DNA of 64,000 nt, taken from Boswellia sacra. Taxonomy: Eukaryota > Streptophyta > Magnoliopsida > Sapindales > Burseraceae. A program made the translations under genes and the position numbers. The DNA is taken from assembly GCA_013180625.2 (NCBI GenBank), contig SNVD02004841.1:150003-214002 (forward strand), written 5' to 3'. Below, piece by piece: positions 1 through 64,000 of the stretch. Under the pieces are notes generated by a model that worked only from the letters and a program-made list of their open reading frames with translations, was not told where the DNA came from and made no database searches. The first letter of the stretch is position 1, and the number at the start of each line of letters is the position of its first letter.

Positions 1-2345
1 AGCTATACACGTTCTATTACTCCCTCAAAGCAGACAAAAATAGGATCTCAACACCGATTGGGGATCTCTATGGGTTAAAATTCTCTTTCTCTCATCAAAT
101 ATTTGGAAACTATGATGAGTAACCATTTTACTGCATATTTCACATATTGCCATTTTGATGAGACAGTTTTTTCACCTTAGGGGAAAAGAAAATGCCTCTA
201 GAAGTTTGGCATATGCCTCCAAAAGTAAGGCAAGAAATTTCTTGGAATGTTAGTACATTGTCTCATCTTGATCCTAGCACACTTCAATATGAAAATGAAT
301 TGCAAAGGATTATACATCTTAATATTGCCAATCAGATGTCTGATGCCTTTACTACGCAACTAAGATAACAAAGTTACATAACATGCTGCTAATACACTGG
401 CACGGATTGAGATCCTTATCAAGCAAACTCCCAAAGTAATAGTGAATAATCAATATGTTGCATGCTAGAAGCATGGCAGACCCCTTGGATCAAACGATAC
501 TATCCTCTGAAAAAGAAAAATGGTTAATACCAAACCTGATGAAAATAATGATCGAGCTAAAGAATCCATATTCTCTAATTTATCTCCTAAAGAGATAGAC
601 ATTCCTAATTAGACAGATGTCCCTCGAGAGGCGCAAATCCTTGATGAAACACATGCCCCTAAAGTCATCGATGAAATATTGGTAGTAGCCACTGATGTTT
701 TAAATTATTATTTAGGCTATATATGATGTATGAATGTAAACAAGGGCATTATTGGCCTAAATGAAAAGGAGTGCACAATTTATGTAGAACTTTTGCTTGG
801 CAAAATGTGAAGTTTTGGACCTATAGTCAATTCATCTAAAGAACCTATTAGATATAAATAGGTAAAGATTGATAAGATTACCAAATATAAAGCCTGACTT
901 GAAGCTTAGGATTTCTCTCAAAGCTCAGGCTTGGCAAGAGATGTGATTATCTTTAAAATATTTGATCAATTTGACAATTCTAAGGAAAACTTCACATGTG
1001 TCTTATAGGTATGGATACTACTTACTTGTATAATAAGTTATATTTTGACATCCATAGATAAAAATCCCTAAAGGATTTAAAATGCCTAAAGCAATTGAAA
1101 CAAAGCTAAAGGAATATAGTCAACATTACAAAGCTTTGTATGGATTGAAACAATTTGGAAGATTATGGTATAATATAAAAGATAATGCTTGGTGGAGAAG
1201 GGATATCCCATATGCCCTTATGTCAAGTCAGAATCTGGTTTTGCTATTATAATAGTATATGTTGATGACATGAATTTAATTGGGACTCCTAAAAAGATCT
1301 AGGATGTTGCTGAGTATTTGAAAAGAAAATTTGAAATGAAAGATTTGGAGAAAACTAAATACTATCTGGTCCTGCAGATCGAGCCTAGTTCTAACGGAGT
1401 ATTTGCTTGTCAACCAGTATAAACAAAAAAAAAAGTTTTTAAAATGGTTCAATAAGGATAAGGCTCATCCATTGAGTACTCCAATAGTTAGTAGATCCCT
1501 TGATCCTAAAAAGGATCCATTCCGTCATAAAGAGGATGATGAACAGATACTTGGTCCTGAAGTATCTTATCTAAATATTATAGGTGCATTAATGTATTTG
1601 ACACAATGTACTAGACCTAATACTGCATTTGCGGTCAATTTATTAGCAAGATTTAGTTTTACACCTATTAGACGGCATTGGAATAGGATCAAACATATTT
1701 TTCATTATCTTCGAGGAACCTAGTTTTACACCTATTACATGGCATTGGAATGGGATCAAACATATTTTTCATTATCTTTGGGGAACCATTGATTTGGGAT
1801 TCTTTTTATATGAGCCTTTTGAAAATCCTGGTTTGGTTGAATATGCTTATGCCGGTTGTTTGTCTGATCCCTATAAAGCTCGATTACAAATTGGATATAT
1901 TTTTACTTATGACCGGATTGCAATTTTGTGGTGATCTACTAAATAGAATTTGGTCGCTACTTCTTCTAACCACTTTGAAATACTTGCTTTACATGAGGCC
2001 AACCGAGCACGTATATGGCTATGATTTGTTATTCAACACATCCAGAGTTCATGCAAGTTATCTCCTACCATAGATCCTCCAATAATCATATATAAGATAA
2101 TCCAACTTGTATTACTCAAGTCAAAGGAGGATACATCAAAGGAGACAAAACAAAACATATTTCATCCAAGTTCTTCTACACACATGACTTCAAGAAAACC
2201 AGTAGATCGATGTGAAGCAAATCTGCTTTAACTAAAATCTTGCAGATTTGTTCATCAAGACTTTATCACATCAACATTTAAGAAGTTAGTATAAAAGATC
2301 GCTATGCAGCAGCTCAACAAGCCATCAAATTGATAAAAGGTCTTT
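1..2345 (+). pseudogene. copia pol remnant (integrase C-terminus, RT, RNase H)
   Basis: Recognised by translation in shifting frames. Positions 182-370 read as the integrase-to-RT connection (LSHLDPSTLQYENELQRI), and 1130-1175 give the RT motif HYKALYGLKQ. The RT catalytic motif YVDD lies near 1258-1269 (IVYVDDMNLIGTP). The frame at 1403-1723 covers late RT (ALMYLTQCTRPNTAFAVN). 1790-2340 reads as RNase H (EYAYAGCLSDPYKARLQIGY, ATSSNHFEILALHEA) and its tail (TSTFKKLVYKI). In-frame stops, for instance in the stretch after the connection domain and before YVDD, and frame changes rule out a working polyprotein. The clade within copia was not determined. Confidence 0.85.
1654..1787 (+). repeat. 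67-bp tandem duplication within copia RT
   Basis: The segment starting TAGTTTTACACCTATTA at 1654 is repeated directly at 1721 with a few substitutions. The duplication covers the codons for the late-RT segment ending in HYLRGT and shifts the frame (67 is not a multiple of three), which is why the ORF stops at 1723 and resumes in another frame. It must postdate loss of function. Confidence 0.85.
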
Positions 2346-2601
2346 TGCCATGATTGGCAGGAGTAGTCATCAGAGGGAGCATTATAGACACATATGCACA
2401 CTATACTCTTTTTTGCTTTGATTAGGTTTTGTTCCACTAGGTTTTACTGGCAAGGTTTTTAACGAGACAGTAAAAGCACGTTCAACACCACTTTATAATT
2501 TATTGTACAAATGTATTTCTTTACTTTGGTTTTTGTCCCACTAGATTTTTCCTTAGTAAAGTCAAATACAATTATTTTAAGTGGTAGAATCTAAGGGGGA
2601 G

Positions 2602-2954
2602 TGTTGTAAATTTGAATGGATTCCCACCACACTTAACAGGTATCGTTCACTTGTTTGTGTGGTACTATATGTTTTACTATGATTGGTCAAGTTTTAGGCT
2701 AACTATAATTGGCTAAGAAATTGGCATATGATGATTGGTTTTGTAGGAAGCTTTGATAGTGGTTTTTTACAAGTGAACACCCATGAAAATATCGTTTTAA
2801 TTTCTCTCCATATCTCATTATTCTCTCACAGCTCCATGCCATTTCTTCACCCAATTAACTCATGCATGCTAACTCTTTCCTTTCTAATATCCTAGTTATT
2901 TAATATAAAAACTCTGCAGTCGATTAAACTTCAATCCTTTTACTTATTTCATCA
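2602..2954 (+). repeat. Probable copia 3' LTR
   Basis: It begins with TG directly after an AAGGGGGAG polypurine tract, the standard arrangement at the start of a 3' LTR. The end is tentatively placed at a CA near 2954. No second LTR is available in the window to confirm the borders. Confidence 0.55.
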
Positions 2955-3849
2955 AATGAATATGAAACTTGAAAATGAGATAATTATTTAAATAGTTTTT
3001 AAGTTTACTATAATGAAAAATATTGTTTTAAAAAATTTGATAATTTAAAATAAGAATATTGAATTGCATTTAATAACTTGAAACCAATAATTTGTTGCTA
3101 TTATATAAGGATAAGTTTCAGATTTCAGTGATGACTTTGAGGTTAGGCCTAAAATCAATTATGACCTCATTTCTAAAATCAATTATAACCCTGTTTGTTT
3201 GGAAATAGGTAGAAATGATTCTCATTTTTTGCGTAATATTAGAAATGACCTTGATGTTAGCCTAAACTCTGTTAATTTGGATAGATGACTTTTGAAATTA
3301 CATTAATACCTATCTTAGCACCTTGCCAACTCTTCACTTGACTATAATATGCACAAAGTTTATTATTTATTATGGTAAATTAAAATAGCCCAAAACCTAC
3401 ACACCCAAACTCACGCTGCTACCACCTATCTCCTCTGCTTCTTAAATTCTCAAGAACCCAAATTGACACTGCTGACATCCATCCACCACTCTCCTCCCCT
3501 TCTCAAAATCTCAGGATCCCTAAGCTGGAACTGCTGCCATCCATCCGCCTCTCGTTAGTTATTTAGATGCAATCAGTACTATCAAGCTAGCTAGCCTCCC
3601 CGCTCACCAATCTACCCCTCTCAACCAATTAAAACCCAAAGAACTTGGAGAAATTAGATAAATTTAATGCAAAATTAGGATTTGTTCTATATGATGAGTT
3701 TGTTCTGCAGCTCCATGATTCATTGTACATTGTTACGTAAAGCTAATTTGTTATAAAATTAAGGTTTGAAGATGAATGTAGTGAGAATTTTTTCCTATTT
3801 CAATTCATTCCCTGCTTTATTTTCCTTGAATTTGTGTATTTAGTCTTGG
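2955..3849. other. Non-coding, no recognised gene
   Basis: AT-rich sequence without a supportable ORF. The stretch 3115-3320 has the phrase style of MULE-type termini (a CTTTGAGGTTAGGCCTAAAA segment resembling the ends at 18169 and 17900), but I could not find a matching inverted end, so it is not called as an element. Confidence 0.5.
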
Positions 3850-4830
3850 AAAAATTCAAAAAATGACCCAAATTACGAGGCCTCATTAAAAAATAACTCA
3901 TTCTCCAAATATTTTGATGTCATGACCTTTTTTAATGAGAAATGACTTGTATACGCTTAACAAGTCAATTAATTCATTTTTATTTCATTTCCTCCATAAC
4001 CAATACCCATCATCAAATCTTTCCCATTTTTTCATAAATAACTTCCAAAACACAATAAATCATCTACCTTTGTCATCGTCTACCTTTTTTTTTTTGGAGT
4101 GTTTGATGAATAATTCAAAGCTCAAGATGTGTAAAAATAGTGGTTTTTGAAGTCGATGGGCGAAGGTAGACAATAACAAGTGTCGATCTGATTTCGCGCT
4201 TGACACTCGATAAGCCTAGATGAGCAGATGTCTTATGTCAGATTGCATACAATCGACACTTGATGACAAGGGTTGTTGAATGTCAGTTATAAGCAATCCG
4301 ACACTTAATTCTCGATTTTTTTTGTATGATTATGTGCTCGATGCTCGACATCATGTGTCAAGTTCTGTCGATCACGCAGATCCGAAAGTATCTGACACCT
4401 CTCTTTCACTATTAGATGGAGTCCGATAGGGTACTTCGCACCCGACAATGACGAAGAGCATTATTGAGTCGTCGTCTTCCTCACCAAAGATCCTAGATTT
4501 TGTCTAAAAAATTTCTAGTTTTTTTCCATCAAACTACTCGGATCAGTTCAACATAGCTTAGTCCATTTTTTCTAAGATAATACTATGTGTTTTAGACAAA
4601 AAAAATGAGTGACAAACCGTGTGTAAAATACTATGTATTATGTAAAATAATGTTTTGTAAAGAAGATTTTGTCCAAGAACGAATAAGAAAGGAAGAAATA
4701 TGTTGTTTGCCTTATTTAATAAAAAAGGGCATTTGAATAATTTTACAGTTAAAAGGGCCATGGCATCCAAATTTTAAAAAGGTGGGCCACTTTTTAAATA
4801 GGTCTTTTAATATGGATTATTTTTTAAATT
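3850..4830. mobile_element. Putative non-autonomous MULE-like element
   Basis: The left part (about 3850-3935) and the reverse complement of the right part (about 4725-4830) align recognisably around AAATATTTTGATGTCATGACC and AAATTTGGATGCCATGGCCC, which suggests diverged terminal inverted repeats. The interior 4160-4470 is packed with GTGTCGA, CGACACTT and TCGACAC words in both orientations, the same micro-repeat style seen at 20880-21230 and 50700-51040. No ORF of note and no clear target-site duplication were found. Membership in the 50.3-kb MULE family is inferred from this shared vocabulary. Confidence 0.45.
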
Positions 4831-6818
4831 TTTCCTTTAGTTTCTTGGAGCACTTTTTGTATTTTCTCAGGAAACAGCTGCATTTTTCTAATATTTTTAA
4901 TATTCTCTTAGCTTTACGTCGTTTTCCAAGACTTCATTTTCTCAAAAAAAATTGTTTTTATCCAGTCAAATAAATAAAATTTCGGTGGCCAGAAACTGAT
5001 AAAAGTCACCAAGTTTCCTTGTTATTTTTGTTTTATTTATTGGGTTTAGATCTACCATATTATCCTTCTAATTATAGTCTTACGAGGTTAATTTAATAGC
5101 ACGATCATTTCTATATATTTTTAAACAAATAGGATCATAACAATTTTAGGTGTAACCTCGAGATCATCGGAAAAAATTTACCGTATAATATGAATAACGT
5201 GGTTTCTACATACGGACTTTTGCTATTATTCATTGGCAATTATTACAGCATAGTAAACACTTAAAGATGTTGAGTTGAGGTCCGCCTCCACCTTCCCTGT
5301 ACGTTCGTCCCATCACCTTGGTGTGTTCTTTTATGAATCCAGTATTTTTATTTTCAATTGAATTTAGGAATATATGGTTGATTTTGAATTATTTTGAATT
5401 TTGAAAAGAATATATGGTTGAGATTGAATATAAATTGCATTGGAAAATGTGCAGCATAGAAAACAGGATTTGAAAACAAGAAAGAACAGAGCCTTAAACG
5501 CCTCTGATGTCAATATTTCACTTTTATCATAATCATCGCGCGTGATTGTTGTTAATTTTACAGTTAATATCTCTTTTTCTATTAATAATATTGATAAGCT
5601 TATTATTGCTCTAATCATAATTATACCAAATTTCTCCATCTTCAATCTATTTCATAATAACAAATTAGTTATTATCAAATTTTAGAGAACCTACGCAAGT
5701 ATTTATTTTGCATTGCATCAAAAACTTTTGTTCATTTATAAATTTATATTTTTTAAATTACGTAAAAATATACTATTGATATTAAATTTTGAAAATGACA
5801 TGTATTGAATATTGATTTAAAATCTATTAATAAAGGTATGCTTTTAGAAAAATGTTTTCTAGAAACATAAACAAACAAATCAATTTTTCTGCTAACAAAG
5901 TTTTGGAAGTTCTGAACTATGAAAATATTGTAATTATCTCTTGAAAATATATGAAATTTTATTGTGATTGTGATTTTAGGTTCTTAAATCAAATAAGTTA
6001 TCTCTATATATTTGACATTGTTTCAAATTTAATAAGTAGATACTTATAAGTCTGTGTTCTTCATTAAAACATTTTTTGAACACATTATTATTGCATTATC
6101 CATTATTGTTAACTAATTATCACTAACACGATTATTCAACTCCATGTATATTGGCATTTTTTTCACCATATTTTGTGGTATGTCCGCCTTCAACACTATC
6201 ATTATATTTAATATTATTGTGGTCTATTGATTAATATAATATGCATAAATTAGTTTCATAATTATTATTTTAAAAATGGGTAATTGAAAATTTGTCCTGA
6301 ACTATAAATAATATTTATTATTAGGAAATTATACATGTACATGATAAATTACAAGCTACATAGATACCCTTTTATCAACTTGGTATAAATGTATGTTGTA
6401 TTTCATTATGCCAAAGTTCCCGAAGATACTAGAAGCAAAGTACCAAGGGGCTGTTTGATTTTTTTTTTTTTTTCACTTAAAATCTTAATGCTTTTTTGTG
6501 TTAAATGATAAGTGAGAAAAACAAACACTAAATAAAGAATAGATTTGACATGCTAGTTTTTTAGAACCAGCTTCAATAAGCAGAATTTGTCATCGAGCTA
6601 AGGAACTATCAAGATGAAATCACAATGCGCACCCAGATAATAACATGTCATATTCAACAAATAGTTAGAATTTAACACATGTGAATGAGTCTATAAATAT
6701 CCCCTTATTTGACTTTGAAAGGGGTTGAACCAAGGGCAAAAGTAGCCTAGCCAAGATTTTTGCCTTTAAAAAAAAATGCAAGTATAGGCTGAATTCAATG
6801 AATATATATAGTTCATGA
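4831..6818. other. Non-coding AT-rich sequence
   Basis: No gene, RNA gene or element with defined ends was recognised. The last bases, TTCATGA, form the left target site of the CACTA element. Confidence 0.5.
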
Positions 6819-6839
6819 CACTACAAGAATTCGGATTTT

Positions 6840-7170
6840 TTACAGTATTAAAAGGGTTTCCCAACGTTTAGCCCCACGTTGTTATCGGCAGAGTTGTAAA
6901 AACCCAATCAACAATTACAGCGTCTTACAATAGCTATAGAGAAACGCTGCAAAAATACTCTATACAGTGATTTTTGAACGCTGTGAAGCTTCTTTTATAG
7001 TGTTTCATAAACATTGTAAACAGCTTTTTAACTGCTATGAATTTGTTTACAGGAATTCGGTGATGTTTTTCACAGCATGTTTTGAATGATGTAAAGGGTT
7101 GTTTAAAACGTTTTTTGAACACTGTGATTGTTTGTTTACAACACTTTAAAAATGTTGTAAACTTGATTTT
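6840..7170. repeat. Left subterminal repeat zone of the CACTA element
   Basis: Repeated short words built on (A)ACGCTGT(A/G)AA and its variants (GAAACGCTGC, TGAACGCTGTGAAG, AACATTGTAAACAG, AACACTGTGA) recur roughly every 30-40 bp. The matching zone next to the right end (12400-13070) has CACAGCG, AACGCTGTAAAAC and ACACGCTGTAAATC. Such zones bind transposase in the En/Spm superfamily; that function is inferred here. Confidence 0.7.
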
Positions 7171-7646
7171 TAGAAAAAAAAAATAAATTTAAATGAAAAT
7201 GCTTTTTATTCAGTTACAATATGTATAATACATGCTAGCTGTTCAATTATTAAGTTTCATTCAATACTCATCATCCACAATTGCAAATATTTCACAATAA
7301 GAAAAACAAAACTTTTGAAACATGCATCTTAGATGTAACAATAAACAACTCGCTTCAATATCAAAAGCATATCAAATATATCATCTCAATAATGTTTAAC
7401 AGCAAAATACCACTAAATCTTGTTTTGTTGTACAAGCCAGAGCAACTTGATTTATTAAAACATAGAATAATATTATACACAGTTTGTTGTACAAGCCAAA
7501 GCAACTTCAAGACTTGTTGCAATGTTGCACTAAAAATATAGAATTGTTTAGAAGACATCAGTCTACTATCAAAAGAACATATATACATCCGTAGTTTTAG
7601 ATATACTAATGCAAGCCATGGTAAGCAAGGAACGGTCAGAACTAAC

Positions 7647-8314
7647 CTTTTTCAACAAAAGTGGAATCAAAAACCACCTCTGCAAGCTGCTGCTTTGAGA
7701 AGACCTACATCAAATTAATGAAGTTTATTAAATTGGAACTGCAAATATAGGGCATATTTTTGTTACTGCACACTACACACACCTTAAAATACAATGGCCC
7801 ATGTAGTTAAAACAAATGGTGGAGAACTTTATTCAGTTGAGTTGAATTGCATAATCCAAAAGGCATTGTATAGTATGGGGAGTAAATGCAGATTAAAAGA
7901 TGCAGCATTAAATGGAAAAAAAAATTCATTCCTTCTAATAATATAAACTGAGAATTTAAAAATCCATAAAATATCAATATTTACCTGCTTAGCAAATGAA
8001 AAATTACATCAGCACTCTTCAATATTAAAGACTTGTATTATTATTGTCTCAAGATACATTAGTGCTTTCCATTTTATAGTGCCACCAATGAGAACATTGT
8101 GGTATTGAAACAACCAAAACCCAATAAAATTTTTGTGGCAAGGTTCCACAAATTCTCAACATTTGCTGTAAACTATTTAAGAGTACCATAAAAGATATTA
8201 TATGAGCTTTGAATTGCAAATCTGATATTCTTTTTTAGAATTAAACTCCATAACATATCGCAGAGAGAAGTTCTCGTGTCTTTATATCCCAAAAGCGCAA
8301 ATAGCTGTCCAAAC
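7647..8314 (-). pseudogene. WDR74-like WD40 gene fragment, two exons
   Basis: On the minus strand, 8314-8259 follows a TTTGTAG acceptor and encodes GLDSYLRFWDIKTRELLSA, a WD40 blade typical of plant WDR74/Nsa1-type ribosome-biogenesis proteins. A second exon, 7704-7647, lies between a GATGTAG acceptor and a GTTAG donor and encodes VFSKQQLAEVVFDSTFVEKG, the segment I expect to follow in that family. The donor after the first exon reads ATATGT where GTATGT would be expected, so splicing is probably broken. The fragment sits inside the CACTA element, directly downstream of, and in the same direction as, the bHLH exon. The family assignment is from memory of the motif. Confidence 0.65.
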
Positions 8315-8360
8315 CTACAAATAAATCAAGCTTTTTACTTAAACCAGAAAAAAGAATAAC

Positions 8361-8551
8361 CTTGGCTCCAATACAGTCGGCTCAGAATTCATGAATCTTG
8401 AGATTAATCTCTCTGATTCATAATTGCCCTTATTACCACCAGGACCTAAACCATCTGTGAAATCAGCAAGTAGATTGCTTGCAGCAGAGTGAAACGGCAA
8501 CAACCCATAACCGGGTTGCTCATGATAATTGTGACTAGTAGTTGAATCCAT
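8361..8551 (-). pseudogene. bHLH transcription factor first-exon fragment
   Basis: The exon starts at an ATG at 8551 and encodes MDSTTSHNYHEQPGYG followed by LLPFHSAASNLLADFTDG and ESERLISRFMNSE. The sequence GLL-x-(F/Y)-x-SA-x-S-x-LL with a later RLISRF is the N-terminal signature of the bHLH122/128/130-type family, whose usual wording is GLLRFRSAPSSLL. The exon ends at GAGCCAAG followed by a GT donor (8360). The basic helix-loop-helix domain itself is absent, so the fragment cannot bind DNA as a bHLH protein. It lies inside the CACTA element, upstream of the WDR74-like exons in the same orientation. A frame open to 8614 upstream probably reflects 5'-UTR sequence. Confidence 0.65.
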
Positions 8552-8786
8552 GAAAACACTCTCGCTCTTTTTTTTTTCCCTCTCTGTTTCGGCTTGTTGA
8601 GGAAAGAGAACCATTCGGTTAAGTTAAGGATTTGGTGCTTACAGGAACCTTAATACAGCTTTATTAGGCAAAAAAAATTCTGGGAATTTTGATGCATCAC
8701 TTTCTGGAGGAAATTTATCAGCTTGAATTCTGAGCAAATTAAAGATAAGATCACGAAGAGGAAGCAACACAAGAAAAGAGCTTTAA

Positions 8787-8890
8787 TAAGCTAATGTTTC
8801 CAAGCATATTAATTTAGAAGCTAATACAAGACATTTAGTAAGCTAATGTTTCCAAGCATATTAATTTAGAAGCTAATACAAGACAGATAC
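8787..8890. repeat. 52-bp tandem duplication
   Basis: Two adjacent direct copies, each beginning TAAGCTAATGTTTCCAAGCA (8787 and 8839), lie inside the CACTA element. They are nearly identical, so the duplication is fairly recent. Confidence 0.85.
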
Positions 8891-9778
8891 AAATCACACA
8901 AACAAAGAAACAAAACCAATCCAAAAATAAAAAAGTAAATAAAAAAGGTAACTAAAAATTTTTCCAGTGCTTCATGCTGACCAGAAAAACCACTTTCGTT
9001 TAATCAACTAATTGTGTAGTTTAAACAAATGAATCTTGAAAACAGATGACACAAATAAATGCTCTGTGCCATCGTCTTCTCACATTTTAGTTGTAACTAA
9101 ATGGAAAGATATTTTGTATTTCATGATAATTAACTAAATTATCAAGCCAAATTTCAAAATTAAACACGCAGGAGTTAGAAATATATTAACCAAATTCAAA
9201 GTAACAAGAACTGGATAATGAATAAAGTGGCAGAGATGGACAACGAGGGAGTGATAGAAATTCATAATTACTTGAAAATAACAATTGTATATAAGGCAGG
9301 AGATGCATTCATAGCATTAGCAATGCTTTAATCATTAGAACATGCCCAGAATGATGAGGATGTCGTGTCAGGCATCACTTGGAGTAATGTAATATATTTG
9401 AGCCTCAGAATTAGGAGAGTTCTATTGTTGTAATATTCAAGCTCTAAGTTTATTTAATGACTTGCCACATTAACTCTCTACCAGATGGCCGAGTGCAAGA
9501 ACCAATTTTAAGATACCCAAAAAAGCCTAAGTGCTTTTCTGTTATGAATTACTGGTGATCCTTGATATGCATCACTATGTTCCTGTCCCCCGCTTCAGTT
9601 CCAGGTGTGTGAGTTGACTCAAGATATCATGCATATAAAGACTATCGGTAGGTGAATCAATTTCTGTTTTTTGAATTGTAAATTGGCAGATCATTTTATA
9701 CATCCATAGCTCTGTGAATAGCTGAAAAGATAAAGGATGTCTAGTTAATCAAGTAAAAGGGCAAAAGCCAACTGGGTA

Positions 9779-10275
9779 CCCGCTTTCCATGAAATATTTA
9801 TTGATTCATGTTTAGAGCAGATGCCTAAAGGGAAAAACCTGGAACAAATTTCTCTAAGGCAGGCTGGAGAAATATCGTTGAATCATTTTACAAGAAGACC
9901 GGTTTGAGGTACAATGAAAAACAAATGAAGAATCATTGGGATAGCACTAAGAAGCAGTGGAAGGTCTGGTGTAAGCTAATTGAAGCTACGATGATGAAAT
10001 GGGATCCAGAAAGAAAAACATCTGGTACGAGTAACGAAAATTGGACCAACTATATTCAGGCATACCAGCTGGCTTCAAGATATTAGTTCTATGTATTTGA
10101 GATACTTGGGTTTTTATTTTTATTTTTGCAAGGGGTGGGGTGGAGTAGGGTAGGGTGGATGCAATTTATTCTTCGCACATTTTATATTACTAACAGCATA
10201 ATTCATGTCTCAGGCAAATCCAGAAGCTGCACAATTTCAGTTCAAGGAACTTCAGCAAGCAATTCAGTCCAACTA
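9779..10275 (+). pseudogene. Myb/SANT-like domain gene fragment
   Basis: 9904-10086 encodes a segment with LRYNEKQMKNHWDSTKKQWK then VWCKLIEATMMKWDPERKT, the K-x-x-QMKN-W-x-x-x-KK-W-x-x-W-x-KL core of the plant Myb/SANT-like domain. Upstream, 9790-9900 reads FIDSCLEQMPKGKN and, after a frame change, a GWRNIVE-like stretch, so the start of the domain is present but frameshifted. A further piece at 10213-10275 (ANPEAAQFQFKELQQAIQSN then stop) follows an intron-like gap ending in CAG. It lies within the CACTA element. Members of this domain family occur both in host genes and as accessory proteins of PIF/Harbinger transposons, so the donor is uncertain. Confidence 0.7.
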
Positions 10276-12370
10276 GGTGACTAGTTTTTGTCCATTGCTA
10301 CGTAATCAACTTAAATTTTGTGACTGTTTCAAAACAAAGAGAGGCTTTTGGAATTAAGGGAACAATTAAAAAGTGGGACTAACCAACTTAATTTCACAAG
10401 TCATTTTTATAGATAAATATCATTAAAAGTACTTGTTCATACCTTCTACAGTTAGTCCTTTATGACAAGCCCTTCCAAATATAAATGAAGTTTCAAAGCA
10501 CCACACCCTTTAGAGACTGCAATATATAGCAAATCATAAACAATTAAAAACTAATAAATCACCAAAGACTAAACCCAATCTCTAAATCCTGTCTCATCTC
10601 AACTATAATTTAGAAAATTCAAAAACACATAGGACAGTCCATTGCAATTGGAAGCAAGGCAACATCTGCACTCCTTAATGCATAATCATAGCAGGCCCCC
10701 ACACTTTGTCTAATAGCATATAGCAGCCTGATTTTTCTCTATCTAAAGCAAAATTCTAAATTATAAAAGAATAAAGTAAACAACCCATCAAGTGAAATCT
10801 CGTGTTAAATAAGAACAGATTATGCTTTCAGCCTCGGGCTTGGCTCTTGGCAGCAAGGTTACTAATGCGAAGCAAAAATAATAGCTTCAAACTCCTTTTT
10901 AACTTGTGATTTGGCATCAAAAGAAGAAACAGAACCAACTAGCTAACAAAACACTCCATTACAATCTCCAATTAAAGTAATTAAAAAGGGTAAAGCGTGA
11001 ATTTTTCATGAGGAAAGTACTTGTGCAAGCCTCAAGAACGGGGCTCAAACAACAACTATAAACCAAACTAAAGACAAGAAAAGGGAAAAGCTGCAAAAAT
11101 TTTCAGGCTGCCAAAACTAGTGCAATATTAATGTTCAACATTAAGGATCAACAATGCTAAACTGTGGTTCCCCAATATAGTGGTAGGTATACAACTCTGA
11201 ACTAGACTAGCGTTTGTAGTTGTTTTAAAGCCATTGATGTAGCTGGCAAGCTGAAGAAGCAGAGACTTACATTTCGTTGACAATTCTTGCATGTGAACCA
11301 GGGTACAACAGAGTTCTCCGAGCACCTGCATCCAGACTGATTTCTCCGACTACACACGTAGCTGTCAGATACTAGCAGTCCACCAACAAAATGGATAAAT
11401 GAAGAAAAAAAAATCAAATATCATGTTAGAGGTTCTCCACTTAACAACAAATCACTTTAAAAGAAACACATATTTAACAATACAGTGAAAGAAATTAAAC
11501 CCAACATGGCCAAAACGTACTTCGAATTCAATTTTGATACCAAGACTCCACCAAAAACGTAAACTAATAGCACAGGCTTTCAAAAACAAAAATGGGTAAG
11601 CAAGGCCATGGAAGGCTTGCTCTAAAATCAACATAACTCGGAATCCCCAGTAATAATTGTAATGAGTAATGAATAATGCTATGGTTAAGCTGAGAATTTC
11701 AATCAAATATTTCAATATTGAAACATAAATAATACAATTATTAACATTTAATAACTATTTACTGTTTCCTGCGGAAACTCATCTGGCAGACTGGGTTTGT
11801 TTGTCAACATTCAACAAATTGTCCACAAATAAAATCATTTTTTAAGAGAAAAACGACATGGGTTCTGTTTGGTTCCTCGAAAAAATCCAGCCTTTGCTTC
11901 CAGAAAACATAACTTCAAGCTTGCTACTACCCATAAACAGAAAAATATGTAACAGCGGCATAAACAAATGAATACCCAGCTGAAAAAAAAAAATACTAAA
12001 AATGAAGTCTTTGGAGTACCTGATCATAGTTCTTAGGCGAAATTTTGGTTATTTTTTTTAGATTTTTGACTGAGAGAGAGTTTGGTTTTGGCTACTTTCT
12101 CTTCTTTGAATGGAGAAAAATCATCCGACCTACGCCATCTAAGTCCAAGAACTGGGTTTCTTAGAAGAGAATAGAACATAACAATGGACAGCACAGTCCC
12201 TAATCGCAATAGTTATCCAAATCGAAAGGCACTGAAAAGGAAAAACTGAAATGCATTAATCAAAATCCCAAATCGGAAGGTTTAGAGTGAAAGGGATTTA
12301 GGAGTGAAAGGATTTAGGGATTTCAAAATGAAAGGCGTTGAGAGCGAAAATGGAACGCGGGTAAGTTATG
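10276..12370. other. CACTA interior without recognised gene
   Basis: Open frames on the minus strand (11128-11417, 11452-11715, 11842-12027) have no motif I recognise, and their composition resembles non-coding DNA. They may be further captured introns or UTRs. Confidence 0.4.
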
Positions 12371-12514
12371 GGCGACCCGCGAAAATAAAACATAAAAATT
12401 TAATACAGTTCTCCCAAAACGCAGCGTTTGGTGCTGCATTTGATATAAAACTTCACAGCGTTTTTTAATTGAACGCTGTAAAACTTTTTAAAAATATAGA
12501 CAACGCACACGCCG

Positions 12515-12977
12515 ATAGGGGTAGGAATTTGGGACACAACACGCGAACACGATACATGATTAATAAATGGGTCAGATTCATATAGAGGGTGTTCAACACA
12601 CTAACCCGTTTAATGACACAAATAGTTAAATATATTTTGTCTATCCTTAATATGTAAGCTTATTTAATGATATAAATTGTTACTTACTTATAACATATAT
12701 ATTATAAAACTGAAATTTTTATATTATAAAATAATAAATTATGATGATTTTAATAATATTTTATACTAACAATGGTTTATATTCTAAAAATAATTTTAAT
12801 TGATATAAATATATAGAATATAATATATTATGCATAACTAGGTTAAACAATTAAGTAAATTATATGAATTAAATATGACACGATTACAACACGTGGGTAA
12901 TACGTTTAATAACCGTGTTGGATCCGTATTTCATGTCTTGACACGAGTCTACACGCACGACACGAATTCCTATCATT
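12515..12977. mobile_element. Nested hAT-type non-autonomous element
   Basis: A 463-bp element starts ATAGGGGTAGGAATT and ends AATTCCTATCATT, with a perfect 8-bp duplication ACACGCCG at 12507-12514 and 12978-12985. Eight-base target duplications and (T/C)AGGGGTG-like ends are hAT features. Near both ends it shares ACACGA/CGTGTT-type words with the larger hAT element at 31595-32681. It sits within the right subterminal zone of the CACTA element, so it inserted later than the CACTA itself formed. Confidence 0.8.
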
Positions 12978-13088
12978 ACACGCCGCAGATAGGGGGCAAG
13001 GGGTGTTGGCATCTTATATCTTTTACAAAATTTAACTAAAACACGCTGTAAATCAGTGCCGTAAAAAATCATAATTCTTGTAGTGTGA

Positions 13089-15640
13089 AAAGCCTAAATT
13101 ATTCTTCTAATTGAAAAGCGAGGCCTTCGTCTACCTGGTAACTAGCTCTCGTTAATTAGTTAGCTAGTGCCATGTTACTGTAGCTAGCTTTTGTTAATTA
13201 CCTGGCTAGTGCAATATTGTTGTCGTTGCACTAACAGTTCCAAAAGTCTAATAATAAGTGAAACAAATTAAAGAAAAGTTCAACCCATTAAAGACAAACT
13301 TGTAGTTAATTATTTAATGAATTACATTTGAGTAATGAATTAATCGACAGTTCTCTCTCATTGTTCAACTAAAACATACAGCGTGCACAAATGTTTAAGT
13401 TCTTGCCGACCCCATTATCGGAAAAGCAAGTTCACCTGTTCATCAACTGCCATGTGTTCTTGCTTTCTGCAAATATATATATATATACACACACACACAC
13501 ATGTATCACTCGATACAATTATTTATTATTGATTGCAATTGTGTGTTATATACTAATTGCTTTGTTAAATTTTCTATTCAGAGAGTGAATGATAAATCTA
13601 GTATAAAGAATCCTTTTCGAAGAAATTTAATTATCAACCTCTTCATAAGATAAATTTATTAATTATTAGTTGGTCGAGACCTTCAGAGAGATGCTTTATC
13701 ATCCTTCATGTGCTGCCACTTGTTGTCCAGTACTAATATGCATGTAAATACGTAATTAAAATACACAGTTCTTGCAAAATTATTCGTTGAAAGGAATTTA
13801 TGAATAAAAGGAACAATAAAGAAATTAATTAGAATTCAAAAATTCTGTCCTGGTTATATATATATAGCTGTTATTGTGTAGATATATGGGTTGTGTTATG
13901 TTTGAATGTATTATATATACTAGCTTCCTCTAGTTGATTAGTACATATTATTAGAGAATATGTACTCAAGTTAACTCCATATCTACGAGTGCAACTTTTA
14001 AAAAACTGACAAATTTAACACGGTATCAAAGTCGTCATGGTATACACACACATGTATCACTCGATACAATTATTTATTATTTATTGCAATTGTGTGTTAT
14101 ATACTAATTGCTTTGTTAAATTTTCTATTTAGAGAGTGAATGATAAATCTAGTATAAAGAATCCTTTTCGAAGAAATTTAATTATCAACCTCTTCATAAG
14201 ATAAATTTATTAATTATTAGTTGGTCGAGACCTTCAGAGAGATGCTTTATCATCCTTCATGTGCTGCCACTTGTTGTCCAGTACTAATATGCATGTAAAT
14301 ACGTAATTAAAATACACAGTTCTTGCAACATTATTCGTTGAAAGGAATTTATGAATAAAAGGAACAATAAAGAAATTAATTAGAATTCAAAAATTCTGTC
14401 CTGGTTATATATATATATAGCTGTTATTGTGTTGATATATGGGTTGTGTTATGTTTGAATGTATTATATATACTAGCTTACTCTAGTTGATCAGTACATA
14501 TTATTAGAGAATATGTACTCAAGTTAACTCCATATCTACGAGTGCAACTTTTAAAAAACTGACAAATTGAACACGGTATCAAAGTCGTCATGGTCAAACA
14601 GTTTTTTAAAAATATCATTTAACCCACTTGTAAGTTTCGTTGTGGTATACAAGTGTACAAACCCTTAAACGTAAAAGAAGCGTATTTTCACAAACTTCAT
14701 TTAGAAAATTAGTAAACTTCAACACATATATAATTTTTGCTTCATGTTTTTGTGCACTTATGAAGATGAAAGTTTAAAATGAACAAACCAAAAAATTAAC
14801 CATGCCATGTCAAAGATTCCTCTTTGAAATTCCAATCTGTTAAAATGTTGTTTAAAAAATGATTCAATCGCATCATAACTTGACATTTTTTTCTAGGATG
14901 ATCTTATTGAAAGACGTTAATTTTTACAACTAGAAATAATAATAAACATCATTGTTCTTAATTCATTAATTTCAGCCTTTTCTAATTATTATTTTGAGCA
15001 TTTAGTATTCGGTCTAGGAAAGCTAACATGACCAATAAACTGGGGCATATTATGTTACAATCGATGTACCGTTTATCTATTTTTATTTTTTTTGTAAATT
15101 TAATATAAAAATTATAAATCATCGTATAAATATAGTAAATGTAAAAAAGAAGGTATAAATAAATAATTTTTTATATTTATAACTTTTGTACGATGATTTA
15201 TAACCTTTACATTAATTTATAAAAAGTTAAAAATAGTTATATAATTATTTATTTACAATTTTTTTCATATTTAAACTTTTATAGAAGAATTTACAATTTT
15301 TACATTAAATTCGTAAAAAATTTGAAAACGGTTGCACGATACAATCGCTATTCCATAACCAAAGCCATAAAACAATTGAGTGCTATACTCCATTTGCAAT
15401 TCCATAGTCATAAATTAATAATCATTGTTAGCTACCATGTGGGTGAGAATTAATATATTACCTTGTTATATTCCAGATCACCGAATTTTTTATAGCACAA
15501 AACAATTGTTTGATATCTGGCACGGGTTCATCAAAGACAACTCCACAAAGGCATTTCAAGCTAAGTGACCAAATCACAGCTGACGTAACAAAATTGCCAT
15601 CTTTAATTATTATTACTATTATCATTATTATTATTCATCT
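13089..15640. repeat. Segmental duplication, copy 1
   Basis: This segment, from AAAGCCTAAATT next to the CACTA element to about 15640, is collinear with 34601-35975. Shared phrases in order include TGTCGTTGCACTA, CCGACCCCATTATC, TGCCATGTGTTCTTGCTTTC, TAAATCTAGT, GAATTCAAAAATTCTGTCCTG and GGCATTTCAA. No coding content was recognised. Copy 1 also has an internal 551-bp tandem duplication and extra AT-rich sequence at about 14600-15360. Confidence 0.85.
13490..14591. repeat. 551-bp tandem duplication
   Basis: The sequence containing ATGTATCACTCGATACAATT at 13501 recurs at 14052 and stays aligned to GTCGTCATGG (about 14039 and 14591). The copies differ at only a handful of sites. The paralogous segment at 34.9 kb has a single copy, so the duplication arose after the segmental duplication. 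Confidence 0.9.
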
Positions 15641-15646
15641 TTAATA

Positions 15647-16430
15647 CACTTCAAGAAAAACAAATTTTAATGATGAACAGATTTCGTTACGAAAGTGAAA
15701 ATTAGATTTAGCGACGACATTTTCCTTGAAATTTCCTTTAGCAACGAGACTTTCTTTCATTGCGAATCATCGTGAAAAGCACGTCACAAAAGACTCTCAA
15801 TGATGAAAAAAAGAAGTCGTTGAAAATCACATTCAATTTCGTTGCTAAAAATGATATTTAACGTCAAAATTAATTTCATCATTAAAAAGGATATTAAGCT
15901 ATGAATTAGATTGTTACTAAATGTCATGATTTTGCCACTCAAAGTCATTTTTTCTTTCTATAAAAAAATAAATTGTTGTTTGTAGAGTTTTTAGCGAGGG
16001 ATATTTTTGTCGCTAAAAAAGGTCACAATGAAAAAAAAAATATGTGACTAAAATTTAATTCGATGATGAAATAATTTTATTATTCAATGTAATTTTCAAC
16101 AACAAAATTATTTTACCTTGTAGATCATCATTGGGCAACGAATTAGATTATTGCTAAATGCCATGATTTTATCGCTAAAAGGCATTTTTGTTTTCTTAAA
16201 AAAAATAAATTGTAATTTGTAAAGTTTATAGCAACGAAAATATTGTACGCTAAAAAGGTCAAAATTTAAAATATATACATACAACTAAATTTTTTTATGG
16301 AAAATTGTAATTAAATAATAAATTTAAAATTACGTTACTAAAAATAAATTATAACAAACGTATTCCAAAAAATATAACAAACTTTTTTAATAATAGTTAA
16401 TATATATTCACACGCACATAGAGATAACTA
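15647..16430. mobile_element. CACTA-like terminus with GTCGCTAAA-type repeats
   Basis: It begins CACTTCAAGAAAAACAAATT, close to the CACTACAAGAAAAAC start common in plant CACTA elements, then shows repeated words such as TTAGCGACGA, TCGTTGCTAAA and GTCGCTAAAAAA. A matching right end was not found, so this is either a truncated element or an old derivative. Segment 15893-16063 is repeated at about 16131-16295 (period near 237 bp). Confidence 0.45.
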
Positions 16431-16454
16431 AACTTCATTAATAATTTTATTTTA

Positions 16455-17942
16455 GGGTTCACGTTTCATCCCTGACTTACTATAAATACATGATTTGCCC
16501 CTGAGGTTTGATTTCACTGTTGAAACTTAACTAAGAAAGGGTAAAATGTTAATCTTAGTTATATTCACATTGACACGCTAGCATATATGACAAAAAAAAC
16601 AAAAACAAAAAAAAAAAAAAAAAGAGAAAGAAAGAAAGAAAGACCCAAATTTCCCCTGACCATTCAATGCATTCACCATTCTTCACCACTCACAACTCCC
16701 ATGGCAGGGCACCACTCCATCAACGCAACCCAGAAACAAAAACACCCAGGAAAAGCATGGTGAACCATCTACAAATCAAACCCATAAACAAATTAAAAAA
16801 AAAAAATAGCAAATCCCATCTCTTTCTCAAAATCAAAGTTACCAATTTTACCTATATATATATATATATACTTTAAAATATACATTATATAGTTCTAAAA
16901 GTGTCTTTTTCAATAGATCTTATGTTTTGAGACTCTAAATTTGGTTCACCATAGTCACTAAAGATTTGCAAGTTCTTAAAATTGATGATGTTTTGTTCTG
17001 GGTTTGCTTTCAAAATTTTACACAAACAAAAAAACAAACCAGATAAAAAGCTGCATGGGTTCTGTTTCTTTCAGAAGAAAATTTGAATTATCAAAATTTT
17101 CTGTTTTACCATAATTTTTGATCTCTAAACAAATTTATTCGTACCCAGATGATAAATAAAATTTGGGAACTGCTTGGCTCGGATTGATGTAGCCAGATCC
17201 ATAAATTGGGGTCATAAACAGAAATTGCTGATTAAAACAAAATTTTAATGGGATCCAAGGGAGTATCCACTATTTTGGATTAAACAAAAATTTAGTGGGA
17301 AAGTTCGAGAAATATAAATATTAAAACTTTGGATTTTCCCCTAGCTGTGGTCAAAAGTGTGGACTTGATTACAGTAGGAGAACATAGGTGAGTAGCTTTC
17401 ACATAAGCTGCCGCTCCACTAGCACGAGGATAAGACATTGACGTTCTAGAAACTAGGTTATACTTGACTCTCCTGAGATCCATATCCACACCCCACCCTA
17501 AAGGGGAAAAGAAGAAGAAGAAGATGTGAGCAGAGAAGAAGTGATGCATGAGCGAGGCAGCGGCTAACAAAACAAATAAGAATAGAGGGAGAGGAGGCGG
17601 TGGAGAGGGTGGTGCCAGCGGGGGAGAAGGAGAGGATAGAGAAAGGCAGAGAGGTCAGAGAGGTAGTGAATCAGAGAAAGAAGAGAGAGAGAGAGAGGAC
17701 CGAGAGAAGTGAGAGAAGAGGAATAAGATTTCTATTTTTGTTAAATTTTATTATTATTTATTATTAATTTATGTTTATTATAGTCTATTCACTGTTTATT
17801 TGGGTTAAATGATTTTTAGATGACATTTTTTTTGTTAACTTTTAACGGTGAAATCAAACCGCAAGGGCAAATCAGATATTTTTGATAAGTCAAGGATGAA
17901 ATGGTAATTCGGCCTAACCTTAGGGGGTACAAATGATAACCC
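16455..17942. mobile_element. Non-autonomous MULE-like element, about 1.5 kb
   Basis: The left end reads GGGTTCACGTTTCATCCCTG and the reverse complement of the right end contains CCATTTCATCCTTGACTTAT. Both continue through a GATTTGCCC...GGTTTGATTTCAC segment, giving imperfect inverted repeats of about 80-100 bp; the right end has about 30 extra bases. Flanks TTTTATTTTA and TCTTGTTTTA match at 8 of 10 positions, compatible with an old MULE target duplication. The interior has no recognised gene; the ORF at 17292-17570 (minus) is not convincing. The right edge abuts a copia gag remnant, so the element inserted beside or into it. Confidence 0.6.
17578..17730. repeat. Purine-rich GA tract
   Basis: About 150 bp almost free of pyrimidines on the plus strand (GAGGGAGAGGAGGCGGTGGA, AGAGAGAGAGAGA and similar), inside the 1.5-kb MULE-like element. 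Read on the other strand it is a CT-rich leader-like tract of the kind found in plant 5' UTRs, so it could be captured from a gene. That origin is inference. Confidence 0.6.
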
Positions 17943-18168
17943 TCTTGTTTTAGCGTTCAAACATGCCATCTGCTTTTCATCAATTTCATTAAACTCACCA
18001 ACACTTTCATCGTCTATGTTTTCTGTCTTGAAGCAAATGCAATACTCTTCCCTTTCTTCTTTGATTTCTGGTTCATCTCATAAGTTTGTAAAGACCTGAT
18101 CAGTTCATTAATCCTCTCATCCAGATTTTTTGATTCCTTAGTAGTTGTGACTTTGGTCTAAAATTTAT

Positions 18169-18543
18169 GGGATAATTTTAATTTGCCCCCTGAGGTTAGA
18201 CCTAAAAAAAATTGAGGACCTCAATTTTCTGGAATCTAAGAATGCCCCCTGAGATTACTGTAGCGACGTTAGATTTTACGAAAAATGTATTGAATAATAA
18301 CTTAATGCTAATATTAGATTTAACAAAAAATATATTAAATAATAACTTAACGCTAATAAGCAGTAAAATAGACTATAATACTCTTTTCTAAATAGTTTCT
18401 AAAGCGTTAAGTTACTAATTAATACATTTTTCGTTAAATCTAACGGTGCTACAGTAACCTCAGGGGATAATTTTGAGTTTCAGAAAACTGAGGTCCTCAA
18501 TTTTCTTTTGGCCTAACCTCAGGGGGCAAATTAGAATTAACCC
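18169..18543. mobile_element. MULE-type MITE with perfect 9-bp TSD
   Basis: A 375-bp element with ends GGGATAATTTTAATTTGCCC and, read inward, GGGTTAATTCTAATTTGCCC. The inverted repeats extend through CCCTGAGGTTAGGCC and a GAGGACCTCA-type stretch. The 9-bp duplication AAAATTTAT (18160-18168 and 18544-18552) is exact, diagnostic of the Mutator superfamily. It interrupts the copia gag remnant. Its CCTGAGGTTAG wording resembles the ends of the 16455 element. Confidence 0.9.
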
Positions 18544-18756
18544 AAAATTTATCTGGTAAAGATCTAAGGTTCTTTCTAACATTTTTAGCATCCAAATATC
18601 TTTCACCAAACATAAAAGATGAGTTGGTTATATGACAAGGCTTAGCATAAAAGTCAACAATTGATTCAACCTTATGCATTGTTAAATTTTCAAATTAGGA
18701 AGTCAATGCAAGTAATTTAAATCTTTTAACAGATGTTGTACCTTTATGCCTTACCT

Positions 18757-19046
18757 CAAGGATGTTCCAAGCTTCTTTTAAAACAGTGCAAGTATAAATC
18801 AAACCAAATTAATGAGTACTTACAGAATTGAAAATTGCATTGATTGCCTTTGAACTCCAACTAGCTGCACTATATTCTGCTTCGGTCCGTTCAGCTTACG
18901 ACAAGGATGTTCCAAGCTTCTTTTAAAAGAGTGCAAGTATAAATCAAACCAAATTGATGAGTACTTAGAGCATTGAAAATTGCATTGATTGCCTTTGAAA
19001 TCCAACTAGCTACACTATATTCTGCTTCGGTCCATTCAGCTTGCGA
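18757..19046. repeat. 145-bp tandem duplication in copia gag
   Basis: The segment beginning CAAGGATGTTCCAAGCTTCT at 18757 is repeated at 18902, with a few mismatches, through TCTGCTTCGGTCC. It duplicates codons of the central gag region. Confidence 0.9.
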
Positions 19047-19287
19047 TTTTTCGTCCATGATCCCAAATGCATTTCATCTTGTTACAGGTATCCAACCAGT
19101 TACAATGTTGCTCCAAACTCTTTCATCAATGAATTTTATGAAAGCTCTCCTACGAACCTGCTAATATGCATAATTTCCTTCTTTAAGCATAGGTGCATGA
19201 GCAACCGAACCTCTTATATCCATGCCTTCAAATCAATAAGAGAACGTTTTTCACCAGTATGTCAATGAAACCTGCTCTGATATGAAT

Positions 19288-20115
19288 TGTGAGATCTGAA
19301 TGTGATAGATTAGTTAAGCAAAATATAACAAAAACAGTTAAATAAATCAACACATGGGATTTTATGTGGTTTGATTATAAAATCTAAATCCACAAATAGC
19401 TTTGAGTTACAATTCACTATGTTTCATTTGTTTACAATCTTTATGAAAATTTATAGTGGTAGGCTCTCTCTCATACACTAACCTAATCTTTATAAATCAA
19501 ATCTCCGTAGGACTAAACACTAGCAGCATTACAAACTCTTTATTATTGTTCACTTAACACAATACTGTTAAGAATGACATAACACACAATCTAGTTATAG
19601 ACTCATGCAAGTGCCTAAAACGTTAAGCCTTAAATGACCTATAACACTCAATAGAAGCTTACAACTTCACACATACACATAAACAACAATAAAGATTACA
19701 GGACGTGCTCTCAAACTTGCTTTTCACAAATAACAGAATGCGTCTACTTTCTAATGTGCATAGGCTACTCTTTATAAAGTGTTGCTTGTTCAGCTTGATT
19801 TGCCTTTCCTTCTCCTACGGAAACATAATTATTATATGGAAATAACTTAATTAGACATAATGCATAATTGAATAAATCATATATTCCCCTAAACAAGCTA
19901 GGATAATATATTTGGTCAATAAAATGTCCACATGCATTATTCCTTCTAGAGTAGGATACTAATAGTTATCCTATTTCTATTAGGATTCATCTAATTAAAG
20001 TTGTGTTTTAGAAAACAGTTGAACAATAATTAAAGTCTTATTAGAATTTTAAATTAAATCAAAATTTTCGTACATAAGATGCGAAATAATTTGGTCATGT
20101 GATTTAGGCATGCAC
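19288..20115 (-). repeat. copia 5' LTR (minus strand)
   Basis: Bounded inside by the primer-binding-site-like sequence. On the minus strand it contains GAAACATAGTGAATTGTAAC, AAACCACATAAAA, TATAAAGAGT and GAGAGCACGTCCT, which recur in order in the LTR at 26235-27242. The outer edge (about 20115) is approximate. Confidence 0.65.
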
Positions 20116-20134
20116 GTGGACCCAAAATTGTAAG

Positions 20135-20375
20135 TTGCAAACAAAAAATGTAAACGAAGTTACTATTCACTCGCAAGGGGAGAAAACTGAAATTTTAAAA
20201 AGCCATATGAAAGTCGTCAATGGCCTTATAAAAGTTATAAACAGGCTTATAAAAGTTTTAAATGCCTACAAAAGTTGTAAACAGCATTATTTCCTTTCAT
20301 CATTTCCTAGCCAAATTCAGTATTCATCTTTATAAGATTGACCTTATACCATTTTGTATAAAAGATGTACACCAC
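20135..20375. repeat. AAAAGTTGTAAAC-type short repeats and 75-bp repeat unit
   Basis: A run of imperfect 20-25-bp units built on CTTATAAAAGTT(A/G)TAAACAG occupies 20195-20285 and resumes at about 20375-20530. The following segment containing TTTCCTAGCCAAATTCAGTA (20307-20375) recurs at 21700-21775 on the far side of the MULE at 20561-21662. Confidence 0.6.
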
Positions 20376-20560
20376 AAATAAAAGTTGTAACTGGTGAAAA
20401 AAAAAAATCGTAAACAAAGTTACTTTTCACTCCTAAAGGGGGATAACCAAAATTTCCAAAAACTATATAAAAGTCGGGCTCTAAAAGTTGTAAACGGGGT
20501 ATGAAGTTGTACATGCCTAAAAAAAGTTGTCAATAAAAGAGAAAATTGAAAAAATAGATA

Positions 20561-21662
20561 AAATTAGGGACCTTAAGTAAAATTTAGACACATCTTAAAA
20601 AATTTTTATGTCAAATACACTTTCTTCAAAAAAATGACTAAAATGGCATTTGAAACTCAAACTTGAAAAGAAAGAAGATAAAAAAGAAAGAAACATCATA
20701 AAACACTCTTCCTACACTGTACGAGAGATTTTAAGGGATTTGGAATTGATTTTAAGGGATTTTGAATTTGGAAATTTGAGTTTGGGCTCGTATTTTGTAC
20801 TTATTCTGTGTTTTTGGGACTAAATAAAGTGTTATTTTGTTGATTTTTTGGTTTAATGTGTGTAAAAATCGTAGAAACCGACGCGTTTTGTCATGACGAA
20901 GATGATGACGAGTATCAATTTTCGCTCGACACTCGACATACAGTGTCGAGTTCTGTAGGATGCTTCAACCGATACTCGCCACCACAGCATTTTATATAAA
21001 ACCGACACTCGACATTCCCAATTACAACGTGTCGAGTCCTGTCGGATATATGACTCTGACAATCGACATCGTGTCGAGTCCTGTCGGATGCATATCTTTG
21101 ACACTCGATATCGTTGTAATTAGAAATATCGAGTGTCGATTTTATGTAAAATATCTTGGTGGCGAGTGTCGGTTGAAGCATCCGATAGAACTTGACACTG
21201 TATATCGAGTGTCGAGCGAAAATTGGCACTCATCATCGTCTTCGTCGCGACAAAACGCGTCGATTTTTATGATTTTCACACACACAAACCAAAAAATCAA
21301 TAAAATAACACTTTATTTAGCCCCAAAAACACATAATAAGTACAAAATACGAGCCCAAACTCAAATCTCCAAATTCAAAATTCCTAAAATCTACCCTAAA
21401 TTCACAAATACAAAATAAGTTTCTCGTTCCTCTTGCTGTGTTTCGAATTGCGTTTCTGATGGTGTTGAGGGTATTGGAAGCTGAATAATAATAGACGGTT
21501 ATAGAAATAGGACACGATTATAAAAATAGGAAGAGGTAAGTGAAGGAAAGAGGGAAATAAAGAGTTTAAGAATAAATTGAATTTCAATCATTTTTTGAAG
21601 AAATTATCTATAATATAAAAATTTATTAAGATGTGTCTAAATTTCACCTGAGCAACTAAAAA
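20561..21662. mobile_element. Hairpin-like non-autonomous MULE
   Basis: About 1.1 kb with inverted ends sharing AAATTTAGACACATCTTAA and an ATTTTTAT...TTTCTTCAAAAAA stretch. The inverted repeats continue inward: 20745-20960 (GAGTTTGGGCTCGTATTTTG, AAATAAAGTGTTATTTTGTT) mirrors 21200-21420, so most of the element could fold into one long hairpin. The core 20920-21230 is dense in CGACACTCGA, GTGTCGAGTCCTGTCGGAT and similar words. The same terminal and subterminal wording appears at 50290-51050, which makes this a deletion derivative of that Ulp1-carrying MULE. Open frames inside are by-products of the repeats. No convincing target duplication was seen. Confidence 0.8.
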
Positions 21663-21775
21663 TGTCTATTTTTTTTTTTAATTTTCCTGCCTTTCACCGT
21701 TTCCTAGCCAAATTCACTATTCAGTTTTATAAGATTAACCTTATACAATTTGTTGTAGAAGTTATAAACGCATCA

Positions 21776-23042
21776 GCCTTCCAGAAGCTCTCTGTCCTCT
21801 TCTTCTTGCTGACCTTTGTAATCCTAACTCCGTCCGAGTCCCTAATCTCTTACTTCTCCCTATCGTCACCTTCTTCTATGCGTTAATTACCAAGCGCAAA
21901 TGACTCAACTAGGCGACACCTTCACTAACTACATAGGAATCTTCCCCCCTCACAGTTCCTCCTCTCTCGATCAAAACACTAGAATTACAGAATTGATTTT
22001 CCATACGGAACTATAGCTTTGAATTGGAATCCTCCAAGATCTCGTGTGGTTCTCATTTTGTTTGGCTCTTCATGTATTTTGAACCAGCATAAGGTTGTGA
22101 AAGTTGCGTGGGTGGCCTAAAGGAATTCAAAGAAACGCCAATGAGGAGGGTGTGATCCACAATTGAATCTGTTCCACTCTAAGCTGATGGATCAAAGCAT
22201 TTTAGCTATGGCTTCCATCGGTGGCGATTTCTTTGTCAACCATCACGAATGGCTTCCCAAGCTCGATGCCAATTGAAAAAGAGTCAGTATTTTACTTCAT
22301 CCAATGGTGTTTCCATCCATTGATGATCTTGGTCATTAAGCGTTCAAGTTCCTGGGCTGGCTTCATTCCTTCATTCCTATGGTATTGACATTTAGAAAAA
22401 AATGCTTTCTGAAATTTCCTTTAATTTTTGCTTTGTTGATGCATTGAAAAAATTAGAAATTATGGTAATAGACTTGTCATGGAAAAGGTAGAGGGCTGAG
22501 GAATTGCCTATACGTAGCAGGTTATGTTACTATTCTAGGGTTATGCCAATATTCTAAGGAAATAGTTGCTAGATATTCTAGGGCTGAGGATTTTTTTAAA
22601 CTATTTACCAGATATTATGTTCCTAGACAACTACAATTTAAGGGTTTTGGGAGTTATGGACCTTATAGTGTTACTAGATGGTTATGAAAATCAGGGACTG
22701 AAGATAAATCTGTAGTGAAAATAATTTTTAAAATAATTTTCTATTGCTTACCATTAAAGGATACCCTCGTGAATTTGATTGGCATTATCCTCCTTTCTTG
22801 ATTCTTTTTCTTCCTCCTCTGTCCCTTTCTTTATTATTTCAACTCTATTGTTCTTATATTTATCACCTTTGTTTTTGTTTTTTTAAGATTTTCCTAATGT
22901 TTATGAGTAAAAAATGAAAAGTTTTTAGTGGGAAGGAAACTAGACTTTAATTCCTTACATTTGTTATGCTTGTCATTTTATATTTTGTTTCTTTTTATAT
23001 GGTTACTCTGAATGCTTTACTATTGGTGTTTACTATACAAAG
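21776..23042. other. Possible captured or decayed gene sequence, unrecognised
   Basis: The GC content rises locally at 21900-22380, and short frames such as MASIGGDFFVNHHEWLPKLD (22210-22275, then stop) look like degraded coding sequence, but I cannot name the family. 22400-23040 is AT-rich and intron-like. It may belong to the CXC pseudogene downstream; this is a guess. Confidence 0.35.
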
Positions 23043-23655
23043 GCATGTTCATGTCAAGATTGCTTTAAGAAGCCTATTCATGAAGCTACTATTCTTGCAA
23101 CTCGTGAACAGATCAAATCTCAAAACCCACTTGCATTTGCTTCCAAAGTTATTAGGAGCTTGATCCTATAACCGAGCTTGGGGTTACATTACAAATCTGA
23201 CATTACTATTTGCTGAACAGAAATTTCAAGCTGCTTATAAACCTGGTTGTTATTTGCACTTGTAGGATAAATCTAACAAAACACCAACTTCGGGAAGATA
23301 TAAAAGAGGCAGCAATTGCAAGGAAATCATGTTGCCCAAAGAAATACCGTGACTGTTATCAAGTTTGAGTTCTTAATAAATCCAATACTCCTTTGACACT
23401 CTATATGAAGTGATTAACAATGAGTGTTTTATTTATTTATTCACATTTTTCTTTAAGGCAACATTGGATGCTCGGTTAACTATAGATGTAAAGGGTGTTA
23501 AGAATGCAATTGGTAGAAAGGATGGTGAGTATGCTCTTGTTCTTACATGCCCTTTAGTTAAGGTTAATAAGCATTGCGATAACAAGTTTGTAGAGTGTAT
23601 TCCGGGTTCTGGTCTTCTAGCGGCACCATTGCAATTTTGTAGGTCTGATATCAAC
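23043..23655 (+). pseudogene. TSO1/tesmin-like CXC (CPP) gene remnant
   Basis: Positions 23043-23163 encode [20 protein letters not shown] and [16 protein letters not shown], the end of the first cysteine-rich repeat and the start of the linker in plant CPP/TSO1 proteins. After an intron-like gap, 23266-23370 gives NKTPTSGRYKRGSNCK then, in a second frame, SCCPKKYRDCYQ. 23458-23530 gives IGCSVNYRCKGC then, again shifted, KNAIGRKDG. Together these cover linker and second CXC repeat in the correct order. CPP proteins are nuclear DNA-binding regulators. Two frameshifts, loss of upstream exons and changed cysteines mark a pseudogene. The frame then stays open to 23658 with sequence I do not recognise (YALVLTCPLVKVNKHC). 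Confidence 0.78.
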
Positions 23656-23659
23656 TAAG

Positions 23660-24982
23660 CTATAGATGACAAGTTTATTGAGGCTCACATATTCTCACTT
23701 TGATAAACTTACTTGGTAGCTTTTGAATTATTTATTTAGATTCTCCAGGTGGGGTTAATAATTTAGTTAGCAAGATGTGTCTTGCACTCTCTTTTCATCT
23801 TGTTTAGCTAGAAGATGGTTATTGATGGGTATTGCAACATGGATGATTAGGAGTTCAACAAACTTGTACATGTGATATGGTAAATGAGAATCTTGATTGA
23901 AAATTTATGATGTAGACTAAATAAAAGACAAAAGTAAACAAAAATAGTAAGAAAAAATTGTTTCTTTTGCTCAAGGTGCAAAGCAGCGCAAAGATAATAG
24001 CTAGATCACCTCACTTTGAAAAGCATAAGGATTTAAACCTTTCTCCCTATTTTTGTGTTGTATAGATGCTTACTATTGTCTTCTTTGTTTAAAGCTACTA
24101 AGCAGTTTTTTTTTTCTCTTCCTTATTACTTAATTTCTTACTTTTTATATGTGAAATCCTTCTGGTATTTTCTTTTTTCCCAATTTAATTAGTACTTGTT
24201 AATGTGATATGAAACTCAAACTGACTTTTCCTTGGGCAGGATTCATGATATGATGAAGACGGACAACAACAAGGATCCTACTAAATATCCACATGCCTTA
24301 ATAGCCAAGATTTTAGTTGATCAGGTCATTCCTTCATAGTCCTTAACTGACTATTGAAATTATTATTATTATTTTTTTTGGGTGTAAACTGACTTTTTAA
24401 TTTTTGTATGCATCAAGTGGATCGAAAATTGGTGAAACAGCCCATAATGACATCAGTAGATTAAAAGAACAAGAGAAAACTACATCCTGTTTAGGGCTTT
24501 TAATTTTAATAGTGCGAAAATAAGAGTTGGAGAGCAAAGGATGAATTTTTATTAATCTCAGTCCTTTGATTTTGTTTATGGGTTAGGGCCTGTATTTAGG
24601 CATTTTAAGAAGAGTTGTTGTGTTGAAGAGAGAGAAAAAGGGGGAGATAGAGAGTTCTTTAGCGGGCTGCGGGTGCTCAAGGGAGGGGAGGGGATATTTT
24701 CACTTAGGCGAGTAGCTACCCACAGTCCCGGTTAATGTCTTTTTATAATTATTAATAATAATTTATTAATTACTTAAAATGATTTCAATATTTAGTCACT
24801 ATTATGTACAATTAATTAATTAATGTATGAGTTGAACAATTTAGATTGTGTTTTATTTTTAATTATTTAATCTATTGTTTGAATAAATATACTTGATTAA
24901 GTTGACTATATAATAATAAAATATTTTAAATATATTTAATTTAAGCTACCTTTTACATAATTTTATTATTAAACTAATTCAC
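23660..24982. other. Non-coding, possible exon debris
   Basis: A short exon-like frame after GGGCAG at 24240-24330 (IHDMMKTDNNKDPTKYPHAL) has no family I recognise. The rest is AT-rich with no supported feature. Confidence 0.35.
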
Positions 24983-25560
24983 CACTAGAAAAAGCACCTT
25001 TTACTACACTCATTTACGGGGGTTCTTAAAAAATGCAGTAAAGGGTCAATTTTTGTGGTGGCCTACCATAAATGCAGCAAATATTTAAAATATTTACTAC
25101 ACTTCTAATGAAACCGCTGTAAACAATCTTTTGTCTTTTTCTCTTTACCTTTTGTCCTTTCTCTCTCTTTTCTCTTCATGCCCCAATCCTAATTTCTTCT
25201 CATCAAATCCTTAATTCCTCCTCTCGACTTCATATTCACCTCTCATCAAATCCTCTCAATTCCACTTCACATTTTGCTCCACTCTCTCGTCCATATTTAG
25301 CACTGCTCGCCCACCATCCAATGTAATGCACAACTATCACGCACAAGTTATAGAACTTTGCACATGCCTGAAATCCAATCTTCTCATTTGAGTGATGGTG
25401 ATTCCAAACCCAACATCAGTTTTGCTTCCAATCCTAATTTCTTCACATTTCAGTAAACGTTTGTACACATTCAGTCCTAATTTTATCACTCTTCTTTTTG
25501 CTTTGATGCCCTAAGGGCATGTTCCATTCGAGGAAATACGAATAATAGATGGAAAGGAAA
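24983..25560. mobile_element. CACTA-like left terminus
   Basis: Starts CACTAGAAAAAGCACCTTTT, followed within 150 bp by repeated words of the type TTTACTACAC, ATGCAGTAAAGG, ATGCAGCAAAT and CCGCTGTAAAC. This resembles a CACTA end plus subterminal zone. No matching right end was found, so the extent is arbitrary. Confidence 0.45.
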
Positions 25561-25799
25561 AGTAGAGTTAAAGGAAAAAATGGGATTAAAAGAATGGTTT
25601 AGTAATACTTTTCCATTGTTTGGTTTGACAATGGAAGCATCAATGAAAATGAATAGTTTATAAATTAATCAGATATAAATGCCCTCAAGATAAAAATATA
25701 TAATATCCAGTATTAAATATATAAATTTTAAATTTAAACTTTTTATGTAAATTAATTAAAAGTAAATAATTATCTATTAAGTTAACCAAGAGAACTTAG

Positions 25800-27242
25800 A
25801 AATTTCTGCAACAATCATGGTCTCTTCAGAAACCCAGATTCTGTCAAATGACACCTCACAGTCTCAGTCACATGAGGCATCCAAGTCTCGGTTAGCTCAC
25901 TAGAGTTGAATATTGACTCATATTTATGAATCTTGTTTCTATTTCTGGTGCTGTTAGCTATTTCTGTTATAACTTTGGATGTTATGTCGTGTTTAACTTT
26001 GGCATTTGCTGAGAAAAATAGGGGGAGAAGTATAATGTATTTGTGTCTTCTTATTTGTGTGTGATTAAGGGGGAGAATTTGTTTGTAATTTGCAGGATGC
26101 ATAACTTATCAATTTTATTGTTCTTATGTTAATTGACAAGTTATTGAGCACCGATAACTGTTATCTATGATGTCACAGAGAGTTTTATGAAACACATTTT
26201 GGTGTTTTTCTCACAAGATGCCAAAAGAGGAGATTGTTCAGTCCATGAGCATGTGCATTACAAAATAGGCAAGCATGTGCACCAAGCATGGACACTTTGG
26301 TGTTAGGATCTTATGAAGGAGAACAATTATCTAATAAGGATTGTATAAGTTGTTCTAAATTGACTAGAATAAAATTTCGTTCCATGCATCTTTGTTGGAT
26401 ATATTTATGTGTTTATATCCGATCTTGGAAAAGAAGAGAGATCGAGCTTGTAAGGAAAGTGTGGTGCGGCTTGTGCATCTTTGATAGAGGAAATTGTTTA
26501 ATTTCTTGGACATCATGGAGTAAAACAATTGTCTATTAACTTGTCTAAGGTTTGGGTTTATGGGCAAAATAATATTGTACAATTTGGACATTACTTTTGG
26601 TTTAATATATTATCCTCCATATTCTTGTAGGACAAAGAAAGACAAGTGGAGCTGGACAAGGACTCCTATATAAAGAGTTGGCTATGCACTTTGGAAGTTG
26701 GGACTTTATCATTTGAAGAGAGCATGCTTGGGAGCAAGTCCCCAAGGTGTGCATGTATGTGCATTACATCTTGGATGTGTGGCATTTAGTTATTGGAGAG
26801 GAGAAAGATTGAGAGCACGTCCTCAATCTGTTTATCTCATTATTGAATAAGTGTTTATGAAGCTGTAAGTTAAGGGTGTAGGATATAGGTCGTGTAAGGC
26901 TTAAGGGGTTGAGTACTTGCATGTGTTTGTAAATGCTTCGGCTATTAAGTTGTCCTTAACAGTTTGTTGTTGGGTGAGTAGCGACAGAGAATTGGCAGTG
27001 TGTCATTAGTGTTTGAGTCTATGAGAAATTTGTTTTATAAAGATTAGGTTATTAAGAGTGAGTGGGTTCTTCACTGTAAGCATTCGCAAAGATTGTAAAC
27101 AAGAGAAACATAGTGAATTGTAGCTTTAGTTGCTCGTGGACGTAGGTTGTTGAATCGAACCACATAAAACCTCTTATGTCGATTTACTTGACTGTGCTCT
27201 GTTATATTCCGCATAACAGTTTAACTGCCTTCAGAACCAACA
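25800..27242 (+). mobile_element. copia 3' remnant with LTR
   Basis: Upstream of the LTR are several polypurine-rich motifs (AATAGGGGGAGAAG at 26016, AAGGGGGAGAATT at 26067, CCAAAAGAGGAGA at 26221), an arrangement seen in Sirevirus-type copia elements. No clear coding domain remains before them. The LTR follows at about 26235. The 5' part of the element is missing. Confidence 0.6.
26235..27242 (+). repeat. copia-type 3' LTR, about 1 kb
   Basis: Begins TGTTCAGTCC after a purine-rich tract and ends about AACCAACA. It shares ordered segments with the minus-strand LTR at 19288-20115: TATAAAGAGTTGGCTATGCA, GAGAGCACGTCCT, GAAACATAGTGAATTGTAGC, AACCACATAAAA and GTTATATTCCGCATAACAG. The two elements therefore belong to related lineages on opposite strands. 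Confidence 0.65.
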
Positions 27243-29369
27243 GTTTTCTCCATGTTCATTACGATTTAAGGGTATGTTTTGAATATTATTTATTGTTATA
27301 ACCCATCCTCTATGCCCCATATTGTATTTCTTATGAACGCCTGTTTTATGTGTTTTCCTCGCGCTAGCATCGAACAAGTTTTAGAGCAACTAAAATAAAT
27401 TGAGAAGTTATGTTTTGCAGTTCTCAATTTGAGATGGCCCTTTCCTGTTCAATGTAAGGGCTGAATATTATTTTTAAAAATATTTTCTGTTGGACCAGCA
27501 TGTTTACCAGTTGGCTTGCTTCTATTTGCTGATTTTGTTGAGTCACTGGATCTCCTTTAGCCTTTCTCACTCGTCTATTTTTACCATTCATAAGATATGC
27601 CATTTTGCATATATCTAATTCTTTCAAACACTTACTTCAATGGTAACTAGAGCGCATGAGATCAAGAAACAATTATTCTTGTTTAAGTGATAAATCTAAT
27701 TTATAGGACAACATTCTATAATTTTGCAGAACCATGATGAAGCATTATGGAAACCTGAATTTTGATTAGGTGTGATTGAATTGAGCCTAGTTCTGTGCTG
27801 CAAACATTACTCTTCATTTAATTTGTACAAATTTTTCTTTAGGTTGTCTTCGTTTGACGGATTTAATATTGGTAGCATATGAAAATAAATTATTTCATAT
27901 TTCAGATTTTATTTGATTTGCCAGATAAGATTCTATAAATTATGCACATTTTTTAAAGGACAATTATATGAATATGATTAAAAAAGCAGCAGCAACTTTA
28001 TGATTGCTGGACACACATGTAAGTATTATGCTCTGACATATGACTTGGGAGACGGTTGTTGACCCTGATGGCTGTTAGATATCTGGACTCAGATACAGTT
28101 TGTTACGTGTGTAGTCTATGAATTTGTCGCATTAAATCTCAGTAAAATCTGCATGTTTCTTGATAGTGAAACACGGTACGCTTCAATCCTGTAAATCTCA
28201 TATATCTTGTAAAATAAGTCAGGGAAGCTCATATCCTAATCAAATCAATCAAGCGCATGTTAGTTATTCCTTTATATGAAGGATTGGCTGCTTATTCTCT
28301 AACGGGAATTGCCAAAACATTGAAACCAATATATCGAGTCCAAATTCTGACCCACTCTAATCTACTATTATGAGATTACGCAACTGTATAGAATAACTGT
28401 CTCTATCCATGTTACTCCGTTACATAGAATTTGAGTTTCGTCCTCAAATCCCCCCTTTAACTATTTGACAGTCAATAAAAAAAGTAAGTGGCAAGAAGTA
28501 CCTCAACAAAGTCATATTCAGGTTCACCGAGAGTTCAATTTACACAATTAAAATGATTTAACAAAATAATTAAAAATTAAAGTTTTAGAAATTACAACAG
28601 CAAAAACTGAACGATACCCAATACAGCAACATAATAAACGTATAAAATGACGAAACACCGCAAATTTTAGCATGAAACGGCATAAAACAAACCAGATGAT
28701 TAGTAACAAACTTTGATGTATGTAGAAGTTGTTTATGCCTGAGGGCTGTTCCCTCTTTGATTACAAGTGTTAAATTGTAAGAGTAATACTATCCTTCTTG
28801 CGATATATTTGCATCTTTTTTTTCCTAATAATACACCAAAAGCAATTTAATGGTAATTTTATTTAATTTACCACTCCTTGGATATTAAAAATTATTAAAT
28901 TTATTCCCGGTCAGCTTCAGGACATTATTTAATCCTCTAAAATCGTGAATTAAATAAAAAGAAAAACTACATTTATATGTTTGAGTGTGCATTTTTACTA
29001 TATATCTTTCATTTAAAAATACTATAAAAAATGATTTTTGATAATATTATGAGGTCAACTTCGACCATTGGATTAACAAACAAATTAAAATAATAATTTG
29101 AGTAGTACCAAGCTTATAAACGTTGTGTATAAACTCATATATACAAAATGATGTAGTATTACTCATTTATTCACACATTATCACTTTTTATTTAATAAAT
29201 TGATTTTGTATATTCATTATTTTAATTAGTTTATGATACAATCTATATACAAAATTTTGTATATAGAGTTCATAAGATTAACAATACTCTAATAATTTCA
29301 TTCATCCATTCACAGATTCTCAGAGCTATTAGAGATACTGGGCTGATATTATAAGCAGCAGTGTACAGT
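27243..29369. other. Non-coding, nothing recognised
   Basis: No ORF, RNA gene or transposon end could be supported. A 67-codon minus-strand frame at 27424-27627 has no recognisable motif. Confidence 0.45.
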
Positions 29370-30900
29370 CAATTGAGGCAACAGCAAATCAAAGCCCATT
29401 GGGCCAGAAGTAGGCAGAAGAACACTTAAATGAAGTCTCTACAACAAATCCAAAACAGAAAGAGGCTGTTAATGCAGTCCAACATTTTTCTAGTTACAGT
29501 CCCCATTTTAGATTATTGAATTGCTATTTTCATTACTAGATTTTTCTTTCAGCTAAGGATTAAAACAAGCTTTATGCTGAAGGTCCGTGTGACACTCTAT
29601 TGTTGAGCTTCCAATAACTACTTAGAGTTTCCATGGTTTTATTAGAATTTTTTAATAATTGCCAATTAATATGGTTGAAAATAGGAAACACCCTTTTCAT
29701 AAGGAAGCAGAAACCAAATAACAATAATAATAATAATAGTATACACAGGCTGAAAGTAAATGTTTGGAAAAATTATTTATTTATTTATTTATTTTACCTA
29801 GAGGATGGCGAAATTTAATTGAATAGATGGGCAAAATTTGCTGATCATGAGGTTTCAATACTCAAACCCCCCATCATTATCGCCTCAAAAATAATAATAA
29901 CGATAATAATAAAAAAACAGATATTGTGTATATATATATATTTTGGTAACCGAGGTGTCCAAGCCAGCTTACGCGCACCACAACTAATCCTCGGGGGAGA
30001 CTAGCGCGACCACAACCCACTGTCACGATCTCCCGCTTACCTTATGGGGAAAGGCCATTGTGAAGAGTCGAAAACCCAGGACTTCTCTGTTGGCCTTATC
30101 AACTCCCTCCTAAGCCGCCATTGCCACTCGAACTAACCCATTGTGGGTGATATTGTATATATTATACATAGTTTATGTGTTTAGTCTAATATAAGCATGA
30201 TAAAGATAAATAATAGAAAAGTAAAAACGAAAAATTTATAAGAAAGCTGACAAGTGAAGTTATATTTTATTCTCATGCTTTACATTTTCATTTTCTTTTT
30301 TTTTTCATTTTTTTTAAAATAAAAACTTAGTCTCAATGCTTTTAACAATTTAGGTGACAAAGTGGCAAGAATTTCCAAATATATTTGGTGGCACTAATGA
30401 GGTAGGAAAAATGGTGTAAGGATGGTAAAAATTCCATGAAATTTTTAGCTCATTAAATGGTTAAATAGGATAAGAAAAGCAAGCAAATGGGTGAAATTTC
30501 ACACACGTTTGCAACAACAAAACAAGTGATGCATGTTTTTAAAAATATTATTAATTATTAGTTCTAAGAGTCATGTATGTCAATGTGTCATCTTTTTTAT
30601 ATCAAAATAATCTTTTTCTTGTTGCATTTAACTTCTTATTTATATTCGCAAAGAGGGCAGCTAATTGGTTTATCATATGATTAATTACGTTATAATTATA
30701 TATTAACTAGTGTTCATCATTAATTTTTACCTTCATGCGGGCTGCGGGCTGCAAAAGTAATAATCTAGAAGCCAAATTAATTCTTAGAGGAAAATCATGA
30801 GTCTAAAATAATTAATTAATTAGAATATATATCAAGATGAATGGCTCTTGAATTAGGTTTATTTTGTTTTACTTACATTTATTAATTATATAAATTTTAA
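29370..30900. repeat. Tandem segmental duplication, unit A
   Basis: Collinear with 31360-33710 (unit B) through shared phrases: AAAGCCCATTG, AAATCCAAAACA, ATCAAAACAAG(C/T)TTTATG, GTTGAGCT(T/A)CCAATAA, AAATTTGCTGAT, GGGCAGCTAATTGGTTTAT, TGCGGGCTGCGGGCTGCAAA and GGAAAATCATGAGT. Unit A carries an additional insert at 29925-30145 that B lacks. Confidence 0.8.
29925..30145. repeat. GC-richer dispersed-repeat-like insert
   Basis: A 220-bp stretch with markedly higher GC content (GGTAACCGAGGTGTCCAAGC, CTTACGCGCACCACAACTAA, CAATGGCCTTTCCCCATAAG on the other strand). It resembles a repeat I have seen in many plant genomes, but I cannot assign it to a class with certainty. It is absent from the paralogous unit B, which supports insertion into unit A. 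Confidence 0.45.
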
Positions 30901-31594
30901 GAGTGGTGTTACTCTTACAAACTATCCATATAAATTCACTTATATAAATTTATATGTGATTATTACATCATCGATATTAATTAATATAATTAAAATTTAA
31001 AATTTATTCATCTAATCAAATAATGATACATCAGTTTATATGAGTGAGTCTGTGTGAATAGTTAGAAAAAATAGTATTACCCAATGCATAATTGATCAAT
31101 ATTGTTGCTTGATACGTATATATAATAAATGTGATGGTAAGTGTGATGGTGTGCTTTCGCTAGGAAAAAATAAATAAATTTGTTTTTAATGATGAAGTAT
31201 CTTAATGGAGATGTCATAATATCATTATTTACTGAAGTTGTTATCACATATTTTATTAAACCTCTCTTATCTATTAACTTCTTTAAAAAGATATTAATGT
31301 CACATGAGGTTTCATAAATTATATAATGGTGCAATATTGCTCTTAAATATGTTAATATGAAAGCCCATTGAGCTGAAAGTAGCCAACGAGTTATACATGA
31401 ATTAGATGTCGATTCGAAATCCAAAACAAAAAAGAGGGAAGGTTGTGTTTATTTTGTATTTTGTGTTTTTACTTTTTAAAAGAATATGTAATTAATTTTG
31501 AATTTTTTGATATATTAAAAATGATATATAATTAATATTGATTTGAAATGTATTGAAAAATATATGTAACATTGGTTAGAATAACAGTTAGGAA

Positions 31595-32681
31595 TAGGGG
31601 TGAGAATTTTTGACACAACCCGCGAACCTAACACGATACGACATATAAATTAGCGGGTTTAGGTTTGTCTTAATCGTATTTGGGTCGTATTTGGGTTGAT
31701 ATTTTCAACCCGTTTAATAATCGGGTCATGTTCGGGTTGAGGGTTTGAACCCACGGGCGACATGAACCTGTTTAATGACACGAAACCGTTTAGTGACCCA
31801 TGTAACCTGAATAAAACATAATATCATAAATACACGAATTGACAACTTGACACGATTAAATTTTGAATCGGTAAAATTACAAACACAAGTTAAAATTAAT
31901 TTGAATTTTAAACTACTAAAGAGTCAACGAGATGAAATATATTTTTTTTCTAAATTTAAATTGTATTTAAAGTTTGTATAGAACTTGGTGTTTAGTAGAC
32001 TATCTATCGTGTTGTGGAATGAAGTTTGTTTGACACTTGGTATTTAGTGGACTATTTATTGTGTTGTGGATTAAAATTTGTATGGGACTTGGTATTTAAT
32101 TGACTATTTATTGTATTTTGTGGATTGAAGTTTGTTTGAGACTTGGAATTTAGTGGACTATTTATTGTGTTGTGGTTAAGTTTGTATAAGACTTAATATT
32201 TAATAGACTCTTTATTGTGTTGTGGATTGAAGTTTGTGTGCGACTTGGTATTTAATGAACTCTTTATTGTGTTGTGGATGGATTTTGAATATTTGATTAT
32301 TGTTATTTAAAAAAAAAAAGGTTGAAAATCGTAATGTGTATTCGTGTCATAATCGTGTTAATTATTTAAACGTGTCATAATCGTGTCAAAATATTTAAAT
32401 ATATCAAAATCGTATAAACGTGTCATAATCATGTCAAAACATTTAAACGTATCATAATCGTGTTAAACGGGGTTATATTCGTGTCAAACCCGAAAAACGA
32501 CATGTTTATTATTCGTGTTAGCGTGTTGAATCGTTCCATCCGTTTAATAATCGTGTCGTGTCCAGACTGGGTGTTTTTTACACGAATAATAAATGAACCG
32601 TGTTCCAGTTAGGTCGATTTTTATCGTGTCATAGCTCGACACGACACGAACACGACCCGTGAACCCGTATTCCCACCCCTA
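31595..32681. mobile_element. hAT-type non-autonomous transposon
   Basis: A 1087-bp element begins TAGGGGTGAGAA and ends TTCCCACCCCTA, flanked by the 8-bp duplication GTTAGGAA (31587-31594 and 32682-32689). Long subterminal inverted segments are rich in CGTGTC/GACACG words (for example CACGATTAAA and CGTGTCATAATCGTG). No transposase ORF is present. The interior holds a minisatellite. Confidence 0.88.
31973..32290. repeat. Minisatellite inside the hAT element
   Basis: About five to six imperfect units of roughly 55-60 bp built on ACTTGGTATTTAGTGGACTA then TTTATTGTGTTGTGGATTGA and AGTTTGT. Divergence between units suggests an old array. Confidence 0.85.
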
Positions 32682-32827
32682 GTTAGGAAGATTGAATTGT
32701 TATTTTGACTAATTATTTTTTATTCCCACCCCTAGTTAGGAAGATTGAATTGTTATATTGACTAATTATTTTTTATTCCCACCCCTAGTTAGGAAGATTG
32801 AATTGTTATTTTGACTAATTATTTTTT
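32669..32827. repeat. 53-bp tandem triplication of hAT end plus flank
   Basis: The unit starts ATTCCCACCCCTAGTTAGGA and ends ATTATTTTTT; copies begin at 32669, 32722 and 32775. Each includes the last 13 bases of the hAT element, the 8-bp target duplication and about 32 bp of flank. Copies are almost identical. Confidence 0.93.
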
Positions 32828-33710
32828 ATTCTTATAACCGAGGATCAAAACAAGTTTTATGTTGAATGTTGGTGTCGTACTCTATATGTTGAGCTACCAA
32901 TAAACTAATTTAAATCAAAGAAAAAAAAATAGAAAAGACATTTTCAGTGGTAAGAAAATTGACAAATATAACTCAGAATTTTATTGGTAATTAACCTTTT
33001 CTAAACATATTTTCGGATTACACACAAATTAAATGTCAAATGATATTTTTACTTTTTTGAGTTTCCGTGATTTGTTTAGAAATTTTTTAACAACTAATCA
33101 ACAGTTAATATTATTGAAAAATAACCAACTTCCTTTTGATAAGGCAAAACACTCCAATAATATAATAATAACACAGTCGAGATTAAATTTTTGGAGAAAT
33201 TATAAATTGTTTACCATTTTCGTCAAAAGGACAGCACAATTCAATTAGATATTATTGATATCTAAAATTTGCTGATGATAAGGTGCCAGTCAACCCCAAA
33301 CCCATCATCACCTTAAAAAATAAAGAGTAAATAAATAAAACAATTGTCATGCATGTCTTTAAAATTATTATTAGCTCTAAGGAGTGATGTATGTCAATGT
33401 GACATCTTTTTTTATTTAAAAACAATCTTTTTTTTTTTGTTGCGTTTAACTTCGTATTTAAATTTGCGAAAGGGCAGCTAATTGGTTTATTATATGATTA
33501 CATTATAAATAATTATTTATTAATTAGTGTTAAGCATTAATTTGACGCGCCTGCGGGCTGCGGGCTGCAAAAGCCATATAGAAGTGCAAATTAATTGTTA
33601 AAGGAAAATCATGAGTATAAAATAACGAGTAAGAATATCCAAGATGATGGACGCGAATTAGGTTTATATTTTTGACTTACATTAATTTAATATTTATATA
33701 AAGCCTAAGT

Positions 33711-34594
33711 GATCAAAGTTTAATTATAAGTGTTACGGTGCCTTCACTTGGAGATATTATTTGGTTTTTATCTCGGGAAAAATGAAAATCTAATTAAGGT
33801 TCTAATTTAATTATTGTATGCATATATATGTCATTCGAAAAAATAAATAATTAAGTATACTAAATTATATATAGAAAAATAAATATTATTTTCTTATTTA
33901 ATTAAGCATTGATCATAAAAGACCAATTCAGCTAATTTTGTAAACACCAGTTAGCCAGAAATTTTCATAAAATGAACATATGCAATATCAGAATAGATAT
34001 TATGTTAAAAAAAATAATAAAATGTACAAGTTTTATTTGTTTTGACTTTCAAGTAGTTTCTAGATCAATTATATTTATATATTGCTTACAGAGTACATTT
34101 ATAGTTGTCCATATTTTCTCAATATTATTGTAATTATATGAATAATACTAATCTTACAAAAATAAAAGTTGATGCATCATAAGATGATTGAAGTGAATAA
34201 TATACAAAATCTACTCATTTAATAAATAATGATGATATATAAATAAATGAATAATACAATATCGGTTTGTACACATGAGTTTTTTTACTGAATTTATAAA
34301 GATAAATTACTCTCATTATGTTTTTTGAAAAGCCGATCGAATGCACGTAGGTGGAAGTCAGTACAAAGCTACCAACCTCCAATAATCTCTTCCAACATTC
34401 CAAGCTTTCATTATTTGGGAATCCCAAATTTAAAATCTTTAAGACTTTTGGATTATGTTAAAAACAATTGCTTTGATTATAATAAGTCTACCAAAACCCT
34501 AGCCTGTCTGCAAATATTTGTATAGATATAATAGTATAAAGTAGATAAGCTTATCGGGACCGTAAACCATGCATATTTATATACATATAATAGT
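33711..34594. other. Non-coding, nothing recognised
   Basis: AT-rich sequence between the tandem duplication and the second copy of the 13-kb segment. Frames at 34215-34525 are not convincing. Confidence 0.45.
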
Positions 34595-35975
34595 TCATGA
34601 AAAGCCTAAATGTTCTCCTAAAAGGCCACGCCTTTGGTTACCTAGCAGCTAGTTTTTGTTAGCTAGCCAGTGCAGTATTATCGTTATTGTCGTTGCACTA
34701 CCAGCTCCAGAAGTCTAATAATAAGTTAAACAAATTAAAGAAACTCAACCCATTTAAAGACAAACTTATAATTAATTATACATTTAATTAATGAATTAAT
34801 CGACAGTTCTCTCACTGTTCAACAAACACATATGGCATGCATATATGTTTAAGTTTTTGCCGACCCCATTATCACAAAAGCAAGTTCACCTCTTAATCAA
34901 CTGCCATGTGTTCTTGCTTTCTGCAAAACTACATCTTTATATATGTACATGTGTCACTCGATACAATTAATATTTATTATTGGTTGCAGTTGTGTTATAT
35001 ACTAATAGCTTTGTTAAATTTTCTATTCGGAGAGAGTGAATGATAAATCTAGTGCAGAGAATCCTTGTCGAAGAACTTTAATTATCAACCTCTTCATATG
35101 CTAATTTATTAATTATTAGCCGGTTGAGAGCTTGAGAGAGCTGCTTTGTCATCCCTCATGAGCTGCCATTTGTTGTCTAGTACTAATATGTAAATACATA
35201 ATTAATAGACACAGTTCTCGCAACATTATTTGTTAACAGGAGTCTATATATGAACAAAAAGAATAACAAAGAAATTAATTAGAATTCAAAAATTCTGTCC
35301 TGATTATTATTTTGTAGATATATGGGTTTTGTTGGGTTTGATTGTATTATATATACAAGCATGATCCACTTGAGTATATATATAATTTTTTTTTTTCAAT
35401 TAGCAATCAGACGAATTTAGTTGCTTTATGTTGTGTATTTTTGAAGATGAAAGTTTAAAATAAACAAATCAAAAAATTAACCATATACCATGTCGAAGAT
35501 TCCTCTCCGAAATTCCAATTTGTTAAATGCTGTTTAAATCCAAGAGATGATTCAATCACATCATAACTTGACATTTTTTCTTGGATAATCTCATTGAAAG
35601 ATACTAATTTTTACAACAGAAAATATTGATAAATAGTATTATTATAATTTCAGCCGGTTCTAATTATTATTTTGAGCATTTTAGTATCCTGTCCAGGTAA
35701 GCTAACATGACCAATAAAAAGATTGAGTGTTGCCCCATTTGCAATTCCATAGCATTAAATTAATAATCAGCATCAGCTAGCTTGTGGGTGAGAATTAATA
35801 TTTACTAATTATATTGCAGATCGCCCAATTTTTTATGGCTGAAAACAATTATTTGATAATATATCTGGCATGGGTTCCATCAAAGACAGATCCACAAGGG
35901 CATTTCAAAAGCTTCAAGTGACCAAACCACACCTGACATGACAGCATTGCCATCCTCTATTGTTATTACTAATCT
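34595..35975. repeat. Segmental duplication, copy 2, with empty CACTA site
   Basis: Collinear with 13089-15640 (see copy 1). At its left edge TTCATGAAAAGCCTAAA (34594-34610) matches the two sides of the CACTA insertion joined with a single TGA, so this copy preserves the pre-insertion sequence. Confidence 0.88.
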
Positions 35976-36315
35976 TTAAGAGAATCCAAGGCCACCAAAT
36001 TTTCTCTCTTGTAACTACAATAAATAGTTACTGTATAATTACCAAATTCAAAAAATATTATAATTGAATATTATCAACATTTTAATTTGTTCCCATAGCA
36101 AATGATAAAACGAGTTTAACCTTGGGGATAATTAACTTAAGAAATTAGATACACCTGTTTTGAATGTAAGACATTTATATAGATTTTAAAAGCAAAATTT
36201 TGAAACTAAATTAGGCAACCATACATGTTGTTTTAAAATGTAAAATAGATATTTACTAATTATAAAGTGAACAAGTAATGTTAGTTTTTTAAATTTTTAT
36301 ATATTGATTAATTTA

Positions 36316-37599
36316 TAAGATAATATCATAAACTACCCCTGAAATTTAGCTAATTATCATACGGAAAGCCTCTTATATAAATATATCAATGCGGTCCCTA
36401 ACGTTTACGTTTAAGCTTCATCCAGGTCCAGCCAACAGATTCCGTTAGTTTTCAAATTAACGTTTTGGGGTATTTTAGTAAAATGACATAATTCATATGG
36501 GATAATATCATTAACCACCCCTGAAGTTTAGCCAATTATCATGCAGAAAGCCTCTTATGTAAATATATCAGCATTGTCCCTAACGTTTGCGTTTAAGCTT
36601 TATCTAAGTCCAGCCAACAGATTCCGTTTGTGTAGAAACTAAGAAAAAAATCAAAAATACCATTTTACCCTTACTTTTATATCCTTTCTTCTTTCTTTTT
36701 TTTCGCAATCGAAAATCCAATCCATTTTCACACCCACAGCTACCTCTCTCACCCCAATCTCTCAATCTCCAAACATAGCTTTGGCTGGTTACTGGTTTTT
36801 TATAAAATTTCAGTTTGAGAATTTTTTTGTCTTTATTTTTGTTGCTTCATTTCAATACGTAGTGTCTGTGAATGTTTTCTTAAGTTGAGAAAATTTTAAA
36901 GAAGTTAGTGAGGAGAAAGAAAAGCATGCCAGTTTTGGGTTTTAGAGTTTTTGCATAATTTTTTTTAAACATAATTGTTGAAATAATCTGGATTTAATTT
37001 TGAATATTTGATTCTTTTTTTTTAATAGCTTTGTGATTGAGTTGAGATGGTGGGTGATGATGGTGGAGGCAAATTCGGTGCTATCATGGTGGAGTCTTAT
37101 GACATATATTTTTTTATTTAAATGAATTTGATGGTGGTGATAGTGGCTATGGTGGTTATGGATGGTGATGCTTGTGTGATATGAAATGAATATTTTAGAA
37201 AATAAAATTCAAGGGTTAGTTTTACGTTTACTGATATGAAATTATGTCATTTTACTAAAATACCCCAAAATGTTAATTTGAAAGCTAGCAGAATTTGTTG
37301 GCTGGACCTGGATGAAGTGTAAACGCAAACGTTAGGGACCGCGCTAATATATTTACATAAGAGACTTTTCGCATGTTAATTAGCTGAACTTCAAGGGTGA
37401 TTTATGATATTATCCCATATAAAATTATGTAATTTTACTAAAATACCCCAAAACGTTAATTTGACATCTAACAGAATCTGTTGGGTGGACCTGGATGAAG
37501 CTTAAACGCAAACGTTAGGGACGGTGCTGATATATTTACATAAGAGGCTTTCCGCATGATAATTAGCTAAACTTCAGGGGTGGTTTATGATATTATCCC
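36316..37599. mobile_element. Non-autonomous MULE with doubled terminal repeats
   Basis: A 1.28-kb element. The left side has two direct copies of a roughly 180-bp terminal repeat (36316-36500 and 36510-36650), each with AACTTCAGGGGTGG-type wording (read on the complementary strand), then GTCCCTAACGTTT and GCCAACAGATTCCGTT. The right side has two inverted copies (37240-37410 and 37420-37599). The 9-bp repeat ATTAATTTA flanks it (36307-36315 and 37600-37608). The middle (36660-37200) contains a leader-like CT-rich stretch and GATGGTGGGTGATGATGGTG, possibly captured from a gene, but no ORF is supported. Confidence 0.85.
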
Positions 37600-37728
37600 A
37601 TTAATTTAAATTTGAAATAGTAAATATACAAAGTCAACTTATTTAAAAATATATAATAATGTTTAAATATGTCATATCAATTTGTATTCATGAATTTATA
37701 TATAAATTAAATTTGTATACTATTCAAT

Positions 37729-38100
37729 GAAGTTTGATTTGCTTTGTTGAGATAATATATTGGACAATTAATTTTTCTTCCTTTGTAATGATAAATTAAA
37801 CTGACGAGTCAATTTGAGATTAAAGTTAATTTATGAATATTAATTAATTCGTTGATTTAATTAATTTTGAAACTAAATTATTCATGCATATGTGAAGTTC
37901 TAAATGTACCCATTAAAAAGTGGATTTGGTTTGTTGGGATAATATATTGGATAATTAATTGTTCTTCCTATGTAGTAATAAATTAAACGGATGAGTCAAT
38001 TTGATATAAAATTTATAACTATTAGCTCATTGATTTAATTAACTTTTAGCTGCAACATTAATATATATAAATGCCTGACCAAGTGGTCAAATAGCTAGCC
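37729..38100. repeat. Diverged tandem duplication, period about 189 bp
   Basis: GATAATATATTGGACAATTA near 37750 recurs as GATAATATATTGGATAATTA near 37939, followed in both by a TTCTTCCT...GATAAATTAAAC-type and GAGTCAATTTGA segment. Confidence 0.75.
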
Positions 38101-39835
38101 AAGTGCATTCCCCCATCAAAGAATATTAATATGTTCCTGTCGCATATTTCACTTTCAATCAAGATATATAAACGCACCCGAACTAAACCTTACATTTTCA
38201 TTATTGGCTGTCATGGTTTTCTTGGCTTGTATTGAATCCTTACAAAAATTAATTTGCAGCAGTTACTTTTTATTTATCCTTTGCAATTTATGGGAAATTT
38301 TGTGCTTGAACGTTAATGTTGACTAACTTAAGGAAGCAATGGCTAACAATTTTTACAAAAAGGATCCATGATGATCTTAGAGTTTTGAGTTTTTTTTTTT
38401 TTCAATTATGTATACTTTGACGGTATATTTCACTGAGGGTTTGTTTGTTTCCGTTTCTTTAAGTAGGATTTATTAAAGTAAATCTTTTTGAAGTAAAGCT
38501 TTTATTAAAAAGTTATTGATTGTTTGATGGGATAAATATAAAAGTACTTATTATAATTAAATTATCAAAATAGAGTTTTGTTATAAGAAAAGAATAAAGT
38601 AAAATATTTAGAATTAAATAAGAGCATCTTTGACATTTCAAAACTTAAAAAAAAACTTAAAAAGAGCATTTTTCAAGAAGCTCAATTTTGGGCTTCTTCC
38701 AGTAGACATAATAGAGTTTTTTTTAATCATCTATAACATCTTCTCAGGTGACAGTCAAACGATACGAATTTTTTTTTTAAATAGCTTTTGGCATTAAAAA
38801 TTCTTTTTTGGCAAGTAGAGAAGCCCAACAAAAATGCTCTACTTATTTTACTTGAGATCTTATCAAAATATAATATATATTATCGAAAGAAATTAAAAAA
38901 AAAAATTAATCAAACTCTGTCATGAAAAATGAAAATTCTGAAATAGGTAATAAATCTTTTCCAAAAGTTTCACACAAAGCTCTCTCTAAAGCTTCGTAAA
39001 AGTGATATTAACATTATAATAAAAGAATCATATTAAATTAAATGGTAGAATATACCTTCTTTCTTTTTCATAAAACCGCGTAATAATCTTGCGGGATATC
39101 ACAATTGATATTTCAAACTTAATATCCTTTTTGAAAATTTATGAAAAAAATTTATTAAAAAAAAAAGGATGAAGCGTTTGTACGTCTGCACATTAATATT
39201 ACAGCGAGTAATTTCAATCTCCTTTCAAATGTTTTGGCCATGGATTGTACTATTTGGTGCTATCGATTTAAGTTAGTTCTTGACAGATACGTAAATTTTG
39301 GTGTCATTGGACCCCTCTGGCATCAATGATTCATTAATTGCCAATGAAGCACGATTGATTAGTGAATGATTAATGCATGAAAACCACTTTTGTTTCTTCA
39401 CATTCATTTGACATTTTTCCTGTTGGAATTTACCCAATCTGATAAATCTTTTCCAAAAGCAAATTAAAGCTAAAAGGCATTCTCATAAATTGTCTAGTCT
39501 AATCCAAAACCTTCACACAACTCAAATATGCAAAACTTCCCTCTGAACAATGATTAAGAAAAGATAGAGGAGTTACGTATAACGCAACTTGTTTCCATAT
39601 AATATGATTTAATCTGCTTTACTCTAAGACTGCAAGGTTTTGTTCTTAAAATTACCTCTAAAATAAAAATTATACTATTTGAGAAGGGATTTTAGACATA
39701 TAATATTACGACCCTCTCAAATTAGGGTTACGAAAATCCTTCATACACAAATATTTGATATTTATATTTACAATATCGACAAAATTAAGGAGAGATTATG
39801 GTTACAATTATGATTATGATTTTAACAAAAAGGCC
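38101..39835. other. Intergenic, 3' side of the kinase gene
   Basis: No gene recognised. The 3' untranslated region of the kinase must lie in the right part, below 39836, but I could not place a polyadenylation site. Confidence 0.45.
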
Positions 39836-42800
39836 TTAAGAACTCCCAGTAGAGATGGAATATTGAGGAGAAATGGAGAAGGAACTGTTACATTCATACT
39901 CTAGATCCTCAAATCCCCAAAACTCTTGTTGATCTTCTTCTTCCTCCGGTGGCAATCTCCACCTCTCTTTGTCTATCTCCCCTTCTGTCATTACCTCCAA
40001 CACCTGTTAATTGATCACAAAAGCACCATCAACATCAAGTTTTTAAGTGGGGTAAAATATAGTTGACCCTTCACGCATATCATGATGATGACAAAATACA
40101 CTCACCTAACAGCTTTAATTCTTCACCTTACAGTAAAATTGTTTTAATGCTATGCGTTGCTTTATGTGATTTTTATGAAGAGAATGAGGCCCACGAGCAC
40201 AATAAATAAGTGACTGTTTTGGACACTTTTCTGGGTAAAACATATATGTTAGCTCACTGGTGATGACACGGTATGCCTCTTTTTGGGGCATTTTTGACAT
40301 TTTTTAGCACAAATTTTATGTGACACTAATATTATATTAGACGGGTATATAGTTGATATGATACGCTTGTCTCACTATAGAGTATTTCTCTCTATTTCGT
40401 AGCGTGATCTAGAAGAAAAATTATTTTGAATACTTTTTTTCATTGCCAATTGCTTCAGTGAGGAGGAATCATAATTTTCTAACCAAATAAACAACACAAT
40501 ATCTTATTAGAGAAGAAATATAACAACGATAGTGAGTCAAATTAATTAGGGACCCCCTTGCACCCTTTAAACAATCATTTCCATAATCATATATTCTAAT
40601 CTTCTGATCACATGGGAGGATTATATTTAACTATCTGTTTTAGCTTAAAGATTTAGGTTAGGTAGGCTTGAACATCCTCTGACTTGTTCAAGAATGGCGT
40701 GAAATAAACCCACAAATGAACCACCAGCAACATCAGAAAAGACCAAAAATCTGACTTTGTTTTTGAGTTTTGCTGCTAGATTTGAATCCTAAACAGTGAA
40801 AACGATATGCAAAGTCATAACAAGCAAACAACCAAGTGGAGGATTATATCAGCAGAGAACGACTATGACAGTATAATAACATATTTCGTGATTTGCAATT
40901 GCAAAATGCCATACGCATACGCTACAAATCACTCAGTTTAGTCAACTAAAAGGTATTTTTTTTTGTATGCTAAAACACGACACACCGGCCGCTATATGTT
41001 ATGAAATGATCCTTGTCACAGAAACTTTAATCTATTGAGAAAAATGTAATGCTTGTTTGTTTAAGTTCCCTGATTCAGAAAAAAAGCAATGCATCTGAAC
41101 CTTTGTTAGAAAGAAAAAAATGGACCACTTGTGCACAAAATTAATAAATCTGTAAAATACTAATAGGTTTGTGAAGCTAAACAGGACACATGTTAGGTAC
41201 TGCTAGACCTCTTGCAATAAATATCATTCCACAAGTTGTGAAATAGTTTCATGTTCTGGTACTAACAAGAGCTTTATTGCTTGCAGGTACCACAAGTTAT
41301 GGTCATATATGCGTGTGTGTGTGTGTGTGTGTACATATATATTGCCATTTTGTTAATAAAGATGCTACTGCAATGGATGCAACATGAATTACTAGTGAAG
41401 CATACACAATTAGAACGCAGAACAGTGGTTTGGAATTGGATACCTCACTCATGGTAGGACGCCAAGTTGGGGATGCCCGAATGCAGAGAGATGCTGCAAA
41501 AGCAAGTTTATTAAGCTGTGTAACATCATAGGCCCCCTGGAGCCTTGGATCGACTAGCTTGTCTATTTCCCCTTGGTTCAGTATTGGTTTGGCCTGTTCG
41601 ATCCAAGAATCAAGAACTGTTAAAAACACATTATTAATTTTACATAGTCTAATAATTAATAACTTGCACCAAGTCTTATTAGTTTAACTATACCCCAAAA
41701 AAAAAAAAAAAAACCAACTAGGGAGTGACAAATGAAGCCTGTGATAGATGACCATTCAAAATAAAAACATAATCAATATTTATAGTAGTGAAGACTGAGA
41801 TTTATTAAATAAACAAAGTTGGTGAAAATTTTTTCAGGAGCGGCTCCTTGGCATTACCCAGCTGTGTAAGCTTTGGTGAGAGCTGTCAACCGGCTTGCGG
41901 CCTGAAATAATCTCCAGTAAAAAGACTCCAAATGCAAACACATCTGTTTTCTCATCAACAATTCCATGCATGAAGTACTCAGGTGCCAAGTGCCTGCACG
42001 CACATCAATCAATATCTCAGTTACAATCATTAATCTGTAGATGGTACAATCCTGGTTTGGGTTGGTTTAGTACCCAAATGTGCCTTCTATTGGAGCAATT
42101 GAATGATGAGTCCATTGAGATGGGAGCCACTTAGCCAATCCAAAATCAGATATCTATAACCACAAAGTACTTCATTACATTACATATTGAAAACCAAGTA
42201 TGAGTCTGTCAATAATTTGATTAAGAACAGACAAGTTAGGACAAGCCCAAATGGGTTACCTGGGGTTCAAAATCTGCAGTCAATAGAATGTTTGAAGACT
42301 TAATGTCTCGATGGATGATCCTTCTTTGACAGCCTTTGTGCAAGTAATGCAAGCCTCTAGCGGCCCCAACTGCAATCTTGTACCTTATTTTCCAGTCCAC
42401 TGGTGGCAAATTCACATCTGCAACAAAAATGAGCCTCAAATGAAAAACAAAAAACGTACCAGACCTGCTAAAACACAAAATCTTTTACCAATGGAGGCTT
42501 GTGTACCATGGAAAAGAGAAGCAACAGAGCCTCTTGAAGAGAACTGGAAAATGAGATAAAGGCCATTGTCAATACAGCAGCCTAAAAGTGGTAAAACATT
42601 TGGATGGCAAACATGGCCTATTGTTCCAATCTCAGTTAAGAAATCCTTCTCTTTCCTGTCATCAGTTGAAGTTTTTGTCAACCTTTTCACTGCAATCTCC
42701 TCACCATCTTGTAGAACTCCTTTATAAACCTCTGCATAGCCTCCTCTGCCAACCAAATTCTCTACAGTCCACATAACAAAACCAAAACATCAACACACAA

Positions 42801-43071
42801 ACCAACCAAAAATGTTAAACTTCACAGAAAAACACTGAAGCAAACCTGAGCTAAAACCATTGGTCGCAACAGATATTTCTTCGAAGGAGAAACATCTCCA
42901 AGTTGGTCTCTTGGAACTCTTTATTGTTTCTGGAACAAAATCCTTGAATCTTTCTTCATTGCTGTAATCTACACTCCATCTATGTGGACTTGCAGTAGTA
43001 GTATCTTCCTCAAAACCTCTCCTTTTCAAGGAGAACAAACGTTTCAAGCTGTTGGTCCTTATGTACTTCAT
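39836..43071 (-). CDS. RBK2-like: RBK2-like receptor-like cytoplasmic kinase (RLCK VI), 396 aa
   Basis: Seven exons on the minus strand: 43071-42846, 42761-42489, 42417-42260, 42153-42074, 41993-41858, 41593-41444 and 40003-39836. All six introns have GT...AG borders. The exons total 1191 bp, an uninterrupted 396-codon frame. Kinase landmarks: glycine loop GRGGYAEV (80-87), VAIK-type lysine K101 (EEIAVK), catalytic HRDIKSSN (D204), DFG (D222) and APE (249-251). The N-terminus [18 protein letters not shown], the SWRCFS-like [10 protein letters not shown] and the acidic end [16 protein letters not shown] followed by STGSS match my memory of ROP-binding RBK1/RBK2 kinases. Members are cytoplasmic serine/threonine kinases that interact with ROP GTPases; no signal peptide or membrane segment is seen. 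Length and all key residues are normal, so it is probably functional. It is the only gene of that kind in the window. Confidence 0.95.
41308..41332. repeat. (GT)n microsatellite in a kinase intron
   Basis: A run of about 12 GT units in the long last intron (40004-41443) of the RBK2-like gene. Confidence 0.9.
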
Positions 43072-43520
43072 TCTGGTTCATGCAGAGCACAGACTGAGAA
43101 ACACAAGAAAATGTTTCAAAGTGAGAGAGAGTGAGGGCGGGGGGAGGAGAGAGTCAAAGGGATGTCTGAGTTTTGATTGGATTAAGAAAGTGCTTTTTTG
43201 ATGGGGTTATGTGCATAGGATAATAGCAAATATGTAGAGTACTTAATGCAGTGTCTGATTCTGGTATAAGGAGGAGGTGGCTTAGGCTGTCTTCGTTGTC
43301 TATTTATGCAATTTGACATTGAAATCACCAGCAACTGATCAAACAGTGGGCTCATTCATTTCAGACTCAAGATGATTGATTGGAGAATGATTTTGAGGCA
43401 ATTGGGGTTTTGGGGGATGCCTTTCTAGTCCTCACTCTGGTGGGGTAGATAACTTGTTTTGATTTCAAAACTTTGGCTCTCACCCACATCCACAGAGTAT
43501 AATTTTTTTATTTCTTTTTT
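43072..43520 (-). promoter_or_regulatory. Upstream region of the RBK2-like gene
   Basis: Contains a GA/CT-rich leader-like tract just before the ATG (43117-43155), typical of plant 5' UTRs, the TATA-like box and a segment conserved in a second copy at 46580-47000. Shared wording includes GTCTATTTATG, TTTTGAGGCA/TTTGAGGCAT, CTC(A/G)...TGGGGTA and TTTTGATTT. Confidence 0.5.
43300..43309 (-). promoter_or_regulatory. Candidate TATA-like box of the kinase gene
   Basis: On the minus strand GCATAAATAG lies about 230 bp upstream of the start codon. The same CATAAATAG is kept in the duplicated upstream copy at 46798-46806. The position is plausible for a plant core promoter with a 5' UTR of about 200 bp; the transcription start was not determined. 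Confidence 0.4.
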
Positions 43521-45110
43521 TGTTTTTCTTGATTAAAACAAGTGGATTTGTTAATCAGAACCAAACATACTTTGAATAGAAAGGGTTGCAGAGAACAGAA
43601 GTTGAATAATAACTAATAAGAAAATTAGTAAGATTGATTAAGAATCTAACCCAAAAATTTTCTAGTTTAAAATTTGTTACATGTATCTTAACCCTTCATC
43701 TCTACAATGGATATCGAAATAGTCCCCATTTTAACCTTTTATAAATATAAATCCTCGAACTCTAAATTCAAAGGCTTCACAAACTTAATAATACTATCGT
43801 ATCCGTATTGTAGGCTTTCTCATTTTATTAAGTAGTCTATATAGTATTAAAAGTTTTAAAACAATATATAGATCTGCCCAACAATTTTGTTTAATATTAT
43901 TCGCTCTTGCTTAAATTTTTTGTTATAGATCTACTTTATTTATGGATTTATTCTTTCTTCAAAAGAAATTAAAATTAATGAGGTGCAGCTAACAACAAGA
44001 TGCTTTAGAGTGCTTCACAAGACTTTGTTTTAAAGGCATTGATGCTAGTGAAATAGCAGCTATGATATGACTGAGTACTGTGTTAGAGTATCAATTTTAT
44101 TTTCGAATTTTAAATAACCAATGAGTTGTACATTCTATTAGCCTCATCTATAGAGCATCTCTTGTGACTCCAACAGCAACTTTAGACTTTCCATATCCTT
44201 AACTATTTCAGGTTCATGCATTAGCTATCTTTTCCTCGCTTAAATAACTTTAATTTATGTGATAATATTTACTTGTGACAAAGAACAAACTTGTAACATT
44301 CAACGATAGACCTATAAATTAACAAAAATATCTATTGACAATGATAATATTTAAAAAAAAAACCCTCAAAAAAGTTTAGGCTAAATTTGTTTAATAGCTT
44401 GGAATTGGAGCTAAACTCTCTATGCATAGCTGGTTTTTGTAAGAGTGGATTAGAATAAGGCTCTGCAAGGGGAACAAAAACAATGAATAGGCTTGATTTC
44501 TACACTATCGAGGGAGATTCAATGGAAAAAAAATTATAAACTAAGCAATTCGACATAGAAAATTAAATTAATTAACTAATCTTATGTGCACGCTTAATTT
44601 TGTTTATATCGTAACTTCTCCGACATCGTTTTTGTAGAGTTGCCATACAAAGAATTAAGAACTCTTTGGGATATTAAAAAGTTGAATATTTGATATAAAA
44701 ATTTACAAACTCTAGACCGTCTATTGATTTTTTCGATCCAATATTGTTTTACAAAGTTATTGAGTTGGATTAGCAAATGCTACATTTTGTCTTTAATTAA
44801 CTATAGCTTTTTCTGAATTATTTATTTAAAAGCATTCTTGATGTGTGTCATAGAAGTAAACATTAACATGTCCAAGATTTTTGTTGATATCATCATCAAA
44901 ATATTTGATTTTAATTCAATGGTTGAAAATTTATTAGAAGAAATAATTTGATAATTAAAAATCATTTAACAATTAATACAGTATCAAAATAATTTTTATA
45001 ATAAAGCTATAAAATCTTTGGTGACAATTCAATCTTTGAAGTTAAATTTATAGTGTGTACCCTATGACCGCCTTTTATTTAAATACATAAATTATTGGAA
45101 TGAAAATTTA

Positions 45111-45178
<68 letters not shown>

Positions 45179-46579
45179 TGGAATGATAGAGTTGAATGAA
45201 TTTATGCCCTTTGAAATTTAACCTCTATACTATTGAAATTTACAGCTTTTTTTCAATATCAAAACATGCTTTTGAAAATTTACGCGAAATAAGTAAAATC
45301 AATGTTTTTCATTTATTTAAATTCATTTATAAAATTCTTATAAAACAGTTACAAGAAATTTTTATCTGAGATGCATTTAGATATATTTCTAGAGATCATT
45401 TAAGTAAAAAAGCTAGTATCTATTTCTTCGTATCAAAACACTTAATAAATTGTTTTCCGGAAAAAATAAAATAAACTTAAAAAAAAAAAAACCATCAGCT
45501 GCTCTTTCAGAAAGCATATTCTAAATGATTTGCTTATTTAAGGTGTTTATGTCTATTTCAATGTTGCAACAACACAGCGTGAAAAGGGTTTTGAATATTT
45601 CCAATTAAGATTTAGTCTCTTATCAAACTTGTAATTGAGTGCTACAAAGTTACTGTTTTATATGTAAAATGAGAAATTGATGTTGCATATTTTTATCTGT
45701 TAAATTCATGTTTGCTTTATTATAGATAATCATTGAAGAATGAATTTGTTTATCCATAGTTATGTACAATAAATATTATATACTTCTTAAATGGTTTTGG
45801 TGCATAAATGATCATTGACGAACATGCGTGCTTTTTAGTTGGGTTCCAACAAACAAAAGCCTTTTGTCGCAACACAAACCAAATAAACACACCTAAAACT
45901 ATATATTTAGGCATCGCATGCATCACCAAACAAATTATACCAATTAATTAATCACATATTTTTTGTAAACACTTACGCAAAATTAGCGAATCACGAGTGA
46001 TCATATTTATATATATTCATATTGTGTTCGTGTTAAAGATATTTAATCTGTTTAATAATCATTATATTTAATTTTAGAGATTTAACGATATAAAAATATA
46101 TTAATAAATGTGTTCAACCAACATGAACAATCATTTATCCACCGTTATTATATCATTAAGCAAAATTAGATATATATCAAATTAAAATAATTTTACTTGC
46201 TGAGATTTACGGTTGTTTATGTTAGTAAGATAAATTTAGTTTATATTAACCATGTTGAATATGTTTTAACGTTAATAATTATGTGTTACAGATCAGATTG
46301 GGGAGGTTAGTTATATATATGGTATCCATATTTTAACTTCTGATGCAAATAATTATTAAATAGTTGTATTTTTATTAACCAAAGTTTCATTATCTCATTT
46401 ATATATAATGGATACAACATATATATTAACCAGAATTATTGCTTCTTCTATTCTAAAGGAACGTCTTGTAATTAACTTTTGGTTATCATCAATAATAATG
46501 TTAATTTGATAAACTAATAGTGTTGGTCCTTAAATACGTCATTCTACCATTAGACTATATGCGTGCTTGTTAGCCATTA
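43521..46579. other. Intergenic AT-rich sequence
   Basis: No gene recognised. Diverged similarity to 47000-48990 in a few places suggests that this is part of a tandem duplication with the kinase upstream region. Confidence 0.4.
45112..45179. repeat. (AT)n(GT)n(AT)n compound microsatellite
   Basis: About 20 bp of AT, then about 14 GT units, then about 20 bp of AT. Confidence 0.95.
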
Positions 46580-47000
46580 AAAAGGGGGGAAAAAAACCCT
46601 CTAGTCATACAAGGTAATGTCAAAGTAAGAGAAGGGAGTCTCAAAAGGATTTCATGAGTTCTGATTCCTTGTAAAAAAAAAAAAAAAGGTTTTTGTTTGA
46701 GGGGTTTGTGTCGTGTGCATAGTTTACGATAGAATAATTGTAATATGTAATTACAAGGGAGGTGACCTTTGTATTTATAAGCTGTCCCTTTATTGTCTAT
46801 TTATGGTTTATACATGACACTAAAAAGAGCAACAAAAAATTGACCATGCATTAATGGACTCACGTTCATGTGAGATTGAACATGATTGGAAAGCCAATTT
46901 GAGGCATTTGGTGTTGAGTCATTGAGCCACCCTCGTGGGGTACTCTACTCATTTTGATTTGAAATTGGTTCCTCTACATACACGAACTATTTTTCTAAAT
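46580..47000. repeat. Second copy of the kinase upstream region
   Basis: Aligns in the same orientation with 43100-43520. Shared elements in order are a GATTGGATTAAGAAAG/GATTCCTTGTAAAAA-type start, a GTGCATAG, GGAGGTG, TTGTCTATTTATG, GATTGGA, TTTGAGGCA, a TGGGGTA and TTTTGATTT. No kinase exon lies beside it at the expected distance (46150-46580), so only the promoter-side sequence was copied or retained. Confidence 0.6.
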
Positions 47001-49183
47001 TTTTTTTGTCATTCTTTTCTTCTTTCTTTATAAAAATAAGTGGATAATAAACTACGAATTGAAGAGGAAAAGTTTAGTACTGAATTGACTATCATAAGAG
47101 GAAGAAAAAGAAAATCTTATTAAAAAAATAGCACATTTCAGTGTCAATCTCGTTTACTAATTCTAATCTTTTAAAGGTATCTATAAAGCATAAACTCAAC
47201 AATATTAATTGATAAATACAGTAATTGCATGCTCTTTGCAATAGATACATATATATATAAATGATGTAATAATAAATGTTTAAAATATAGAAGGATAGAT
47301 GTCCGGAAGTGTACAATTCAAATCAAATAGAGAATATATTTAAATAATTTTTTTAATTCTAAACAAATAAAACCTATTATTTATTTATTTGGTAGCATAA
47401 AGGTTTCTGTATAAGTGTCTTTTGATATAAATTATTCAATCTAATGGTTAGGTTTAAATGTCAAAAAATCACATTAAATATTTTCAACTCACACCAAGTT
47501 TAGATTTTAAATAAAAAATTATGTTAAAATATTCGAACCCCTAAGTAAATAAGACAAATAATTAGATGGATAAATAGATATTTACATTAATTAAGGAAAA
47601 ATTTTTAACGAATTGTTGAGTCTCTAAATATACATTAGAAAGAGAAACCATAAGTTAGAATAAAAAAAAATTATATATAATATTATAAATTAGGCTTCAT
47701 TTAAATATTATTAAAACAATAATAATAACAATAAAAATAAAAATAATAACAATAACAATAAGAAAATAATTAGTTAAATCCACTAGAGAATACTTTTTCT
47801 GAATAATTGAAGTATAGTCTAAGGTTGTTTAGTTGAAATTCGAGCCACACGTGAGTGGAATTGATTCATTGGAGCATGGACTAGAATAGAAAAACAAAAA
47901 AAAAAAAAAAGAAATTGTCTAGCTAGCTATCACGAGGCAAACAAGTAACATGCTTAATTTTTCTAATCTATAGAGGGATTTGCGCGAGTGAATTAGGGAA
48001 GAAAAGAAAGACAATTATTAAACAGAGTATATATTTTTATTTTCATTTAAATGTTGAACTCTGTATAAAGAGATTGTCAAATTTATACATGTTAAAAGAT
48101 GGAATATATAGTTGATCGCATCTCAAAAGTAAGTAAGGAAAATATTGGAGAAGAATTTTTACAGTATATTTATTTATTATAATATTTTACATAAAATTAA
48201 ATTTATATGGATCAAGTTATCGTAATTGAAGCTTTTGTAATCAAAATTTTGATATCAATTATTGGCAAGCACTGTACCTTTGTCTAAAGTCTAAAGCAAA
48301 TAAAACGAATTATATGACAGGGTAAAGTGTGACTTTGTATCAGTCAGCAAGAAATAAATCCTTTGAAATGGATAGTCGTCACATGATATGTATAAATTGA
48401 AGAAAAACAACACTAATGAAAAGGAATATTTCTACCTGTCCAAACAACACAGATCACGGTACTAAAGCTGAGAAAATTAGTGAAGAAATTTGGATCCTTC
48501 ACTATATCAAATCTAATATTTGTTATTGCTAAAATTCATATTTCCCATGGATAAGTGACACGTAAACAATTATATTTGATTGACTAAAATGTTTTGACCT
48601 AGCCAAACATATATAATCAACCATATTTGTCTGTATTTTTTTTTATTTATTTACTCATCTTCATGCGTCGAATTGTGGTTTTTCTTAAATTTGGAAACTC
48701 TAGCATATTCTTTATTTGAATCTGTACTAACTTATATATCCTCCTAGTCCTTAACGGCAAATTCAAGCTCTCCAATCTAATCTGAATTATTAATCAAATA
48801 TTCTTGATATGAGTCCATATGCGAGAGGCCGGAAGCAAGAATGTGGCATTCTGCTCTTTGCATAAGTCCAATTTGTTTAAAAAAAAAAAAAGATTGAATG
48901 TCAATGCAAGAAGTGGCTCTAAGTGAATTCAATTGAATGGTTTTGGTACATATATAATGAACATGCATGGAGTTTAGGTTCCCTTAACATAAGAGCCAAC
49001 TATTCCCTTTGCCGCCACCATCAAAAGACACCTCCACGTATCTAGATAAACATTTGAATATCATCAAACAATTAAACAATAATTTTTTTCTAATTTTATT
49101 TGGTTTTGGTTTCGGTTTCATTTTGTCACTAAACTTTGAACATCTGGTGTCAACAGTTGAAACCACATTGTGGGTTTTTTCTT

Positions 49184-49222
<39 letters not shown>

Positions 49223-50289
49223 GATTCAAATCCCATCTCAATCATATATAATTGAACCTCAATTGCCACTTGCAAGGCAGAGATGAACATATGTATCGTC
49301 CATAGTTGATTATTGGAGCTTGCCAGTTGCCAACAGCTATGTTTATATCGAATTTTGGTGACACGCCATAAGCTTTCATTAATTTTGCTCCTTTATATGT
49401 CCCTTTCAATATTTGAATGAACTATGTGTAAAGTTTGGGAGGATTATTGGTGATAGTACTATCGGACAATGCTATACAAAATTTATATAGATCAGTAAAC
49501 AACATAATATTTTTTACCCAACTAATTCACATATTACTGTAAACTATTGGATCAACGTGTTTTAATATAAGAAATTGAATTAATATCAATAAATGTTATA
49601 TTTTAAAGTATGTATACAAAATCTGTATCCAAAATTAATGTAGCATCACTCTTTCATTAACATATCAACTTTATATACAAAATATATATTAATATATTGT
49701 AAAATCTTGAAAATAAAAATCATATGGGAAGGAACATATATTTTATAGCATTAGTTAACAAGATTCTTATTAGTTAATCTTATTTCTATTTGTGAAAAAT
49801 AAATAAATAAATAATTATTAGGTAAACAAAGAAGGTAGGAACATGCATCACCAGCTAATTAATTAATTAATAGTGCTATAAACAGAAATAGTTTGGCCGA
49901 ATAGATGGATCAAATCTCCACCTATTAACAAAGCTTGTGCGACTTAAATTGTACTTCCAGATAGAGATGTTTTCCCGCCAACCAAGCAAATTAGAGGACA
50001 ATATAACATTAAAGTGAAATATTGTTGTCATATTTTCTCGCCAAATTTTCCCATCTTGAAAAGAAAGTAATTTCTGAAAACGATGCTTTGCTGTTTTTCA
50101 CGAGATTTTGTCGCTAGCTTTAATTAATTTACATTGATGGTGGAGCCAGTCAATTTATAAGAGAAGTGAAAGATTTGGACTTGCCAGCACCAAAGCTTTC
50201 AATTCCAGGTGAAGTCAACCGCTCCTGAACTAATATCTCACTGTTCTAATTAATACTGTAATTATCTTATAAATTATAAAAAATCAAAA
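47001..50289. other. Intergenic AT-rich sequence
   Basis: No gene recognised. Contains a (TA)n microsatellite at 49189-49219. Frames at 48984-49241 only read through that repeat. Confidence 0.45.
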
Positions 50290-51060
50290 AAAAAAACAGA
50301 ATTAGTGATCTTTAGTAAAATTTGAATACATCGTAAAAACTTTTCATGTCATAGATACTTTCTTGATAAAAAGACTAAAATACCCTTATATATTCAATTT
50401 TTTCTCAAAACCTTATTTCCCTCTTCAGACATATATTTCCGAAACCCCTCGACACCGCTCGAAACGTAAATCGACACTGAAGTACGTTTGTTCGTTGGTT
50501 TTTTTGTAGTTTAAGTGATTTATTTAGTTGTTTTCTGTTTCGTTAGATTTGATTTAGTTTTTAGGGAATCTAAATTAGAGATTTGAGTTTCTGTCGGATT
50601 TGTGAACTTATTATGTGTTTTTGGAGATAAATGTAGTGTTATGAGGTGATTTTTGTGGTTTGATGTGTATGAAAACTGTGAAAACTGACGGGTTTCATCG
50701 CGAGGTAGACGATGACGAGTGTTGGTTGTGTATCCCACACATCTCGACACTCGACACTTACGTGTCGAGTCCTGTTGAGTCGTGTCGGATGCATAAACGA
50801 CACTCGATATTAGTGTATTTTCGAAGACATCGAGTGTCAGTTTCGTAGAAATCGACATATCGATGTCTCGAACCATGTATCCGACACTCGATATGTCGGA
50901 TGAAAGCTTGTGTCGAGTGTCGGATTATGCATCCGACACTCGAATAATCCGACATCGGACAAAGTCGTATAGTCGGTTGGAGGTATCCGACAGGAGTGTT
51001 GTCGGTTTATGTTGTCGAACTTTATTGAGCGCATCGAGTGCGTTTTGGTAGGTTGCTTGT
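50290..51060. repeat. Left terminal and GTGTCGA-repeat region of the MULE
   Basis: 50290-50400 is the terminal repeat. 50570-50720 parallels 20750-20900 (GATTTGAGTTT, CTTATTATGTGTTTTTGG, TAGTGTTATGAGGTGATTTT, AGACGATGACGAGTG). 50740-51040 is a dense field of CGACACTCG and GTGTCGAGT words in both orientations, about a dozen in 300 bp. It lies directly upstream of the Ulp1-type gene, where a promoter would be expected. Confidence 0.8.
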
Positions 51061-51720
51061 TTTAGCTTTGTTTTTTTGCCTTTTTGCATCATATTTAACT
51101 ATAACGGCCTTGTATTTGCAGGTTGAAGCAAATGGCAAATGAATTTGGACTGTCCTTCACCATGAAGACACCGTTTGATGAGCACTACCATGCGGTGATC
51201 ACAAACTTGGCAAGTCTGGACTGTATTGAATGGATTCGCGCGAACTTGAGTGCGAGACAAAAAGACATGTTTCGTAATACATGTTTTGGGTTTATCCTAG
51301 ACATTCGGGAGCTGTCCTTTCCATCTCAGTTGGTGTATAATATGCTTCTGTGGGAGGTTAACACAATGGGGTACGATGAAGAGATGCAGTTCCTTATTGA
51401 AGGTAAAAATACGGTTTTGAACTACAATGTAGTTAAAAAATTTTATTTTTGAGCATCTGGTATTTGTAGTTATTTTTTTGTTACATTATTGGCATCTTAT
51501 ATTTTTTTTTCCTTCTTTGCAGGAAGAGTGATTCATTATTCTGCCCACGAGTTTGGTTTGGTTACCGGATTGAGATTTGCTTTCACGGTGCCACCAATAT
51601 TGACTGTGTTGAATCTGTGCCCTTTGTTGGATACGTACTTCGAAGGCGAGGATATAGAGCTCAGGGAATTCTATGGGAGACTTCAGAAATTGAATGTGTC
51701 TCGTATGCCAGACGAGGATG

Positions 51721-53126
51721 TGATAGGTGTCTATTTATGTATTACTTTTATATCAATTCGTCCATGTTTCTTTGCTATATCCCTTGGTATTTTTATGTTT
51801 TTGTGTGGTTTTGATGTTTGTAGGAGTTTTGGAACAACTTGCACAAAAATGGAGTAAAACCCTTCATTTTTACTTCTGCTAATCAACCATCTTCTCGGAT
51901 TTAATTGTATTGACATACAATGAACCCGATGACATATCATATACCGTTGAAAAGCTCTCGAAGTCTACTTTTTGGAGAAATTTACGGTTTATGAATCCAT
52001 TCAGTGTACCGAAAGTTGTAATCAAAACAGTGTGAGAAGTGTAGAAATGTAATTCCACACATCACTGTAGCATGTATAATACGGGACACTGTAGCACGTT
52101 ACTGTAGCAGAGTATTTAAACACATTTTAGGGTTTTATTTTCATAACTTGAAGAGGGGAGAACGTGGTGGAGGCTGCAGCTCTGGAATTCTTTCATCTCT
52201 TGGAGTTCTTGAAGGAGAAAGGAAGCTTGGAAAGAGGAAGAACTACAATCCAAAGAGAATTACATCAAATTTGCTAAGTTTTTCCCTTCCCTTTCATTTT
52301 CTGGAATGTCTCCATGTTGTATTGTATTTACCACGTTCTTAAACATGTGTAACTGAATCTGAATTGGTTGAGGGTGATTTCAAAGCCCCTGATATGGTTT
52401 TTGTAAGTTGATTGTGCAAGAAGTTGTTATCCAATTCTCTAATTGAAGTTGCTTGTATTTTCCCATGTCTAATGCTTATGATTGCTTGCTGGATTGTATT
52501 TGGGTGGCCAACTGAATATAATCTGGATATTGTCTATTGCTAGACTAGAAATCTTGATCCGTAATTGTCTTGAATTTCTAATCATTAGTAGCAAAATTGT
52601 GATCAGAGATTGCAATTGGAGAATATAACCTAAGTTAAATAATCCGAGCTTGTGTGTTTATTGCTTAGATCAACCTGTCTTTCTTTTCATAATGCATCCA
52701 TTGAATTAAATTTAGAGAGCTTGTTCTAGGTTGTTTAATGGATAGAGATTAAATAAAGAGCTTGTTTTGTTTAACAACAAAGTAAGGAAAGATTGGGATA
52801 ACAGAGCTTGTTGTTATCTACGGTTGGTAATTTCAATGCTGTAATTGGATGACAATCTACTAATTAATTCACAAATCCATATCTTGTGGTAGAGAAGGAT
52901 CCCTTAACCCGTTTCTCTCATTGATCTTTCATTCAAATTTAACTTCTGTTTTGTTATCTTAATTGCATTCTTATTTCATTTAGTAATCATTCAACAAAAC
53001 CCCCCTGTTTAGTTTATCGTTGCTAAAAATAATAAATTCAATTAGAATCAATCCTCGTGGGAACGATATCTATTTATCACTTTATTACTTGTGCGACTAG
53101 TATACTTGCTAGTTTCGAACGCATCA
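51721..53126 (+). repeat. 5' LTR of the gypsy element
   Basis: 1406 bp, TG...CA. It contains a small cluster of CACTGTAGCA-type repeats (52060-52110) followed by TATTTAAAC (52112), a possible TATA-like box of the LTR promoter. The same features are in the 3' LTR. Confidence 0.93.
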
Positions 53127-53132
53127 AGTTTT

Positions 53133-53150
53133 TGGCGCCGTTGCCGGGGA
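53133..53150 (+). other. Primer-binding site, tRNA-Asp type
   Basis: TGGCGCCGTTGCCGGGGA six bases after the 5' LTR is complementary to the 3' end of plant tRNA-Asp, the usual primer for Athila/Tat-type gypsy elements. Confidence 0.85.
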
Positions 53151-53238
53151 TTGATTTTCTAATCAATTTGTTATTTTGTTTTCATTGTTGATTCGTATTT
53201 TTTTGTTTTTCTTTTCTGATTGTTTGTGTTGAGGCGAC

Positions 53239-54069
53239 ATGGCAGTAAACTTCCAACAATTCAGTAGCCGACTTGACCCACAACTACATTGGGGAGTAAA
53301 TGAGGTAAGCACTCCGAACATTGAACAACAACTTTCTGAGCTAACCTCTCTTGTGGAAAACATGGCTGTAGGACATATGCAGAAATCTTATGTATATGGG
53401 GTATATTCTACCATGGAGCATCCAATGGACATGTCTCCAACTTTACAAGAAGAAGATATGGAACAAGCCAATTCCATGGGTGGATTTCCAGAACAATCAA
53501 GGCAATGGTATGATCCATTCTCTAATACTTACAATGCCGAATGGATAGATCATCCTAATTTTAGTTACTGGAATCATCAACCAATCGCCTCAAATGCCAT
53601 ACCAAATTGGCCACAAAGTTTCAATCAACCTAGAGTGCAGCAACCATTTCAAATGCAACCACCACCAATACCACATCCAGCACTGCAACCAGCTTCGCAA
53701 AACTCAGGTATGTCTCTCGAAGATATTGTTAATGCACTTGCTATTAATACAATGCAATTCCAGCAGGAAACTGGGGCAAGTATCCAAAACCTGGCAAATC
53801 CAATGGGACAATTGGCTACTAGCATGAGCAAATTCGAGGGCCAAGACTCAGAAAAATTATCTTCCCAAACGGTGATCAATCCAGGAGAGACTGCTAGTGC
53901 GATAACTTCGCGAGGTGGAGAGCAATTAGATATCTTGCCAAGGAAATCACAAACTGATGAAGGAGATGACACCACTTCCACCATGAACAAAACATTGACT
54001 TCTCAGGTAAATCCTATAACCCCCATTCCTTCATATGTTTCTCCTCCACTTTTCCTAGTAGATTTGTAA
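53239..54069 (+). CDS. gag C-terminal region of the gypsy element
   Basis: 276-residue ORF from the first ATG after the primer site (MAVNFQQFSSRL). It has the low-complexity composition of the end of Athila-type gag: Gln/Pro-rich (about residues 115-160: MQPPPIPHPALQPASQNSG) then the coiled segment MSLEDIVNALAINTMQFQQE and MGQLATSMSKFE typical of the region before the protease. The retrotransposon-gag capsid domain is absent, so the protein is a remnant or a shortened gag. The frame ends at 54069 and the protease follows directly at 54072 in the same frame beyond a stop, suggesting one former polyprotein. Expression is unknown. Confidence 0.75.
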   Translation: MAVNFQQFSSRLDPQLHWGVNEVSTPNIEQQLSELTSLVENMAVGHMQKSYVYGVYSTMEHPMDMSPTLQEEDMEQANSMGGFPEQSRQWYDPFSNTYNAEWIDHPNFSYWNHQPIASNAIPNWPQSFNQPRVQQPFQMQPPPIPHPALQPASQNSGMSLEDIVNALAINTMQFQQETGASIQNLANPMGQLATSMSKFEGQDSEKLSSQTVINPGETASAITSRGGEQLDILPRKSQTDEGDDTTSTMNKTLTSQVNPITPIPSYVSPPLFLVDL

Positions 54070-54071
54070 AA

Positions 54072-55260
54072 TTGAAGAAGGAGGAACAAGAACAGAAAAT
54101 CCTGGAAACTTTTCGCAAAATCGAGGTGAGTATACCACTTTTGGATGCTATCGAACAAGTACCTCGTTATACAAAATGTTTCAAGGAGTTATGCACCAGC
54201 AAGAGAAAATTAAAAGGGAATGAGAAAGTAAGTGTGGGGGAAAATGTTTCAGCTGTACTACAAAGAAAAATTCCTCCGAAATGCAATAATCCAGGTACGG
54301 TCACCATTCCATGCACCATTGGTAAAACCAAGTTTGAAAGAGCTATATTAGATTTAGAAGCATCTATTAATGTCATGCCATATTCTATTTATGCTTCTTT
54401 AAATCTTGGACCTTTTACAGAAACTGGTATTACCATTCAACTTGCTAATCATTTTAATGCATATCCAAAAAAGAGTTGTGGAAGATGTGCTTGTGCAGGT
54501 GAATCAATTGGTTTTCCCAGCAAACTTCTATGTCCTTGAAATAGAGGATGAGACATCTCCTAGTCCAACTCCGATTCTTTTAGGGAGACCATTCTCGAAA
54601 ACTGTTAGAACTAAGATTGATGTTCATGATAGCACTCTCATCATAGAGTTTGATGGCAAGGTGATATGTTTCAATATTTTTGAGGCAATGAGGTACTCTA
54701 GTGACTTACATTCTGTTTTTGCAGTTGATGTCATTGATTCTTTGGAACAACAACTTTTTGAGTTAACTCGCAAAGATGGATTGGAAGTAGCCATTAGTGA
54801 GCACATAGGGGCAGAAAATTCTAGAGAACCGAGAAGGCTGATACAAGTGTCTAAAAAAGTGGAGAAAGCTGTGGCAAGCTTGGATGAGACTATAGCTATC
54901 ACCACAAACAGGTATGATGTTTCGTACATTGAATTGCCTTTATCTAATGAGAAACTTCTTCCGTCTATGATGAAAGCACCTGCCTTGGAGCTTAAGCCTC
55001 TTCCAGATCATTTGAAGCATGTATTCCTTGGTGAGAAAGATACATTGCCAGTCATAATAGAAATGGGCCTTGCACGAATACAAGAAGAGAAACTCGTCCG
55101 AATACTTACGGGCCACAAAACAGCTATTGGGTGGACGATTGCTAACATCCAAGGCCCAGCCATATGCATGCACCAATTCTTGTTGGAAAAAGGATCCAAG
55201 CCCACTAGAGAAGCACAGCGGAGATTGGACCTTCCCATTATGGAGCCAACGTCGGGCTGA
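54072..55260 (+). pseudogene. Retroviral-type aspartic protease and pre-RT linker, frameshifted
   Basis: 54072-54539 covers IPLLDAIEQVPRYTKCFKEL and the protease active-site region, which reads DLEASINVMPYS where Athila/Tat elements usually have DLGAS; the glycine of the catalytic loop is replaced. The frame shifts at about 54460-54480 and continues to 55260 with ILLGRPFSKTVRTKIDVH (the protease flap and end) and the linker before RT: LPDHLKHVFLG, EEKLVRILTGHKTAIGWTIA, CMHQFLLEKGSKPTREAQRR. It stops right after this with MEPTSG, where RT should begin. The G-to-E change and frameshift argue against activity. Confidence 0.85.
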
Positions 55261-55576
55261 GGACGTTAAACCAAGCGCTTATTGGGAGGCAACCCAATGT
55301 TTTTGAAAAATAAATAAAAAATAAAAAAAATAAAATAAGGTAATAATGATCAATTTTTGTGTCTCGAGGAGATTCCTTTCGTTGACCATCAAATTGACCA
55401 GGTTTTATCTCTCTTTGCCATCTGTCTTATTTGTTTTTATATTTTTTTACTTGTTTTTTTTTCACTTTTGTTTGCTATCGTGTTGTTATCTCTTTTATGT
55501 GTCTTTAGTTTCGTTTCTGCTCTTTTCTTTTCCTTTGTTTTGTTTAATTTGATTATTCCGTACTTCGAATTCATTT
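55261..55576 (+). other. Deletion junction and 3' region after the protease
   Basis: Immediately after the stop is ACGTTAAACCAAGCGCTTAT then TGGGAGGCAACCCAATG, which I know as the segment that normally follows integrase in Athila-type elements. RT, RNase H and integrase are therefore missing between 55255 and 55262. The same junction is present in the copy at 63687-63700 on the other strand. A T-rich stretch (55430-55560) follows. Confidence 0.65.
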
Positions 55577-55960
55577 GTGCAACAGCTTGAGGAACGGAAG
55601 CTGAAGCCATTGCCCGAAGGTTTGAAACGTGCACATCTTGGAGGAACAGACTCAATCGCATTATCGGTAATATCTCTCCTTTTCTTCTCTTCAATGGATG
55701 CGGATATCTTTTTCTCGAACCTTCGTAAATATTTTCCTTCACTTCCTCAAAATGCTGTGTTTAAAATTTATAAAGTACGGATAACTAGACTTTGGGCATT
55801 GATGCTCCTAAATGTGCCTGCTGATATCCGATGGCTTATCGAAGCCAAGGGGAGATTGTCCGGTGAGCCAGACATTAATCTCGCAAAATACATGCCTGGT
55901 CTAGGAAAGAGCTACTACGCCAAGAGGCGAAGAGCGAAAAGGTTACAAAGTATGTTATAA
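55577..55960 (+). CDS. Unrecognised 127-residue ORF, shared by both gypsy copies
   Basis: It begins MQQLEERKLKPLPEGLKRAH, which resembles a second pre-RT type linker (KPLP-x-x-LK), then DADIFFSNLRKYFPSLPQNA, RLWALMLLNVPADIRWLIEA and a basic end YAKRRRAKR. I do not recognise a family. Part of it (to residue about 92) is also found, with differences that close the frame, on the minus strand at 63114-63390, so it belongs to the retrotransposon family rather than to the insertion site. Whether it is translated is unknown. Confidence 0.4.
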   Translation: MQQLEERKLKPLPEGLKRAHLGGTDSIALSVISLLFFSSMDADIFFSNLRKYFPSLPQNAVFKIYKVRITRLWALMLLNVPADIRWLIEAKGRLSGEPDINLAKYMPGLGKSYYAKRRRAKRLQSML

Positions 55961-56477
55961 ATGTGCTAGATGAAATTGTAACCTGACTTGTCGTTCATTA
56001 GGTTTTGTGTCCAGAAATAGAGAAGATAAACTATCATTTATTAAGAAATGGTCTGAGTAATGAGTCGCTGGATAATGTTTTGTTAACTCTCGAGTCACAT
56101 TCTTGTGGACTTGTTCAGCGTGAATTGCTTATCTATGGACACAATTTCGTGATGAATTGCAGTGTTATAGTCTAGGGAATCTGACTAAAAACGACCCTGT
56201 TTGCCAGTTTATAAGAAAACTGGATGGGAGCAAATCCCCGACTCATAGAAGGCGTTTCAGCCGTTACTGGACGTAAAACCAGAGGAAGATGTGAGCCACA
56301 ATCACAACTAATTGTATATTTGAATGTGTGTTGTTGTTGTCGAATTTTATTTCTTTCTTGTTTCGTTTGATCTGATTATCAATGTTGTTTTGGTGTTGTT
56401 GTTGTTTGTTTATTTTGTTTGTTTTAATTTCAAGTTTTCTTTTTGACAAACCATATGACTACCCCATGACATAAGCA

Positions 56478-56675
56478 CACGTGGGAAACAAGTGTGGAGG
56501 TTTGTCAACCTCCACCGAAAGTATATCTTTACTTTTCATGCTTCACGTGGGAGACAAGTGTGGCAGTTTTGTCAAACCCCGCCGAAAGTATATCTCCATT
56601 TTTCATGTTTCACGTGGGAGATAAGTGTGTAGATTTTGTCAAACCCCGCCGAAAGCATATCTCATTTTTTCAAAT
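56478..56675 (+). repeat. Three 66-bp repeats with G-boxes upstream of the LOG ORF
   Basis: Units start at 56478, 56544 and 56611, each with CACGTGGGA, then ACAAGTGTGG or a close variant, TTTTGTCAA and CCGAAAG(T/C)ATATCT. CACGTG is the plant G-box core; CACGTGG also fits ABA-response elements. They lie 380-250 bp upstream of the LOG start. Regulatory function is inferred from motif and position only. A 64-codon frame through them (56494-56688) is probably incidental. Confidence 0.7.
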
Positions 56676-56857
56676 CTTGGGGCGATAAATCTGCATCGAG
56701 CAACTCCCACCGAAATTATGTCCCCATGTGTCAAATTTAAGAGTTATATATCCATGCTGCATATTTTGAAATGTCATTTCATAACCTGTCTTGCACTTGA
56801 ATCGCATAATACCTAACGTGCATCATTGTCTTACACAAGTTTAAAGCACTTGTAGAA

Positions 56858-57493
56858 ATGGAGAAAACACCAATTCGGCGATTCCAAAATATATGCGTAT
56901 TTTGTGGATCGCAATTTGGAAAAGATGGAGAGTTAACAACAGCAGCTCTTGATCTTGGTAGGACATTAGCTGCGAGGGGTATTCATTTGATTTATGGAGG
57001 GGTTAGTCTTGGGTTAATGGGATGTGTGTCGACAGCTGCATCCCTAGGAGGGAGCAAAGTTCTCGGCATTATCCCTAAACCATTAGCTGTACGAGATATC
57101 GTAGGCAACACCATGGGGGAAGAGTTACAGGTTTCTAGTATGCATGAGCGTATGGCACATATGGTCATTAAATCTGATGCATTTATAGCTTTGCCCGGTG
57201 GTTATGGTACATTAGAGGAGATATTTCAAATCACCTCTTGGGCACAGCTAAACATCCATTGGAAACCCATTGGTTTGTTAAATGTCAATAATTTTTTTGA
57301 TTTGTTTGTGTCTTTTCGGATCAAGCCAGTAGAAAAAAAATCATCTACAGTCAGCGAGGGCAAAATTCCTGGTTACAGCTTCAACTTGCAGGGGAGATTA
57401 AGCGGACAAATTACAAGCATTCATCTTTCGCCTAATCCAACAATAGCCCGGATAGATTGGTTTGGGAAGGCCAATAGAGGCGTTATAAACTGA
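56858..57493 (+). CDS. LOG-like: Intronless LOG (cytokinin phosphoribohydrolase) captured in a retrotransposon
   Basis: 211 codons. Residues 1-145 match LONELY GUY proteins, which release active cytokinin bases from riboside 5'-monophosphates. Landmarks: CVFCGS (13-18), YGGVSLGLMG (46-55), VLGIIPKPL (68-76), the catalytic Arg in MHERMAHM (R98), DAFIALPGGYGTLEE (107-121, E121 catalytic) and WAQLNIH...GLLNV. Family introns are absent, indicating capture from spliced RNA. YGGV replaces the usual YGGG. After GLLNV the frame departs from the family: the expected SAR-x-x-x-V-x-AST segment is readable in another frame near 57360-57400 (SARAKFLVTASTC), and PNPTIARIDW near the end is again in frame. 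The C-terminal quarter is thus altered by indels. LOG enzymes work as cytosolic dimers; whether this copy folds is unknown. Confidence 0.88.
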   Translation: MEKTPIRRFQNICVFCGSQFGKDGELTTAALDLGRTLAARGIHLIYGGVSLGLMGCVSTAASLGGSKVLGIIPKPLAVRDIVGNTMGEELQVSSMHERMAHMVIKSDAFIALPGGYGTLEEIFQITSWAQLNIHWKPIGLLNVNNFFDLFVSFRIKPVEKKSSTVSEGKIPGYSFNLQGRLSGQITSIHLSPNPTIARIDWFGKANRGVIN

Positions 57494-59424
57494 TTTAAGC
57501 TCACTTGTAATCTCTATCTGTGGTGTCATTTTCGTTTGGCTTTCCCTTTATGGTTATGAGTGAGTTTTTTTTCAGGTTATTCTTCGTTCCAGGTAATATT
57601 TTTCTAATAGCAGTTTTAGAGGGTGGCTTTAAAAATTCAATTCATCTTGAAACGCATTCGGCTCTCTTTAATCCATAATGGCTTAATAAGGAGGCTAACT
57701 TCTAAACTTTTTAGACCCATTCTAACTTAATTGTTTTTGTTTGCTGACTTGTTGGACTTGTTATTTTATGAGTAAGTTTAGTTTTATGTAATTTAGAGTT
57801 GTTATGTGTTTTTGTCTTTATCAGTTTCGACTCAAAAAAAAGAAAAACATTGTGGAAAAACCTGAGAATGGCAGAATATGGGGTTTCCTTAACTCTTGAA
57901 ACGCATTCTCTCTAAATAAATCTGTAGTTTGTTTATTTCATGTTGTTTGAAGTGTCTTGTTTCTTGTTTTGTTTTTTTCATAATAAAGGTATATAGGCTG
58001 GAAACCTTAAGTCTGCGGGCTACTGGTCCTAAGGATTGTTGAAATATACAATCTTGACTCAGGTGTAACAATGCCACGTACCTCTTTTCTTGCATTTGTG
58101 GGTCGATGATAAGCTAATGATTGAATTAAGAATAACTCTTGGAAAATGAAAATGAATGCATGGATCTGTGTGCTTGAAATGTTATGGTTTTCGCTTTGCT
58201 TTTGATTCCTTGCGCAACATTGAGACTGAGCTATATCACTGAGTTATTTGTTCACTTAGAGCAAGTTTATGCAATTTAAATGTTTCTTCAGATTTCAATG
58301 AATTCTAGAACTTGTTTGATGATCACTCGAGGCGAAATCCTAGATTGTGCAACATAGGGGAAATGATTTAGGCCATCTTTGGACCGTTTGAGCCTTAATA
58401 GCCAACCTTGACTGAAATTGATCCCTAGACCCTTTGAGCCTCTGTAAGCCTTTTTCCTTGTTAACTCACTAAAAGATTTCCTAACCTCAAATAAATTTAT
58501 TCCAAACAGTTATATCCCTATCATGAGCATGTAGATCGTTCACAATTAAATTTTGAGCTATGTTCTGGTTTTTGGAAGTTAGAGGAGGTTGGGATGTGTC
58601 ATGAGCAATACAAGTGAGTTCTATTGTGTTTAAAAAAAAAAGAAAAAAAGAAAAGAAAAAACCAATCTGTACTTATCGTCCACGTACTTACACATTGAGG
58701 ACAATGTGTTGTTTAAGTGTGGGGGAGGGGAAGTGATATAAAAAAGAAAAAAAAGAGAACAAAAGAAGAAGAATAAGAAATCTATACCCTTAAGTGTTCT
58801 TAAAAAGAATGAAACAACAAAGTGTGGGGGTGTAGTTTTCTTGTGTTTTCTGCAAAAAAAAAAAAAAGATTGAGTGTTCTAAATAAGTTTGGGGGAGTAA
58901 CCTGGTGAATTGAAATAAAGTTGTGTTATAAGGTTGAGCTCTACATAGTCTTGAATGATTTATGTGTTTGTGGGTGATTTGAGCCAAATTATTATCCTTT
59001 ATCATACCTTCACCCAACCCAAACGTTACAAGCTTAATAAAGCCCTACTTGATCCTTGGTGTTGTGCATGTGTACATTAGTGGAGAGTGACTTGAAAAGC
59101 AGGCCTATGGAGTTCATTTATCTACACATCTTCAATATTAAATATGATTCTTTTTTATGCATAAACTCATCCGGGTTACAAGTGATTAGGTGAGAATGGC
59201 TCTACACACACACACTTGAAGAATTGAAGTGAAGTGAAACTAATCTTTCGGATAAAATTCTTGATCAAGTGCATTATTTTGAAGTTTTCCTTGGGTTATA
59301 ATTAAGTCCAATCTTTGAGGCCTATTTGTAAGTTGAAGCATTTGTGTGTTTTAATTTTTCTTTGATTCTGTTTCGGTTTAGTTTGTTTCGTATCATTTTA
59401 GTTGCTCGAGGACTAGCAAAGTCT
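57494..59424 (+). other. Gypsy 3' non-coding region
   Basis: No ORF recognised. Typical for long untranslated regions of Athila-like elements: a TTGAGGACAATGTGTTGTTT segment (58696) followed by repeated AAGTGTGGGGG-type words (58715, 58820, 58888) and purine-rich runs. Confidence 0.6.
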
Positions 59425-59438
59425 AAGTGGGGGGAATT
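59425..59438 (+). other. Polypurine tract of the gypsy element
   Basis: AAGTGGGGGGAATT directly before the 3' LTR. Confidence 0.8.
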
Positions 59439-60848
59439 TGATAGGTGTCTATTTATGTATTACTTTTATATCAATTCGTCCATGTTTCTTTGCTATATTC
59501 CTTGGTATTTTTATGTTTTTGTGTGGTTTTGATGTTTGTAGGAGTTTTGGAGCAACTTGCACAAAAATGGAGTAAACCCTTCATTTTCACCTCTGCTAAT
59601 CAACCATCTTCTCGGATTTAATTGTATTGATATACAATGAACCCGATGACATATTATATACCGTTGGAAAGCTCTCGAAGTCTATTTTCTGGAGAAATTT
59701 ACGGTTTATAAATCCATTCAGTGTACCAAAATTTGTAATCAAAACAGTGTGAGATGTATAGAAATATAATTCCACAAGTCACTGTAGCATGTATAATACG
59801 GGGCACTGTAGCAAGTCACTGTAGCAGAGTATTTAAACTCATTTTAGGGTTTAATTTTCATAACTTGAAGAGGGGAGAACGTGGTGGAGGCTGCAGCTCT
59901 GGAATTCTTTCATCTCTGGGAGTTCTTGAAGGAGAAAGGAAGCTTGGAAAGAGGAAGAACTACAATCCAAAGAGAATTACATCAAATTTGCTAAGTTTTT
60001 CCCTTCCCTTTCATTTTCTGAAATTTCTCCATGTTGTATTGTATTTACCACGTTCTTAAACATGTGTAACTGAATCTGAAGTGGTTGAGGGTGATTTCAA
60101 AGCCCCTGATATGGTTTTTGTAAGTTGATTGTGCAAGAAGTTGTTATCCAATTCTCTAATTGAAGTTGCTTGTATTTTCCCATGTCTAATGCTTATGAAT
60201 GCTTGCTGGATTGTATTTCGGGTGGCCAACTGAATATAATCTGGTTGTTGTCTATTGCTAGACTAGAAATCTTGATCCGTAATTGTCTTGAATTTCTAAT
60301 CCTTAGTAGCAAAATTGTGATCAGAGATTGCAATTGGAGAATACAACCTAAGTTAAATAATCCGAGCTTGTGTGTTTATTGCTTAGATCAACCTATCTTT
60401 CTTATCGTAATGCATCCATTGAATTAAATTTAGAGAGCTTGTTCTAGGTTGTTTAATGGATAGAGATTAAATAAAGAGCTTGTTTTGTTTAACAACAAAG
60501 TAAGGAAAGATTGGGATAACAGAGCTTGTTGTTATTTACGGTTGATAATTTCAATGGTGTAATTGGATGACAATTCTACAATTAATTCGCAAATCCATAT
60601 CTTGTGGTAGAGAAGGATCCCTTAACCAGATTTCTCTTATTGATCTTTTATTCAAATTAACTTCTGTTTTGTTATTCTTAATTTGCATTCTTATTTCATT
60701 TAGTTAATCATTCAACAAAACCCCCCTGTTTAGTTTATCGTTGCTGTAAAATAATAAATTCAATTAGAATCAATCCTCGTGGGAACGATATCTACTTATC
60801 ACTTTATTACTTGTGCGACTAGTATACTTGCTAGTTTCGAACGCATCA
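59439..60848 (+). repeat. 3' LTR of the gypsy element
   Basis: 1410 bp, collinear with the 5' LTR over its full length with scattered substitutions and short indels. Confidence 0.93.
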
Positions 60849-63000
60849 GAATGTTATGAAGCTGGCCTTGTACTACGTGCTGGAGCATTTTTTTATGGTA
60901 CGAGATCGACGCCGACTTGTCTCCCGTGTGTGGTTGAATTTTGTCAACACACTGGATAATTTTAACAATTATCCATGGGGTTCGGTGTCTTTTGGTAAAA
61001 CACTTAAAGGAATGAAAAACGCTTTGGACAACAGGTTAAAAAAATATAAGAAGCGAGCCCAAGCGAAGACGAAACAGGTAGAGAGATATAACTTAGAAAA
61101 GTGCCCCTACGCTATTCAGGTACGTACTGCAAAATAAGTATGTTGACGTGTTTATTATTTGCTTTGGCATACAAATTTAAATACATAGTGTCACTAACTA
61201 ATCCTTATGTTATTCAGGTTTGGTTGTGCGAGACCGTGCCGTATATTGGCGTGACATATGGGCGAGTGGGCAAGGACTTAGAGGGGAGGATACCGCGCTT
61301 GTTAAAGTGGGAGACAAAGAAGACCCCGTCGAGGACATCGTCAAACGTGATGTCCTGCTGGTTATGAGGCAGGTATGTAAGGTTCCCCTGTCTTATGAAC
61401 TTTTCTGATTTATAAGGTCACAGCGAATCGCTATTTAATTTGATGGATTATTTGTTGACACAGGCTCGTCCACTAGTCGTTTTGGAGCCATCTGAGGCAG
61501 AGCAGAGGACACATTGGTATACTAAGCTCGCTGAAGTAGTTGGCATCCGGAGAGGTGCACATGTAGCCTGGGCGACATCTGTGGATGCTCCATTTTTTGC
61601 CCGATGAGAGGATTGAGCCACTTCCCTCAGAGGATCCATCAACTCCATCTCTTACTGGTCAGAGTCCACCTCATGCTGGTCAGAGTTCCCCTATTAGACC
61701 TAATGTGGGGCCAACCAGAGACACATCTAGTCCTTCAGGTGATGTCCGTACGCAATCTCCGTCGCCTTCTTCCCCCGTTTGTCCTACACGTCAAGCATAC
61801 GAGAGTCACGGTCATGAGGATCCATCCAGAACTCATGCCGCTGGACATAGTCCCATCGATAGGCCTGACGTGGGGGCAGACATGGACACAGTCAGTACCC
61901 CCATCAGTCCTACGCCGGAGATGTTTGACAGCTATGGACCTGCAGGTGATTCAATTCCTCCGTCGGGTCGTGCGACCACCTACCATTACATTTCCCCTTC
62001 TATACACGATGTCTCTCTAAGCCCGAAGGTATGTAATGAGAATTTACATTCGTATTCTTATCCGTTTACATTTGCTGCTCTGTTGGTTTATGAAAGTGAT
62101 CGTTAATAATGACATACAGGCGCAGCCGGTCCATGATGAGTTCCAGAGTACAGTTCTGCATGAGCTTGTATTGTTACGGGCAGAGAACAAGCAAATGTAG
62201 GAGGAGATAGTTCTTTTGCGTAAGGTTGTTGTGCTATTGGGTGGCCATTTCGGATATGCTGACATGGAACGTTGCAAAAGTTACAAATCAGATTTTGTGA
62301 TTTCCACGCTTAACCTGACGTTGAGGTTTGCTTTAATACAGGATTCGGATGGAGGTTCGGGCGATGACGGTGAAGGCCAGCAGCTAACTAAACCGGAACC
62401 CGTGGACACGAGTGTTCGTGCCACCGATGCTCCTCCCACGGGCTTCGTTTCGCGCTGAGGTCGTCGGCTACTTCTGGGGAAGCATAAGCAGAGCCCCTTT
62501 GTTAGTCCGCTGGGTAGGAAGAGGGCGAGGGTTGAGCCACATGAGAAAGTCCCAGACGATCAGCATGTACAGCCAGAGGCCCCGGTTGTTTAGCCAGTAG
62601 AGAGACCAGATCAGCAGCCCCCTGAGGATACGACAGTGGTCTCGTCTTGTGGACTCGGGATCCACTATTTGACCCACATGCCCCCCTAGCAACTACTGAT
62701 GTTGAGGTCTTCGATGCATGGCTGGGGGACGTAAAGGGTGATATTGAGTTGGGTGTTTGCATCACTGATCGTGTGTTCTTCAAGACGTTACTGAGGCCGT
62801 GAGATTGGCTTGCATCTGAGGTAGTTTGAGTCCTTCTCATCTCCTCCAATATTGCAATATACATTTCAAATTATTATTGATAACTATTACTGTATTCAGC
62901 ACATGGATAGCTACTTATGAATGCTACGCTGCAGAGCTCGCACTATGGCCACACCTGGTGTCCAGAGGTCTGCTTTCCTGCACACCACATTCTGGGTACG

Positions 63001-63114
63001 TATTTCATAAACATATGAATTTGTAGTTAATTTCTAATTCCTTCAATGCGCTAACCGAACTCATGAAATTGTATTTCATAAACACATGAATTTGTAGTTA
63101 ATTTCTAATTCCTT
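63001..63114. repeat. Tandem duplication at the breakpoint of the second gypsy copy
   Basis: TATTTCATAAACATATGAAT plus the next 23 bases (63001-63043) recur at 63072-63114, just where the inverted gypsy fragment starts. The period is 71 bp. The sequence belongs to an intron of the Ulp1-type gene. Confidence 0.85.
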
Positions 63115-64000
63115 GGCTTCGATAAGCCATCGGATATCAGCAGGCACATTTAGGAGCATCAATGCCCAAAGTCTAGTCATCCGTACTTTATAAATTTTAA
63201 ACACAGCATTTTGAGGAAGTGAAGGGAAATATTTACGAAGGTTCGATAGAAAGATATCAGCATCCATCGAAGAGAAGAAAAGGAGAGATATTACCGATAA
63301 TGCGATTGAGTTTGTTCTTCTCCCAGATATGCACGTTTCAAACCTTCGAACAATGGCTTCAACTCCCGTTTGAATGTTTCCTCAAGCTGTTACACAACTG
63401 AACTCGAAGCACGGAATAATCAAATTAAACACAAGAAAAAAAAAGAAAATAGAGACACATAAAAGAAATAAAAACACAAGAGCAAATGAAAGTCAAAAAC
63501 AAACAACAAAGCAAATGAGACAGATGGCAAAGAGAGATAAAACCTGATCAATTTGATGGCCTACAAAAGGAATCTCCTTGAGACACAAAAATCGATCATT
63601 ATTACCTCATTTTATTTTCTTTTCTTCTTTTTTTTATTTTTCAAAAACATTGGGTTGCCTCCCAATAAGCGCTTGGTTTAACGTCCTCAGCCCGACGTTG
63701 GTTCCATCATGGCAGGGTCCAATCTCCGCTGTGCTTCTCTAGTGGGCTTGGATCCTTTTTCCAACAAGAATTGGTGCATGCATATGACTGGGCCTTGGAT
63801 GTTAGCAATCGTCCACCCAATAGCTGTTTTGTGGTCTGTAAGTATTCGGACGAGTTTCTCTTCTTGTATTCGTGCAAGGCCCATAATTGGCAAAGGATCA
63901 TCCTCACTCAAGAATCCATGCCTCAAATGATCTGGAAGAAGCTTAAGCTCTAAGGCAGCGGCTGTCATCACAGAAGAAGAATTTTCTCATTAGATAAAGG
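63114..64000 (-). mobile_element. Second gypsy copy, inverted and truncated
   Basis: Minus-strand sequence collinear with 54940-55850 of the element at 51721. It includes the protease-end linker (63971-63687), the same RT-to-integrase deletion junction (GAGGACGTTAAACC followed by AAGCGCTTATTGGG) and the segment for DADIFLSNLRKYFPSLPQNA. It breaks off at GAAGCCAAGG, so the LOG region and 3' LTR are missing; the other side continues past the window end. Shared deletion means both copies descend from the same non-autonomous lineage. Confidence 0.9.
63687..63971 (-). pseudogene. Pre-RT linker fragment of the second gypsy copy
   Basis: 94-codon frame with LPDHLRHGFLSEDDPLPIMG, EEKLVRILTDHKTAIGWTIA and CMHQFLLEKGSKPTREAQRR ending MEPTSG, the counterpart of 54970-55260. 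No catalytic domain. Confidence 0.85.

Follow-up and report, generated by a model that had tools for sequence, protein, structure and literature searches.

A processed LONELY GUY-type gene in a gypsy-type LTR retrotransposon family of Boswellia sacra

The YgdH/LOG domain has been reported in LTR-retrotransposon consensus sequences of Citrus sinensis and C. clementina, and in those of Populus trichocarpa only when the n5 filter is not applied; all extra domains reported in that study, which cites Steinbauerova et al. 2011, sit in gypsy-type elements (PMC9289625). The same source describes a 2-ODD domain in orchid gypsy elements, a comparable case in that a host-type enzyme serves as a gypsy accessory gene, but one that involves another enzyme and two Phalaenopsis species only.

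The locus described here, from Boswellia sacra, shares with the Citrus and Populus elements a LOG-type extra domain in a plant Ty3/gypsy element, and Populus proteins fall within the clade that we identified. An initial sequence-only reading of this DNA had presented the capture of such a gene as unusual. It is not so unusual as to be unreported, as the kind is already known. The relevant passages of PMC9289625 report presence, whereas selection, pocket substitutions, a basic and EAR-like tail and amplification of pol-deleted forms come from our analysis of the Boswellia family. Within the open-licence literature, outside which most subscription papers lie, we found no further report of a LOG-type domain in LTR elements, no published selection pattern, pocket changes or EAR-like tail for a retrotransposon LOG, and no single LOG clade spanning four plant orders with pocket and tail changes. 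The family-level facts thus go beyond one captured gene, and they make the description "cytokinin-activating" doubtful.

The origin of the element's accessory ORF is identifiable as a host enzyme gene. With canonical plant LOG (AtLOG3, structure 2a33) it shares the fold, the PGGxGTxxE motif and the catalytic Arg and Glu. Unlike AtLOG3, it has a replaced pocket Lys and Glu and an added basic, EAR-like tail, and it is intronless and mobile. We consider it likely that a spliced host LOG was captured by a gypsy element and became a selected accessory gene, that the family amplified, and that the copy studied here decayed. In this account a gypsy retrotransposon, probably Athila-like, would have taken up the spliced transcript downstream of pol and upstream of its 3' LTR, and the insert turned into an accessory gene of the family. 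Pol-bearing and pol-deleted forms would then have amplified to hundreds of LOG-bearing copies, with protein-level selection acting over rounds of transposition and single copies decaying neutrally afterwards. The element described below is one such decayed, pol-less copy.

The window element and its LOG-type reading frame

The window, i.e., the whole stretch analysed, comprises 64 kb of a 638.6-Mb assembly of 7431 contigs. A single LTR element spans positions 51721-60848. Its features, and a second copy of the same family, are as follows.

51716..51720, no strand: left copy of the target-site duplication (TSD), GGATG; by eye from the sequence
51721..53126, + strand: 5' LTR, TG...CA, 1406 bp; self-comparison with the 3' LTR
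53133..53150, + strand: stretch resembling a primer binding site (PBS); by eye from the sequence
53239..54069, + strand: gag-region ORF, 276 aa; ORF list and colinear stretch in sister elements
54072..55260, + strand: protease-region remnant, two overlapping ORFs (54072-54539 and 54406-55260); stops at the pol deletion
55244..55258, + strand: pol-deletion junction (approximate), with RT, RNase H and integrase missing; sister-element comparison
55577..55960, + strand: small ORF, 127 aa, with basic end KRRRAKRLQ; ORF list
56858..57493, + strand: LOG-homologous ORF, 211 aa; ORF list, profile and structure-sequence matches
59425..59436, + strand: polypurine tract; by eye from the sequence
59439..60848, + strand: 3' LTR, TG...CA ends; self-comparison with the 5' LTR
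60849..60853, no strand: right copy of the TSD, GAATG; by eye from the sequence
63111..64000, - strand: second copy of this family, truncated; 88% identity to 54937-55850

The LTRs, PBS, polypurine tract and target duplication noted from the letters alone are thus all present, although the two TSD copies agree in four of five letters, with one mismatch. The PBS resembles the 3' end of a plant tRNA-Asp. The LTR pair is 96.2% identical (K2P 0.037). With substitution rates of 1.3e-8 and 7e-9, this divergence corresponds to some 1.4 to 2.7 million years.

Joining the two flanks of the insertion site restores one uninterrupted reading frame. The joined peptide matches DUF1985 with E 2.1e-6 (28.2 bits, under the Pfam cut-off of 35.1), compared with E 0.048 for the left-flank ORF alone. 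Because the joined flanks read through and the match improves on joining, we conclude that both LTRs belong to one insertion, and we reject an origin from two different insertions. The flanks (51489-51715 and 60854-60990) read as a DUF1985-type coding unit interrupted by the element; this unit is possibly part of a transposon.

Neither the gag-region ORF nor the two protease-region ORFs gave a significant match in a Pfam scan (for the former there was no match at all), and we take their identities from motifs. A tblastn search for pol in the window element found none, and the RT-RH-INT ORF of a sister element (L014) starts at a boundary matching the end of the window protease remnant. The small ORF, also without a significant Pfam match, is possibly another captured or element-specific piece, and the second family copy spans part of its DNA. 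That copy is contiguous over the pol-deletion junction, and the match stops before the LOG region. Elsewhere in the window are a tandem direct duplication (13493-14041 and 14044-14594, ~551 bp, 98.4% identical) and self-complementary foldback stretches at 20748-21391 (86%) and 18161-18550 (79%).

The LOG-type ORF matches PF03641 (E 1.4e-29, 103.4 bits against a cut-off of 27), PF18306 (E 2.4e-12) and TIGR00730 (E 8.2e-43, 146.2 bits against a cut-off of 96.35), and its residues 7-160 match the Arabidopsis LOG3 structure 2a33 (E 1e-50). A chance match is therefore excluded, and we reject the reading of this stretch as a chance ORF. Together with the paired LTRs and the gypsy pol order of L014, the profile matches bear out the view that a gypsy-type LTR element carries LOG. 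R98 and PGGYGTLEE are intact, as had been noticed. The first ~152 residues are colinear with LOG and most of the remainder is frame-broken: measured against an intact copy's frame, the C-terminus has three frame-shifting indels and two stops, in agreement with the disturbance described earlier. Pieces of it were recovered in another frame by tblastn. A bacterial origin is not favoured, as the best solved structure is Arabidopsis LOG3; the trees described below include one bacterial row only.

Processed state, copy number and pol-bearing sisters

Host LOG exons were sought in the same genome using a 40-aa Arabidopsis LOG3 query, for which the best 150 of 7696 first-look candidates were scored. 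In the first 13 rows (76-89% identity) the alignment breaks off between query residues 32 and 37, in ten cases at 32-33; the remaining 137 cover residues 1-40 at 65-68%, like element copies. At one of the 13, a 501-base fragment encodes ...CFIALPG followed by a GT-AG intron, then 23 residues, then GTAAGG, and later an AG before ITGETVGEV. The intron falls inside PGGYGTLEE, between PG and GYGTLEE. The element ORF is uninterrupted at all three places where the host fragment breaks. Because it reads across the intron within this motif, the element LOG is a processed copy, its intronless state being judged against this 501-base fragment of one host gene; no introns are retained at the junctions seen. 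A 93-aa canonical query returned rows at 59-62% identity only, apparently missing the host exons since intronless copies outrank them. In peanut, LOG genes mostly have 7 exons and 6 introns (PMC13257298).

Searching the genome with the LOG ORF, we scored the best 150 of 13,792 first-look candidates. All 150 match at E<=2.4e-98, and 128 lack internal stops. Pooled with the 93-aa search, there are at least 274 distinct LOG-type places on 266 contigs. The LOG-bearing element has thus been amplified, as had been considered, and LOG is present in many other copies. A search with the LTR gave 95-100% identity for the 40 scored (the best of 4549 first-look candidates).

Genomic context is known for the fetched regions only. 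In 20/20 of these, LOG lies within sequence colinear with the interior of the window element (the upstream part of L028 is not colinear), and a full LTR follows LOG downstream in 15, eight of which also have a partial upstream LTR. These arrangements bear on the idea that the copies are an expanded host LOG gene family, into or beside whose members LTR elements inserted by chance. In public annotations clade members are indeed entered as ordinary genes, Populus "LOGL10" among them, but the colinear interiors, the LTRs and the intronless state, set against introns in the host gene fragment, make this extremely unlikely. Conversely, some annotated "LOG" genes of Populus, Reevesia, Pterospermum and others may belong to elements and not to the host's own cytokinin genes.

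Fourteen of the 20 regions are contiguous over the pol-deletion junction of the window element, and four (L012, L014, L023 and L025) have pol sequence there. LOG thus accompanies both the pol-bearing and the pol-deleted form. The earlier description of the element as non-autonomous holds for the window copy, which lacks pol, but not for the whole family. The pol ORF of L014 (695 aa) encodes RVT_1, RT_RNaseH, H2C2 and rve, giving the order RT-RH-INT as in Ty3/gypsy; the LOG frame of this sister opens with ATA, not ATG. A scan within the pol ORF identified one RNase H region, hit by two overlapping Pfam models. Athila elements belong to the OTA group and lack the extra RNase H typical of Tat (PMC6317226). 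Two further regions contain other material. L011 has a 1.76-kb insert at the pol-deletion point (1563-3326) with a repeated QGLKEVALV-like stretch, which is not pol. In L015, an ORF with a hAT dimerisation domain (7076-9901, E 9.9e-31) precedes the element-like interior and may belong to a nested hAT element.

Relatives in other plants and selection on the LOG ORF

From three protein searches (best 120 each of 5325, 7508 and 3488) we assembled 145 element-type proteins and, as the canonical set, the 120 nearest to AtLOG3. The canonical comparison consists of these 120 and an AtLOG8 stretch, and other host LOG subfamilies could share some of the features described below. The best 120 of 3488 are headed by full-length relatives, at 56-74% identity to an intact copy, from other plants and plant-containing metagenomes. 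A Pterospermum kingtungense protein represents 327 members in one cluster at 90% identity. A viral-contig search turned up a single LOG-like locus, a distant one matching query residues 105-169 at 39%.

We constructed two trees from 66 and 64 chosen rows, the second without the tail columns. In the first, the element copies and metagenome, Populus, Reevesia, Diplodiscus and Xanthoceras proteins form one clade of 49 rows (support 100/97); in the second, the clade has 51 rows (99/95) and also includes Pterospermum, Melia and Rehmannia. Canonical LOGs, AtLOG8 and the one from Cryptomeria among them, fall outside it, with long-branch attraction possible given fast evolution and a distant outgroup. 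Four orders are covered: Malpighiales (Populus), Malvales (Reevesia), Sapindales (Xanthoceras) and Lamiales (Rehmannia). Copy number and the Citrus and Populus elements of PMC9289625 suggest that the members in other plants are element-borne. One clade member, P0005, is 47-48% identical to seven canonical LOGs. Its predicted fold matches AtLOG3 2a33, the TM score being 0.94 (by target) or 0.75 (by query); in the tail pLDDT drops below 50, and the model adds little to sequence homology.

Pairwise comparison of 20 copies taken in order of protein score (190 pairs) gives mean dN 0.028 and dS 0.130, a ratio of 0.22 that is itself biased by the ranking; for pairs with dS under 0.05 the ratio is 0.45. 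This set drops the premature L003, L006, L008, L009 and the window copy, as well as L004, L005 and L007, duplicates of L010-L012. Because of the ranking bias, variants were split into those found in a single copy and those shared by at least two copies. They were grouped by sharing, not by tree mapping, and for the neutral ratio we took a kappa of 3.7, derived from the window LTR pair. Singletons comprise 46 N to 16 S changes in ungapped codons (omega-like ratio 1.13) and shared variants 24 N to 45 S (0.21; Fisher 9e-6). With gapped codons included, the counts are 50 N to 19 S and 24 N to 45 S. Read in the two wrong frames, shared variants score 1.95 and 3.12.

As a control, copies were picked by LTR similarity alone, taking a single flank of every LTR hit except that of the window itself (39 hits). 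LOG sequence is present in 15 of the 39 flanks, and 14 were used (the partial L050 was dropped; L044 has a large gap). The other 24 have no LOG match and may represent 5' LTRs, solo LTRs or LOG-less elements. Here singletons comprise 106 N to 40 S (1.05) and shared variants 21 N to 39 S (0.21; Fisher 7e-7). Wrong frames, all computed with the frame-0 neutral ratio, give shared values of 1.99 and 4.37; the second has p 0.007 in the opposite direction, as would be expected with third positions read as others. By codon position (1, 2, 3), shared variants number 13, 7 and 40 and singletons 47, 46 and 53.

These data bear on whether LOG is passive cargo, a one-off transduction without a role that the element merely carries. 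The window copy is broken, as are 10 of the 14 LTR-chosen copies (four are intact), which speaks for such cargo. Against this stand an omega-like ratio of 0.21 for shared variants in two samples, one of them chosen regardless of LOG, with no deficit in wrong frames, and the full-length relatives in other plants and metagenomes. We regard passive carriage as very unlikely. The sequence-only reading had named neutral evolution among the results that would refute it, and the variants shared between copies are not neutral. Selection on LOG across transposition cycles, followed by neutral decay of single copies, predicts the pattern seen. The family offers sequence evidence of a captured hormone-pathway enzyme selected while mobile and in many copies, within a clade that extends over four orders.

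Substrate pocket, C-terminal tail and possible function

In CgLOG, Arg99 and Glu122 function in catalysis, and Met96, His97, Lys100, Glu125 and Trp129 form the prenyl site, with Lys100 also placed in the adenine site (PMC4979012). All seven are kept in 115/115 readable canonical LOG1/LOG3-type proteins (120 examined). Among 128 readable proteins of the 145 in the element-type set, Arg99 is kept in 119, Glu122 in 124 and Trp129 in 126, whereas Lys100 is I, L or M in 113 and Glu125 is H or Q in 106. Both of the latter are changed in 114/128 and both kept in 13/128. In the 25 copies from this genome, window copy included, PGGxGTxxE and the catalytic Arg and Glu are present in every one, and Lys100 and Glu125 are both replaced in every one. 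The suggestion that amplification would spread cytokinin-activating ORFs is therefore undercut.

The element LOG could nevertheless be an ordinary cytokinin-activating enzyme, local free cytokinin promoting host cell division and so favouring the element. The conserved catalytic residues and Trp129, the predicted AtLOG3-like fold and purifying selection agree with this. In MmLOG, other positions of the prenyl pocket deviate from those of plant LOGs, yet the protein is still discussed as a cytokinin producer (PMC4979012), so a changed pocket is no proof of lost activity. The replacement of Lys100 and Glu125 speaks against it, as do alanine changes of AMP-site residues, which, S19A excepted and without itemisation in the text, almost abolish activity (PMC4979012). 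The window ORF, with its broken C-terminus, also falls below the cut-off of the NCBI cytokinin-LOG equivalog NF058542 (96.9 against 300 bits). We see this as a possible reading, and one that we doubt.

The C-terminal tail, which we take to resemble that of SUPERMAN, sets the element-type proteins further apart. LxLxL, one form of the EAR repressor motif (PMC6479872), occurs within the last 15 residues in 104/125 full-length element-type proteins (200-245 aa), against 0/109 canonical ones, and a basic cluster precedes it in 99/125. In the tree without tail columns, the canonical LOGs are followed by a basal group of seven rows (94/72) with Lys and Glu kept and a basic tail, then by P0113, with Lys and Glu kept and the tail KRRRLDLTLHL, and then by 43 rows (99/93), with the pocket changed in all 41 that are readable.

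Given the replaced pocket residues and the basic, EAR-like tail, plain cytokinin activation by the element LOG appears doubtful. The product may still be a nucleotide phosphoribohydrolase with altered base recognition. The tail suggests that it could act in the nucleus or with TOPLESS-type corepressors, and it may serve the element's own cycle, e.g., by altering growth state or expression where the element moves. A more specific proposal, which we put forward tentatively and think rather unlikely as a whole, is a neofunctionalised LOG that, in the order of this tree, gained a basic tail, then the EAR tail and then a new base pocket; it would be a nuclear, corepressor-recruiting protein that hydrolyses or senses nucleotides and either protects the element from silencing or directs when it is expressed. 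Changes in the pocket and tail make a retrotransposon's "need" for a LOG gene testable.

The EAR-like tail varies among the copies in this genome. LxLxL was found within the last 15 residues in 13 of the 20 fetched copies, and it is absent from the window copy, whose C-terminus is broken. Five of the 20 (L016 and L023-L026) end in a common ...VNWI instead, so the EAR-like tail is not needed for every copy's spread; these apparently represent a subgroup that spread without it.
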